From Cloeon dipterum (taxonomy: Eukaryota > Arthropoda > Insecta > Ephemeroptera > Baetidae), in NCBI RefSeq assembly GCF_949628265.1, contig NC_088787.1:23612501-23676500 (forward strand): a stretch of 64,000 bases of DNA. The letters are read 5' to 3'. The position numbers were made by a program, and so were the translations under genes. How positions within the stretch are numbered: the stretch's first letter is position 1; each line of letters opens with the position of its first letter. Below, piece by piece: positions 1 through 64,000 of the stretch. The notes beneath the pieces are model-generated. The model did no database searches. It worked only from the letters and a program-made list of their open reading frames with translations, and was not told the DNA's origin.

Positions 1-382
1 TCGCACTCTCAACTAAAATTTATTCAATTTTCATTTGATTTGTTGCCAGGTTTCGCAAACCAGTTTTTTTATCGGAATTTTCAGTTTTTTCTTGCAAATT
101 GTTATGCAAATTTTAACATGTTCCAAAAACTCAAGCATCTGTTAACATAATTGTTAGATAAACTATAATATGAGTTTTAAAAAATCAAGTTTACACGTTC
201 GAATAAAAAATATTTATTTTCTAACTTATAAATTAATTTTCCATGTTCTATGTTTCATTTGGAGCAAAATTTGACCTTTTTAGGGGAGGGGGTCAAAATT
301 GGAAACTAGCTGGATCGTTGGTTCTTCTGACTGGTTTTTAGTGAAATTTTCCTGTTGTTCAGTAGACGATTCGTGTGGTTTA
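1..382. other. AT-rich gene-free DNA
   Basis: The stretch is AT-rich with many homopolymer runs. I see no conserved coding motif, RNA gene or repeat structure in it. It runs into the 3' end of a LINE fragment at about 383. Confidence 0.5.
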
Positions 383-660
383 CTATTATGGCTGTTTATT
401 CTCACAATTTGTCGGTACATCGCAGGTCAGTTTACAAATGGGGGTAAAAGCATGCGAGAAGGGCGACACTTCTGGAAAACAAGTTGCTAAGACTGTCCAG
501 GAGGACAACACCGAAGTGAGCCCAGACTAGTAAAATCATAATAAAAAAACATCATAGTAATCACACATTAAAATCTTGCTGTCATATACGCCTTACAGAG
601 GGAAGGAAACTGTGCCGCAGAGCAGTCCTTTAGTGCAGGTGGCATATCATTTCACTCTTA
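383..660 (-). mobile_element. LINE 3'-end fragment (family A, copy 1)
   Basis: Read on the minus strand this matches the 3' part of the better-preserved copy at 60,731-61,204. Shared blocks are the CTGTCCAGGAGGACA stretch, the block around GCCCAGACTAGTA, and the terminal TTGTGAGAATAAACA that precedes the element's 3' tail. Only the last codons of the LINE ORF and its 3' UTR remain. This is the usual outcome of 5'-truncated target-primed insertion. It is diverged, so probably old. Confidence 0.75.
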
Positions 661-3600
661 TACACCTCTAGTTTAAACTTTATCATTCGAAAAGTTGCAA
701 CACTAACCCAAGAGGTGTGTTTATTGCTTTTAATATCGAATACATGTAATCCATTTCCGCCCTTTTAACAGAGAGCGACGGAGGTATAGCTGCAGACTCA
801 GGCGTTAACCGCGAATTATGAATTTTACAGGCGTTGCTGATCTGGGCCGTGGACGGAATACCAAGGCAGCACACGCACCCCGAAAACACCCAGCGAAAAC
901 AATCACGGCCAAGTGTATTTTTTCTCGGCAGCGTGCGCGATTTCTTTTGCGCCGCGCGAGCAGTTTGCGGGTAAATGGTTTATAAGAGTGCTCGTAATGC
1001 TCGGCGAGATTGTCTCGAATGGATTTGGTATGTAAAACACACACTTTGGCTCGTGTGTGCGCGCTTGCTCCTCGCAAATTGCATTAAAAGTGGGAACGTG
1101 CGAGGGAGCCGAGAGAGTCAGCCGCCCAGAAAAATGGTATAATGGCCAGTTTCGGCGCTCGATTTGTCATTTCCATTGCTCGCCACAGCCGATGCTAACA
1201 CGCCACCAACTGCAGTCAACCTGTGCACTTGATCCGGTTAGATTATAGACATAAATTCTTGGATAGATTAATTTGGCGAAATATTGCAAATTGCTGGATG
1301 GTAAAGTTATCCATGGATAATTTTAGAAAATTGAGGATAGCTCTTGTATCAAAAATTTCAATTGCCATAATTAATTTGTCTAAACTGCATTACCTTTATT
1401 AAATTTGCTTTAAATTTTGTATTGGAAAGAAATATCAAACTTCTTAAAGTTGGAATGTAACGAAGCAAATAGTTGTCCTTTTAAAAAATTAAATCTAAAA
1501 CCATTTTGCCTTTCGTCCTGAATATTTTGTTTTGAGGTTTATAACTGCTTTTTGAAAATGACCAATCTTTTAAAAAGGTTTGGCAATATTTTTTCATATA
1601 TTCTACAAATTTATAAATCCGGCTGAGCTGGTATTTCTGAATAAATTCAACACTTTGCTCAACGTGTCGAGCTGAAAAGTTTTGAACGTAACCACAAAAT
1701 TTCTACTCAAGGAGAAAAACTGGAACAAGCTAACAAGAGTAACAAGATCCAACAAGCAGTTTGCTGATAAAACTAGAAAACTGCGTTGCATATCACGAGA
1801 CGCAGCAGGTAATTCCGCTAAAAGCCGGCAGCGAATATCGAAATGTCCAATGAGAGCAATAGTGGAGGCAAAAGTATAGCGCGAGTGCAGAATTTACTTT
1901 GTGTAAACTTTGTTCAATGCGGCTGGGGAGCAGTGGATGGGGATATATACGCTCGTTGTTTAATGCCAAACACACGCGGCGGCCACCGCTCTCTCTAATA
2001 ATATTATTCCATCAACAATAATAGAGCACGTAATAACCTACTACACACACGCCGAAAGCGAGATAAGAACGAAAAAATCGTGTATAGCTAGCGCCGGGGC
2101 TACAAACTAATAATGAGAGAAACTGCCACTGAATGACCACTAGGGGTGCCACTTTACCCTACTCTATTATAGGGGTGAAAAAAAGATAAAAGGGAAAGGG
2201 TTTACCAATTAAGCAATAATTCGCAAAAATAAATCCCACAGGTTTTGTGAGGTGGGTGAGAATTAGTGATTTTGGTTTTGATTGAAGGTCACAGGTCGAG
2301 GATTCATTAATGTAAGAAAAACAAGGAATGCCTGATTTTTTCTTCCGATCTTTTGTGTTTTCGAATAAAACTGAAATAAAAGTTTTTGTTAGAAAGGGGA
2401 AACACTGTAAATTTAATAAAAATTTCATACTCTTCAGAAACATTATTTAGGTTTTTGCTACATTTAGGCTCTTTGGAAAAGTGCCAATTTTTAAAACCTC
2501 TTGATTGATAATAGAAATCAGGTTATGACAAAGCTCTAGAACCTTGACTTTTTTATTTTTTGTGTGGTTTGCCCTTTATTTAATGCTGATTTTGTTTCCA
2601 AATTTAAGGATGGAATATTTAACCAATTCCTGTAACCCTTGCCTATGATATTAAGATAAGGCGAGTTTACTGTTTCTAGCTGAATGAAGTAACGTTACGA
2701 AAGTTCCAGAGAGTTTGAAATGAGAGTGGAAGGTTAATTTGATTTGGTTCGTAGAATTGAAATTTTTGCTGCCTTTGGGAAATCGAAACCCACTACAATG
2801 TGGGATTTTTGTGGCTTTCCTTAAAAGATGATTAATTTATACGCAAACGTTGTGATTTCAACTCTTCACATTTAATTCGACGGTTCTCAAGTTCATGAGC
2901 TCATGCACATATCTATAATTTTCTGTGTTTCTATCTGATAAATTTATTCAATTTTTTGAGTTATTTTTGTCTCCAACAATTTAGAAAATCACGCAGCTGA
3001 ACTTTGAAGTGAAATTAGTCTGTACCATAACTCTTGTCCTTTTACTAACAAAATATTGCATAGGCACATAAAAGTTTTATTTCCCCTGGTTACCCTACTG
3101 CTCACGAATGCTCACGCGTGAGCGGTCTCTTTATCAATCCGAGCGCTTTTTGTTCTTTACAGACCCATCATTATGAGTACGACTGCCACTCTCTTTCTCT
3201 TTCTCTCTTGTATATAATTCCATCTGATAAGAATGCGTCTTACGTCATGCTAATGATTATGACCCAGTTATGTTATGCTGCTGCCTATGCGGTTGCCTCA
3301 ACGGGCCAATTTCGCCAACGAGCACGCGGATTTATCGCGCCAACGGAAAACACACATCGACAGGCAAGCAAGCAGGACCCCAATTATTTGGTGCCAATCG
3401 CTTTTCCCTGCTCTCCCTTAATGAGCATTCGACAAATTACACAGCATGTGCACACACGCAGACGTCTGTTTGCGCACGCTATTTTAGGGAACATGTGGCT
3501 GAAAATGTGGAAATTTTTATTCAATTTTAAAATAAATCAATTAAATTGTAATCATCCAAGAGAAGATGTATTTATAAATTTTAGAAACGCTAGTAAAGGT

Positions 3601-3734
3601 GGAGTATTTTTTATTATTAATTTACATTTTATGGTGCATAAACGTTGAGGAACGTAATCTGAGGGACAGCGCTGGGTGCTCTTGCTATTTTACGATGCTA
3701 AAAAGGAAGTGACATTCCTTCAAATTTTACCATT
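661..3734. other. Gene-free region with GC-rich patches
   Basis: About 3 kb without a recognisable gene. Patches at about 840-1,240 and 1,900-2,110 are richer in GC and CpG than the AT-rich surroundings. A 176-codon frame at 3,118-3,648 begins without ATG and has no recognisable domain, so it was not called. Cis-regulatory DNA or intron of a neighbouring gene is possible but unproven. Confidence 0.4.
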
Positions 3735-4165
3735 TTTTTGCTCTTTTTATCCCTGTCCGAGGACCGGGAAGGGCGCGCACTGCACTAGCACGAATGCTGA
3801 AACCCGCGGGTCCTAAAATAACACCGCGAACGGATAACATGGGCGCACCAGGCCGCACAGGGACCCAGCCCACTCAAGGGCCACTTGTCTCCGCACGAAG
3901 GACTTTTTTTGAAACGCTAGACATTTGCCCCGTGAAGCCAAATCACGCATGCTGGAAAGGTGCGAACCAGCAAGTAGCGAGTCGGCGCCGGTGCGCCTCC
4001 CAGCCCGTTGAGCAATTTGAGCACTTCATCGAGTCACTAAACTAACCACTTTTTGCCATCTCTGACATTGGGTAGCCAGTATTAGATCTCCGAACTGCTC
4101 AAATACCTCCCATTGCTATGACACTGCTGAGAGTGCCTTAACAATGCGAGCCAACGGGCTGGTTT
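3735..4165 (+). repeat. Dispersed repeat family B, most complete copy
   Basis: About 430 bp, relatively GC-rich, and recurring elsewhere in the window. The copy at 35,885-36,205 shares GTCGGCGCCGGTGCGC, CATCTCTGACATTGGG and CTCCCATTGC in the same order. The copy at 53,600-53,990 shares CGAACGGATAACATGGGCGC (with one mismatch) and the terminal GAGCCAACGG. A short piece lies at 47,030-47,110. No long ORF, terminal repeats or poly(A) tail are evident, so the class is unresolved. A SINE, a solo terminal repeat or a non-autonomous DNA element all remain possible. Confidence 0.7.
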
Positions 4166-6819
4166 TATAACTGAAGTTTTCAACACATCATTTTCAGCTC
4201 AAACGATCAAGTTACCAATAAGATGATATCAGCTTGAAACATTTAAATCATTCAGGTACCTCACGAACAACACTGCCTAAAATTTATTAAAATTAGAGTA
4301 CTTAATCAATCCAGAGGGAACCATTACTTAATTTTCTATCCGCATTAAATCGAGAAGATGGAATGAATAATGAATCAAGTTAAAAATCAAAGCAAGAAGG
4401 GGTACTCTCGTTGGTAATAAGAACCAATGTTTGCCCGTTTGCCCCCTTTTGCTCTCTTTCTCTCGTCACAATGGAATGATCAGCGGTTATTATTTCAAGA
4501 GCCACCCCTGCGGGCGCGATGAAAAATAAATTACGCGCGCACCGTGACGTGATTCGATTGCACAAAGCCACCCACCATTTTTCACTGTGAATTGACTCGT
4601 TCATTTGCTCGTTCGCTCGTTCGTCGCCGGTCGGTCGGGGTGAATCAACAGAGTCAGAGCAGTGTATAACCGTCGCCCTGATACAATAATTAATGGAACA
4701 ACCCGATTATTATTGCCGCGAAGAGATTAATGCTGTTCTGGCGCCCCATCAACTTGAATCTCTCTCGTGATGAGAGAAGTGAGATGGAATTAATTCGATA
4801 GTTTCCTCGACTGTTTATTTGTTTGAATTTGCAAACATAACTCAACGTATGCCACATGTATTGATGAAATTCTGCTAGGGAAAAGATGAAATCTCACAGG
4901 CATCACCTTTTTGCCTGAAAAAGAGGTAAAACCCTGACAGCTCAATGGAAACAAAAAATTAATAAATTATTCGCATCGCGGCCATCACACACTCACTTTT
5001 ATTATCTGCTGTAAGGGTATAAAATAACAATTTGTAATGCATCACGCGAAATGTCTTTTAATCAAAAACAGCGTTTGAAATAATATGAAGCTATATATAT
5101 GGACAGGTCTCAATTTTTTAAATAATTTAAAACATCGTTAGTAAAGTAATTGAACCGAAACATGATCCTAGATTTATGAAGCTTGCAGAAAGCGTTTTAT
5201 CGATGAATTTTGAGGCCACGTGAGCGAAGATTAGAGACAAAGGCCTGGCGCTGAGAGGACGCGATTAAATTAGCATCAGTGCGGTGTGCTCGGACACAAT
5301 GCAAAATCAATGCGAAGCGGCTGGGGGCGAGAAATCAGATCAGCAGCCATTGCTAGGTGCTCGGCCGGCTAGCTATTATTTATGGGCCGCAAATAGGCAG
5401 CACGAACGGGCGGAGGGGTGGCCAGGGGTGGCTGCTCAATTATTGTACCTCGCGCACGCCGCATTTGCATATGAACGGATGCGCGGCGCCGATTGCTAAT
5501 GACTCGAAAGTGGCCGAAAAACCATTAGCGGCACACACTCTCTCTTTGGCGCGGGGAAAAAGAATTATTCTCCTGGGTATTCTAGCCCCCTTGCGGTTCC
5601 CCTGCGGCTTTCTTGCTCTAAGTGAACTGATGCAATCGTAAAATAGCTCTCTTTTCACTATTAGACTCCACGCCAGGAAGGAGGAAAGTGCTCAGTTCAA
5701 ACGGAGCTTTATTTTCATCTTGTTGTTTAAAAACAATATTTTGAGACTTGAACTATTTTCAAATTGTTTTCAGCAAAACGGGTGATTAACTGCATCACTT
5801 TTTTCAATAGCCTCCAGGACTAAGGGAATAATTATAGATGTTGATAAAATCAGTAAATAGCTATTTTTAAAATGTTAAATTCTAAGATTGCTGCAAGGAA
5901 GCCGCAAAATCGAAATGAATTCATTAAGTTTGGAAGTCAATACAGAATTGGGTCGCTGTTTTTTTCCTTTTAAATTCGAGTCTCTTTTGTTTCCATTAAT
6001 ATCAGGACAAAAAATATTAACTTCTCGAATCTATCCCCTCAATAGAGGTCAATTTATAAATACTTTATCAGAAATGGAGGATACTATGCTGTCCATTTTT
6101 TGCTTCAATTCGCCTTTTCCACGGCGTGCAAGGATAATTAATCGGCGCCAAGCAAAATGAGCGCGGCAAAAAGAGTCATTTTGCGCTCAATTGTGCGCTC
6201 ATTTGAGGCGGAGCGGTGCTTTGTTCGCGGCACCAAAAACAAAAGGAAAGAGACTCCAGGCCTTAATTCACGTCGTCAAACGTCTCTCTTTTGTGCGCGT
6301 TGCACGCAGCGGCAACGTTTAATTCACACCTCTTCATATTTCGCTGCCCCTCGAGAATGCTTCCATTCTCACTCTCGGCAATAACACGGCCGGCGTTGAT
6401 GTAGCGACACCGCTTTTCACTCTAGGCCGGAACACAGGATTACCCTTTAATTCCGCAGTCCAGGAATAATAATCGAGACCGATGTCAACAAGCACGAGTT
6501 TCGGACGGGAGGCAGCAAAAAGACATTGGTGCTTTGGAACTAGTTTACATTTTATACATGGGCTATGGGCTGTAAAATAATAAAGCTAAACTCAAAATTT
6601 ATATCGGATTTGCAAATAAATTCAGACTTTCCTCAAGAAACATTTTAGCTATTTGTTTGACACTATATATAGGATTGTAAATAAAATTAATGTAAAAGGT
6701 AAATAGGAATTGGGTGCTTATTTTTTAGTTTCGTTTTCCTTCATATTGGCAAATCTTCATTTTTTGTTATGGAATGTAAAATTAATAAATATACATCTTA
6801 AGTCAAACACATCTGGTAA
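4166..6819. other. Gene-free region, alternating AT-rich and CpG-rich blocks
   Basis: No gene recognised. CpG-rich, short-motif-rich blocks occur near 4,440-4,680, 5,200-5,650 and 6,110-6,560 in an AT-rich background. The block near 4,600 carries short iterated CGTTCG units. Several open frames overlap each other on both strands here, which is typical of GC-rich non-coding DNA rather than exons. Confidence 0.4.
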
Positions 6820-7015
6820 ACAAGTGGTTTAAGTGACTAACAAAGACCCTGTCCACGAAGACAAATCCGAAGTTAGTCCAGACTAATGCAAAAACAAATA
6901 AGGTATCATGAAAAAGGAAATAAAAAACCTGTTTGCACATACGCCTTGCAGAGAGAGGGAAACTGTGCCGCAGAGCAGTCTTCCAGAGCGGGCGGCGTAT
7001 CTTTCCACATCCACA
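6820..7015 (-). mobile_element. LINE 3'-end fragment (family A, copy 2)
   Basis: On the minus strand this repeats the 3' region seen at 383-660 and 60,731-61,204. The shared blocks are CCCTGTCCACGAAGACA-like sequence, GTCCAGACTA, and the GAGAGGGAAACTGTGCCGCA segment that encodes the last residues of the LINE ORF. It is 5'-truncated and diverged. The ATA-type tail of the other copies is not clearly retained. Confidence 0.7.
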
Positions 7016-8163
7016 TTTTCAAATATAGTTCCCAATATTTGATTGCTAATAATGTAACGTGTCACTATGAACCAAGTAATGTTTGTAGGTGTAAATTCTG
7101 TGGCGAGACTTGTGAAAAATATCATATCCAAAAGAAAATTACTTTGAGAGCAGCAGTGAAAATTTGTAAAAATCGATTAACCTTTTGATGTAGAGTGTTG
7201 TACCGCATATTTTGCGTTTAATAAACCATTAATAATAATATTTGATTTCTTGCAAGAGACACGTGAAGTCTAAATAACTTATTAAAACACCAACTTTCAT
7301 GATATATCTGTTGTAAAATTACCAACTAATTGAGGCCTTTTAAATTTAATTGCAGCAAAATATGAAGTTTGTTACCTTCAGGAAAAATTTCCGGCAATTC
7401 AATGCTTTTATTCAATGGAAATCGATTGTTTGACTTAAAATGCCATTAAATTTAAAGGGGAACCAAGGGGAACTACTTTATCCTTGGTGAAAGAAATAAG
7501 TCTATATATTTAGTTATATTAATTTATTTCACTGATATATAAAACATACAAAAAAAGTGAAATAGGCACATGCACAAAGCAAACATGTCGCTGAAACGTC
7601 GGCAAATTAAAAGAGTTGGTAGATTTCCTGGCTTCCGAATTCCGATCTTATTTAATATGTATTTTAAAGATGCATTGAAATGCTGGACATTTTCATCAAA
7701 GCTAACATATGTCTTTATTTCTCTATACTAGTATAAAAAAGCATCGTTAAAATTCTACAGAAAAATTAGTATTTTTAGTTATAGTTTCTTTAAGTCTACT
7801 ATTTCCCGTTTTTCCACTCCACTCAATTAAGTTAATTAAAAAATTGTTGCCCATAACAAATAATAGACTTATTTATAATTGGCCATGCTCCTTTTAGTTG
7901 TGCAGCGACGAGGAACAACTCAATTTGATGACGAGTTTGTGCTGTTCTGGGGCGAAAGACTGACAGAAAACGCGGCTGGAGGCGTGATTCCCTGGCGAGA
8001 CGAGTGCGAGCGCGTTGCGTGTTTATTCATTCCGCATGCATTAGACGGCGACAAGGCGAAATTCCGGCGGCGATGTTTGGGCGCAAACAGAAAACTGATA
8101 CACGGCTCGTCTCGCTTTACAAGAGGAAATCTGCTCGCTATCTATCTGCGGTGCGGGCGGGCG
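7016..8163. other. Gene-free region
   Basis: AT-rich to about 7,860, then a GC-rich patch leading into the foldback element. Overlapping open frames at 7,879-8,291 run into that element and have no family resemblance, so they are not called as genes. Confidence 0.4.
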
Positions 8164-8437
8164 CAGGGGGCTACCACTCTTATGGGCCGAACTCGTTCCC
8201 GCTAAGAGCTTTCCCCCCCAACCGTTGGTGTCGCGTCGGTCGCTTTAAAACAGGTCTTATGGCGGCCATATACGGTGTTTTGTGGGCGTAACTTTGTGAC
8301 GTCATAAAGTTACGCCCCCCAAAACACCGCATATGGCGGCCATAACCCTGTTTTAAAGCGACCGACGCGACACCAACGGTTGGGGGGGAAAGCTCTTAGC
8401 GGGAACGAGTTCGGCCCATAAGAGTGGTAGCCCCCTG
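8164..8437. mobile_element. Foldback MITE with 8-bp target-site duplication
   Basis: A near-perfect palindrome of 274 bp. The left arm begins CAGGGGGCTACCACTCTTAT and the right arm ends with its reverse complement. The arms meet around TTTGTGACGTCATAAA near 8,300 with almost no loop. The element is flanked on both sides by GGCGGGCG (8,156-8,163 and 8,438-8,445), an exact 8-bp target-site duplication. An 8-bp duplication with ends starting CAGGG fits a non-autonomous hAT element. A P-superfamily MITE is the alternative, because the target is GC-rich and does not match the usual hAT target consensus. The arms differ at only a few positions, which suggests a fairly recent insertion. It has no coding capacity. 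Confidence 0.9.
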
Positions 8438-8445
8438 GGCGGGCG

Positions 8446-9462
8446 GCAGTGAGTGTGTTTCTCTGCTTCATCCATCCTCAGGGATGGCAGGGAGAGTGAG
8501 CGACCACGGATTCATAAACGCGCTGCCTGCCTGTCAGTCAGTCAGTCGGTAGATTGACGCACGCACCGATCGCTTTATTTATTAGCTTTTCTGCTCCTTT
8601 CAAAGCTGCGCGGCTCGTGTAATACGCCGATTTTTCACCCCCCGCTCGCGCAACCCACCGTCATCATTACTCCCCCCAGCTGGCGGCTCGCGATTGACGG
8701 CGTAATTTTTTCTGCCGCTGTCGAACGCGCGTATAATTACATAATTGACTTTTGCGCGTCTGTTTATCCGACCGACAGTCGTGCTCGGTTGAATTTTTCA
8801 TGTTGACATTCCAAATATTGGCTTCGAGACGGGAGCGCGGCTCAAAATTCACGCTGTTTATGTTTCGCTCGCAAATACTGCGCGGTGCTCAACTCGCACA
8901 CACGCGTGTCTGATCAGGCTGCAAATATTTGCACAATGGAAATTCGATTTTGCCGAGAAATGTTCGCAGAATTCTCCACTCGGCTGGATATTTAAGCTAA
9001 TTCGCCTGGTCATCCGCAGGCGATCCAATCATCAAGCATTACAACGGTAATTCTAAATTTTAAAGAAAACATCTCATGCTGGACATGAAGCAGATGAGGC
9101 GAAAGGAAAGTTATTTTTGGAAAGCTGAAAACAGCAGATATGGAATTGATGGAAAATAGCTCATCGTGTTTCGATTGAGGACTGATAATAACTCAGAGTC
9201 AGAAGGTATAGGAAGATCATGAATCGGGCTACAACCAGAAGACGAGGCTAGTGAAGCAAGGAATTTCTGGTGAAAAATAAACCACTCACCATACACTGAA
9301 AAATATGTTTCTTATTTCAACTCACATATTATGACATCATCGTGTGCATATACCTTCATTGGCATCTACCAACTATTTACAATTAAAGTTTTTTGAAATA
9401 GTAAGGATAATATGCCTGACGACATTGGAGTTTTGACTTTTTTACTTCCATGTCAACTTCAT
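8446..9462. other. Gene-free region
   Basis: GC-rich to about 8,950, with repeated CAGTCAGTCAGTCGG-type units near 8,535 and homeodomain-type ATAATTA cores. It is AT-rich after that. No gene is recognised. Confidence 0.4.
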
Positions 9463-9702
9463 TCATGTACACATTTGGGTATTAAGGACTAAATCAGTCA
9501 GTTTTGTCGGAGTACGTGAGAGTTTTCTCGGGACCGCGGCGATAAGCAGTGACCTGTCCACATAGCCACGCAAAAGTATTAGGATATTCGCATAAGGTGG
9601 CGGCCTGCACGTCCACACCTGCGTATTGGCGTGAAGCACCTGCAAGTTTAGTGCCGTGATGCAACCCTGATAGTTTAAGATATTATTAACATAAAAAATC
9701 AA
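9463..9702 (-). pseudogene. Possible PIF/Harbinger transposase scrap
   Basis: A 79-codon open frame whose N-terminal part contains ALNLQVLHANTQVW. This loosely resembles the INVQ-x-V-x-DA segment in the DDE nuclease domain of PIF/Harbinger transposases. The following VDRSLLIAAVPRKLSR stretch is not diagnostic. There is no start context, no flanking terminal repeats and no second half of the protein, so at most this is an old fragment. It could be a chance match. Confidence 0.25.
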
Positions 9703-12700
9703 AAATCTATTTGTTCAATATGTATTTTTGGCTAAATAAGGCAATTAAATTATCCTTGGTGGTTTTCGCATAAAAGTTTTATTTTTAGGACACGATTCAA
9801 GTTCAAGAAAATTGTAGTCCAAACAAATTAACACCAAGTACGAGTGAATTGATGAAACAGATTTGATGTTGTATTTCAATCAGTGCTCTCACTATTAGTG
9901 CGTAAGCAGCTGAGGATCTTCACAGGACACGGCTTATTATTTACATCCCAGTATATTTGCTCTTTATATTGATATGTGCAAATTGGTCGTTTCACGATAA
10001 TAACTGAATCCAAGACCAACTTACTCAAAATCACTATTAAAGGGAATTTCAAAGAGAAAACCAAACGCTTTCTGCACTATTTTGGTTCCATCCCTGGTGG
10101 CAGACGCAATAATTAGTTCCTCCGCCATTCACACAGCCAAGCCCGAAAGCATCCTGGATCTATGAGCGACAGCGCTCTTTTGAGAGCTTAAAACTCATCA
10201 CAAGTTGGGAACGATAAAAATGCGTGTTTTTCGTCAATGGATTCGCTTAAAACGAGAGATAAAGTGTCAATGGCAGCGATGGCTACTCGCCCGCGCGTGG
10301 TTTGTAATTGTATGCACAAAAGCAAAAGGTCGCGCCGAGTGCTGGCGTTTTGTTTGCTTTGTGAGCTCGCGGCGGTCGGTGGCGCGCGAGTGCTTGATAT
10401 TTTATTAGGCCCATAATATTCGGAATGTGGCGGCGGCGAGCGTTAAACAGCGCTCGTTAAAAACGTATATCGTTGTTGCAACGCGCTTTACGACGACTTC
10501 CTTCTCCGCGACACTCGCACACATTATTCTTATTACACTCTCACTCACTCTCCACTTACGCCCATTGACGACACTTATTATTTGCGCACCAGATAGTATT
10601 ATACTCGTTAACGGCAGGCAATTTTGCGCCTGAGGAGTTGCGAATTGAGCGCCGCGCCGAGTGTTAAGTGGATGGCGGCTAATAACAACTTCAGATTCAT
10701 TGTCAGTTCGAATTTCCATGCTCAGGATGGCCCTATCAATGCGTGGAGATTTTTGCAATGTACGCAGGTGGAAGATGCTCTCAGGAATCTCCTGTGTGCA
10801 GTATGCGCGTGAGCTGTTGTTAATTAATTAATATTTTTAATAAATAAATATCTATCAATAGTATTCAAAAATTTCATTTGATTAGTTTTACTAAGTATAT
10901 TAAACAGGTTGAACAATATTTTTCATTGTGAACATCATGAGACATTTCTTTTTCTATGAAATAAATTCAAGCACAGATCAAACTGATGAACTTAATAGCT
11001 TAATAAGTCAACTGGCCTCTGCTGGGCAGTCTCTAGCTGCCTTCCACTAATCGAATACCATCATGCCGGTATGGATTTGACAAGACAAGGATCCCTTCTT
11101 TGTAGAGGTCGTTAAGCATATATGTGGTACTTTCATCAAAATGTTAGTTTGAATAACCTAATACTTGCTCAAAATGGCAATGAAACAGGTCTTGCAATAA
11201 GACAAAGACAGTCCAAAAACGTGCTGGACTGATTGGCCACATATGAAAGTTGAATTTGTGAACCCCAATCGTTTCTCGTGAACATGAGTCATACAGTATG
11301 CATAACAAAGCAATTTCCTTTCAATTTTGTTTAATCATTGTAGGATTTTCAAAAAATATAAAATAAAATATTAACTTCCATATTTAGCTGGTTGACTAAA
11401 TTTCCAGGAATATGTGTTTAAATTTTTCAAATAGCTTATTTAAATCTAGCAAAAATTCCTTTAGTTATTAAATTCAAAAATTATTTAATGAAACTTAAAG
11501 CCATGGAATAGATGTCCCTTGAAATCGATTTTCTTATGTGGTGTGGAAGATAGTGTGTTCAACGCAAGAATCCTCGAAAAACACACATATAGTGGGATGA
11601 AGAAATATTTCTGCTCGTCGTATCTTGCAGCATTTTTTTTACAAGCGGGCCGCGAGTCACGCGACCAAAATAAAGTGATAGCTCCGTATTACAAGGCTTA
11701 TACTCGTCGTTGAATATGATTATGGAACGTGCGGCGTGTGTGTGCATACGAGGATTTGAAGCCACACACTCGCGCGCTGCCCTGGCCGCGGCCAGCATGT
11801 TTGAATAAAAAGAAGTTTTCTCCCTCCCTGCGCTGTTATCACCGGGCGAGAGCGATTTTGGAAACGGCCTTGCCACCCTCTCCGAAACATATAGCGTGCC
11901 GCGCCGAAATATAAACACGAAATTCATTCCGCGCACTAGACACAACAGCTTCCGATTCTTGTCCGACTAAAACGTTTCCGCCCGCGTATTTCTGGAGGAT
12001 AATCACAGACGCGCGCACTTTTTCATCTTTTTTTTACAATCGTAAAGAGGTAGTGGAAAATTCTTTGCTGAAAATTGCGGTGGTGCGGTTCTTGTCCTTG
12101 TTTGACATTCAGCGGTTCTCTTATTCAAACACGCCTATGACCTCGGAAAATTTCACTACAAAACCACTGCTTTTTATGAATTGAATCCTATACATAAAAG
12201 TGCAATAAATCAATACTTTCTACTGTATATTTTATGGCCATTGTTTTTGAGAAGGACAAAATATTGCTGAATCAGCATTTAAAAATTTGCAACAGTATTT
12301 TATTTAAAAAAAAGTGTAATTATAAATGCTGTCGTGGCAGTTGATCAAATTTCCCAAAATTTTGAAAAATTCATATTTGTAAAAATTTTCGTCAAAATGA
12401 AATAGCCGAAGAGGAAAATTTTCAAAAAGGTTTAAACTATCAGGAAAACAACACGATTAGCTAACATTGAACTATATTGAAGAAAAAAAATATGATGGAC
12501 TGCACACTTGTAAGCCGTATAAAAATATAAAGAAACATGTGACATAAAACTCTATGATGTAACTTATAAAAATTCGCAACCCTGAATTTCAACCATATTC
12601 GAAGCCATTTTCATTCAGATAAATTTTTCAAATTTATTCATGAAGTAGAAGAAAATTTGTATATGCATACCTAGATGAAGCCATTAACTGCTGCCCTATC

Positions 12701-13357
12701 AAATAAAGTTTTCATGGCAAATAGTGCACTGTAATAATTATATATAATAAAGTTTCATAGGGATCGGAAGTGATGGGTCGCAGTTTTGCCCCTTAAATGC
12801 GTATCCTAGGTCCACAGTGATTCGGGGTCGTTTGGTCGGAGACACGGACATCACCTTTAAGGTCGGCCAAGCGGCTGCAGAGCAGGTTATGAGCACTTTG
12901 CATCGCAAATCAGGTGACACCCATTTCCTATGCTGTGCGGCCTAATGGCGGCCGACCGGTGCGGGGGACTTTGAGCCGGAAATCATGGAAATCATTCGGC
13001 GCCATCTGAATACAATCAGGCTTGCTGCAGGTAGATAGGTTGGAGAGCTGGAGAGAGATAGCGCGTTAAATATTCATCGGAGATTATACCTGGCTGCCCT
13101 GCCGAAACCGATTGTTATTTGTTGGGCGATCAAAGCGCTTCCTTTGTTTGTATTTGGAGCGAGTGGATGCAGGCAACAACTCACATTATGGAAAATTGAT
13201 CGCTCGCTCCGTGCAGCTCTGCTCACGTCAGAAAGCAAGAGCAATTTGCAATTACCGAGTATTGCGATTAAAGTCGAGGATTTCTCGCCAACGAGCAGCG
13301 CAGGTATCTCGCTCTCCGCTTTAATTAGTGCAATGGTAATCACAAACAATATTGAAT

Positions 13358-13360
<3 letters not shown>
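9703..13360. other. Gene-free region with CpG-rich patches
   Basis: No gene is recognised in about 3.7 kb. GC/CpG-rich patches lie at about 10,290-10,700, 11,640-12,010 and 12,770-13,330, between AT-rich stretches. Open frames on both strands overlap each other and lack family motifs. Confidence 0.4.

Positions 13361-13420
<60 letters not shown>
13361..13420. repeat. (TC)30 microsatellite
   Basis: Sixty uninterrupted bases of TC dinucleotides, which read as GA on the minus strand. It sits at the edge of a GC-rich patch. Uninterrupted length suggests it is polymorphic. GA tracts can also bind GAGA-type factors in insects. Confidence 0.97.
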
Positions 13421-13424
<4 letters not shown>

Positions 13425-14109
13425 GCTGTGTGTTTGTGCCATTTGTAGCCAGCGCGGCCAACATGAAAAGCATTGCTGCCGTAATATTACATTAGTTCCG
13501 CGGCAATAGTCAGAAGCTGAACAAACAGACCGACAAGAGCTGCTCCATCATGTAATAACTGTATTTCGGGGGAGGGGGGGCAATGTTTACAAATAGCAGA
13601 GTGCCTTTGCTTTTTCCGTGTGTATATTCGTTTTTACCCACTCACTCGCTCTCCAAAGGATGCATCAATCAAAACAAAGCAAGAGACAAATTGCTTTTAG
13701 TATCAATACTGTCGTGAGAATAAGGGGAGAGTCGCCCAAAATCAATTGTGAAAAGACTTATTCATTCAGAACTGAAGAGGAATTTTTCATCAATCGAAAA
13801 TATGAGGGGGTTCTAATTTATCAGAAATCATTGACAACTTATGATTAAGGTCACTGTTTTTTATTATAATTTTTTACTTCTGTCTCCTGTAGAGGATATT
13901 TACCTTCCTTAAAATTGTTGATTATTAGCGAGTTTCTATCTATCTTTTTGCTACCTAGTTTGCTTACAAACTTGATACATGAAATATATTTGCTGTAAAA
14001 ATTATTTTCAATTGTTATTTTTCACAACAATTCACCATTGACTAACAATGTACGAAGAAAAGATTCTGTTTATGTCCACGCACTGCATATTTATACTGGT
14101 CCGACGGCT
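13421..14109. other. Upstream region of the Lifeguard gene
   Basis: No coding exon is certain here. The reading frame of the Lifeguard first exon extends back to about 14,038 without ATG, so the true 5' exon or an upstream splice acceptor may lie in this interval. A G-rich run occurs near 13,570. Confidence 0.4.
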
Positions 14110-15472
14110 ATGTCCACTTATCCTCCCAGGACTCCACCTGCAGAGCAGTACGTGCAGGGTTTAATCCATTTTGTCCCTGAGGTGAGCAGAGGAGGATATG
14201 CCGCCGCTCATTACTATCAGCCAGGGTGGCCTGTTAAAAGCCCAAGAAACGAATCTCCACCTTCAGGTTATTTTAACAACCGCTTTAATCGGAAGGAAAA
14301 TTAGATGCGGTTTGTCGCAGGCATGGAAAGGAGTTTCTCAGACAAGACAGTGCGTCGTCGCTTCATGGTCAAGGTGTACTCGATGCTCAGCCTGCAGCTG
14401 ATCGTACTGTTTGGCAGCTGCCTGGCCGTCAGGACGGTGCCGCACGTCGAGGAGTTCGTCAGAGCACACCCTGAGCTGATTTTGATCGGCTTTGTCTTAC
14501 AGTTCACCCTGCTGCTGCTGATGTGCTGCAACCCAAACATGCTCCGCTCTCATCCTTTGAACCTTTTCATCCTGACCATTTTCACACTGAGTAACACGCT
14601 TTCCATCAGCGCAGTGTGCGTCATATTCAGGTTAATCAGACGAATTGAGTGCCAAAAAATATCCAAAATTTACCGAGAAGAATATCACATGAGTAACATT
14701 CATATAAGGTAAATATTTTCTTTATCGTATATCATACCAAGGATTCAATCTTACTCAAACTACAGATTTAACAAAGGGTCAAAGAAATAACGCCAAAAGG
14801 GATAAATAATTTATTTTTGCCTTCTTAGGGATTCCAACTGAAACAAAATAATGAAACTTTATGCGATGATTATTTTCTTGAATTACCTTTTGGTGCCATA
14901 AAAATTTACCATTTTAAACACCAAAAGAGATCAGGACGCCTTTTAAAACTAGGCACACAAATAAGTTGCTTTTGAAAAATAATTTTTGGTGACTTAATGG
15001 GCTAGTGAGACTATCAGAGTTTTTTACTTTACATTGCAAATTTCAGAACGGACACTCTGTTGTACACAATCGGAGCCACCCTAATGGTTTTCATGGTGCT
15101 AACGCTTTTCGCAGCGCAGACCTGCATTGACTTCACCGTGTGCGGAGGAATAATGCTGACTCTTACCTTCCTGCTATTGTTGCTCGGCCTAATAGCCATA
15201 TATGTCCATCAGGACACCCTCTTGTAACCATAATTGCCAAGGCTCGAGTTCACAGTAGAGATTGTTGCTGTCCCTGTCGTTCTAGGTTGGTTTACCACGG
15301 TATCGGCGCCTTTCTATTCTGCGCCTACATCGTCTACGACACGCAGATGATCATGGGCGGACGCAGGTACGCCCTTTCTCCCGAGGACTACATCATGGCT
15401 ACAATTATGCTCTACATGGACGTTGTCAATGTTTTTCTCAACATGCTTGGCATTATCAACTACAACGGATAA
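14110..15472 (+). CDS. Lifeguard/TMBIM (BAX inhibitor-1 family) membrane protein
   Basis: Four exons: 14,110-14,266, 14,321-14,630, 15,047-15,223 and 15,286-15,472, giving 276 residues with all phases matching. After a Pro/Tyr-rich cytosolic N-terminus comes FSDKTVRRRFMVKVYSMLSLQ, the family's entry into helix 1. About seven hydrophobic helices follow, including HPLNLFILTIFTLSNTLS, FTVCGGIMLTL and AFLFCAYIVYDTQMIMGG. The ending IMLYMDVVNVFLNMLGII is the family's C-terminal helix. The YDTQ motif holding the conserved Asp is intact. Lifeguard proteins sit in ER, Golgi or plasma membranes, leak Ca2+ and restrain apoptosis; that role is family knowledge. The start is the first in-frame ATG, but a further 5' exon cannot be excluded. 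Intron 1 is 54 bp and contains an in-frame stop, so it must be spliced. A more divergent relative lies at 36,662-38,236. Confidence 0.92.
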
Positions 15473-18400
15473 TCTCCATCGAAACCTATATATTATTTTT
15501 TTCATTGCTCAATAGTCGATTATTTATTTTACGCAAAATTGGTCAACATTAAAAATGCGTGACTTTGACTTTGTCTGCTCACCTCAAAACATTATCACTT
15601 TTATATGGGTGTTTTTCTCTGTCTACAGTCTACAGCCTCCCCTCAAAATTCCTGTATATTCTCTGTTGAACTTCATACCAAGTTTCATATAGAAAGATTT
15701 TAAATTTCGCAAAAAGTCTAAGGCTACTACTTCCTTCTATTCTCATCAGATCGGTTTACATATCAGCAACTCAACTGGACGTCCTTTCCAAGTTTTACAA
15801 AGTCTGGCACTCGCGCAAACAGAAACTCACCACTGCGACGAGAGAATATTTTGCGGCGCCTTACTCGGAACTATGGTGATGCTGTAGATCAATTTCCGCT
15901 GGCACATGCAAATAAGAGGCGGCTGTTTTGGTGCCGGGAGCAGCGAATCAATTATTAGCAGTCTGATTTGATTGACTCGGTGATGGCAACAAATCGGCTC
16001 TTTCAGCAGCTGGTCACGCGACTGCCTTTTAATTGTTTCCAGCCGGGCAATTAATTCGAATTGCCTCGCATGTCTGCGGCCCATCTAGCAGAGGCAGAGG
16101 GGAAAAATCGAAAAATTCCACGAGTGCGATTCGGACGCAACAAAAATAATATAATTACTTTTGCACGGCTTGCGGCTGCCGCCACCGCCGCGTGATCCTC
16201 TTAAATGAGAACGAAAGCCGACTACACGTGAATTTAATCCACTTTTTAATCCAGCCAGCTCGCCGGGCGTGCAACTTTTTAATAAGCAAAGGCGATTATT
16301 CTAAATATATATGCGCTCGCGCGGGAGAAGAGCCGAGAGCATGAGAGAAGAGCCGGCGAACACCTCTTTCATTCCCAACTTCACGGGCTGGCTTTTTAAT
16401 TTAAACAAACCCCTTTAACCTCTGTCTGACACGCCACTCTCAGCTTTGATTGAATTCCCGACGCCCAGACTGTTTTCGCTTTTGCAGCGAAAGCAATCGC
16501 TAAAACGTTTCTTTTGATCTTTTAATATAAAAATGTTCTGCAATTTTGTCGGCACCGGTGTCGCGCAGGTTGCATAATTTGGAATACTTTGCTGCTCAAG
16601 CGCAAGGAAAAGTAATACTATGTGTGCGAGTGAAATTTATTCAAAACAGGAAAATCAACCCCTGTGGCTTCTAGCTGCCGAGGGGGAAATATGCCTCGCC
16701 AGCAGCAGGCATTAAAGAAAATTGGACCGTCTTAAGTGTCTGGCTGGTTATATCTCACAATCGCAAAAGCTGACTAACTCACTTTGTGGAAAAGCCATCA
16801 CCATCATTTGGCTGCGAGACCGAATTATTATACTCTCGTTTTGGTGCGGCGCAAAAAACGCAACCAGCAGATTTTCAATTAAATTAGCCAGCCGTCCGGG
16901 GACGTGACACAATATTGCGTTACACAGTGTGGCATACGAGCAGCTTGTTCTTCAATCAAATCTTGTACTCCAATTTTTTATTGCGTGCATGATTCAAATT
17001 TTAATCTTCCTGGCAATGCAATGAAAAAAATGTCGGAAATTCAAACAGGAAAGAAAGGGAAATAATTATGTATTTATTTCATAATTTTATAGAAGTAGAA
17101 AATAAACTCAAGAAGATTTCTAATTAAAAATCCATATAGTCATTATTTGAGGAATATGGATGTTCTGATGCTGACTTGCCATATATGGAATTAAAAATTA
17201 ACCACAAAATGCTAAATATATCAATTGAAAAGATATTGAAGAAATTAGTATTGTGAGTTATGGGACTGCCTTAACGGATCGTAAACAATATCGTTTCAAA
17301 TATTACTTGAAAAGTTGGTTGCAGTATCAAATGAAATTTAATTATTTCGCAGAGTACCTATCGCAACGTGTGCATTTGTTTAGCATGTTTAAGACCTGCC
17401 AAAGGTAAAAATCAAGGAAACTGCATCCTATTTTCACATAATCAACCATTAAGATTAGCTGGACCTAGAGAGCATGGTTTGGACAGGTAACATGAACATT
17501 CCGCACACTTCAACCTCGAATGTAAATAAACAGCTTTGCGAGTGTTTCACGCCCCTTTCCATTCACCCTTGATCTGCTGCAGCGGGCGTAATTTGCTTGC
17601 AAATGAGTATTTTTGCGAAATTCTGGCCGTCGGCAAACAAACGCAGAGGCATAATAATTTTCCGGTCGAACGGCGCCGAAAGCCAGTCGCCGCCTGCCAT
17701 GCGAATGTGCGGCTATTTACGCAGCGCCGAACGTGCAAAACGGGTAAATGTCGCGCATTCATCGTTTGGCTCTTGTTCGTTCGTTGTGCAAGCAAACCTT
17801 TGAAATTTCCCAATTAATCAGCTCTGCAGCCAGCGAGCGCCGCTTTAATCCTCTTAAAACAGATTCGATTGAGTTTCCATTGTTCGCCACGTGGTTTTTA
17901 AAATTGTTTACTCGCTGGCTCATGCGGATTAAATTTTTGACGTTGATTTTGATAATTGTTGTTAAGTGTGGTTGATTATTGATTGTCTGCGAAAATATGC
18001 ACGAGATACAAGATTGCGAAATTGAATTTTTTCTAAAATTAAGGGATAAAATATAATCTGGATGAAAAACCAATAATATGTATTTACCGAACTAAGTTTA
18101 CGTGACAGTCTTACTAAGTTCTTATTATTTGGTCTGAGCAATTTTTTATTAAAAATCACTAATCAAAATGAATTTTATCCACCCAAAGTCATATTATTTG
18201 TAATGATATTTTTAAGGTGCCACAATATGATCAGTAAAAAAGAATATCTAAGGCAGACGGAGTAGTTATCAGTTATTGACAAAATTGTTTCGCTTGACGA
18301 GGTCCTACTATTAAGATTTTAGTTTCGGACATTTTCCTTTAAAAGCTACCAATCCTTATATTTATTGCTTTATTTCAGTGTCGGTCTCTGAAACCCTAAA

Positions 18401-19331
18401 TGAACAAAACATAATTTTTAGCTCGTAGAGGAGAAGCTTGTCCCCACATAGACGAGCTCTTAAGGAGGCCGTTAAATTTTATTAAATCACGTTCTAATTA
18501 AAATCCAATTTACTCAGCGTTCTCACGCTCTGTGAAATTAAAATAACAATGAGTGCATTTTTCATTCGAAACGTGCTGTCATTACACCGCAACAGATATT
18601 TTTTCAAACTAGGCTATTGTTGCGAGCAGCGCGCCGCTTTTTGTTATCTCCCCCTCAGCTAATGTGCAATCCTTTGACAATGACGCACGCGTAATCTGTG
18701 CCGATATCATTACACTTGGAATAAAGACGCCTGCTGCTGCTGCTCTCGATATTCACTCGCTCACTGCAGCCACTAAATATCACTTAATTGAATCTGTATA
18801 GAGAGCTGCTTGTTCCCCTGGTCGGTTATCTCGGTGCAGAGGATGTGCTCGACGACAAGAAAAGAGTAGCGGCGCATCGTCAACACTGCCTGCCCCAGGG
18901 CTCATTCATACCCAGCGTGATTTATGCCTTCACGTGACGGCATCAGCGTGATAATCTATTTTGGGGGAAAACGACGAGTTTGTCACGCGGAAAATTGCAG
19001 AAGGCAGCTTGCCGCCGACGCCGGCCTTGCTCAGAAGGAATAATCGGGGTTTTCTACGGATTTCTAATCAAAATAGCAGAGGTTTAGTTTCAAAATTTAA
19101 GTTTATTATGATAACTTTAAGTTTATGATAACTTGAAAATAAGTAACAATAAATGTGAGAGTAAAAATTGGCTATGATGCCATTACTGAATTGAAAATAG
19201 TGGCATAAACTAAAAATCAATCGATTCAAATTTTTCGGAAACTAAAATAAACGGTGAAATAGCTATAATTTGTGTGGAATCTAATGAAGATGGGTGACTG
19301 CATGAATCAAGTTTAAATAATTAAATCTCAC
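15473..19331. other. Gene desert, first part
   Basis: About 3.9 kb with no recognisable gene. GC-rich patches at about 15,820-16,560 and 17,540-17,830 contain many AATTA homeodomain-type cores and short palindromes. AT-rich DNA lies between them. The patches could be enhancers of a flanking gene or parts of a large intron. Nothing in the sequence decides this. Confidence 0.4.
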
Positions 19332-19519
19332 GATCTTGTGGCACCTTCTCGCCACTACTGTCCTACTACTTTGCATTTAACCTGTATCGCCAGGTGGCAG
19401 TACAAAGGTGTTCGACAATCAGTGCACCCTTACTGCACCTTCTCCCCCACTGCACCTTAAGCCTCGCACGACAGCAGTCGCAACACAATATTGTAGTGGC
19501 GAGAAGGCGCCACAATCTC
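19332..19519. mobile_element. Small inverted-repeat element 1 (188 bp)
   Basis: The left end GTGGCACCTTCTCGCCACTA (19,339-19,358) is matched, with one change, by the reverse complement at the right end (19,494-19,513). The similarity extends a few bases outward as GATCTTG against CAATCTC. The interior holds three GTGCACC/CTGCACC-like units. ATCTCA occurs just outside both ends and may be a short target duplication. It looks like a MITE or foldback element of unknown superfamily. Confidence 0.65.
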
Positions 19520-19543
19520 AAACTGTAAATTCATTTATTATGG

Positions 19544-19652
19544 GCCCGCAGACCTCATCAGCATCACTTTTTACCTTCAAAACAAAATTCTTGCCACATG
19601 GTTAGCTGGCAAGGTAAGCTTAAAGGTAAAATCATTATGATGTCTGCGGGGC
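19544..19652. mobile_element. Small inverted-repeat element 2 (109 bp)
   Basis: The left arm GCCCGCAGACCTCATCAGCA leads to TTTTTACCTT. The right arm, in reverse complement, begins GCCCCGCAGACATCATAATG and leads to ATTTTACCTT. Inside is a second perfect hairpin, CTTGCCA against TGGCAAG. The whole region could fold into one long stem. It begins only 24 bp after element 1. It could be a MITE or a structured RNA segment; no transcript evidence is visible. Confidence 0.6.
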
Positions 19653-22600
19653 TGAAATAGCTGTTAATTATATACGAGAACGTGGGATTCAATTTTTCAC
19701 TTCAGATTTAATTATATCTACCCACCCTGAATCAATTCCGTGCAAAGTAGACGAGCCAGCATCTCTAAAATTCATTGAAATCTCGAATCCAAGTTCTATA
19801 ATGAAAATGTTCCAAATTTAGTGGCAAAAATGTTAGGATTAAACATTATGTCAGCAAACTGAATTATTTACATGCTGATGAACAGAACAAATACATATTA
19901 AATAATTGCAATAAATTTATACTTTAAAAAGCAATAAACAAGAGCAAACAAGATATACGTTCTTCAGGTTCTTCACCAAGAAGTTGTTTATGATACAAAA
20001 ATTATTGTGATGTTTCAGGACTGATATTCTTTGGAAGAGCGTCACCAACGCCATTTTGTCCTATTTTTCATTCACTAAGTGATGTCTAAAAACAATCATT
20101 CCTAAGGTGTTTTCGAACAAGTGGAGCCAATCTTACTAACAGTGTGCAATATCCCATACTTAACGTATTTTCCGTTAGCCCTAAGTATTTGATGGGTGTA
20201 ATAAATTTTGTGAACCAAACTATAGCTGCAATGAATTTTCCAAGGACTAATATCAATAAAGCTGAACGTGCGATAATTTTCCCATCCGATCTGATTGCTT
20301 ACTTTGGAAGGTGTGCTTGATCGTTTCGTAAATACGCACGATCGCACTCCTGAAGTCGTCTGCCTTGGCTGCGCCGGCATACGGCGTTTATCAATCACGC
20401 GAAAACAACATTCTGCACGCAATTCGGCCAAAGTGCTTGTGCTGCTCCTCCAACCCACCGCCACCCCTTTGCTCCGCGCTGTGTGCGTGTTTCCACCTTT
20501 TCAGGACAGAGAAGAAGGGAACAAAAAGTTGTTCTCAAATTGCCGCCGGCTGCAGTCAAATTTTCTCGTTGCCTCAATTGGATAGGGAGAGACTGGAAGG
20601 AAAAATATCGAATTTTATCTGTGTAGGTTGTAGATAATTTTCAGAGAAAATGTCACTGACCAATTTGCAAAAGAGCTCTCTGAATTTCACCCGGTTCCAA
20701 CGATTTAGAGTGCCAGACGATCCTGAGAGCTAAAATTTATTTTTCTTGCTGAGTTTTTGCACCGATCTTCGTCCCTGCATTTACATCTATTTCGCGAAAT
20801 TCGGCGTGCAATTTCTGGAGGTAGTGCGGCTTAATGAGGTGCTTGACTGCACTCGAAAAATGGTGCGTGCACTTTCCTTGCTGACCGCTCGGGACCTTTT
20901 CGGCCGACTCTTCTGCTTTCATCGAAATAATAGCGGCAGTAATTTGTGGCACTTATGCCCAGAGGCACATCATCATCTTTTCAGCGCGGCTGGCCGGGTA
21001 ATAGCGGCCGCGTGTTCTCTGCTCCTTCTTCCTCCCTTATCTGCTTCTAGGCCGCGCTTTTTTCCCCGCCTGCCACTTAAATCAAATGCATGCGCCGTCG
21101 AAAGAAAGATTTGCATGCAAACAAGCGCAATTATGCCATCAGCGCCTGAAATATTCATCATCTCTGCATTTTCCAGGGTGGTCATTCGCGGCCAGCGCCC
21201 TTATTCCGTCTTCCTGCTTTCTCTTTTATTGCTAAATGATCCAATCCTTCACCGGAAAAAGCTTCGCAGGCATTTTGAGATATTTCTATTTCCCCAGCTA
21301 GTACGTGTACAGTGCTGAATAAAAATCTTGCATTTTCTCTATTTTAAATAAAAGGAAAATGCAGCACTTTGCTGTCTCGAGTGGTTCAAATTAAAGAATT
21401 AAAATTTGTGCCAGTTGTTGTCAAGGGATTATCAAAGAAGTCAATTTGGAATGCATAGTTTAATTGTGCCTGAGTTTCCTTTTTCAAATTGCTGATATAG
21501 TATGCATAAAGGCTGCAGGTTAGTGATTCGTTTAGGAAGCATTAAATTTCGCTAATAATTTTGTCATGGGTTGCTGCAGGTAATAAAGCTAAAAATGTCT
21601 AATTTCTTCGAAATGATTTTCTATAAATTTTTAGTATCAATTTATAACACGTTTTTTGGAGTAATAGTAAACTAAATTTGATTGAATTTTGCTTTTCGGT
21701 GCAAAAGTGAGTCAGCCGCTGCAGATGAAAGTTCACCTTCAGTACGGCTAGTTTGTTCGCGTTCACATAGGTTTATTGTTGTTTTTCCGCTTGCTTTACG
21801 GTTAGTTAGGGGCAGGCTCTAGTGGTTTCGCGGTGGCGGCTCCCACCTTTAACCCAGCATGAGCCAACACGAGCAGCCACTTTCTCTCTTTCCCCGAGGA
21901 CTCTGGGCCGCTTTTAGCTCCATTTGTGCACAGCGTGTGTGTGCGATTAAAATGCGCGCTCGCCGGCCAAAATAGTTTTCAGCCGAAGATTTAATGCTTC
22001 TCGCCACGCGAATAAACGCTCGCTTGGCTGATGATTTCGCACTCTGTTTTTCTTTGTCCGTTGCGCCTCACCTGCCCCTCAATCGCGCCCCCGTCTGTTT
22101 GTTCAATTAAAAGCTATGGTAATTTTTATTTATCCACCACGCCTGGCCATCACGCGAGCGCCCACGCTGCATGCGCTCTTCAAACAAAGCGGGGTAATCC
22201 ATGCAAGGAATATCGTAAAGGTACACTTTAAACCAGGGAAGCCCACAATTGTAATGATATAACAACTTTGTACTTTTTGAACCGATTAAGAATTCTTAAA
22301 CGATATTAAGGTTGCATATAAAAATTGTTGTAAAATATCTTCCAGCGTATCTTGTGTCTATGTTGTTAAAATGTTAAAAAAATCATATAAGTTTAATTAA
22401 TTACTCTACAATTTTTATCAAAGAGATAACTGAGAAACCATAATGTTGCAATGCACATACCCTTTTTTCCTCTCACGGCCCAACAACAAAGCAATCTCAA
22501 ATGGGTCTTGTCTGCGGTGCTGAGTCTTCTCAATCCACTCGTTGTTTGAAGTTGACAATATGAGCTTTCAGAGCAACCTTTCGCAGCCTGTGTCCATTTT

Positions 22601-23645
22601 TTGTCACTGTTAATTTTCTTTTAACCTTCCAACAATGGAATTTGGTTTGCATCTTTCAAATTAAAAGGAGAAGGAAATATTAGGAACATTTAATTTTGCA
22701 AAATTTGCTGTCTGCAACACAAGCCGTGATTTTCTTCTTCATATCTTTCTTATACTGCTTATTCTCTTCATCAGAAGAAAATGACGTGGGTCGCAAGAGC
22801 ACGAGCAAACACAGATATCCCCTTTTTAGCCTATCAATGAGCTTAGGATGCATTAAATCTTTCGAAAAAGCAAACTAAACTAAATAAAGTGCGTAAACAA
22901 GCGTTGGCGGAAAAGATTTACAAGTATCACGTTTTGTTAGCTAACTTATTACATGTGATAGCGACATTAAACACGATCGCAGACGTGCACCGTAAGATTT
23001 AATGTGTTTGCGTTTGAGCAGGCCTGATTTGTGATTTATATTTCACTGCAGCGCATGAGCATCATCAGAATAAAAATAAACCCATGTGGATATCGCGTTC
23101 CGTCACTTAATTATGTGCGTTTTCGTTTTCATGGCGCGTGCATTATTTAAGGGCGAGGGTGCAGAGCCACCCCAGACGAATGAATCATAAGCCGGGCTTC
23201 TCCCCTGGATAATTGCAACTCGCTGAGCCCGAGGGACATTTTCCAAACCCAAACACAATTATGTGTCTTAATCCTCTAGAATCATTAAGAGAATTATACA
23301 AAAGAATCAAGAATAATATGGAAGAGCTTCCATGAAAAGTTTAAAAAATAGCAGTTCAATTATTATAGCCAGTGAAATTTAAACCTTTTTATAAAATGTT
23401 GTGACGTTGATCGTCAAGGGAGTCTCTGATGCATAATAGAGTTTTTGGGTCCAGTAAATTGTTTTCAATATGATAAATGCAATATTTGGCACACAGTGTG
23501 CACATAAGAGTTAAATTATTTAAATAAATCACGATTTTAGTTTAGGTTAAAGTTAAAGTTTTTATTATTTGGATTATTTGTTATTCCTGTAATATTACAT
23601 AATTGAGCTACAGTCCTGAAATTGGAGCATCTCTCAAAAAGTTAA
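19653..23645. other. Gene desert, second part
   Basis: No gene is recognised. GC-rich patches lie at about 20,330-20,560, 20,760-21,220 and 21,720-22,210. A 190-codon frame at 20,746-21,318 starts without ATG and shows no domain or membrane-protein pattern of a known family, and another frame overlaps it on the opposite strand. It is treated as non-coding. Confidence 0.4.
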
Positions 23646-23906
23646 TTGCTTCTTTCCACGAAACGGCTGTGCGGACTTCCTGACTACGACGCGATGGCGC
23701 GCATCACCAAGGGCCGCGTGCACCGCGGCGACAACCCTCTGCACCCGCGTTTGCAGCAGCCACCGACATGCACCGAGCTCGGCCAAAGTGCGTTCGACTA
23801 TCGAGTTGTGGCGGAGTGGAATGCTGCATCACCCGCAAGTTTTATTAACATGAATTTATATCGACTAATTGTGAGAATAAACAAAAATTAATTATTATTA
23901 TTATTA
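23646..23906 (+). mobile_element. LINE 3'-end fragment (family A, copy 3)
   Basis: The translation contains DYDAMARITKGRVHRGDNPL followed by HPRLQQPP and FDYRVV. This is the same C-terminal LINE peptide found at 45,848 and, on the minus strand, at 61,204. After a short internal loss it ends TTGTGAGAATAAACAA followed by a TTA/ATT microsatellite. That marks the element's 3' terminus as a simple-repeat tail rather than poly(A). It is 5'-truncated and dead. Confidence 0.85.
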
Positions 23907-26900
23907 TTTAACTGTCGTAAACACCTAATGATGCACAAAGAAATTACCACGCTAATGGGGTACGTTCTGGAAGTCGAATAATCGATGATGGGCACGTTGC
24001 AAAGTTATGCTAGGCGCATTGCGAAAGAAGGAGCCATTTTTCACATCAGTAGCGGCGAGAGTGAGCGAAAAGGGCAGTTTTCCGCGCGCACGAGCCGCGA
24101 TAATGAAGGCGTTTGGATGCGCGGAGGGGTTAGTAATTAGGGTGCAGAGCGAGAAGGGCGTGTGTTTAACAAACGACCGCGCCGTATAAACTCTATCACT
24201 TTGCATGCATAAAAGTTGATATTAAAAATATGCGCGCGAGGCGAAATTCGTAAAAAATTAGCCTCACGTTGGCTGAATACGGAAAGACACGCCGCCTTTT
24301 GACACTAAAAGGCTGATTTTTTGCCACCCAACTTTCTCATTACAGCAAGAATTTTAATAAAGCCAGACAGGACCATCACTCAGGAGAAAAATTCGCACCC
24401 CGCGTGCAGCGACTTTAATTAAAATTAGCAAAAAATGCGGCCAACAGGGATGACACTCGGTTCGTCTTGGAGCAATCGCCGAGCCACGAATTTTTATCCA
24501 ATTAACCAAGTTTTTGTTTGAACCAGGATATGAGCGAGGCGGAAGTTTCGAATTTTTAATGAGCGACACGTGAGAAGCTTTGTTTTCCGAACTTTATGTC
24601 GCAGAAATATAAGTTGGAGATGCTTAGCACATATTTTTCCTAGAAACCTAGCGGAAAATTATCAAACTTCAAATCTTAATGGCGTTTCATTAGAATCTCT
24701 AATTACCAATGACTTGACATGTGTCCTAAATGTGGGGAATTTGAGAGGTGACAAAAAGATCGGGATTTTAGGCCAAGAAGAGTTGCCTATATATTTCATC
24801 CAAAACAATTTTATCGATCAAGAAGCTTGATGTTAAGAGACATCTCTGATGGGAAATTTGTAGAGAGGACATATTAAAACACAGAGCGACTTTGTATGAG
24901 CACTTGAGCAGCCTGCAGAAGTACCAAAAAGAGTGAAGAAGTGACCAGCTCTACCCATAAATTCTGTTTTGTATTGAAATAGAATGATTTGAGGAAAAAT
25001 AAAATTTAATGCAGTTTCCTTTTATTATTCGGACAAAATCCGGTTCGGATAAATTATATTCGGACTTATTCCATTTTTTGGGCAATCCAGACCGTTCAGA
25101 CAAATTCTAAATAACTCATTTCAGATATTTTTTTCGGACAAGTACGTGGTACATAAAATTCTACAACGCTAGAACAATGTTTATTATTTTATAGCCAAAG
25201 AGGCCAAACAGTTTTTCATATTTTGTGGTTGATACGTATTCTTATATAAATTGCATTGTCCTCAACAACGTCAAAGTGTCCACCTGACGCTCAAATTGAA
25301 CGGGAAATGAAAAAAATCTCCATATGGTAATATTTGTCATAACTTAATTGGTAGAAATCTAGCGAACAAGAAAAAAAGGCAGATTCTGTAACCCTAGGAG
25401 CAGTAGAGAATTTCTAACAAATTTAGCTACACTTATTTCATGCTTTTATTTCTCATTCTGGGTAAATAGATTAATGTTGCATGATTACACGAAACAATTT
25501 TTCAGTGATTATTTAGACATGTTTTCATATCAGTTTAAATTTACCAAATTTACATACTAAAAAAATGTATTTTACAGATATTCAGCAAAAGCTTTTTTGT
25601 AGGGAAAAGTACGGCTACAATTATTGCTCTCACATATACAGCAATATTGTCCGAGTAGTGCGGGATGGTGAGTGGCTGAATTGGCAGTGAGCGGAGAGAG
25701 GACACGGATCGTGGCCGAACACAAGAGTGTGCTTGAGCGATGTGTGTGTATGCAGCCGGATTAACATGCGAGCCCTGGTCGGTCTGGGTCGGTTGGTGGG
25801 TCGGGGGGAGCGGCTCGAGGGGCCCATCACATCAGGCAGCACGAGAGCAGCAGCTGAACAGACGCATCAATAGCCGCTGCCGCCGCCGCCACCGCGTCCC
25901 TGGGGCCGTGCGACTTTACTTATGTGCCCTTGCCCAGCCCCTCGCCAATCGCAACATATATAAATTCGGACACGGTCGACATTTCAATTTTTCCCGCAAG
26001 CGAAAACCTGCTCCCCGTGGGACAGAGACATTATTGTGTGATTGTTTCAATTGCTGCTCGGACGGTTTGCTTCCAGATTAATCTTCTCGATACGCTCCGT
26101 TGCTTGCCCCTCAGAACTACCCAGTGGATGAAATAAAAAGGAATAAAATGACAATGAATCATCACAAGTTATTTCATTGGGATAGTTTGGAAAATATTAA
26201 ACAGTCATTAGAAATTAAATAAATCTTTTTTAAAAAAGATCGCACGAATGAAACTGATGAAATTACAAGAAACAATTATTGTTCTTTAAATTGACTCAAA
26301 ATGTTGTGTTTTCAAGCTGGGATGGACAAACATTATCAATTTTTAAATTTTGTTTAACTATTTTGGTTTTTATTAATCGATCATATAATGTATTTTGGGA
26401 ATCGTGAAGGCCCCTACAGTATCATAAAAAATCAAATCATTATAAATTTTTTAAATTCCCCATTTGTCTTAAAATGAAACCTTTTAGCAGTAAATTTTTT
26501 AAAAACGTATTAGCTTAAGGTGACCGCCACGTCAATCAAGGTGTAACAAAAAAATGTAGACTTAAAGAGATTAAAACGAACTTTTCAACTGCAAAAAGTT
26601 GCTTCCCATCTTTTAGAAAAGCAAGTTTGAGAGAATGGAGTTACATTCCACACTGCACTTGTTAATTTATTTACTTTTTGGTGGTTAAAAAAATGAAAGA
26701 ATAAACACAGTTGGTTGTATTAGAGTCATTTATTCCTTTTCCGCGGCTGACTGGAACATTATTTCTCTTAATTTCCTGCTGGCAATAATTACCCGGCGCT
26801 GATAAATGAATCGGCGGGTCAGAAATTATTTATGACTTGCGTTGCTCTTTCTCGCTCGCTCTTTCTCTTTCCCCCAAAATGACTAATGACACTCTGGAGA

Positions 26901-28627
26901 GTTTTCGCGCTCATCTTCCTTTGTTTCGCCCGGCCACCCGCCCTTTCGACCTGTTTTTTCATATGAAACGTCGAGTTTCGCAGGTGAGCAGGTGGCCGGC
27001 CCGTTCCATCCATCACGCCAATTTCACCGCTTGTGACGTCAGACCTGCTCTTTTCCATCTTTCCTCACCGTCGATTAAGCGGAGAAATAACTGTCGATTT
27101 AAATGTACGAAATGAAAACATTTCTTGAGATATTCAATCCTTTTCTCTGCTAATTACCAGCTTTATAACTAAGGAAGTCTTTCTCAGCTAATAATATCAT
27201 TATTCTGAATTTACATTTCATTTATATTTTCCATTTTGACATTTTGCACTTTTGTTCTTTTTAATGACTCATCATCTACAATATCGCGATATTATTTACG
27301 CATTAATAGCTCGACCGAAGAAAAATGAGCTAATTAAAAAGCTCTCCAGTCGAGCAAAATTCAAAGAAAGCACGGACAATTTACAAAAGTACTTTAATTC
27401 TCTTGACGTCAGCGGCTATTGTCGGTGTGGCTCTCATGTGTGAAAAGATAAGGGTGCGCCCCCGCTCTGCAGCCGGCTGATAGGGTTTAATTAAAATAGG
27501 CTAATTAATGATTGCGTGAGCCTGCTTTGTTGACCTTTTGTCACGCCAACGGCCTGCCGAACGACCACCCGGCCAGCGATACACTCCAGCATCATCCATC
27601 ATTCGAAGTTAAATTTCACTAACCCGCTGAGGAAAACTTCCAAACTTAATAAGAGAGTAAAATATCCTTAATAATGAATTTATGAGTAGGGAAGTATCTG
27701 GGTTTTGTATCTGGGTTGAGAAATTTAAAATTAAAACAATTTTCGCATATGAAAAATTCCATTGAAACGCTGGAAACGAGCTAACTCTATAAAACAAGTT
27801 TTAAATATTCAGGAGCTATTCTGCGCAGAGAAATATGAGTGAGCTCCAGGCTAACAACAACATTTATTATTTCACGATTCCCCACATCCGCCGTTCAAGT
27901 GGCCGGTTCTCTCTCTTTTTTCACTCTCGACGTCACCGCCTTTATTCTGATAAAAAAATATTCGGGTGAAGAGGCACAAATCAGCAAGCGCAGCATCCAT
28001 TTGAATGGCCGTCTCAAGTCGGATTTTCGATGCGAGAGATGCGGTTTGTTGTACCCTACCACTAAAGAAAGATCGAGTGCGTGCAGTTGGCTAAAGGGGT
28101 TTATTTTTTGTGCTGCGGATTGTGTTGAGAGACCGAGTAATGCGTGTGTGGACGAGCACTTGAATTATTGTTGCGCGCGCTGCTTTTGTGTTCAGAAAAG
28201 ACCGAGAGCTACTTACTGCCCCGAAATCTCCTTTATGCCGGCAGCAGAAGAAGGGAGAGAAAATGCGAATTGCTTTCAAACAAATTGATTACACTTTTTT
28301 ACCCTCACAATTAGACAAAAATCACTAATTTATAATTAAAGTCAATAGCTATAGCGAGCGAGAAAGGGTGACTTTTTGCCAAAACAGCTTTACTACTTCC
28401 TGCCAAGGGGAAATATTTTTTTTATCAAAATTAAAATCAGTATTTTTACTTATAAACTGCGCTTAAGCGCATTCCTGTTTATTAAATTCATTGTAATTGA
28501 AATGAAGATGACAGCAAATATCAAAAGGAAATTTAATGTGTTGAAAATAAACACACGGTTAATTGTCATTAAAATTTGCATTTCTTATCTTGAAAATTGA
28601 AGGCATTAAATATTTGAAATTTTGATT
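23907..28627. other. Gene desert, third part
   Basis: About 4.7 kb without a recognised gene. A degenerate cluster of TTCGGACAAAT-like units lies at 25,025-25,145. GC-rich patches at about 24,000-24,130, 25,640-26,060 and 26,790-27,070 alternate with AT-rich DNA. CATATATAAATTCGGACACG near 25,956 looks like a TATA element but leads to no recognisable gene. The frame at 27,839-28,288 has no family signature. Confidence 0.4.
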
Positions 28628-30324
28628 TCACTGTGAGTATCTGTAGTAAAAAACACTTTTTTGAACCGAAAAAGTTTGCTTTTCGCTCTCCTTGGCTTGC
28701 GCCTTGAAGACCTCGACTCTGAGAGGGTGGCATGCTTCTTCAGGTACGACCTGACCAACAGGGATGGACACGTCACCCTGGGGACAGGTGCTCAGGGCCA
28801 CGATCAGGTCCATGTCGGCAACAAACTCTATGAAGTCACCCTGACGCGCCGGGCTTGGCTTGCAAAAATAGCGATTGTCCTCGCGCCTGAAACCAGTGCA
28901 CATGAAAATGTTGAAGACATCATGCAGGTCCCTCTCCCCCAGACCGAACTTTTTAACGGCTTTTGTCAGGTTTTGATGGCACGTGTGCTTCACCTGCTCG
29001 CCGCTAATCAGTTTCACTGTGTACTGGTCACACCTGAAAAATGTCCATTTGACACCCTTAAATTTCATTATTTTGATGAAACTTTTAAAAATTGATCTTT
29101 TGAGTTATTTTGAAGCATCTTATTTATTTTAAATCAACATCACGGTTTTTATTATTGTGTATTATCTGAAATCGAGCCACATCATAATTTAAAAAAGGTA
29201 GCAGTATAAATAAAAAAAATAATGGGAGTCCTATCAGGAATTCAATTGTTTATTTTTTTTTAATTCCGAGTTATCGACTGATTTTAATTGATCGCTGTGT
29301 TTTTGCCCTTTGCGCTCGGGATAAAAATGTCAGCCCCAGTATGCATTATTCTTCACCTATATACTCATTGCTTGTTCACGTGTCCCATTATTATTATTGT
29401 TTATTCTTGCCAAAGTCATAAGATACAAAATATAAAAATAACAGCAAGAAATGGCATACAATGCTTGCAAATAGTTCAACTTTTTCAAATTATATTTAAA
29501 GGAGGTAACCGTCCAAAATTTTCTAAATAATCAAATTACCTCAAATATTGGAATTTCAATAACATTTTACCTGGTGCCAATTACGTCGTGGACACCAGCA
29601 CCGTCCTCATCGACGCCATACTTGATAGAGTCGCCGACGATGGTCGCCATAGGGTTCAAGAAGGGCAGACAGCTCCAGAGGCGGTCACCTTCGGTCAAGT
29701 GAGCCGCATGCAGTTGGCGTGTTTTTCCTGAGTAAAAGCGCTCCTTTGGGTTGCGCTGATTCCACAGGTTCAAATCCCCGACCTGGGGGCCACTCGGCAC
29801 GCTTATGCGGCATAGGTCATCTCGCTGCATGCACCACGCTCGCCCGTCCCTTGCTGGCACCGTCAGATCAAGCACCCTGACAACACCAGAATGATTTTCA
29901 TGTTTTTTATGCGAACCATCAGTACCATAATTATATTACATTTTAATTTTAATAGAGGTCCAGATAAAAAGGTCCAGAGAGCTGGTGATTAAGTTGTTGA
30001 CGTATGTAGTCACGAATAAAATAAATTATCACTCATCTTGAATTGTATCATTTTTATTCTACAACATGATGCTTACCGGACATTGGAGATCAATTGTTTT
30101 GGAAATTAATGCAAAATCCTTGTTGAATGTTTGTTATTAAATAACTGCAATGTTTTAAAACAACAAAAATATGTATTATAAAATAATAAAATGGAAAAAA
30201 ATCATTACCTTTTGCCTTCTGCCGCAGCATTTCTCAAAATTTTGTAGCGTAAGAGGTCAACTTTAGTTGCCGCGCTAGCTTGGTAACAAACGCTGGGGCT
30301 CTTCTCTCCTTCCTGCTCACTCAT
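28628..30324 (-). CDS. DUF1989 / urea-carboxylase-associated family protein
   Basis: Three exons read right to left: 30,324-30,209, 29,876-29,571 and 29,033-28,628, with matching phases and 275 residues from ATG to TGA. After a short N-terminus the whole DUF1989 fold is present. Landmarks are GPQVGDLNLWNQRNPKERF, SGKTRQLHAAHLTEGDRLWS, PMATIVGDSIKYGVDEDGAG, VHDVIGTRCDQYT, TCHQNLTKAVKKFG, LHDVFNIFMCTGF, KPSPARQGDFIEF and ALSTCPQGD. The conserved Cys and His residues of the presumed metal site (GTRCD, TCHQN) are in place. Bacterial members work beside urea or guanidine carboxylase; some are carboxyguanidine deiminase subunits. The animal role is unknown. Two spliceosomal introns, and neighbours that are ordinary intron-bearing host genes, argue against contamination. 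I see no signal peptide or membrane helix, so it is probably cytosolic. Confidence 0.92.
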
Positions 30325-31368
30325 CCTCTCTGGACTATACTGATCTTCTTTTTCATGGTGCACCATCCCACGGTCAGTCTAGCTATGTAATTTAGTTAAT
30401 TGGGCTTTTGATATAACAGCTGGCTGTGTGGCTTAAGTGAAACAGCGGTCGTTGAGAGAGGTCAAATTGATCACATTTGGGATGCACAAGTGCACAAAAA
30501 TTTTACATGTAACAATGATTTTTCTAGTTTTGTTTATTAAAAATGGAAAAAATTGAACTTCTGAAGCGCGAGTAGCAATAATTGACAGGAAGTCTCGTGA
30601 GCCACAGCTCGTGCAGTCACTCAAATCGCCAACTGCAAATTGGAATGGAGGAGCCATCTATTTGCTAGGTGTGATTTTAGTTAGTTTTAATAAAATTGCA
30701 CATTTAGTTTTACTCTACATTAAAGCCCGTATATATTTCATTTTAAAACTCGGATTATCAAATTCTGACCGTTCACAAAGGCAAATTAATTCCTATAATA
30801 TTTCATTTTTTAGTGTTTATAAGAAGAAATAACTACAAAAAACTTAATAATTTCAAACTAGGAAAATATATTTTACTTGGTACAATTTCAGGAACAAAAT
30901 AGCAATTATAGTTGTTGGTTGACTAATATGCAGATCAAATTTATAAAAAAAAACCTAAGCAAAAGATTATACATTCAATATTTTATTTATTATTATATAT
31001 TTTAAATGTTGCTTTATATTTATCTTATATGTAATGTAATTTTCTATTTTATAATAATTATACGTCAGAAACTGGGAAGAAAATCTGTGGCGTCCGCAAA
31101 AAATACATTTTTGTGCTGCAATATTCTAATGTCGAAAATATTGCTTACATGACACGGCTTCACTATTGTTTTTAATTTTAAACTTAGTTCCAATATTTCA
31201 TAATGTTTAAAATGTTTGTTAGCTGACTAAAGCCTATCTTGCGAGATATATCATAACATGAAAAAGCGAAGGTTATAAAGTTCACGATGCGAGTCCGAGT
31301 AATATGAACATAAGCCATTCTTCAGGCAATACGAATATATATGCCTTAAAATTTATGTATCTCAATAT
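30325..31368. other. Intergenic, AT-rich
   Basis: The interval separates the DUF1989 start codon from the 3' end of the ZNFX1-like gene. It is very AT-rich, with no conserved coding sequence. TTTATT runs on the plus strand near 30,980 read as AATAAA on the minus strand and could serve the ZNFX1-like transcript. Confidence 0.4.
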
Positions 31369-34300
31369 TCAAATAATTACACAACATGCAACTACTTCGC
31401 ACTGGCGGCATATTGCATCACAAGTTTTGTAGCATTTCTTGCGGCAGCTGTGTCCACATCGCATCTGCTTTGTGCATTGTTTATTGCACCTGATGGTCTC
31501 CACATCTTCGCCGCATAGCATTCCGACTCTATGTCCACAGGACCTCACCTTCGTGACCTAAAATCACAAAAAATGTCAGTATATCTGAAGAGCAAGTATT
31601 TCAAGACGCATACTATCTGCTCGCATGTGACATCTTGGTGGCTGCCATCCAGTCGATGGTAATGGCACTTTTTCAGGCAGACATGTCCGCAGTTAAGTCG
31701 CTTCCCACATGGCCTTCGGCACCTAGACAAGTGGGACGCGTGCATTTGATCCCTGCCATTGCATCTGTGGCCGCACTGCAAGACTTCCGAGCAATGCTCT
31801 GCTGGGGGCTCCTCCGTTTCCTCCTGCCTTGGCTCTGTTGGATTGTTGTTGCATTTGGGGCACATTTGGCCGAATTCGCTGCTTTGCTTCACTGCAAATT
31901 GGTTCTCTGGATGAACTGGACATCTGCAAACAGATTGCATTGCTGACAAACTGTTTCAGTTTTATTTTGTCTTTTCCAAAAACTAGATTCAGACAAGAAA
32001 AAAGGTTTAAAAGAATTTTATAAATCGTAGCAAGGAAACATACGACAAGCTTCTATGTCTTGGTTTGCTTTACAAACTTGTGATCTCAAAGTCTATTTTG
32101 CTATTAACTCTCTATTTTAGATTTTATATTTGAGTTAATTAATTATATAAAGGTTTAAAAATAAGTAAGATGTAGGGCGAGCAACCTGAGTGTGAGGCAG
32201 CGGTCAAGCGCACCCTGCTGTTTCAAACATTCCTTAATCGTATTCCAACTGCCGCATTTCTTGGATAACGTGTCCATGCTCCCAACGATGACGAGCACGT
32301 GCATGGCTTTGGACAAGGCTACGCTAATTCTGTTTGTTTTAGCTAAGAACCCGATATCGCCTTGGTGGTTGCTCCTGACGAGGGACAGCAGAACGACGTT
32401 GCACTCGCCTCCTTGGTAGTCGTCGACCGTGACAACCTTGATGTCAAGCAGTCTTCGCGAAATTGCGGAGTCTTCCTGCTTCATTAGCTTAAATTTGGCG
32501 GTTATATCGAGTATGGAGGGTATCAAAAGACAAAAAGATACCTTCTTTATCAGTGAAACCTGGTCGCTGTAGGTCGAAAGGATTGTGATGTCGTCTGATC
32601 TCAAGACCTTGTGCAACAGCAAATATTTGCTGAGGGAGACCACAAACTCTGCCTCATATGGATTTTTTCTGCTTAGGCTCGGGTTCTGTAGTGCAAATAC
32701 TATTCATTAGTGATTGCTAAAAAAACAATCTTGAAAAAATTAAAATTACCCTAAATTCCCGGAGTTCGGTAAAGTTGTGCGAGACAAATGACACCCTCTT
32801 GGTAAAGCAGTGCAACTTTGGTAAGCCGAGCACACGTTCGCTGCTGGTCAGATCCTTGTAGATCAAGGGTGAAATCAGTTTGGTCATCTCGGTTGCCATC
32901 CTGTATTGCACGTTCAGCGTGCTGCATTTGCGATTGTTAAGCAGCATTCGTTCAAACAACGACGTGTCCAGTTTAAGAGCTTCTAGTTCGTTGTTTTCAA
33001 GTGTTGGTCGAAGCTGGTTTTCGTCCCCTATCATTGGAATAATTAAATAAATATTGGTTCTACTTCCTCTGCAGCTCATACCAATCAAAATGAGGTGCTG
33101 ACACTTATTCGTCAAGCAAGCGATAACGTGTGCTTCAGTCACAGCTGCAGCGTCTTCAACGATGACTGTAAAAGTGTAAAGCTCTCATCAAATTTCGCCA
33201 TGCGCTAGCATAAAAAATCTTTTCCTGAATAAAGCATTATTAAATTTTCCGAAAACATCAGTACTGTATAACTATTTTATATCTGATTTTGAAAAAAAAA
33301 TTGCAATAAAAGTACTTGTTACATTTATATATTTACTAACCGACTTCACATGCCAAATCCGACCGCATTTTCGCTGCTATTGTAGTGGTTGTTCCAATTA
33401 TGTCCTGTCTGCTGAGTTGGTTTAAGCGTTGGGGCATCGATCCTTTAAATCTATTAAAGTTAAAGGCATCGAGTTTCAGCTGCTTGGAATGTCCAATGCG
33501 CACCAGTTTCTTGGTAAACTTGAGCGCTTGCACCAGAAACTGATCAAGAGCAAAATTCGTGTTGCTGACAACCAAAATTGGCGTCTTCCTATTCTGCGCC
33601 TCCTTATTTTCGGTGAGGATTTTCGCAATCTTCAAACCAACGAGGGTTTTGCCGGTTCCAGGTGCACCCCGAATGAGCGCCAGCTCACTTGTCAGGGCGG
33701 CTTGCAAGGCTACCAGCTGATGATCATCTAGCCCAAGATGAGCCGCGGACGGCCAGGAGCGCAGTTTTAGCAGGTCAAATTTTAAATCTCCAGTGATGCC
33801 CTTCATTGACACCATTGATGCTTGACATCTCAGGTAAAGAGGTAGGCAATGCTCATCGGACACTCGGATGAAGTATTGTGGGAATGGGAAATCGTTGGTT
33901 TTGATTTCTTGAAGGGCTTTAAGCACCTAAACATAGATTTAATAACATTACAATATTATATATGTATATTAATAACATTTGACGGCAATATTTACGTGGT
34001 TATAATGCTCAAAAAAAGCTTTGGCTTCAATGCAAATATATTCATTAGCGAAGATATTCTCCTCGCACCTCTCGCTGAATTTGACGAGGACCTGCTGGCA
34101 ATTTTTATTCCCACTACCGCTAATTGTTGCGAAGAGCAGAGTGTCGAAATTGTTGCAGGTGAAGCAGACCAGTGAGCCTTGCATTAGCAACTTGGAGTCT
34201 TCAAATTTGTTATCCTTATCTTCCGTGGCAAAACAGATTTGTACACCATTATGAGCGGCGGGCTGAAAATTAATTCGGCTGCAGATTTTTATTTCTGACG

Positions 34301-34523
34301 AAGCAAATTTTTCGCTTTTGTTGCTGCACTTGATATACTCTTGCACGCCTTTTCTCAGGGGGGAAACAAAGTCGTCTCTCAGCAGCCAAAATTGGGTGGA
34401 AAGGTAGTGCTCGACACTGTCGTAGCTCCCTTTGACAATATTCGGCTGCGGCTTGATTCTTTTGCCGAGCACCAATTCTCCATATGTCGGCTGAGTGCTG
34501 AACGTCCGGAAGGTGTTGAGGTC
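31369..34523 (-). CDS. ZNFX1-type SF1 helicase with NFX1 zinc fingers, short form
   Basis: Seven exons read right to left: 34,523-33,996, 33,926-33,341, 33,165-33,082, 33,027-32,750, 32,685-32,186, 31,923-31,614 and 31,557-31,369, giving 824 codons in phase. The opening TFRTFSTQPTYGELVLG and PNIVKGSYDSVEHYL is the typical ZNFX1 pre-helicase region. Helicase motifs follow in order: RGAPGTGKT (Walker A), VVSNTNFALDQFL, VIVEDAA (Walker B), LILIGDENQLRPT, NVQYRMATEM, VTVDDYQGGECNVVLLSLVR and RISVALSKA. Then come NFX1-type fingers such as CGKRLNCGHVCLKKCH and QMRCGHSCRKKC, and a stop. Human ZNFX1 is about 1,900 residues, so the N-terminal region and most fingers are absent. Family roles are RNA-granule and small-RNA inheritance functions in worms and antiviral sensing in vertebrates. 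The first exon opens at a splice acceptor. ATG at 34,687-34,685, directly followed by a GT donor, could supply the start, but this is unproven. Confidence 0.9.
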
Positions 34524-35884
34524 CTATTAGTCGAACAAAATTTGAAGATAATTAATTTTGGAAGTTGAAAACCTCGAGTGAATCTGCCTTTTAAGGCATA
34601 TACCAACCATACAAATAAGGGTAAATTTTGATATAATTTTGTCAATTTGACAACAAAAATTCGTAGAAGAAATAGGTCCTGTACCATTATCTCTTACTGT
34701 TGCGTACTCTCACTGCCCCCAGGCCTTATTAATCGGTCAGGATGACAGGCAGAACATGCTTTTCACCTAAAATCGGAAATTTCAACACATCTGAAATTAA
34801 TTTTGAGCAGCGAGGAGCCTTCTGTCATTTCCAAAAGACAAAAACATCACGTTTTGCTGAATATCTTTAAAAGCGCGTTCGTTAACTGGAGTGAGAGTTA
34901 TAAGATAGCTTGCATCATCAGCACTGTTTTTTAACGCACTCATATTGGCGGCGCAAGCATAATGTTATATATTATGCCGCTGATGTCCTCTCACGTTCTC
35001 TTTTTGCAGCACGCGGAAAGTACTAACGATAAAATAATTGTGGATCCGCATGCAGGCAAAATACTTAATTAAAGCGTAGCCTTGAATCGACCACAAATTT
35101 TTTCCGGCATTCATATATAGCTGTCGCCTTATTGGGCATTGAGTCGATTTTTATTCATCAAAATAAAATGAAAATCCGCATTGTAAGTTTTAATTATTCT
35201 AACAATTTCCTGTCAGTATGTGCTCTATCAATTTCTATTTTTTAGCAATGTAAAAGACAGCTCTTTTTCAGCTTCAAGAAGAAGTTTCCCAGTTTTTCAT
35301 TTCTCAAATAACAATAATACGAGATCTTCATGGTTGATAATAAGTAAACGGTAACGATTTTGAGATTACTAAATTTACCTGGATCCTTAGTTATCGGCCT
35401 TGCCAAATGCGGACAATGGACACGCGCGTACAGCACCAGAGACAGAATAACACCAAAAAGCAAAGTACCTATAGCGCAGCTCTGCCGCTGCTGCTGAAAA
35501 AGGTTTATCCCCACTTGTTGTTTAGCAACGTGCGCGCACTCGACTCCACTGACTTAATGGTATATATGGTATTATTTTACTGCGAAAATAGCAGTCGTGT
35601 GATATATCATGAAACGTAATAAAAAATTGTCGTGCCTGCTAATCTTCCAGAGATATAAAACTAGATAATACAGGTTTCACTTGTGTCAATACTGTACTTA
35701 TCTGTGGTCACGTGAACTCAATTTTTAGATTGTGGGCAAGATTGGTTTATCCATCAATCTTATTTCTTATATTGTTGAAAAACACATATTTTAAAAATCA
35801 TTATTTTGCTAATTAATTACGAGTCATTTCATACGTTAAAGCATTTTTCTTAAGTTAGGTTCATATCAGTCAATACCTTTTCAA
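34524..35884. other. Upstream of the ZNFX1-like gene; possible lone exon
   Basis: Mostly AT-rich. On the minus strand, 35,493-35,379 is open, is bounded by a TTTTTCAG acceptor and a GTAAAT donor, and encodes a hydrophobic segment (IGTLLFGVILSLVLYARVHC). It could be a membrane-anchor exon, but no ATG and no partner exons were found, so it is not called as a gene. Confidence 0.3.
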
Positions 35885-36205
35885 AGTGGCCACAGAGAAG
35901 CTTGGACCGAATGTGAACATCTTTTCGCCTTTCCCGCATCGAGGTCTTTTATTGAAACACCAGACATTAGTCCCTATGAAGCCGCTGGAAAGGTGCGAGA
36001 GCCAGCAAGTAGAGAGTCGGCGCCGGTGCGCATCCCAGCCCATTGAACTTTTTGAGCATTTTAAGTTAATTAACTAACCACCTTTTACCATCTCTGACAT
36101 TGGGCAGCCAGTTTTAGATCCCCGAAAAGGTCAAATGCCTCCCATTGCCTTGATACTACTGCATGAGAATGCCTAAACAATGCGATTCATCGGGGGCTGG
36201 CACCA
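35885..36205 (+). repeat. Dispersed repeat family B, copy 2
   Basis: It shares ordered blocks with 3,735-4,165, among them GCTGGAAAGGTGCGA, CAGCAAGTAGAGAGTCGGCG, CATCTCTGACATTGGGCAGC and GCCTCCCATTGC. The 5' part of the family, including the AACATGGGCGC block, is missing or diverged. Substitutions and small gaps are frequent, so it is an old copy. Confidence 0.7.
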
Positions 36206-36661
36206 ATTAAAAATTATTTACATTGTTTGCATCAGTAACAACTCGAGCTCAAGGACTGCTCCGTCGCAAGTTTCCCTGCTCGTAAAAAGCACATGTGACG
36301 AGTTTTCAGTGCTTCGTTGATAGTTATAAGTTTGTGGCTTCGTGACGCGATTGCTCATGTAACTAATCTTTTTTTGGGGGATTTCCAGTTTAATTCCTCT
36401 TTCAAAATAAAAATTAAATTTAAAATGCAATAGATTTTCGCTTGAAGTTGGTTGCATTCTAGTTATTCATTTTCCTATCAAAAGAGCATACAAAATATTT
36501 AAATTTCAGCAAACTAGACAAAATTATTTTCATCCAATTGATAATTTTATCCAAATCCACAAATGAAAGTGCTTAAGTTTAACTCCTTGATTCATATTAC
36601 AGTGATAGTTGGTGAATCCAAACAGAAAATATTTGCACTGACCCCCAGATTAATAAAATAG

Positions 36662-38236
36662 TCAATCTCGTATGTTCTGGATGGTGTCGGTGAAAAGCAT
36701 GATGTTGACGAACAGGTAGGCGATCATGAGGTACATAAAGGCGGCGCAACTGACCATGTCATTGATCTCGAAGGGGTGAGCAGCGTCGTCGGCGATCAGC
36801 ACCGACAGGCCCATAATGTTGAGCACGGCCAGCGCCGTCGACAGGCTGTAGATAAACATCTTGACGGCCGGCGTCGTGCCAATGATGGCCGTGATGAAGT
36901 TGAGATTGACCACCAGCAGGAAGGTGACCACGGTGGCGCCTGCCAGTAGAATCAGGTTAGGCTTGGAGGCAAGCGCGCCCTGATGCACACCCACCACCAG
37001 CGTGGCGCACAGCAGCAGGCCCACCGTGTACGCACCAGGGCGGCACACGGCGCACGAAGAGCTTACCTCCGCGGAGGTCGTCGCCAGCAGCAACGCCAGC
37101 GGCACCAGTGACAGAGAAGTGCTGCAAAAAAATCCAAAATTATATGGCGCACTGAGTGAAAAATCATGAATTAACTTTCTTAATATAATACACTGAATAT
37201 TATTTTAGACCAAAGGCGCGCTACGCTAAAAATGATCATGGTTAGCAACTTAAAGGTACTCTACTTCCCATAATTCATTTTATACTGCATTTTCATTTAA
37301 CATCTAAGATATTTTCCAAATTTGTGGCCTGAATATTTACAAATACATTCATTACTTGGCTCAAGACAAAATGATTGAATTATTTACTTTCTTAATATTA
37401 AAAATTAAATAGAATGGTTAAAATTATTTTCGTTTTGAGATTCGTGTAACGTCAACGCGAAAAAAGAATTAGTAAAAGCAATATTCAAAAAAATTAAAGC
37501 AGCAAAAAATTGATTTTGTAAAGAATATATTATTTAAATGGAGTAAATGTTGTGCACTAATGTTAACTAATTAGCCATAAATTTAAAGTTGCCAATTAAT
37601 ATTTGTAGTGTTTCTACTGTCTTTATGTGCATAAAAGTGTGTCGAAAAAATAAAGTAAATTTTCGATACATTACTACGCTATTTTACAAAAGCATGGTGT
37701 TGATTTTGAAAGCCACTGTAATTTAATTTTAAAAAAATTGCGATACCTCACAAAGATGTTTATTATGTTTAATTAAATATGCGAGACAAAAAAGGTTCAT
37801 GAAACTACTGATACTATTTTTAATCTACTCGACTTACTGGAGATGCGGTCTGAGGAGGATGAACGCCACGAAGGAGCAAGTGATAAAGGCTTTGATCGCC
37901 AGGTCGACGTATTCGTCACGCAGCACGCTTGTAAGGTGCTGCGGGATAAACAACAAGATGAGGACCAGCACGACGGTGATGGCAATCATTATCATTGTTG
38001 GCCGGAACACGTTGTTTTTGTACACATTCTCCACTGCGGAAGCTACGAAAGTGTAAATTAAATTTACTTAGAGATTTGTCAGATTATCAATCCTAGAAGA
38101 TTGCACCTGCAACGGTGGTCCATTCTTGCCACGATACAGACGAGTCGATCCTGCCCTCTAGATCCACCCTGGACATGCGAGGGAACTTGGGAAAGTCGTT
38201 GATGAATGACACACTTGATGAGCGGTTGATGGACAT
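36662..38236 (-). CDS. Divergent seven-helix TMBIM/Lifeguard-like membrane protein
   Basis: Three exons read right to left: 38,236-38,107, 38,042-37,838 and 37,121-36,662, in phase, 264 residues from ATG to TGA. A polar N-terminus of about 55 residues precedes roughly seven hydrophobic helices. Examples are MIMIAITVVLVLILLFI, IKAFITCSFVAFILL, LAGATVVTFLLVVNLNFI and AAFMYLMIAYLFVNIMLF. Length, helix number and the AxxxYLxIxxLFxNI ending fit the BAX-inhibitor-1 superfamily. Where the Lifeguard at 14,110 has IVYDTQMIMGG this protein has IMGLSVLIAD, so the signature YDTQ is gone. Assignment is by fold pattern, not strong sequence identity; an unrelated seven-helix protein is possible. It lies head to head with the receptor gene at 39,394, with 1.16 kb between the start codons. 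Confidence 0.7.
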
Positions 38237-39393
38237 ATTGAAAATAAACTCCTTTTCAACAATATAGCAAAAATATCAAAGACTATAGATTTTATTTTAC
38301 AGAGGAAGGTAAAGATTACATTATCGCCAGTATAACTGTTGCAGTCAATTAAAGTTAATACCATTGTTTGATTAAATAGCTAATTAAAAAGGGTGAAACC
38401 CAACTATCAAATTTAAAGTGGAATGATAGAGGGCAACAATTAAAAATTATTTAAATTGTCGGATGCCTTAAACAATTTACCGATAAACAATTTGTTCAAC
38501 AATTTGCAATAATAAAAAAATGAACTTCCTACAATACAAATTCAAATTTTGCCAATTTCCTCCAAAATTTACAGTGCTCGAACATATTTTCTTGGCATAT
38601 TCCGATTCCTCTCGTCGAGATCTGTTCAACGGTGTATGCCACTTATTGGGGAAACTCTTGGTTTTTAAATTAAATCGGATTTCAAGTAAGGAGACAGCCA
38701 TTGCCATTTGAAAAGCACGGTAACTTGCCAGCCAATTTTCTCAAAAAATTACAGCGCTCCTTAGGTCAATTTAGGCTTTAACTGAATCCTAAGGGACGAG
38801 TTTATGCATTGACAACAAGCATTTTCCAGGCTTTTCCAGTATCATTCCTCTTTAAAACAAGTTCTCCTTGTTGATTTTACCATTTATATCCTTTGACTGA
38901 TTATAACTACTGTGGTTTGTGTTTTATACGTACTGAATAAAATTTTCCACGATGAAACAAACATTTTGAAATGTTATTACAGTTAAAATAATAAAAAAGT
39001 CTGGTTTCTCAAATTAAAACTCACAGATAAAGATAAAAATAGATTTAACTCACTATTATTTGATACAAAAAAATAAAAAAATCTAATTAAAATTTTAATT
39101 AAATTAGTAAGCAGCATCTATCAAATTTATTATTAGTATAGTAAATAATAAAAATAATTTCTTACAAAAATTTAGATCACATATATCTCCCCGTCTGCTT
39201 TCCATTCATTCATATTTTAGAGCACATGCATCACAGTTTTATCTATTCAATGGGCGTATGGCAGCGTATAAAATTACGGCGGCGTAGAAAAATCCGAACG
39301 GCCGCGTGTGGGTGTAGAGGGTGTAAATGCGGCTCATTCGCGTGTGTTCACCCGGTCGGTTCAAGCGTAGTTCGTCGAAAACTGCTTTTGACT
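38237..39393. other. Shared upstream region of two divergent genes
   Basis: It lies between the starts of the minus-strand TMBIM-like gene and the plus-strand receptor gene. It is AT-rich to about 39,225 and GC-richer over the last 170 bp, where a TATA motif sits. No additional exon is recognised. Confidence 0.45.
39267..39274 (+). promoter_or_regulatory. Candidate TATA box of the first receptor gene
   Basis: TATAAAAT lies 127 bp upstream of the ATG at 39,394, at the start of a GC-richer block. A start site about 30 bp downstream would give a 5' UTR of roughly 95 bases. There is no transcript evidence. Confidence 0.45.
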
Positions 39394-41861
39394 ATGTCGA
39401 TTCGGCCGTTTCTTGGGGTGCTGCTGCTGGTCGGCCCGTGCCTCGGCTTCAGCTGCAACCGCAGTCCAAATGACAACTCAAAACCCGAGTTCCGGCTGCG
39501 CTATAAGCTTTTTTGCGAGATCGAGTATGATCCTCGTGTTAGACCAGTGGAAAATATTGATCACACCATCCGGGTCAACATGTCGCTCGACATGAAGTAC
39601 ATCAGTATCGTGAGTTTATTACCTGCAAATATAAACATTGCACTTATGTTTCGATATTTTTTCCTAGGATGAATACAGCAACCAGTTCTCGATTTCCGCC
39701 TGGGTAGTGACGGTGAGCTTTTTCACTTTTTGTTCCAGCAGATCTAATCTCGGCTTCTGAATCTTTTGTAGACTTGGTTCGACTCTGAGCTCAAGTGGAA
39801 CCCAACCGATTATGGTATTGATCGCATCAGCGTTTCCAGCAGCTTGATTTGGGTGCCTGACTTATCGGTTTTCAAGTAAATGTGATATATTATATGAGAA
39901 TATATTAAAACCTCTAGCTTTCGTTTGGAAAAATCAAAATTTCACCCATCAAAGACGTATTATTTCACAAATGTGGACAGCTTCGTTTAAGTATTTTTGC
40001 ACCCAGTGAATTAATATTGGTTTTTAATTTATCAAATTTAATATTGAAATATCCGTTTGTTCACATTGCTCTTATTTACAGTGCGGACTCGAGTCAGTTC
40101 TTCATGCTTGACGGTGCGATGGACTGCGTGCTTATTTCCAGCGGAAAAGTGAGGTGCGCCCACGATCTTCGTGCTCCGATGTACTGCGACATGCAGCTCC
40201 AGAGGTGGCCGTTCGACACGCAAAATTGCAACCTCCTAGTTGGCTCATGGGCCTACAACGGCAACTCATTGGACGTGGCTATCATGGGGGTAAATGTTTC
40301 CTTTACTATTTAACCATATCGCTTTGCACGTTTAAGTATCTTTTTAAGGTTGTGTTCCCAAGCTCATTTAGCCCGACTTTGGTTCATTTCAATTTGATTT
40401 CACCTTGTAGAAAAATAATATTTACGGATTGGTGATCAGCCAAAAATTACTTCGATAAAGTATATTGAAGGATAAAGAATAATTGCATTAAATTAGCAGA
40501 TTTTAAATGGCAAACTTGCTATTCCACAGAATCATTAACAAATGTAAAAAACTGTTCATTTACTGCGCCGTATTTTCTTCCAAATCAAAAAAGGTACTTT
40601 TGTTTACCTACTTATCAATATTGAGAAAATTAATTTTACGGGAATTTTTCTGACAGAGTAAAAGTCAATTTTTCACCTATCCATTCAGGAAAATAGTGAA
40701 AAAAATCTGTTACGAGCTTTATTGATCTTATTTTCAGCGAGGTATTAATACCTACGCATTCACGAAGAGCAACGAATGGGAAATGATTAGTTCAAAGAGC
40801 ATAAGGAAGGCTTACACATTCAGCAACGTTTCTTACCCATACCTGCAATTCGATTTCGAGTTGAAGCGCCACGCTGCGTTGTTTGCGGCTTCCATAGTCG
40901 GTCCTGCCTTTGGTACGTCGGAAAATTTGCTGTTCGAAGTAGGCTGCAAAATTTTTTGTTTCTGTAGTCCTGGCTGGATTGGTGGTGATCAGCTTCCTGA
41001 TGAATGGGTTGACCGTACGGTGCGTCGTCTGCTGCACCGCCATGCTGGGGAATGCTCTCTTTCTGCAATACGTTGGCTTCCACCTGCCTGCTGACGGCGA
41101 CACCAGTCCGTACATAGGTGAGTGCACTTTCCAGGCTTGCTGATTTTCTTTGGGTAGATTTTTATTGAATCTAAAGCGACGCATGAGCACCATTATTTTT
41201 TATGGCTCAAAATCACTGAATGGGTGTTTTTGTTGCTTTTGAGCAATACAATATCCGGTTTTATTTTGATGAAATGTAATTTTATTTTATATATAATAAT
41301 TTATAAAAAATATGGAAATTATATTAAGAGAAACTGTAAAATAAATAATGATTTGTTGTGGATTTCAGTGGCTTTTTACAGAGATTCATTGATCCTAACC
41401 TTGGCCGCGGTGGTGATTTCGACGCTTGTGGAGCACATGCGAGCCGCAGGCGACGGTGGCTTTGGTGACCTCTGCGGAGGCGAGGCACCCCAGTGGCTCG
41501 TGGGGGCGGCTTCCTTCGTCAGGGGGCGCGGGGGCCGGGCAGGGCAGCTGCTCCTCGGCGAGCATGACGCGGAAAAGCAGGCCGACGAAGACATGGAGGA
41601 CGTGGTGAGTTTAATTTTCCAAATTGGTCAACAAAACAATTTTTCTTTTGAAAGTGAAATCTGACCAGTTGTATTGCATTTCGTTTGAGGTTACCGGTTG
41701 AATATCTTTTGACTGTTTTACGTTACTTTCAGTTGACGCCACGCGAATCAGAGAGGAGAGGCATTCCGCGGTGCAGCATGTTCGCCACTTTTATAGACCG
41801 CACCGCCTTCCTCGTCTTTAGTATCGTTTACAGTATCCTTCTGTTTGCCCTCGTGCCCTGA
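39394..41861 (+). CDS. Divergent nicotinic-type Cys-loop receptor subunit 1
   Basis: Eight exons: 39,394-39,609, 39,668-39,712, 39,772-39,875, 40,082-40,289, 40,738-40,912, 40,968-41,117, 41,369-41,604 and 41,733-41,861, giving 420 residues in phase. A signal peptide (MSIRPFLGVLLLVGPCLGF) starts the protein. The ligand domain keeps the nicotinic pattern: loop D region AWVVTTWFDSELKWNP, loop A LIWVPDLSVFNAD, the Cys-loop CDMQLQRWPFDTQNC and loop B GSWAYNG. The vicinal cysteines of loop C are absent, so it is a non-alpha type. M1 (ASIVGPAFVLAGLVVIS), M2, M3 (RDSLILTLAAVVISTL) and M4 (AFLVFSIVYSILLFALV) are present. The M1-M2 linker is short and reads FLMNGLTVR, without the usual acidic residue before M2. 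The M3-M4 loop is Gly/Arg/acid rich. The subunit is presumably a plasma-membrane channel component. The gene at 42,494 has the same exon plan. Confidence 0.9.
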
Positions 41862-41915
41862 TGCTTCAACAAATTTAATTTGTATAAAAATTTGGTTGAA
41901 AATATGTAGAAAACC

Positions 41916-41929
41916 AATAAATGAATAAA
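41916..41929 (+). terminator. Polyadenylation signals of receptor gene 1
   Basis: Two AATAAA hexamers (41,916-41,921 and 41,924-41,929) lie about 55-70 bp after the stop codon at 41,861. Confidence 0.55.
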
Positions 41930-42493
41930 AGAGTGAAGTACACACGTAAAGCAGCATTTTTACTGAAGAGTCAAATCAAAACTGTTCAAAACATAAATTA
42001 CATGGTGTGAGCGTTCGAGCTAGCACATTAAAAGAACTGATAATTACATGAAACACTAAAAAAAGTGTGAAATTTTGTCTCTCGTCTTGAGATCAGTTGT
42101 GTGAATTTTCGGTCTCATGGTGAGCCGAAATTTGTCATTAGCTTAGATGTAATTTTTAGATTTCAAGGTGAGATTTATTTTTACTTTTTTACTATTTGTT
42201 TTTTCATAGAAGCTAACAAATTTTGAGAGAAAACTTTAACTTTACCATTGAACCTTTTTTCTAAAGAAAAGATCTAATTTAACTGTCACTGCTCGTTATG
42301 TTACGTTATTTTGCACTGGTATTTTGTTATAAAGAAAACTGTCACTCGTTAGATGACATTTGGCTCATTGCAAAACTCGAGAGTTGATAATAGCTCGTCA
42401 GTCACATCAGAGAGGTGGGTGTATTTCATGCAAAATGCAGATTCAAATAACTCTGTCGCCGCACTTGCTAACGAAGAGGGCCTAACAGAAGAG
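41930..42493. other. Spacer between the two receptor genes
   Basis: AT-rich, with no additional exon recognised. The reading frame of the downstream gene is open back to 42,353, but those residues do not look like a signal peptide. The later ATG at 42,494 is preferred because a clear signal peptide follows it. Confidence 0.45.
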
Positions 42494-44892
42494 ATGTTAA
42501 TATCCTTAAATCTAGCTTTGCTGCTGCTCTTGCACCTTGCCAACGCAAAGAGCGCGAACTGCAGCGTAGACCCAAACGCAGTAGCCGACCGCCGTCTGAG
42601 GGATACTCTCCTCTGCAATTACGATGCAAACGTCATCCCTCTCAACCCGCCAGAGATGAACAAAATCCGGGCGCAGATCAGTCTCTCCCTCAAGCACGTT
42701 GCAATGGTAAGGGGTGTTTCTTGCAGACATCAAATTTTTATGCTTGCAAAATAACGAGAAGCCTTATTTATAGAATGAGAAAAAGGGAACAATGACGATA
42801 ACCGCGTGGGCCTCAACTGTGAGTACCTTTTTGATCTACGTATTATGTACTGCATAGTATTTTGCAATGAAAAATCAATTTTAAATTAGTCAGGGATGTG
42901 TCATACCTTAAAATAAAAGCTTTAAGTTTATTAAATACTTTTCCAGTTTAAAATTCTATTGAGAGCGAATTAGGAAAGCATCAAGGTTTTTAAGCATGCA
43001 GTCATCTCAATCACATATCTTTTTTTTAACGCGCTTACGACCTATTTACAGAATTGGTTCGACGGCCAACTCGCCTGGAACATGTCCGAATTTGGAGGAC
43101 TGGATAGTGTGATCATTTCTAGCAAGTTAATCTGGACACCGGACCTGACCATCTATAAGTCGGTTATATGGGTTCATTTTATTATTAATACAAATTTCCA
43201 CTCGCTCAGCTCTGATATGACGCAAGTGCATCTCAACCATGATCCTGTGAGCTGCTTCCTTGTACCAGAGGCTCACATCTTCTGCGCCTTTAACCTGAAC
43301 ACGCCCATCTACTGCCAAGCAGATCTGCGTCTCTGGCCCTACGACGTGCAGACCTGCATGCTGGAAATCGGCTCGTGGGCTTACAACGGGGAGCAACTAC
43401 TCGTTGAAAAGGACGTGAGAAGAGATGTATATAAATATTTTTTCGTAGATAATAATTACAATTCCTAATTATTTTCAAGACAAGAAATTAAATGATGCGT
43501 CTTTCAACGGACCAAAATAATTAGATTAACATTCAATAGCGTACACTCCAATAAGGGGTGTTTGTATTTTTAAAGTTTTCTTTCGTAATTAAATTTTTCA
43601 GGAGCACACAATCTCGGATAAAATCTTTTTTGAAAACAAGCAATGGACCGTTATAGAAATCAAAGTGGAGAACGTGAACGACACTTTCCCGTATGTCTCC
43701 TGGACCTTTAAAATCCAGCGTCACGCAGGTCTTTTCGAAGCTGCGTTTGTTACACCTGCTTTTGGTAAAATTGAAGTTGGAACAATGATGGATTATCATA
43801 TTTAATCAGGGATGTTCTTCCAGCCCTAGCAAGTTGCACGCTGCTTAGCTTCTGGGTAATATCACTAACCCACAGGCTGCTACTCTGTTTCCTGTCGCTG
43901 GTATGCAACGTCGCCTTCCTCATTAGCATTGTGGGCCAAATCCACGAGTACGGCGACGAGAAGCCCAAAATTGGTTAGCATCTTGAATTATTTAAAAAAA
44001 AAAACAGTTTTAGAGATTGTCAGAAGAATTAAATGCAGCCCCTCTGTGTGTTGCGAGCTATTTATTTTTCCATTTTTTTTTATAACAAAAATGTCACGCT
44101 TAGCCTGTAGCCGAAATTAGTAGAGCAGGACCTTTCTGAAGAAATATGGACAAAATACTCAGCTCGCTATATACACCGAAGAAGCTTCATTTAATTTTTC
44201 TGACAATAATGACAAACTCGCGTGCTTCTGCCTTCATTGGCATATATCAAGAAGTTTTGGAGATATTTAAAATACTCATATAATAATCGTATCCCTTTTA
44301 TGGTGATGAAATGTTGTATTCAATCGCCTTTTATCAATTTTTATCTTAATATTCAATTTGCGCCTTATCATTTGCCTTTCGTTTGTAACTTAACAGTTTT
44401 ACAGATTACATTATTATTTATAGTAAAAGAAACCCTTAGGATTGAAACAAAACAGTTTATATATATTTAAAAATGTAGAAAATAAGTAATCGACACATCA
44501 ACATCACATGCACTTTTTTGCAGCTGTAGTGTACAGAGATTCAATTGTGTTCACGCTGGTCGCTCTGCTCTTCTGTGTTGCAATGCCGTGGATGGAGAAT
44601 TCCGAGAGTCCCCAAATTCTTGTCACAATCGCGGACGCCATCAGGGAGAGAGGTGGGCGCCGCAGTCGTCTCTTGCTTGGCGTTGACTTTGAGCAAGATG
44701 ACCTGGAGCAGAATGACTCGACGGTGAAAAACTTATTACCTAAATCTTTGAGTTGTGAAACGAAGTATGAAACAGGAATGTCAGCAGCAGTCCCGACCCA
44801 AGTGTGCTGTGTTTGCGCCGCTGTTGGACCGGATGGTGTTCGCGACTCTGTTTGTGCTCTACACATTGATGCTCCTATCTCTGCTACCCTGA
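42494..44892 (+). CDS. Divergent nicotinic-type Cys-loop receptor subunit 2
   Basis: Eight exons: 42,494-42,706, 42,774-42,818, 43,052-43,158, 43,210-43,414, 43,602-43,764, 43,824-43,973, 44,524-44,723 and 44,776-44,892, giving 399 residues. Every intron sits at the same place and phase as in the gene at 39,394, so the two are tandem duplicates. MLISLNLALLLLLHLANA is the signal peptide. The ligand domain shows STNWFDGQLAWN, LIWTPDLTIYNSD, the Cys-loop CQADLRLWPYDVQTC and GSWAYNG. Loop C cysteines are lacking. M1 contains AAFVTPAFALASCTLLSFW, then LTHRLLLCFLSLVCNVAFL (M2 region), VYRDSIVFTLVALLFCVAM (M3) and MVFATLFVLYTLMLLSLL (M4). The linker before M2 lacks the canonical GEK. Intron 3 has a weak donor (GTCGGT), is 51 bp and contains no stop in frame, so retention would add 17 residues. 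AATAAA overlaps the stop codon. Confidence 0.9.
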
Positions 44893-45847
44893 ATAAAAAT
44901 TTTCACACTTGAAAAATGTATCAGGAAACATTAACATATAGCATAACCAAGGAATTTGCTAAATTCAAAACGAAAAACATTTATATAAAACGAGCAGGAA
45001 AGGAACTCTAAGCAAGTTTTTAAGGTTTAAAGTGAGTTTTTATAGGGACATATATAAATCGATGTATTGTCAGGGTTACACCCGACACTCCTTGGTGCTT
45101 CACGCCTATACGCAGGCCGCCCCTTGCCGGCTACCCTAATATATCAATTCTCCTTTAAGTACACCTGCTGGCCAATCAAGGCAAACCTCTAGTACCCGTT
45201 CTTTCATCTCCACCGTTACGCTTGGAGCATCCTAGTAAACATGTTCTACTTAAAAGATGAAGTTTCACGGCTACAATTTTGTTTTTTATTGTATCCACTA
45301 CTGGCCAAACAAAATCGGACACTTTAAATGTAAAAGGATCCAACACTTGAGCCAAATTTATCGATGAACGCCTGCAAATGTAAGCGGTCAGCAGCCTGCA
45401 TAGCTCTCAAGCGTCGCTAATTGCATACTTTTTCTTCTGACTTTTTGCTGATTTTTATTAGTTTCTTCTGCTGTGCTGTAAGTATAGGTGAACTGATGCC
45501 AGGAAACACGCGCGATTACATTGCAGGGAAGTTGCGCATATAGAGAAATTAGTACATTACGTTTACTCCAGCTCAGCAGATACATGTATGTCAGCTACAT
45601 TTTTTTAAAATTGTGACTACCTCTTGATCTTTTGCCAGGCATAAATTCACAACCAGCTCCGCGACATTTGAAAGAAATGCACTTTCGTCAAACAGATTCC
45701 ATTAAGAGAGCTTTCATTCATTAAAACTTTTTGGAACGGGTTTTCCGATTTCTGAATAAATTTTGATATTTTTTACTCTGTCCTCTACAATCTTAAAACT
45801 TACAGAGAGCGTCATCTGTGAAAAAATATATTAAATTTACTATTTGA
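44893..45847. other. Intergenic
   Basis: It follows receptor gene 2. A GC-rich stretch at 45,080-45,240 stands out from AT-rich flanks but has no recognisable coding content. No gene is seen. Confidence 0.4.
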
Positions 45848-46285
45848 ATGCGTCTAAGTTATAAGTGTCTCGCGGGTGTGACCGACTACGACGCGATGTC
45901 ACGCATCACCCTGGGGCGTGTTCACCGCGGCGATGACCCGCTTAACCCCCAACTGCAACAGCCGCCAGCCCTCACTGATCTCGGCAAAAATGTGTTCGAC
46001 TATCGAGTCGTTATAATTACTGGAACGATATTCCACCTGTGATGAAGACATGTAGTGTGGCGCAGTTCATTCCGCTCTGCAAGGAACACGTGATTTCAAG
46101 TTTTTGAAGTGTTAGTCATGTGTTTTAATACTTGTCTGGGCCCACTCCGGCTCTAGACAGAGTTTTCGTAAGTTGTTTTCCAGAAGTGTAGCCTTTTCTC
46201 AAATGCTTTTTATAACTTTTTTATGACATGCTATAACATGAATGCATTTGACAAAATGTGTGTATAAACAATAATATGAAATATA
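45848..46285 (+). mobile_element. LINE 3'-end fragment (family A, copy 4)
   Basis: The translation contains GVTDYDAMSRITLGRVHRGD followed by LQQPPALTDLGKNVFDYRV. A one-base shift near 46,012 changes frame, and the LINE peptide then continues as WNDIPPVMKTCSVAQFIPLC. The 3' UTR matches the reverse complement of 60,731-60,960 (CTGGGCCCACTCCGGCTCT) and ends near ATAAACAATAATA. The element is 5'-truncated. Confidence 0.85.
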
Positions 46286-47029
46286 AGTGCTGCTTGGTAC
46301 CGATTTGTTAGCAATAGGATCAGAATTCCCATTCAATGCGATCTCAACAACGTTGTGGGTGGGAAAGGCAAAGCTCCTAATGCCATCAATAAGCCATTAG
46401 TGTGCACGGTGTCCTCGCTTTTACACCAATAAAATGAAACGTTTGAGTTTGCTTTGTGAGACTCTCAGCCCAATAAAATGCATCTCCCAGTCTCGATCAA
46501 ATTATAAAGCACAACTTTGCAGTTAGATATTAATAGGCACCAATAATATCCACATCCACGAAATTTTCAGGGTTGAAATCCGGTCAGTAAGCCAGTGTAT
46601 TCACTTAAAGACTTGCTACTGCAGGCACATCACATTTTCTATTAAGCGTTTGTTTCATTACAAATAAGTAAGCACTTCAAGAAAAGCTTCACTGTAACAT
46701 TTTCACTTTATTTTGATATAAATCAAACAGATACACGGTTTAAACTGAGCTTATATTTGCTTTCGGACTTACAGTGAATCTGAAATTTCAGGATAACCGT
46801 TGTTATCTTTTACCAAAAATTCCCTTAAAAATTTGGGAATAGCAAAAAATTTCCGAGAAAATCGTTCAAAATTTTTCCATGCTTCTTATCAAGCAGCGAT
46901 CATTGTTTTCCTACGGAAATTTTTATTTGTTTCGGCAACAGGGAAATTTTCCCCAACGATAGTATAACACAACTTCGATTTATCTAGTGTAATTTAGATG
47001 AATTGTTTGAAATAACTTTGAGTTACTAA
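46286..47029. other. Intergenic
   Basis: AT-rich and without a recognised gene or repeat. Confidence 0.4.
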
Positions 47030-47110
47030 ATTTGCGCCTCCCATCCCATTGAGCATTTTGAGTTACTTAAATATTCACCTATTGCCTTCCCTTATAACTA
47101 TAGGTAGCAA
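47030..47110 (+). repeat. Short fragment of repeat family B
   Basis: GCGCCTCCCATCCCATTGAG and the following GCATTTTGAGTTAC match the central part of the family (about 3,991-4,040 and 36,029-36,080). The rest of the element is gone. Confidence 0.55.
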
Positions 47111-48015
47111 GAAAAAATCATAAATAAAATATTATTTTTTCACATTTAAATTTATATTTTAAATTCATCACATTTCGTGTTACAAAATCAAAGTGACACG
47201 ATATATATATACAGTTTCGAATTTTGTAAAATATAAAATATAAAATCAAATAAAACGCAAATCAAGGTTGACAATTTCAACTCAAAATATTTGCCGTACG
47301 TGTCGAGAGAATCCAAGCAAGTAACCAACAACAAGCAAGACAGTACTTCTTTGATGAGCGAGTAAAAATTTTCCATTTAGAACCAAATATAAAAATTACA
47401 AATTAATTAATTCTTATAAATAAAAATTTCAATAAGCGTACAAGGTGTACAACACTGCAATCACTACACCTTTCAAGGTTTGCACAGTTTGGAAGCTTCT
47501 CTAAATAAAACAATAATGGTAACTTCAAAAAAGCAGACTCAAACATAACATATTTTTTTACTTTACTTTATCTGAAATAGTTTATATTTGCGTGTTTAAT
47601 TTCAACAAAGTTTTTTGAAGGCAAGTAAATAGAGTTGCCCTGTCAGCCCATAATAAACTTAAATTTTGAAACTAAATAAACAAAATCATATAAAATGTGT
47701 ACCTTTAACAGATATAGTGTTATAGATTATTATACTAAGCTAAAAGTTTCATTAAAGAAGTAAACTGTGTCTAACATTGACCACTACCTCAACAAAATAC
47801 ACTCGTGTTCGACATCCAAACGTGTATTTCGTCAATTCTTGCTGTTTTCTAAACATATTATGCCCGAGCAGCGAGCGTGACTGTATTTTTTTATCGCACG
47901 CGCGGGCGGTGCTGAACACAATAAAAGAAGCTCCCCCTCTTATTTGCTTCCTGATTGCCAGCTCGACCGCCGCGATTACAGTTTCAGACAGACCCCGTCG
48001 ATCTGTGCCGATGCT
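47111..48015. other. Upstream region of GH20 gene 1
   Basis: AT-rich to about 47,850, then a GC-richer 150 bp. CAATAAAAG near 47,919 is a weak TATA-like element about 95 bp before the start codon. No other gene is recognised. Confidence 0.35.
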
Positions 48016-51000
48016 ATGAGGTCGACCGTGTTTCTGCTGCTCGCCCTTGCCGCCCTCGGGGCAACCCAAGAGCCCCAGAGGGGCTCCGTGTGGCCCAAGC
48101 CTCAGAGCACGGTTCGCTTCCACAACAATGGATTCGTCATTGTCTCCATCAACACGTTCAGGTTCAACGTGAGTTAAAAGCAAATTTTCATTGCTTAAGA
48201 AATACATACTGAAACAAATAATGCGACACAGATTTTTCACTCTTTTTTGGTCATCTATTTATAACTTTTGGCAATTTGTTATACCTTTGAAATTTATTTA
48301 CTTGCCGTCAATGATACTTATTTTGATAAGATATATATATTGTAGAAAATTGACAAGACTCGGCTTCATATATTCCCTATTCATGAGAATCACTCACAAA
48401 AATAGCATGCGGCAAGACATTTTTATTTTCTATAACCTTTCCTAATTCACAAATTAAAACTTGACATTGTGAAAATTTTGTAAGATTAAGTCAGGTTTAT
48501 CAACCAAATTAATAATTTAATTAATTTATTATTATTATTTAGTAGTAATAATTACTAGCACACTGCGCCAGTTAAATTTGGGCTGGTTGTCTGTTTAAAT
48601 TTAAATTAAATTAAGATAGGCATTTAACAGATTTATCACTAGTTCAATATCGTTTGAATTGATCTTACGCTGACACATTTTGATTCGCACGTGTGCACCT
48701 GCGGGTCACGAGGAAGTCTCTGTGGAGCGAAAATGAGCTTAATGCAAATGAGCTACACAATATTTAAGCAACAGATACGCCCACACCTCAAAACATCCAA
48801 CTGCCGTTATCTCTCCAAGTCACTCAGCATGCATTGCGAGATTCCGGTCCTGTTTGTGAATGGTATGGATGGGGGTCGTAATTTTATTTTTCTAGGTTGT
48901 AAATATTATTGAAGCTCTAGAATGTATTATTTTTAAATCGGAACGGAAAAATAAGTACTATGAAAAACACCCATTGCTCATATTTTTTAATTGTTTGAGG
49001 GTCATGGGTATTAAGCGGTTTTTTGCGGATGCAAATTTTTGCGGTTTTTGCAGCTGGTTGCTCCTGTATTTTTTATGCTCATGTAAAATTACGTTTAAAA
49101 TGTTAAAAAAATCAAAAACTCATTTTTTTAATTTAATTTTTTAAATTTCCTCTATTTGTATTGATGAATTTCTCGATTGCAGGGCTCCTATGTAGCGAAA
49201 CATGCACACTCGCTTGCGACACAAACATAACGAAATGTTTACACTATGTTTTTTTATTCATTATTTATTATTCTTGAAATTTTGTTGTATGAGACTCATT
49301 TGTAAATGCATGGACAGTAATGGAGGAGCTCCGATTTTTGCACCGCTGCAGTATAAAATTTGTTAGCATAAACAAATATCTTTAACTGCGGCACACCCCG
49401 AATCTACGCTGGAAGTTTATTATACAAATTCAACATGTAAATCTTTGGATTTCGAGTCAACACAAACCAAAAATCCGTTCCCTCCCCATAATATGTAGGG
49501 CATTTGTTCACATAGAGGTGCAAAAAACCAAAAAAAAAAAACGGGAGATATAAAGCCCTGAGTGTGAGACAGTTTTTACTATTATTTTCAAAATGATAGA
49601 ATACACTAAATGGGTACTTATGAGTTTAAAGACATTTTGATTAAAAATTATTAAATTATTTTTTGCCTCAGTCTTTGCCTCCTTAAATAATTTAAACCCG
49701 TTTAAACCAAATTTATGCATAATAGGCACTTTAATTTGAGTACATTTATTTAGGGAGATCATTTTGCTTGCAAATAGTGGCTTAAAATACGTTGTATAAA
49801 TGCGCAAATTCAATAAAAAAGGTTAATGCATTTCTTGAAATTTGGTAAAATAAATATTTCAAATCAAAACAACACGCTTCAGTGCCACGAGTCAGTCTCA
49901 GGCAGCTCTAATAGACAAAATAAACAACCTGACTCATGAAATAAGTGCGTGAAATTTTAGTGTGCATAGTTGCGTTTTATTTTTTGTATGGCTTGCTTTT
50001 TAAATTATATGACTGCATATATTTCATGAAATAAGGCGCACCTGGAACAACAAGTAAGGTTGATTAATTAAAAACTCTTTAAATCAACAAGGATAGTCTA
50101 CTTTATATAATTCCTTTAAAATCCAAGAACTTTCCAATAATTAATAATATAGATATTGTTGGTTTCTGACAGACCTGCAAATAAATATTTCTTTTAAGAA
50201 ACTATTTCAGTAGGACACATTGATGTTATCTTAACCCTTGCCGCATTAAAATTGTCCAATTGGTGTTGTCAGGTGACACGCAACAAGTGCGATATCCTGA
50301 GTGCCGCACTGACCAGGTACTACAAGTACCTGTCGCTGGAGCGCGAGGCAGGCTATAGTGAGCGCGTCAACTTCCGCGCGGGCAGCAATGAGGTACCCCT
50401 CGGCGAGCAACCGCTCTCCTCCAACTCCAGCTACCGTGGCCGCATCGACTCTCTTGAGGTTGATCTGATGGCCCGCTGCGAGGACACCCCGTACTTTGGC
50501 ATGGATGAGCACTGTCCGATTGCGCTGCACGATATTCAGTCAAGTAAGACTGATTTTTCTTTGCATTGCAGACGAGCTGAGGGTTGACAGCCCCGACGTA
50601 CCGCTCGGCGCCAAGCTGGTAGCTCATTCAATTTGGGGAATTTTGAGGGGACTCGAGACCTTTGTCCAGCTGGCTGCACCCTCCGCTGATGGCACAGCGG
50701 TGAGTTTTGTAACAATTCGATCAGTGAATTTTAACCGCCTTCAGCCATTTCCAAACAGTGTTAAAATAATTACAATTCATATTTACAAAAAAAAAAAAAA
50801 AATCCGTCAATCAGATAATATTAAAACCATTTTTAGTAATAAAAATTTTCATTAGTCAATTTTGAGGCATGCAAGGGATGCGTATAAATATTTAAATATA
50901 ATTATCACTTTAGGAAAAAATTGAAAAATCATCTTTTTTATTATTATGTATTTTGCTTGTGATGCAAAAGACTGAGGAGGAACTTGTTCAGATAATTTGT

Positions 51001-53323
51001 ATGGTAACCACAGAGTTTCCAAATAATTATCGTTGATGTTTTTTCGTCAGCAGATGAGATGTTTTTTAATATTGAGGAAAATTTTCACATTTCATTATTC
51101 AAATTATTAACCTTTCCAGCCCAAAAATCTTTTAATATATAAATTTGTTTGAACGCGATGTTTCCTCACGCCACACATTTCATTTTCATCTCTTCAATAA
51201 TCTCTTTCAATATTTGTAATGCTTGAATGTGAATCAATGGTGTTGTGTGTGTTGCTCTTCATAGCTTCACATGAGCAGCTGCATGATCTCGGATTATCCG
51301 CGCTTTCCTCATCGCGGTCTGTTGGTCGACACGGCCCGCCACTTTATGCCGATTGAAACCCTACACAAAATCATCGATGGTATGGAGGCGAGTAAACTTA
51401 ACACCTTCCACTGGCACATCGTCGACGACCAGTCCTTCCCTTATCAGAGCAAGCTATACCCGGAGCTAAGGTATCTTTTATTTATTTTGCTTTCTTCAAT
51501 ACACAAATCAAAAGAAAAATGTTCGCAAAATCAAGCTCAAATAGATATTTTCATCTAGTTTGCAATAGTTTGGTCAAAGATGTATGTGTCCTTTATAATA
51601 TGATGAAAAAGAATTTATTCGACACAAAATGTGCACAACGAACAGAAAATATAAATGTTTATAAAAGTTCACTGTTCGTTTTTGCGTTGGCGGCTTGAGA
51701 CAGAGTTAAATTCTTCATATCAGTCTAGGAAATTTATTATACACATTATATAATAATTTTTAGTTCAGCCTCTGTCGTGTGAATTTTGTTTCAGTGGAAA
51801 CTGCTGGCTTTCAGATAAAACTAATTGATTTTTCAATATCAGTGTGACAAAATTTATCCAATTTAATAATTATTTGCTGAAAAGATTATTTCCACTATTT
51901 CCGAGTTTTTGTGTATATTGTTTCCCTTTTTATTTTATTAAAGGCATCTTTGATACGCGCTTATCAATTACTTTTAATTTTACAGCGACAAGGGAGCGTA
52001 TAACCCACTTTCACACGTCTACACGCAGAACGATGTCAAGGCGTTAATTGAATACTGCAGACTCAGAGGCATCAGGGTCATCCCTGAATTCGACACGCCA
52101 GGTTATTTTCAAAATAATTTTGCATTTAACCAACTTACCCTTTGCTATATAGCTTACGGAACAAAGCGAATAAATATTTTTATTATATTTCTGTTAATCG
52201 TTTTTAGTTAGTTTAAAAATAATTATTGGGTAGGCATGAAAGCGAAATAAAAAATAATAGTTTTTCATTTTTGTTTAAATTATATATTCAAACCTTTTTC
52301 AGGTCACACGCTATCTTGGGGCAACTCACATCCCGAGTTGCTGACCAAATGCTACAACAGCAAAAGTCCGCTTGGACCAATGGATCCGACCAAAAAGTCC
52401 ACGTACAGATTCATTCAGAACTTCTTCTCAGAAATTGCTGAGGTATTCCCTGACCGGTACTTCCACGTTGGCGGCGACGAAGTCTCTAAGGACTGCTGGT
52501 CATTTAAAAAAAAATCCCCCTAAAATTTAAATAGTGATTACAACTCCATTGCAGGAAAAGCAACCCTGATATCAACAATTGGATGAGGGAGAACAACATC
52601 AGCGGCTTGTACAACAAACTAGAGAGCTTCTACATCAACAAAGCTGTTCATCTCATCTACTCGCTCAACATGAGCACTATCGTTTGGCAGGAGGTGTTCG
52701 ACAACGGCGACACCCAGTTGGACAATAACACGGTCGTACATATTTGGAAACTTGGCAGCTTTATGGAGGAATTGCGGAAGGTAGTAGCTTAAAAATACAA
52801 TCTTTTACCCTTTCCATCTCTTGAAAATTTTTTGAGTAATTTATAATTAATTTACAACTTTAATTCGGTGAGGTTAATTTCGTGCTTTTCAAAGGTTTTA
52901 AAATCTCACCATTTAAAACCTTGAAATTTTTAATACAATGAAACCTTTGCCCAGACGACATCAGCTGGATACATGACCCTCCTATCGTCTTGCTGGTACC
53001 TGGACCATCTGAAGAGTGGTGGTGACTGGACCGAGATGTACCAGTGCGACCCGCATAATTTTGATGGCACCGAGGAGCAGAAAAGATTGATTCTTGGCGG
53101 CGAGGCATGCATGTGGTCTGAGTTCGTCGACTTCACGAACGTAGTGCCGAGGGTATTTCCGCGGGCCAGTGCAGTGGCTGAGAGACTGTGGAGCGACCGC
53201 TCGGTCAAGGATATTCGGGACGCCACCCAGCGGCTCGACGAGTTCAGGTGCCGCCTCCTCAGGAGGGGAGTGCACGCCCAGCCATCCAGGGGCCCAGGCT
53301 ACTGCCCTGGGGAGATCTTTTAG
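48016..53323 (+). CDS. GH20 beta-N-acetylglucosaminidase 1 (chitooligosaccharidolytic type)
   Basis: Eight exons: 48,016-48,168, 50,273-50,513, 50,572-50,699, 51,265-51,470, 51,986-52,101, 52,303-52,498, 52,555-52,780 and 52,955-53,323, giving 544 residues in phase. It opens with a signal peptide ([18 protein letters not shown]), so it is secreted or lysosomal. The non-catalytic N-terminal domain starts at [11 protein letters not shown]. The catalytic barrel holds [44 protein letters not shown], the acid pair in [33 protein letters not shown] and [12 protein letters not shown]. All usual GH20 active-site positions are present. It should remove terminal GlcNAc from chitin oligomers, a role in moulting or digestion known for this family. 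Intron 1 is 2.1 kb. The exon-2 donor is weak (T-GTCCGA) but sits where both paralogs splice. Codons end mostly in G or C. Confidence 0.95.
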
Positions 53324-53401
53324 CACAGACAATAATAATGTTCGTTCGTGTGCGTGATGGGCTGCGGTATTTTTTTCAAGTGTTTTTTGTTTTGATGCGG
53401 C

Positions 53402-53407
53402 ATTAAA
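53402..53407 (+). terminator. Possible polyadenylation signal of GH20 gene 1
   Basis: ATTAAA lies about 80 bp after the stop codon. It is the common variant hexamer, and no AATAAA is nearer. Confidence 0.35.
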
Positions 53408-53599
53408 ATACGACGCAAATATTATGCGATTGAATTAATTACTGACTTGTGTATTAGAAAAATATGTGAATGCATTTTTTATTTGTCCACGATGCATAAA
53501 TCAAGGTATTTTTTATAACTAATCTGTTTTTTCAATTGAAATTTTCCACAAATTGCTTTTATATATATATAGCTTAAAACCTCTTTCGAGATGGGCGAT

Positions 53600-53990
53600 C
53601 CCTTGATAGTGAATAACTCGCGAACACCCCATGCCCCAATAATTACGTCGCGAACGAATAACATGGGCGCACAAGCCTCATTGGAGGACGCCTAGTTCAG
53701 AAAAGGACCACCTCGAGTTACTGCCTCGGATCTTTTTATTGAAAAGCTAGATATTCATTCCGTTAAATAAATTCACGCGTGCTGAAAAAGTACAAATCAG
53801 CAAGTATATCGAGTCGAAAAGCTTTTGCAATCATCCTAATCCGAATGGACTCGTTATTGCGATGAAAGAGAAGAGTCAAATTTAAGCGCAAATCCGCTCG
53901 CACCCTAAAACATCACTCGGATTCTCAGATTGTAAGTGCACGCAAAGCAAAATATGCGCTCAACAATGTGAGCCAACGGCTTGGTATTCA
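53600..53990 (+). repeat. Dispersed repeat family B, copy 3
   Basis: It shares GCGAACGAATAACATGGGCG and later CGAGTCG and GTGAGCCAACGG with the copy at 3,735-4,165, in the same order and spacing range. The middle is strongly diverged. Its end is followed immediately by the hAT-like element at 53,991. Confidence 0.6.
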
Positions 53991-54280
53991 TAGGGCCGGA
54001 CTGGCCTATTGGGCTTAGACGCCCGTTGCGCTCCCCGCCTTGGCGCCTACCAAAAAAGTTTCTGTTCGTGCACCCAAATCATTAAATAAGTTAAATTCAG
54101 CTTAATGCTCGTTAGTGTTATTAAAATGTTATATTTTACTTAGAGAAACGTCCAAATTAAAATTTCTTGACACCCCCCCCCCCCCCATAAAAGTATCCAA
54201 AAAGCCCGTGCGCCTCCTTGCGCCCGGCGCCTCCCTACCAAAATTTCGGAAACTTTCGCTTAGTCCGGAGTCCAGCACTG
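53991..54280. mobile_element. Candidate non-autonomous hAT-like element
   Basis: The left end TAGGGCCGGACT and the right end, in reverse complement CAGTGCTGGACT, match at 9 of 12 positions and resemble hAT termini. The flanks GGTATTCA and GTCACTCA agree at 5 of 8 bases, possibly a decayed 8-bp duplication. The inside holds a run of about 15 C near 54,173-54,187 and repeated GCGCCTCC-type units. No coding capacity is seen. The boundaries are inferred. Confidence 0.4.
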
Positions 54281-54502
54281 GTCACTCAGATCTGATGGGC
54301 TCTTTTAAACAGAACAAAATTCAAAAGAAATTCAATCTGGATGAGCATCACTTTGGGTTTTATAGATTCTTATACGTGCTAATTTTAGCTGCTCGTTTAC
54401 CCTTAATTTTGTGAAAACCATTATCACTTGATTATCTTGAAATTTTATCTCTGCACTTGAAAGGAGTTAAAGAGTCGCATTTTGCTATTTATCAGCTCAG
54501 AA
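54281..54502. other. Short upstream region of GH20 gene 2
   Basis: There are only about 220 bp between the hAT-like element and the start codon, with no obvious TATA box. Confidence 0.35.
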
Positions 54503-57244
54503 ATGAGGTTGTTTTCACTCAATTCACGGATTTTAATTCAAATTACAATCACACTTTTATTAAGTTTTGGACAGTCAAAAATTTGGCCTAAACCAAATTT
54601 TCAAGTAAGCTACCACAACAATGGCATCATGCTTATACCAGCTAGTAGCTTCCGTTTCAAAGTGAGTAAAAAAACAATCAAATGTGTAAATTTGCGATTA
54701 GTGACAGCAGCACTTTTAGGTGTTGGTGAACACTTGTGACATTCTAGAAGCTGCTCTGAAAAGGTACCACACATACCTTTTACTTGAGCGCACGGCAGAT
54801 TACTTGGGCCGATTAGATTACAAGTCGTCGGACAACTTCCGAGGAAACCTCACGATATTGGGCGTTGCTTTGATGGCACCGTGCGAGGACTCGCCCTATT
54901 TTGGCATGGATGAACACTGTAGAGAAACATATTTTTAATTATGCCTTAAGAACGACCATTTCTGTCTTCACAATGTGCAGTATTCCATTTCACTAACATC
55001 GCGTATATATTTGTGCTGAAATAGATTATGTTTCTCGTAATGGGGGGGGGGGGAACATCCAGAATATATACGATGGAATAAGTTTAGTGAACACATAAGT
55101 TAAAACTGTGGATAATATCTATTAATATTTTATCAAGAAGATATTCATTATTATGCAAATAAAATGTGTACATCTCATTGTCATTTACTTTTGAATTAAT
55201 TATTTGTTTAACAACTTTTTGCATGCTAAAAATAATGTGACATCAAACCTTTTCTTAAGAAAAATACTAATCCATCTGAATACTCTCAGACCTATGATGT
55301 ATTATCTGTTTGAAAATTTTTTAGACGAACTGAGAATTGACAGTGAAGATGTGCCAGAAGCTGGGAAGTTAGTGGCCAACTCAGTATGGGGCATATTGCG
55401 CGGACTGGAGACGTTTGTGCAGCTTGCTGTGCCCTCTGAAGGAGACGAGGCTGTGAGTATTAGAGTGCAAAAAATAGACTGCTAAAAATTAACCCTTTTC
55501 ACGCCAGTAAATTGTGTATTTAGCATTTATTCGTTAGCAGCTGCTTGGTGTCAGACTTCCCTCGGTACTCTCATCGCGGACTGATGATCGACACCTCGCG
55601 GCACTTTCTCCCTCTGTTCACCCTGTTCACTCTGATTGACGGGATGGAAGCGAGTAAGCTGAACGTTTTGCATTGGCACATGACCGATGACGCCGCTTTT
55701 CCCTTCAGAAGTGCTCGCTTCCCTGAGTTCAGGTAAAATTCTCATTAATTTTAGTTCATATTATTTACTCAATAGATAATTTTTCAAAAAGTGAAAAGGG
55801 GTCCTTCCACCCTTATACGCACGTTTATACGCTGAGCGACGTAATATCTGTGGTCGAGTACTGCAAGCTGCGCGGGATCCGCGTAATTCCTGAGTTTGAC
55901 ACTCCAGGTTTGACTAAAATGGTCTTTTGAACCACATCATGATATTATCGTATTTAGAAATCTCCTGAAATAAAAAATAGATTATATACAGCTTTTAAGC
56001 ACCAAATTTTTCGGCCAAGAAAAAAGAAAAATCACTAGGTCTAGATTTTTTTTGGTTGTTTCAAGCAAATTTAACCAACCTTTTGCACCAAAAAAGTTAC
56101 ATTTTTTCCCTTACTTGTCATCCCAAACCACAGCTCATCGTTTTGTAATTCATTCAGGTCATTGCCGATCCTGGGGACAATTATTCCCGCATCTTTTGAC
56201 GAAGTGCTACGATGAAAACGGGGTGGCAGATGGCACATTAGGACCTATAGACCCCACAAGCCAGTTTTCTTACGACATTGTTAAAGGCTTGCTTGCCGAG
56301 GTTTCGCAGGTGTTCACTGATAGTCACATGCATTTGGGTGGGGATGACATACAGCTAGATTGCTGGTAAGAGAGTGGAAATCATTTTTTTTAAATTGATC
56401 TATGAAATAATTTAGTGTTGTACACGCCTTTGTGCGTTTAATAAAATTTTATTTATAAAAAAAACACAACAATTATAATTCTAAAAATCGATGATTATAG
56501 TGTAATACTTGATCATGAATAACTGCACTGAATTTTCGCTTTAGCAAAATCAAAATTTAGTAAAAACTGTCACTTTTCTGCACACAGGGAAAGCAATCCT
56601 GCCATAAACCAATATTTAGAGGAAAATGGACTAGCTGGTGATCACAGGATTTTAGAGGGTGTTTACATGGACCAAGTGGCATATTTCGTGACTGTTTCTC
56701 TGGAGCGACAGATTATTGTGTGGCAAGACTTGTTCGACAACGGAGCAGCGAGTCTCGACCTGGAAACGGTGGTGCAAGTCACGAAGGCTGAGGGGTTTCA
56801 AGAAAAGCTTCAAAATGTTGGTGAAAATGCTCACAGCAATTCTAACGGACTTTTTATCGTTATCGGTAAAACAATTTATAGATCACAGAAAAAGGTCACC
56901 TCGCTCTTCTCTCCGCCTGTTGGCAACTGGACCACCTGGAGTCCAAGTGGGAAGACATGTATGATTGCGAGCCTGGTTATTTTGTTGGTGAACAACCTGG
57001 AAGGGTGATCGGTGGAGAGGCAACCATGTGGACGCACTACGTTGACCACACAAATATCGTGTCGAGGGTTTTTCCGAGGGTGAGCGCGATGGCTGAACGA
57101 CTCTGGAGCACATCACACTCTCTTGACGCGGTGGAGGCGACCGCGAGAATGGATCGATTTCGTTGTCTATTACTCAGGAGAGGTGTTGATGCTGAACCGT
57201 CTATTGGTCCTGGATTTTGTCTAGGCGAAACTTTCCATAATTAA
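54503..57244 (+). CDS. GH20 family paralog 2, probable pseudoenzyme
   Basis: Eight exons: 54,503-54,661, 54,720-54,918, 55,325-55,452, 55,524-55,732, 55,792-55,907, 56,158-56,365, 56,588-56,816 and 56,882-57,244, giving 536 residues with all phases closing. The domain order is that of its neighbours: signal peptide, [61 protein letters not shown] and [13 protein letters not shown]. Active-site motifs have changed. The acid pair reads HLGGDDI (Glu to Asp). ACWQLDHL has Gln for the catalytic-site Tyr. VVQVTKAEG replaces the VHIWK Trp. MWTHYVD has His for the sugar-binding Glu. All exons are open and splice sites are mostly good; the exon-7 donor (GTTGGT) is weak. It is therefore kept as a gene, not a decaying copy. 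It may bind chitin oligomers without cutting them, or act on another ligand. Codons are more AT-ending than in the flanking paralogs. Confidence 0.9.
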
Positions 57245-57357
57245 AAAAAAAAATGTTGTGTGAAGATAATACAGTATTTATATTTCAAATTTGAAAAAAA
57301 CATTCGTCTTGAATTTCATGGTATAGAAATTTAGTCATGTTTTTATTGTGAAACCGA

Positions 57358-57363
57358 AATAAA
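57358..57363 (+). terminator. Polyadenylation signal of GH20 gene 2
   Basis: AATAAA lies 114 bp after the stop codon, in AT-rich DNA. Confidence 0.5.
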
Positions 57364-57511
57364 TTATATTTCAAGCAGATCAAGTTTCAGATAAAAACAA
57401 ACGACATCCTTATCAAAAGGTGCAAGCGTACTTTTTTCATAACACTAACGCCCAAGTGAAACCATTAGTTAATCTTATTCCTGATAAAGAGCTTAACTCA
57501 ATCAGCATTCG

Positions 57512-57519
57512 TATAAAAG
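57512..57519 (+). promoter_or_regulatory. TATA box of GH20 gene 3
   Basis: TATAAAAG lies 46 bp before the ATG at 57,558. A start site about 30 bp downstream would leave a 5' UTR of roughly 15 bases. Together with the close upstream polyadenylation signal this defines a compact intergenic promoter. Confidence 0.6.
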
Positions 57520-57557
57520 TGCGTGTTGGAGGCACCGCTAGAATTACTGTTGCAAAG

Positions 57558-60024
57558 ATGAAGTTGGTGGTTTTGTGTTTGTTGCTCGCTGTTGGAGCGC
57601 TGGCTCAAGACGAGCCCCTCACAAGGGGAATTGGCAAGGAGTGGGGCCCTTGGGTTTGGCCCACCAGGGGTGAAATCTGGCCCAAGCCGAGGAGTACTGT
57701 CAACTACAACATTGATGGCTATATGGCTGTCAGAACCAACATTTTCCGATTCAACGTAAGCGTCAAAATTGTGCTTCAAATGATACATAATTTATACAGT
57801 CACGAATACAGAACTAACTAGAATTTGCTAAAAACAAGTCAACAAATACTGTATAGTGATCAAAATTTTAAATTCGTTTGCTGCTCAAAGTGGGGTGAAC
57901 AAAGAAGTTCAAAAATGTAATAATAGTTTATGGATTTTTTAATAATTGTATTTAATGCCTTTTCTAGCTATATTAAATATGATTGTGAGGATTGTAAGAA
58001 AAATTTTCCAAACACAAAAATTAAAAAGTAAAATGTCGCTTGAAAATTACCTTTGCCGGATTTTGCAGTTTCAAATCGTTAAATTACAGACTTATGGTCA
58101 AAGTTCATAATAATGAACCCTTTGAATTAATTAAAAATAGCTCTCATTGCATGAATTTGTTTTTAAGGTACTGAGCAACACGTGCGACATATTGGACGAT
58201 GCCTTGCTGCGATACTACAGGTACCTGGTGTTGGAGCGCGAGGCAGCGTGGTCGGACCGTGCCTACGAAAGAATGAAGTCCAACAAAATCCCCACTGGAT
58301 TTGACAGCATCAACTCCAAGGCTACATTCCGAGGAAATTTGGACGTTCTTGATGTTGAGCTCACGTCCCCTTGCGAAAATTTGCCGTATCAAGGAATGGA
58401 TGAGAGTTGTTAGTAGCTAAAAATAGCTTCAATTTTTTTTATTTCTCTGTTGCTGTGGGAACATTGCTCCTCTTATCCCTCGATAAGTAAAAATATGTTT
58501 GCCAAAAGATAAAATATTAGCATTGTTGTTTCAGATGAGCTCAAAATTGACACGCCAGATCTTCCAATGGCAGGAAGATTGATAAGTCAATCAATTTGGG
58601 GAATTTTGCGTGGATTAGAGTCCTTTGTCCAACTTGCCGCTCCTTCTCAAGACGGGTCAGCGGTGAGAGGCGAATTTCTTTCATGCCGATAAACCCATTG
58701 ACTGGTATCTTTTAAATGCACAGCTGCACATGAACAGCAGCCACATCACAGACTTCCCGCGTTTCCAGTACCGTGGCTTGATGATTGACTCCGTGCGCCA
58801 CTTCCTGCCCTTACCCACCATGTACAAGCTAATCGATGGTATGGAGGCGAGCAAACTCAACGTTATGCACTGGCACTTGGTCGACGACCAGGCCTTCCCC
58901 TACCAGAGCAATGTGTTCCCCGAGCTCAGGTTGGAGTGCAACAACTTTCACACAGCATAGTAATAAAACTGATACTTCATGCAGTGAACAAGGCGCTTAC
59001 AACCCTTTCTCACACGTGTACACCCAAAACGACGTGAGGAGCGTCATTGAATACTGCCGACTGAGGGGCATCAGGGTGATCCCAGAGTTTGACTCCCCAG
59101 GACACACCAGATCTTGGGGAAACTCACACCCTGAGCTACTGGCCACGTGCTATGGCCCTGATGGGCAGCCTGACGGCAGCCTTGGGCCAATGGACCCATC
59201 CAAGGAATCGACCTTCGAATTCGTCAACACCCTCTTCGGCGAGGTTGCTGGCCTCTTCCCTGATGGCTACTTCCACCTCGGTGGAGATGAGGTCAACTAT
59301 ACTTGCTGGTGCGTGCCCGTGACTTGGCTCGCAGTCGTTTGTTAATGGGCAGGATTATTTGCGTCCAGGTCAACCAACCAGGCGATAAACGACTACATGG
59401 CCTCGATCGGCATTGCCGGTAACTACCAGCGACTGGAAGGCGTGTACGTCGACAGGGCGATTGAGATTGTGCGCAACCTGAACATGAAGCCTATGGTTTG
59501 GCAGGAGGTGTTCGACAACGGTGGCTCGTCCATCGACGCGCAGACAGTGGTGCATGTCTGGAAGGTGCAGGACTTCATGCAAGAACTGGCCACGGTGCGC
59601 CTGCCTCCCTCACCCCTCATTAACCACAAACTAATTGCTTAAATTGCAGGTTACAGGTGCTGGACACGTGGCTCTCCTCTCTTCATGCTGGTACCTGGAC
59701 CATCTGGTGACAGGCGGAAACTGGAAGGAGCTGAATAACTGCGAGCCGCACGACTTCTCTGGTACGACTGCGCAGAAGGATCTGGTTCTGGGAGGAGAGG
59801 CGTGCATGTGGTCTGAGTACGTGGACACCAACAGCATCGAGTCCAGAGTGTATCCTAGGGCTAGCGCCATGGCCGAGCGGCTGTGGAGCGATGTAACCCA
59901 GACAAACACGGTTGAGGCCGCCAGACGGCTTGAGGAGTTCCGCTGCCGCCTTGTCAGGAGAGGCATCAGGGCGCAACCTGCTAACGGGCCTGGATACTGT
60001 CCTGGAGAAGTTTTCAATGCATAA
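57558..60024 (+). CDS. GH20 beta-N-acetylglucosaminidase 3 (chitooligosaccharidolytic type)
   Basis: Seven exons: 57,558-57,755, 58,168-58,408, 58,535-58,662, 58,724-58,929, 58,985-59,308, 59,369-59,594 and 59,650-60,024, giving 565 residues. The signal peptide is [17 protein letters not shown]. An insert not seen in the two paralogs ([16 protein letters not shown]) precedes [13 protein letters not shown]. The catalytic motifs are intact: [86 protein letters not shown] and [12 protein letters not shown]. It should hydrolyse chitooligosaccharides outside the cell. Exon 5 (324 bases) equals exons 5 and 6 of the neighbours (116+208) joined exactly, so one intron has been lost. Introns are short and codons GC-ending, which fits good expression. 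A TATA box is at 57,512 and AATAAA at 60,115. Confidence 0.96.
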
Positions 60025-60114
60025 TTAAGAATTTGGACTGTAAAAATGATAAATAGAAATTTTTCGAAATTAAATGAGTTTGTGAGTTAAAATATAGTTC
60101 ATGCCAGGTTTTTA

Positions 60115-60120
60115 AATAAA
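60115..60120 (+). terminator. Polyadenylation signal of GH20 gene 3
   Basis: AATAAA lies 91 bp after the stop codon. Confidence 0.55.
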
Positions 60121-60730
60121 TGCTAAGTATAATAATATACTTTCCTCAAAATTACCCAGTTTTACCAGTTTTGAGTTAGATGAATTAATACCTATTTCTA
60201 GGCGGTAGCTCACAATGAGACGCCAAGTTATTTGATAATACATTTATTAATTAAAAATATACATTCCTGAGCATCAAATCCACCCGTACTGCTAGTGATC
60301 AGAATTTAGGTTCAATCCATGCCTTGGGGGCTCGGGGGGAGTGCAACATTAATTATAACTCCTCGCGACGCCAAAGCAAACAATCTACAATGCACTTAAT
60401 CGCGAGCACATGCCCACAATTAACACAGAAATGCCCATATTTTTAACATGTGTGTGTGTGTGTTTTCAGTAAGCTTGCCTCTATGTGTGTGTCTGTGTAG
60501 GTTTCTTCGTTGACAAATTTCATTTTGCTTTCTACCGTATTATTAATAATATGTTTACGCATCCATCATCTATTTATAGAATCCATGCCTAGGCTACTAA
60601 AAATCAATAAGATATAATCATTGTACTTGTATCAAAGAGGGGAATTCTCTAGATTCGTCGGAAGAACGCGAAAAGAGTAGTTTCTGCTCTTGTGGAAAAG
60701 AAATTATCTGCGCGGTTCGCCAGTTTTAGG
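60121..60730. other. Intergenic with a short TG microsatellite
   Basis: A run of TG dinucleotides occurs at about 60,449-60,462, and a second interrupted TG stretch near 60,485. No gene is seen. GGTTCAATCC near 60,310 has a T-arm-like look, but no tRNA cloverleaf can be built around it. Confidence 0.4.
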
Positions 60731-61204
60731 TATTATTATTATTATTGTTGTTTATTCTCACAAATTGTCAGGTACATTCATGTTAAAGCAAGTCAATAAA
60801 AATATAAATAAGCATGTGAGAAAAGGCAGCACTCCTGGCAAACAACTTACGAAAGCCCTGTCCAGGAGGACAGAGCCGGAGTGGGCCCAGACTAGTATCG
60901 AAAACACATCACTAACACTTTAAAAACTCGAAATCACGTATTTCTTGCAGAGAGGAATAAACTGCGCCACACTACATGTCTTCATCACAGGTGGAAGATC
61001 GTTCCAAAATTTTACCACTCGATAGTCTAACACATTTTTACCGAGATCAGTGCGGGCTGGCGGCTGCTGTAGTCGAGGGTGCAGCGGGTCATCTCCGCGG
61101 TGGACTCGCCCCAGGGTGATGCGTGACATCGCGTTGTAGTCGGTCACGCCCGCGAGGCACTTCTTGAAGAAAATGAGATCATTGTAGACTAGTTGGGCTG
61201 GCAC
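60731..61204 (-). mobile_element. LINE 3'-end fragment (family A, best-preserved copy)
   Basis: On the minus strand the C-terminal ORF peptide is intact: GVTDYNAMSRITLGRVHRGD, LHPRLQQPPARTDLGKNVLD, YRVVKFWNDLPPVMKTCSVA and QFIPLCKKYVISSF, then stop. The 3' UTR follows, ending TTGTGAGAATAAACAACAATAATAATAATA. The peptide resembles the extreme C-terminus of arthropod non-LTR ORF2 proteins (a YRVV-x-FWN-x-LPP pattern). The reverse transcriptase core is missing here because of 5' truncation. This copy is the reference for the other four fragments in the window. Confidence 0.88.
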
Positions 61205-62755
61205 TGATAGGTATCTGCAATTTGGTGCAAGTATAAGTGGTGCATATTATTCTTGCCTTTTTATAAAGAATATTACCACACTTAGCAATTAAGAGAATAG
61301 AACTGTGAGGAAAAAATAAAACGCTCTCTTTAGCAGCAAATATATAAAAATTTGTTCCCACAACTTGGTAAGGAATCATTAGCGTGTGTGTATTTCGGTG
61401 TGATTTAGTGTGTAGTACATCTCTCTCATAAAATATAACCGGTTTGTTGTGTGGTAATGGGTATCGCACACAACAACGCAAAAAAACAACAATATTGAAT
61501 GAGTAACAGTGCTTTAGACTGCGCCGGCGACGCCTCACCTCAGCGCCAACACAACAGCTAGTCTGCAGATCTGTCCGGCACTGACCAGACAGCAAGCCTG
61601 TTGAGGCTGCGGACACAGCGGTCGGGCCGGGCCCTGAGGCAAAGGTATCGCGCCCAGCGCACAAAAACGAATAGGTGCGGTGAAGGGGGCGAGCAAGCTG
61701 ATAAAATATAGATAATAAACAACAACTTCCTTCCTTACGTGGCTAGCAAATGAATGTGGTAATGTGATGAAGTGTGTGTGATACTTTTTAGATTATATAT
61801 TATATAATTTTATGTACTCGATTTTTCTGACATTTTTCCATTAGAGCTGTTCAGTATGTGAGCCATATTCTGTCAAAGCAACAAAGTTCTGTCCAGGGGT
61901 ATATGGATTTTGATGAAATTTTTTTTTGCGTTAATTTTGCCCTAATTGACCGTTACACTCCTCACAACGTCCCTAAGTGCACTAAAGGGGTATAAGACCA
62001 ATTCGATTTGTATGGAAACCAATACTTCTTGAACAATCAACAATGAGCAAACTAATTATTTTTATTTCTGTGACAGCAATCCCAGTAAGCTTGTCGCAAC
62101 CTCCAATTCATAGACTTCGTAAGAGGCAAGTGAATATTTTGTAGATTTTGATGGTGCAACAGAGAGAATATATAAATGTGCTTTCAGCCCTGCGGATTTC
62201 GCAGCGATCAGCACTCTTATTAGCTTTGAAATCACCCGCGCCATCAACATTGGTCATGTGAAGAGGTTTAATGAAGCGCCAATTTGTGACGAAAATCGCA
62301 GTAAGAGCAATAACACAACCACGAGTAAACTACGAGACGGGGAAAGCCAGGTAAATGATCTCAATCTTTTTGTTCCTTCCTGATATCTTGCCCCTTTTCT
62401 TGTTAAATAATTGATCTCCTTAATCTGGTGTTCGATTTCTACTGTTTAGGCACTGCAGTCTTTTATTGTTAGAAACTTTTGCGATAAACTAGATTATTGA
62501 TATTTTATATAATTCCTGATTTTTTTTGCGTATTTCTATAGAGAAATATAGTCAAATCCCAATTTATGTGCAAATTTGGTGGTTTTAAACAGCTTTTGAC
62601 TGGTTGAAATGGATACATAGAGCCATCTTGTCAGCCCAAATATCACGTTTTTTTTTTGTCAAAATTTAGTACTTCTAACAAACAAAAGTACGTTTTTTTT
62701 GTCCAAATGTCAAGTGTGTGTTTTTGTCATATTTAAGAACAAGAAATATTAATTT
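61205..62755. other. Gene-free region
   Basis: Minus-strand frames at 61,179-61,664 and 62,062-62,250 show no known domain. The GC-rich block 61,500-61,690 has no other feature. At 62,640-62,745 three imperfect CGT-T(6-10)-GTC units occur in tandem. Confidence 0.4.
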
Positions 62756-63690
62756 CGTTTATTAAACACCTATTTGTGTACAACAGATTATATTATATAA
62801 CAGAAAATTGTCATGTCAGTCATTTGGCAGGTAATTTTGCTGCCTGGGTCAGACTCATTTGGTTCTTGTCACAGCTTAAAAAGTGATAGAAATCCATGCT
62901 CTTATCACAAAGTTTACAAACACAGCCTGGAAGAGCTTCACTATGAAATTCTTTAATTTTACACAGCAGATAGTGAAAGCCGTGACAAGCATGCCGTGTT
63001 AGCGTGTGCCTGCTTGTGTAGCACACGGCTTTCCAACTCTGGTCAACCATCGCGGGCGTGTCGAAAAACCCCGGCTCAATCCGGAAAATCTTAAACCACT
63101 GGTTTTGAATAAATTTATTATAATTTGTGGTGTGAGGAAGAGCAAATCTATCAGCTAAGTCATCTACAAAGAAACTAGTGTCAGCCAGCTTGTAAGACAA
63201 TCTCGATTTCATATACTTAGATAAGCCAAGTGCTCTCTTTAGAAATCTCGACTTTACTGATTCTAGCTTGGCAAAATCACTCAGTGTCAGGTGCGGCCAG
63301 ATCACCTGCACACCATAGCTCGCGATAGGCGCGATTGCGAGATCAAAAAGCTTTAGGGCTGTGTTAACAGATGACTTTGAGAGGGAGGTCATTTTAGCCG
63401 TGGCAAAAATTGCTGCTCTAGATTTTTTCAAAATATGTTTCGAAAATGAGCGGCCGGAGGATTGGAGCGTGACTCCCAAATAGTTAAACTCAGAGACAAA
63501 CTCAATTTTCTCATCATTTACGACAAAAGAGTCAAACTTCCCAAGCCTGCCACGCCCTCCATTTCTGAACTTCACGATTTTACATTTTTGAAAATTTAAT
63601 TCTAATTTCCTCTCCATTAAATAGTCAATTAGTAGAAGTGTAAAGCGCTTAAGATCATCCAAATTTTTGGAAAGCAAGGAGCCGGTAGAG
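62756..63690 (-). mobile_element. 5'-truncated LINE, C-terminal part of reverse transcriptase ORF
   Basis: An open frame of 285 codons (63,677-62,820, minus) ends in TGA. It starts just after the expected catalytic YADD position with LLSKNLDDLKRF, then LELNFQKCKIVKF (RT motif D region) and EFNYLGVTLQSSG (the NYLGV motif). The connection region with FLKRALGLSKYMKSRLSYKL follows, and near the C-terminus a Cys/His cluster, CKLCDKSMDFYHFLSC. The 3' UTR to about 62,756 includes AATAAA. The sequence differs from family A in this window. The frame is open for its whole length, so the insertion may be fairly young. The clade within non-LTR elements is unresolved. Confidence 0.9.
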
Positions 63691-63699
63691 CGTATTCAA

Positions 63700-63815
63700 G
63701 AAAGGTTTTTCTGTTCCTGTCCTGACCTGTTCCGGGAAAAAAATTTCCTGTCCTGTCCTGTTCCTGTTCCAAAATTGGATTTCCGGTCCTGTCCTGTTAC
63801 TGTTTTTTCCTGTTT
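63700..63815. repeat. CCTGT-rich degenerate tandem repeat
   Basis: Units of CCTGT and TTCCTGT recur irregularly, including GTCCTGTCCTGTTCCTGTTC and later GTCCTGTCCTGTTACTG, interrupted by short A or G runs. It directly abuts the truncated 5' end of the LINE at 63,690. No function is evident. Confidence 0.8.
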
Positions 63816-64000
63816 TTTTTTTCTTAAATTTAATTCAAATTTACAAACGAAAAAGAATTGCAGAAAAACACTAAAAAATGTAATTTTTTTGATACAGTTG
63901 ATTGTTTCCGTAAAACGCTTGTTTTTTCGAACACCACTGACTATAATTAAAGAGTTGTGCATTTTAATTAAAACTTTAGAGCAAAATTGTAAACGTCGTC
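63816..64000. other. AT-rich window end
   Basis: No feature is recognised between the CCTGT repeat and the window edge. Confidence 0.4.

Follow-up and report, generated by a model that had tools for sequence, protein, structure and literature searches.

The analyzed window, a stretch of 64,000 nucleotides (G000:C2:23612501-23676500) from a genome of 190 Mb in 10 contigs, carries three GH20 genes, g1, g2 and g3, which are arranged in tandem, head to tail, on the forward strand (Table 1). The exon borders of the three genes were set by hand so that the reading frame stays open, and a script check of phase and splice sites showed that the seven introns of g2 are all of the GT-AG type and that the gene contains no internal stop. 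The original prediction of an open eight-exon gene was thus confirmed, with exact coordinates and an intact frame. The exon layout of g1 is the same as that of g2, with eight exons, and g3 is without one of these introns, the one between exons 5 and 6 of the other two genes. The acceptor of g2 exon 4 is located one codon upstream of the site in g1 and g3, and the next two AGs would break the frame. The weak donor of g2 intron 7 (AAT/gttggt) is not special to this gene, because weak donors are also present in exon 2 of g1 (ACT/gtccga) and exon 2 of g3 (GTT/gttagt). The g2 protein matches the GH20 catalytic domain PF00728 with 255.3 bits (cut-off 22.3) and the GH20b-type domain PF14845 with 54.1 bits (cut-off 27), both near full length and both above the curated cut-offs, indicating that g2 belongs to GH20. 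Its N terminus looks like a signal peptide, and none of the marks of a pseudogene (stops, frameshifts, lost splice sites) was found in the gene.

Table 1. Features of the window, with the related partial copy of g3. Positions are those of the window, except for the L009 copy; residue names follow HEXB numbering, with g2 positions in brackets.
Feature	Position	Strand	Description
DUF1989 frame	28628-29104	-	open frame with DUF1989 domain
Frame beside channel domain	41158-41664		looks like a further channel exon
Channel region	42974-44912	+	
Channel frame	42974-43468	+	neurotransmitter-gated ion-channel domain PF02931
Frame beside channel domain	44490-44912		looks like a further channel exon
g1	48016-53323	+	upstream GH20 paralog; 8 exons, 544 aa; canonical active site
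g2	54503-57244	+	ATG at 54503, TAA ends 57244; 8 exons, 536 aa + stop
g2 exon 1	54503-54661	+	ATG, start of GH20b2 domain; donor CAAA/gtgagt, phase 0
g2 exon 2	54720-54918	+	GH20b2 domain; 42 bases shorter than g1/g3 exon 2
g2 exon 3	55325-55452	+	
g2 exon 4	55524-55732	+	GH20 barrel begins; R211, D240 equivalents (R188, D217) kept
g2 exon 5	55792-55907	+	short loop 2, as in dimeric GH20 type
g2 exon 6	56158-56365	+	HLGGDDI; H294, D354 equivalents (H272, D333) kept; E355 lost (D334)
g2 exon 7	56588-56816	+	W405 equivalent (W385) kept; W424 lost (T405); weak donor
g2 exon 8	56882-57244	+	to stop; Y450 (Q431), E491 (H468) lost; D452, W489 kept
g3	57558-60024	+	downstream GH20 paralog; 7 exons, 565 aa; canonical active site
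Source of L009 copy	58925-61859		g3 exons 5-7 and downstream flank
L009 copy (G000:C2)	3611-6043		recent partial copy, ~29 kb away
Open frame	62820-63695	-	291 aa

Several further features were observed around the three genes. The L009 copy matches the g3 region in two pieces, with identities of 97.0% and 95.1%, and 11 bases of its exon 5 are deleted; no match to g3 exons 1-4 was found in the 7.5 kb around it. We regard it as a young, decaying GH20 fragment, in contrast to the intact g2. The 291-aa open frame has no Pfam match at E<=0.001 and looks like the last part of the reverse transcriptase of a non-LTR retrotransposon. The two frames that look like further channel exons possibly make the channel region a tandem pair. 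The DUF1989 family is mostly bacterial, and the frame with this domain possibly represents an animal gene that is little known, or one gained by horizontal transfer.

Comparison with solved structures revealed that the best relatives of g2 are human HEXA (2gjx_A, E=1.4e-119) and HEXB (1o7a_A, E=3.1e-114), followed by Ostrinia Hex1 (OfHex1, E=1.8e-55). The identities of g2 to its two neighbors are 54.5% and 53.6%, that between g1 and g3 is 59.0%, and that between HEXA and HEXB is 59.2%. We then compared eight sequences in an unrooted tree (g1, g2, g3, HEXA, HEXB, OfHex1, L010, and L011), in which L010 and L011 are further GH20 genes of the same genome. Among solved proteins Ostrinia Hex1 is the nearest to L010, and this, together with the introns of the genome, marks the genome as insect-like. 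OfHex1, L010, and L011 split from g1-g3, HEXA, and HEXB with a support of 100/100, g1-g3 group together at 98.7/99, and g2 is placed beside g3 at 96.4/96; in a tree of the five lysosomal-type sequences alone, the g2-g3 support is 95.5/97. The position of g1-g3 with HEXA and HEXB rather than with the OfHex1-type genes assigns them to the lysosomal HexA/HexB type, which probably corresponds to the insect group IV of PMC8998872. HEXA and HEXB share with g2 the disulfide cysteines, the short loop 2, and the C-terminal tail, but they have the four pocket residues lost in g2. OfHex1, L010, and L011 resemble g2 as members of the GH20 family, but they lie across the 100/100 split and are likewise canonical at the four sites. 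In addition, a pattern scan of the genome contigs returned 37 pattern matches, with no relative among them, and a search for COX1 gave a single fragment that scores below the family cut-off.

Comparison of g2 with its neighbors revealed all four motif differences described in the original prediction (HLGGDDI, VQVTK, CWQLDHL, and MWTHYVD), but within VQVTK only the replacement of Trp by Thr is a loss; the Gln of this motif matches human HEXA, and g1 and g3 have His there. In HEXB numbering, the losses are E355D, W424T, Y450Q, and E491H, corresponding to D334, T405, Q431, and H468 of g2, with the acid/base Glu replaced by Asp. Further changes, T295C and C487T, are located beside the pocket motifs. 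The residues W405, W424, and W489 are presumably pocket residues of GH20. Passages of PMC2492878 list D196, D208, R211, D354, Y450, and E491 as substrate-binding residues and assign D240, H294, and E355 to the catalytic triad, all of them completely conserved in the set of that study, and a passage of PMC6499197 describes W489 and W405 as inhibitor contacts. Among the 11 pocket residues examined, g2 retains seven (R211, D240, H294, D354, W405, D452, and W489). It also has the six cysteines (6 of 6) that pair into the three disulfides of HEXB. The sugar site of g2 itself is thus damaged, since Y450 and E491 belong to the substrate-binding residues just named and W424 presumably lines the pocket. 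The four lost sites are canonical in all seven other aligned sequences (g1, g3, HEXA, HEXB, OfHex1, L010, and L011), an alignment that left out L012, a divergent GH20 gene of this genome, and the partial g3 copy. Because g2 is placed beside g3, and because g1, g3, and the other sequences are canonical, the loss of these residues is derived on the g2 branch.

These substitutions bear on two other readings of g2. An assembly or consensus error is extremely improbable: the sequence comes from a single assembly, but the four sites differ by one or two bases each with the frame undamaged, and a collapse of copies cannot yield a gene so dissimilar to both of its neighbors. A changed chemistry or specificity, in which D334 would serve as the acid/base and H468, Q431, and T405 would recognize a different sugar, is improbable, although R211, D240, H294, D354, D452, and two of the three pocket Trp are kept and the replacement of Glu by Asp keeps a carboxylate. 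As this swap is conservative, some residual or altered activity is possible; however, Y450 and E491 are canonical in every other aligned sequence, and the Arg/acid pair of the -1 subsite is described in a passage of PMC4449183 as conserved in known GH20 hexosaminidases. An active GH20 beta-hexosaminidase is marked by the Asp-Glu pair together with the -1 subsite residues, and g2 departs from both through its four replacements. In the account of PMC10211241, a pseudoenzyme is a homolog without the conserved catalytic motif, and that motif is absent from g2.

To evaluate whether the losses are concentrated in the active site, we used a deep reference set (g1, g3, HEXA, HEXB, OfHex1, and L010) with 63 invariant positions. 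g2 is changed at 4 of 10 active-site positions and at 2 of 53 other positions (p=0.0045), the latter two being L254F and V356I. With the same six references, the contrast was 3/9 vs 3/54 (p=0.033) when only the nine residues of PMC2492878 were counted, and 4/12 vs 2/51 (p=0.0099) when the three Trp were added to them. The deep set rests partly on L010, and L010 and L011 are both manual joins whose junctions are approximate; upon removal of L010 the contrast was 4/10 vs 6/67 (p=0.0215), and upon addition of L011 it was 4/9 vs 2/52 (p=0.0031). With four references (g1, g3, HEXA, and HEXB), the contrasts of 4/10 vs 27/154 (p=0.096) and 4/12 vs 27/152 (p=0.17) were not significant, nor were those with three references (p=0.119, 0.166, 0.205, and 0.275), so that the preference for the active site is visible at the deepest positions only. 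When other genes were taken as the target, g1, g3, L010, and OfHex1 each showed 0 of 10 active-site changes, with 0/53, 4/57, 14/67, and 15/68 changes, respectively, at the remaining positions. The predicted loss of key residues in g2 therefore exceeds chance with the deep reference set and not with the shallow sets.

The selective constraint on g2 was analyzed with a three-branch codon model of g1, g2, and g3 over 502 codons. In the free model, omega of g2 is 0.054; fixing it at 1 costs 16.7 lnL units, and at the two-unit level values larger than about 0.12 are disfavored. The same constraint is 12.7 units worse on the g1 branch and only 1.8 units worse on the g3 branch, where an omega of 1 is therefore not excluded. 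Whichever model is used (one-ratio, two-ratio, or free), the estimated dS exceeds 1 for each branch, indicating that synonymous sites are saturated, and GC3 differs among the genes (0.707 in g1, 0.536 in g2, and 0.677 in g3). The omega of g2 has to be treated with caution because dS is saturated, GC3 is unequal, and a value of 1 is not excluded for the ordinary-looking g3. The dN/dS ratio proposed earlier as a check on g2 accordingly falls below 1, the side that supports a retained function, subject to the same caution. The low GC3 of g2 perhaps reflects weaker codon selection or lower expression.

The absence of stop codons provides a sounder argument for constraint than dN/dS. We simulated neutral change 1500 times from the coding sequence of g3 (565 codons, slightly longer than g2). 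At a dN of 0.21, which is about the number of nonsynonymous changes per site in g2, the simulated sequences carried a mean of 10.9 stops and none of the 1500 runs was stop-free, while g2 has no stops. A long-dead pseudogene was ruled out on this basis, about 11 stops being expected and none seen. Whole-codon indels were discarded as evidence for constraint, because gaps taken from a protein alignment are whole codons by construction. The intact frame at this dN, together with the kept scaffold, supports the predicted selection for a retained non-catalytic role, and g2 carries the open frame under selection that is expected of a pseudoenzyme, the dN/dS part of this assignment being weakened by saturation.

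A more recent decay, in which g2 was functional until lately and is now relaxed and becoming a pseudogene, would agree with its weak donor at intron 7, its lower GC3, and its branch in the five-sequence tree, which is the longest of the three (0.63, vs 0.37 for g3 and 0.22 for g1). The weak donors, however, occur likewise in g1 and g3, and the four lost codons need at least seven base changes. Under neutral change of 0.05 per site, just 3.7% of runs stay free of stops (P=0.037), and within such a span at least seven changes have a probability of 3e-6 when the 12 bases of the four codons are counted and of 0.0016 when all 11 pocket codons examined (33 bases) are counted. With neutral change of 0.1 per site, the 33-base probability rises to 0.051, but that of a stop-free frame falls to 0.003. 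Since these changes are too many for a short neutral span, we consider recent decay quite unlikely. An acceleration specific to g2 was also considered, with a mixed result: g2 was set against g1 or g3 in eight relative-rate comparisons, of which only two were clear, both against g1 (HEXB as outgroup, p=9.3e-5; OfHex1, p=9.4e-4), the other six gave p=0.053-0.47, and g3 itself evolves faster than g1 with the same outgroups, HEXB and OfHex1 (p=0.013 and 0.0079). From the intact gene and its four replacements, we infer that g2 has probably been retained as a gene whose product lacks ordinary hexosaminidase activity.

We further analyzed the dimer features of g2. Passages of PMC4449183 describe dimerization as essential in HexA, HexB, and OfHex1, since each -1 subsite has, behind its conserved Arg and acidic residue, the C-terminus of the partner subunit; HEXB A548 and G549 contact the Arg211 pocket of the partner, and the OfHex1 dimer, in which the C-terminus of the partner also completes the pocket, uses P582. 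In the C-terminal tail retained in exon 8 of g2 (a stretch of 10 residues), Pro-Gly is aligned with HEXB A548-G549, as in g1 and g3. E491, the acid on which the tail of the partner packs, is the residue replaced by His in g2. The five dimer positions given in a passage of PMC2492878 are I454, Y456, Y492, T496, and A543, of which Y492, T496, and A543 are kept in g2; I454 is replaced by Leu in g2 and likewise in g1 and g3, and none of the three genes has Tyr at Y456, where Ser or Thr stands instead. With its short loop 2, dimer positions, and tail, g2 has the features of a GH20 dimer subunit, Y456 being absent as in g1 and g3. The active copies differ at the dimer positions as well, with Phe at Y492 in g1 and Asn at T496 in g3, so the positions kept in g2 argue only weakly for dimerization. 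At the positions on which g1 and g3 agree, g2 matches 15 of 21 in the tail, 139 of 199 in the barrel, and 70 of 98 in the N-terminal domain; the tail is thus not specially protected, since the three parts have diverged about equally.

Comparison of these results with the three roles that the original prediction had offered (chitin-oligomer binding, decoy, and partner subunit) suggested that the partner subunit fits the evidence best, a role that g2 may plausibly have. Chitin binding or a decoy function is less favored, because sugar-binding residues are among those lost and g1-g3 side with the lysosomal HexA/HexB lineage. The main rival is a stand-alone pseudoenzyme whose barrel binds another ligand or a protein, which we consider somewhat unlikely. 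The scaffold of g2 is kept and its pocket is altered, with T295C and C487T next to the pocket motifs, and a precedent exists in the imaginal disc growth factors (IDGFs) and chitinase-like proteins (GH18), insect glycosidase paralogs kept without the catalytic Glu. For the IDGFs, a passage of PMC1945033 reports Gln in its place and proposes that they came to bind proteins instead. The IDGFs belong to a different glycosidase family, however, and in g2 sugar-binding residues are also lost; as GlcNAc-binding residues are among these, binding of chitin or GlcNAc itself is unlikely.

Since pocket residues are lost, the protein is intact, and the scaffold is preserved, g2 most plausibly persists as a partner to the active enzymes related to it, without cutting sugar itself. 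On sequence grounds, we tentatively propose that g2 is a retained lysosomal-type GH20 pseudoenzyme, most likely one subunit of a one-sided heterodimer. In this proposal, tandem duplication would have come first, and the sugar pocket of g2 (the acid/base Glu, the sugar-binding Tyr and Glu, and the pocket Trp) would then have been dismantled, while the fold, the disulfide cysteines, the dimer positions, and the C-terminal tail stayed. The g2 protein would pair with the product of an active neighbor, g1 or g3, and its tail would complete the pocket of the partner, with no working pocket contributed by g2 itself; in this way g2 might tune the stability, location, or substrate choice of the partner. 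A similar arrangement is described in a passage of PMC5201418 for the AdoMetDC prozyme of Trypanosoma brucei, an inactive paralog that forms a heterodimer with the live enzyme and thereby activates it. g2 may work likewise, although AdoMetDC is an unrelated enzyme and the pairing of g2 is proposed only. It is conceivable, with less confidence than for the pairing, that g2 represents a hexosaminidase 'prozyme', which gave up its own pocket and whose tail completes an active partner, within a lysosomal-type heterodimer in an insect lineage.

Pseudoenzymes exist in many families, relatives of insect chitinases included. No GH20 pseudoenzyme or 'prozyme' was found among the open-access matches listed, as judged by titles and abstract openings. 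A word search in the main text of the pseudoenzyme review PMC10211241 gave 0 occurrences of hexosaminidase, glycosidase, chitinase, and glycoside hydrolase. Pseudoenzymes as a kind are already known; a case in the GH20 family and a mechanism based on a shared pocket would be new. Because the pockets of a GH20 dimer are shared between its two subunits, a dead subunit has an obvious, testable mechanism. Should this reading of g2 hold, it would reveal how regulation was added, in one animal lineage, to a type of enzyme that in humans works as pairs of subunits.
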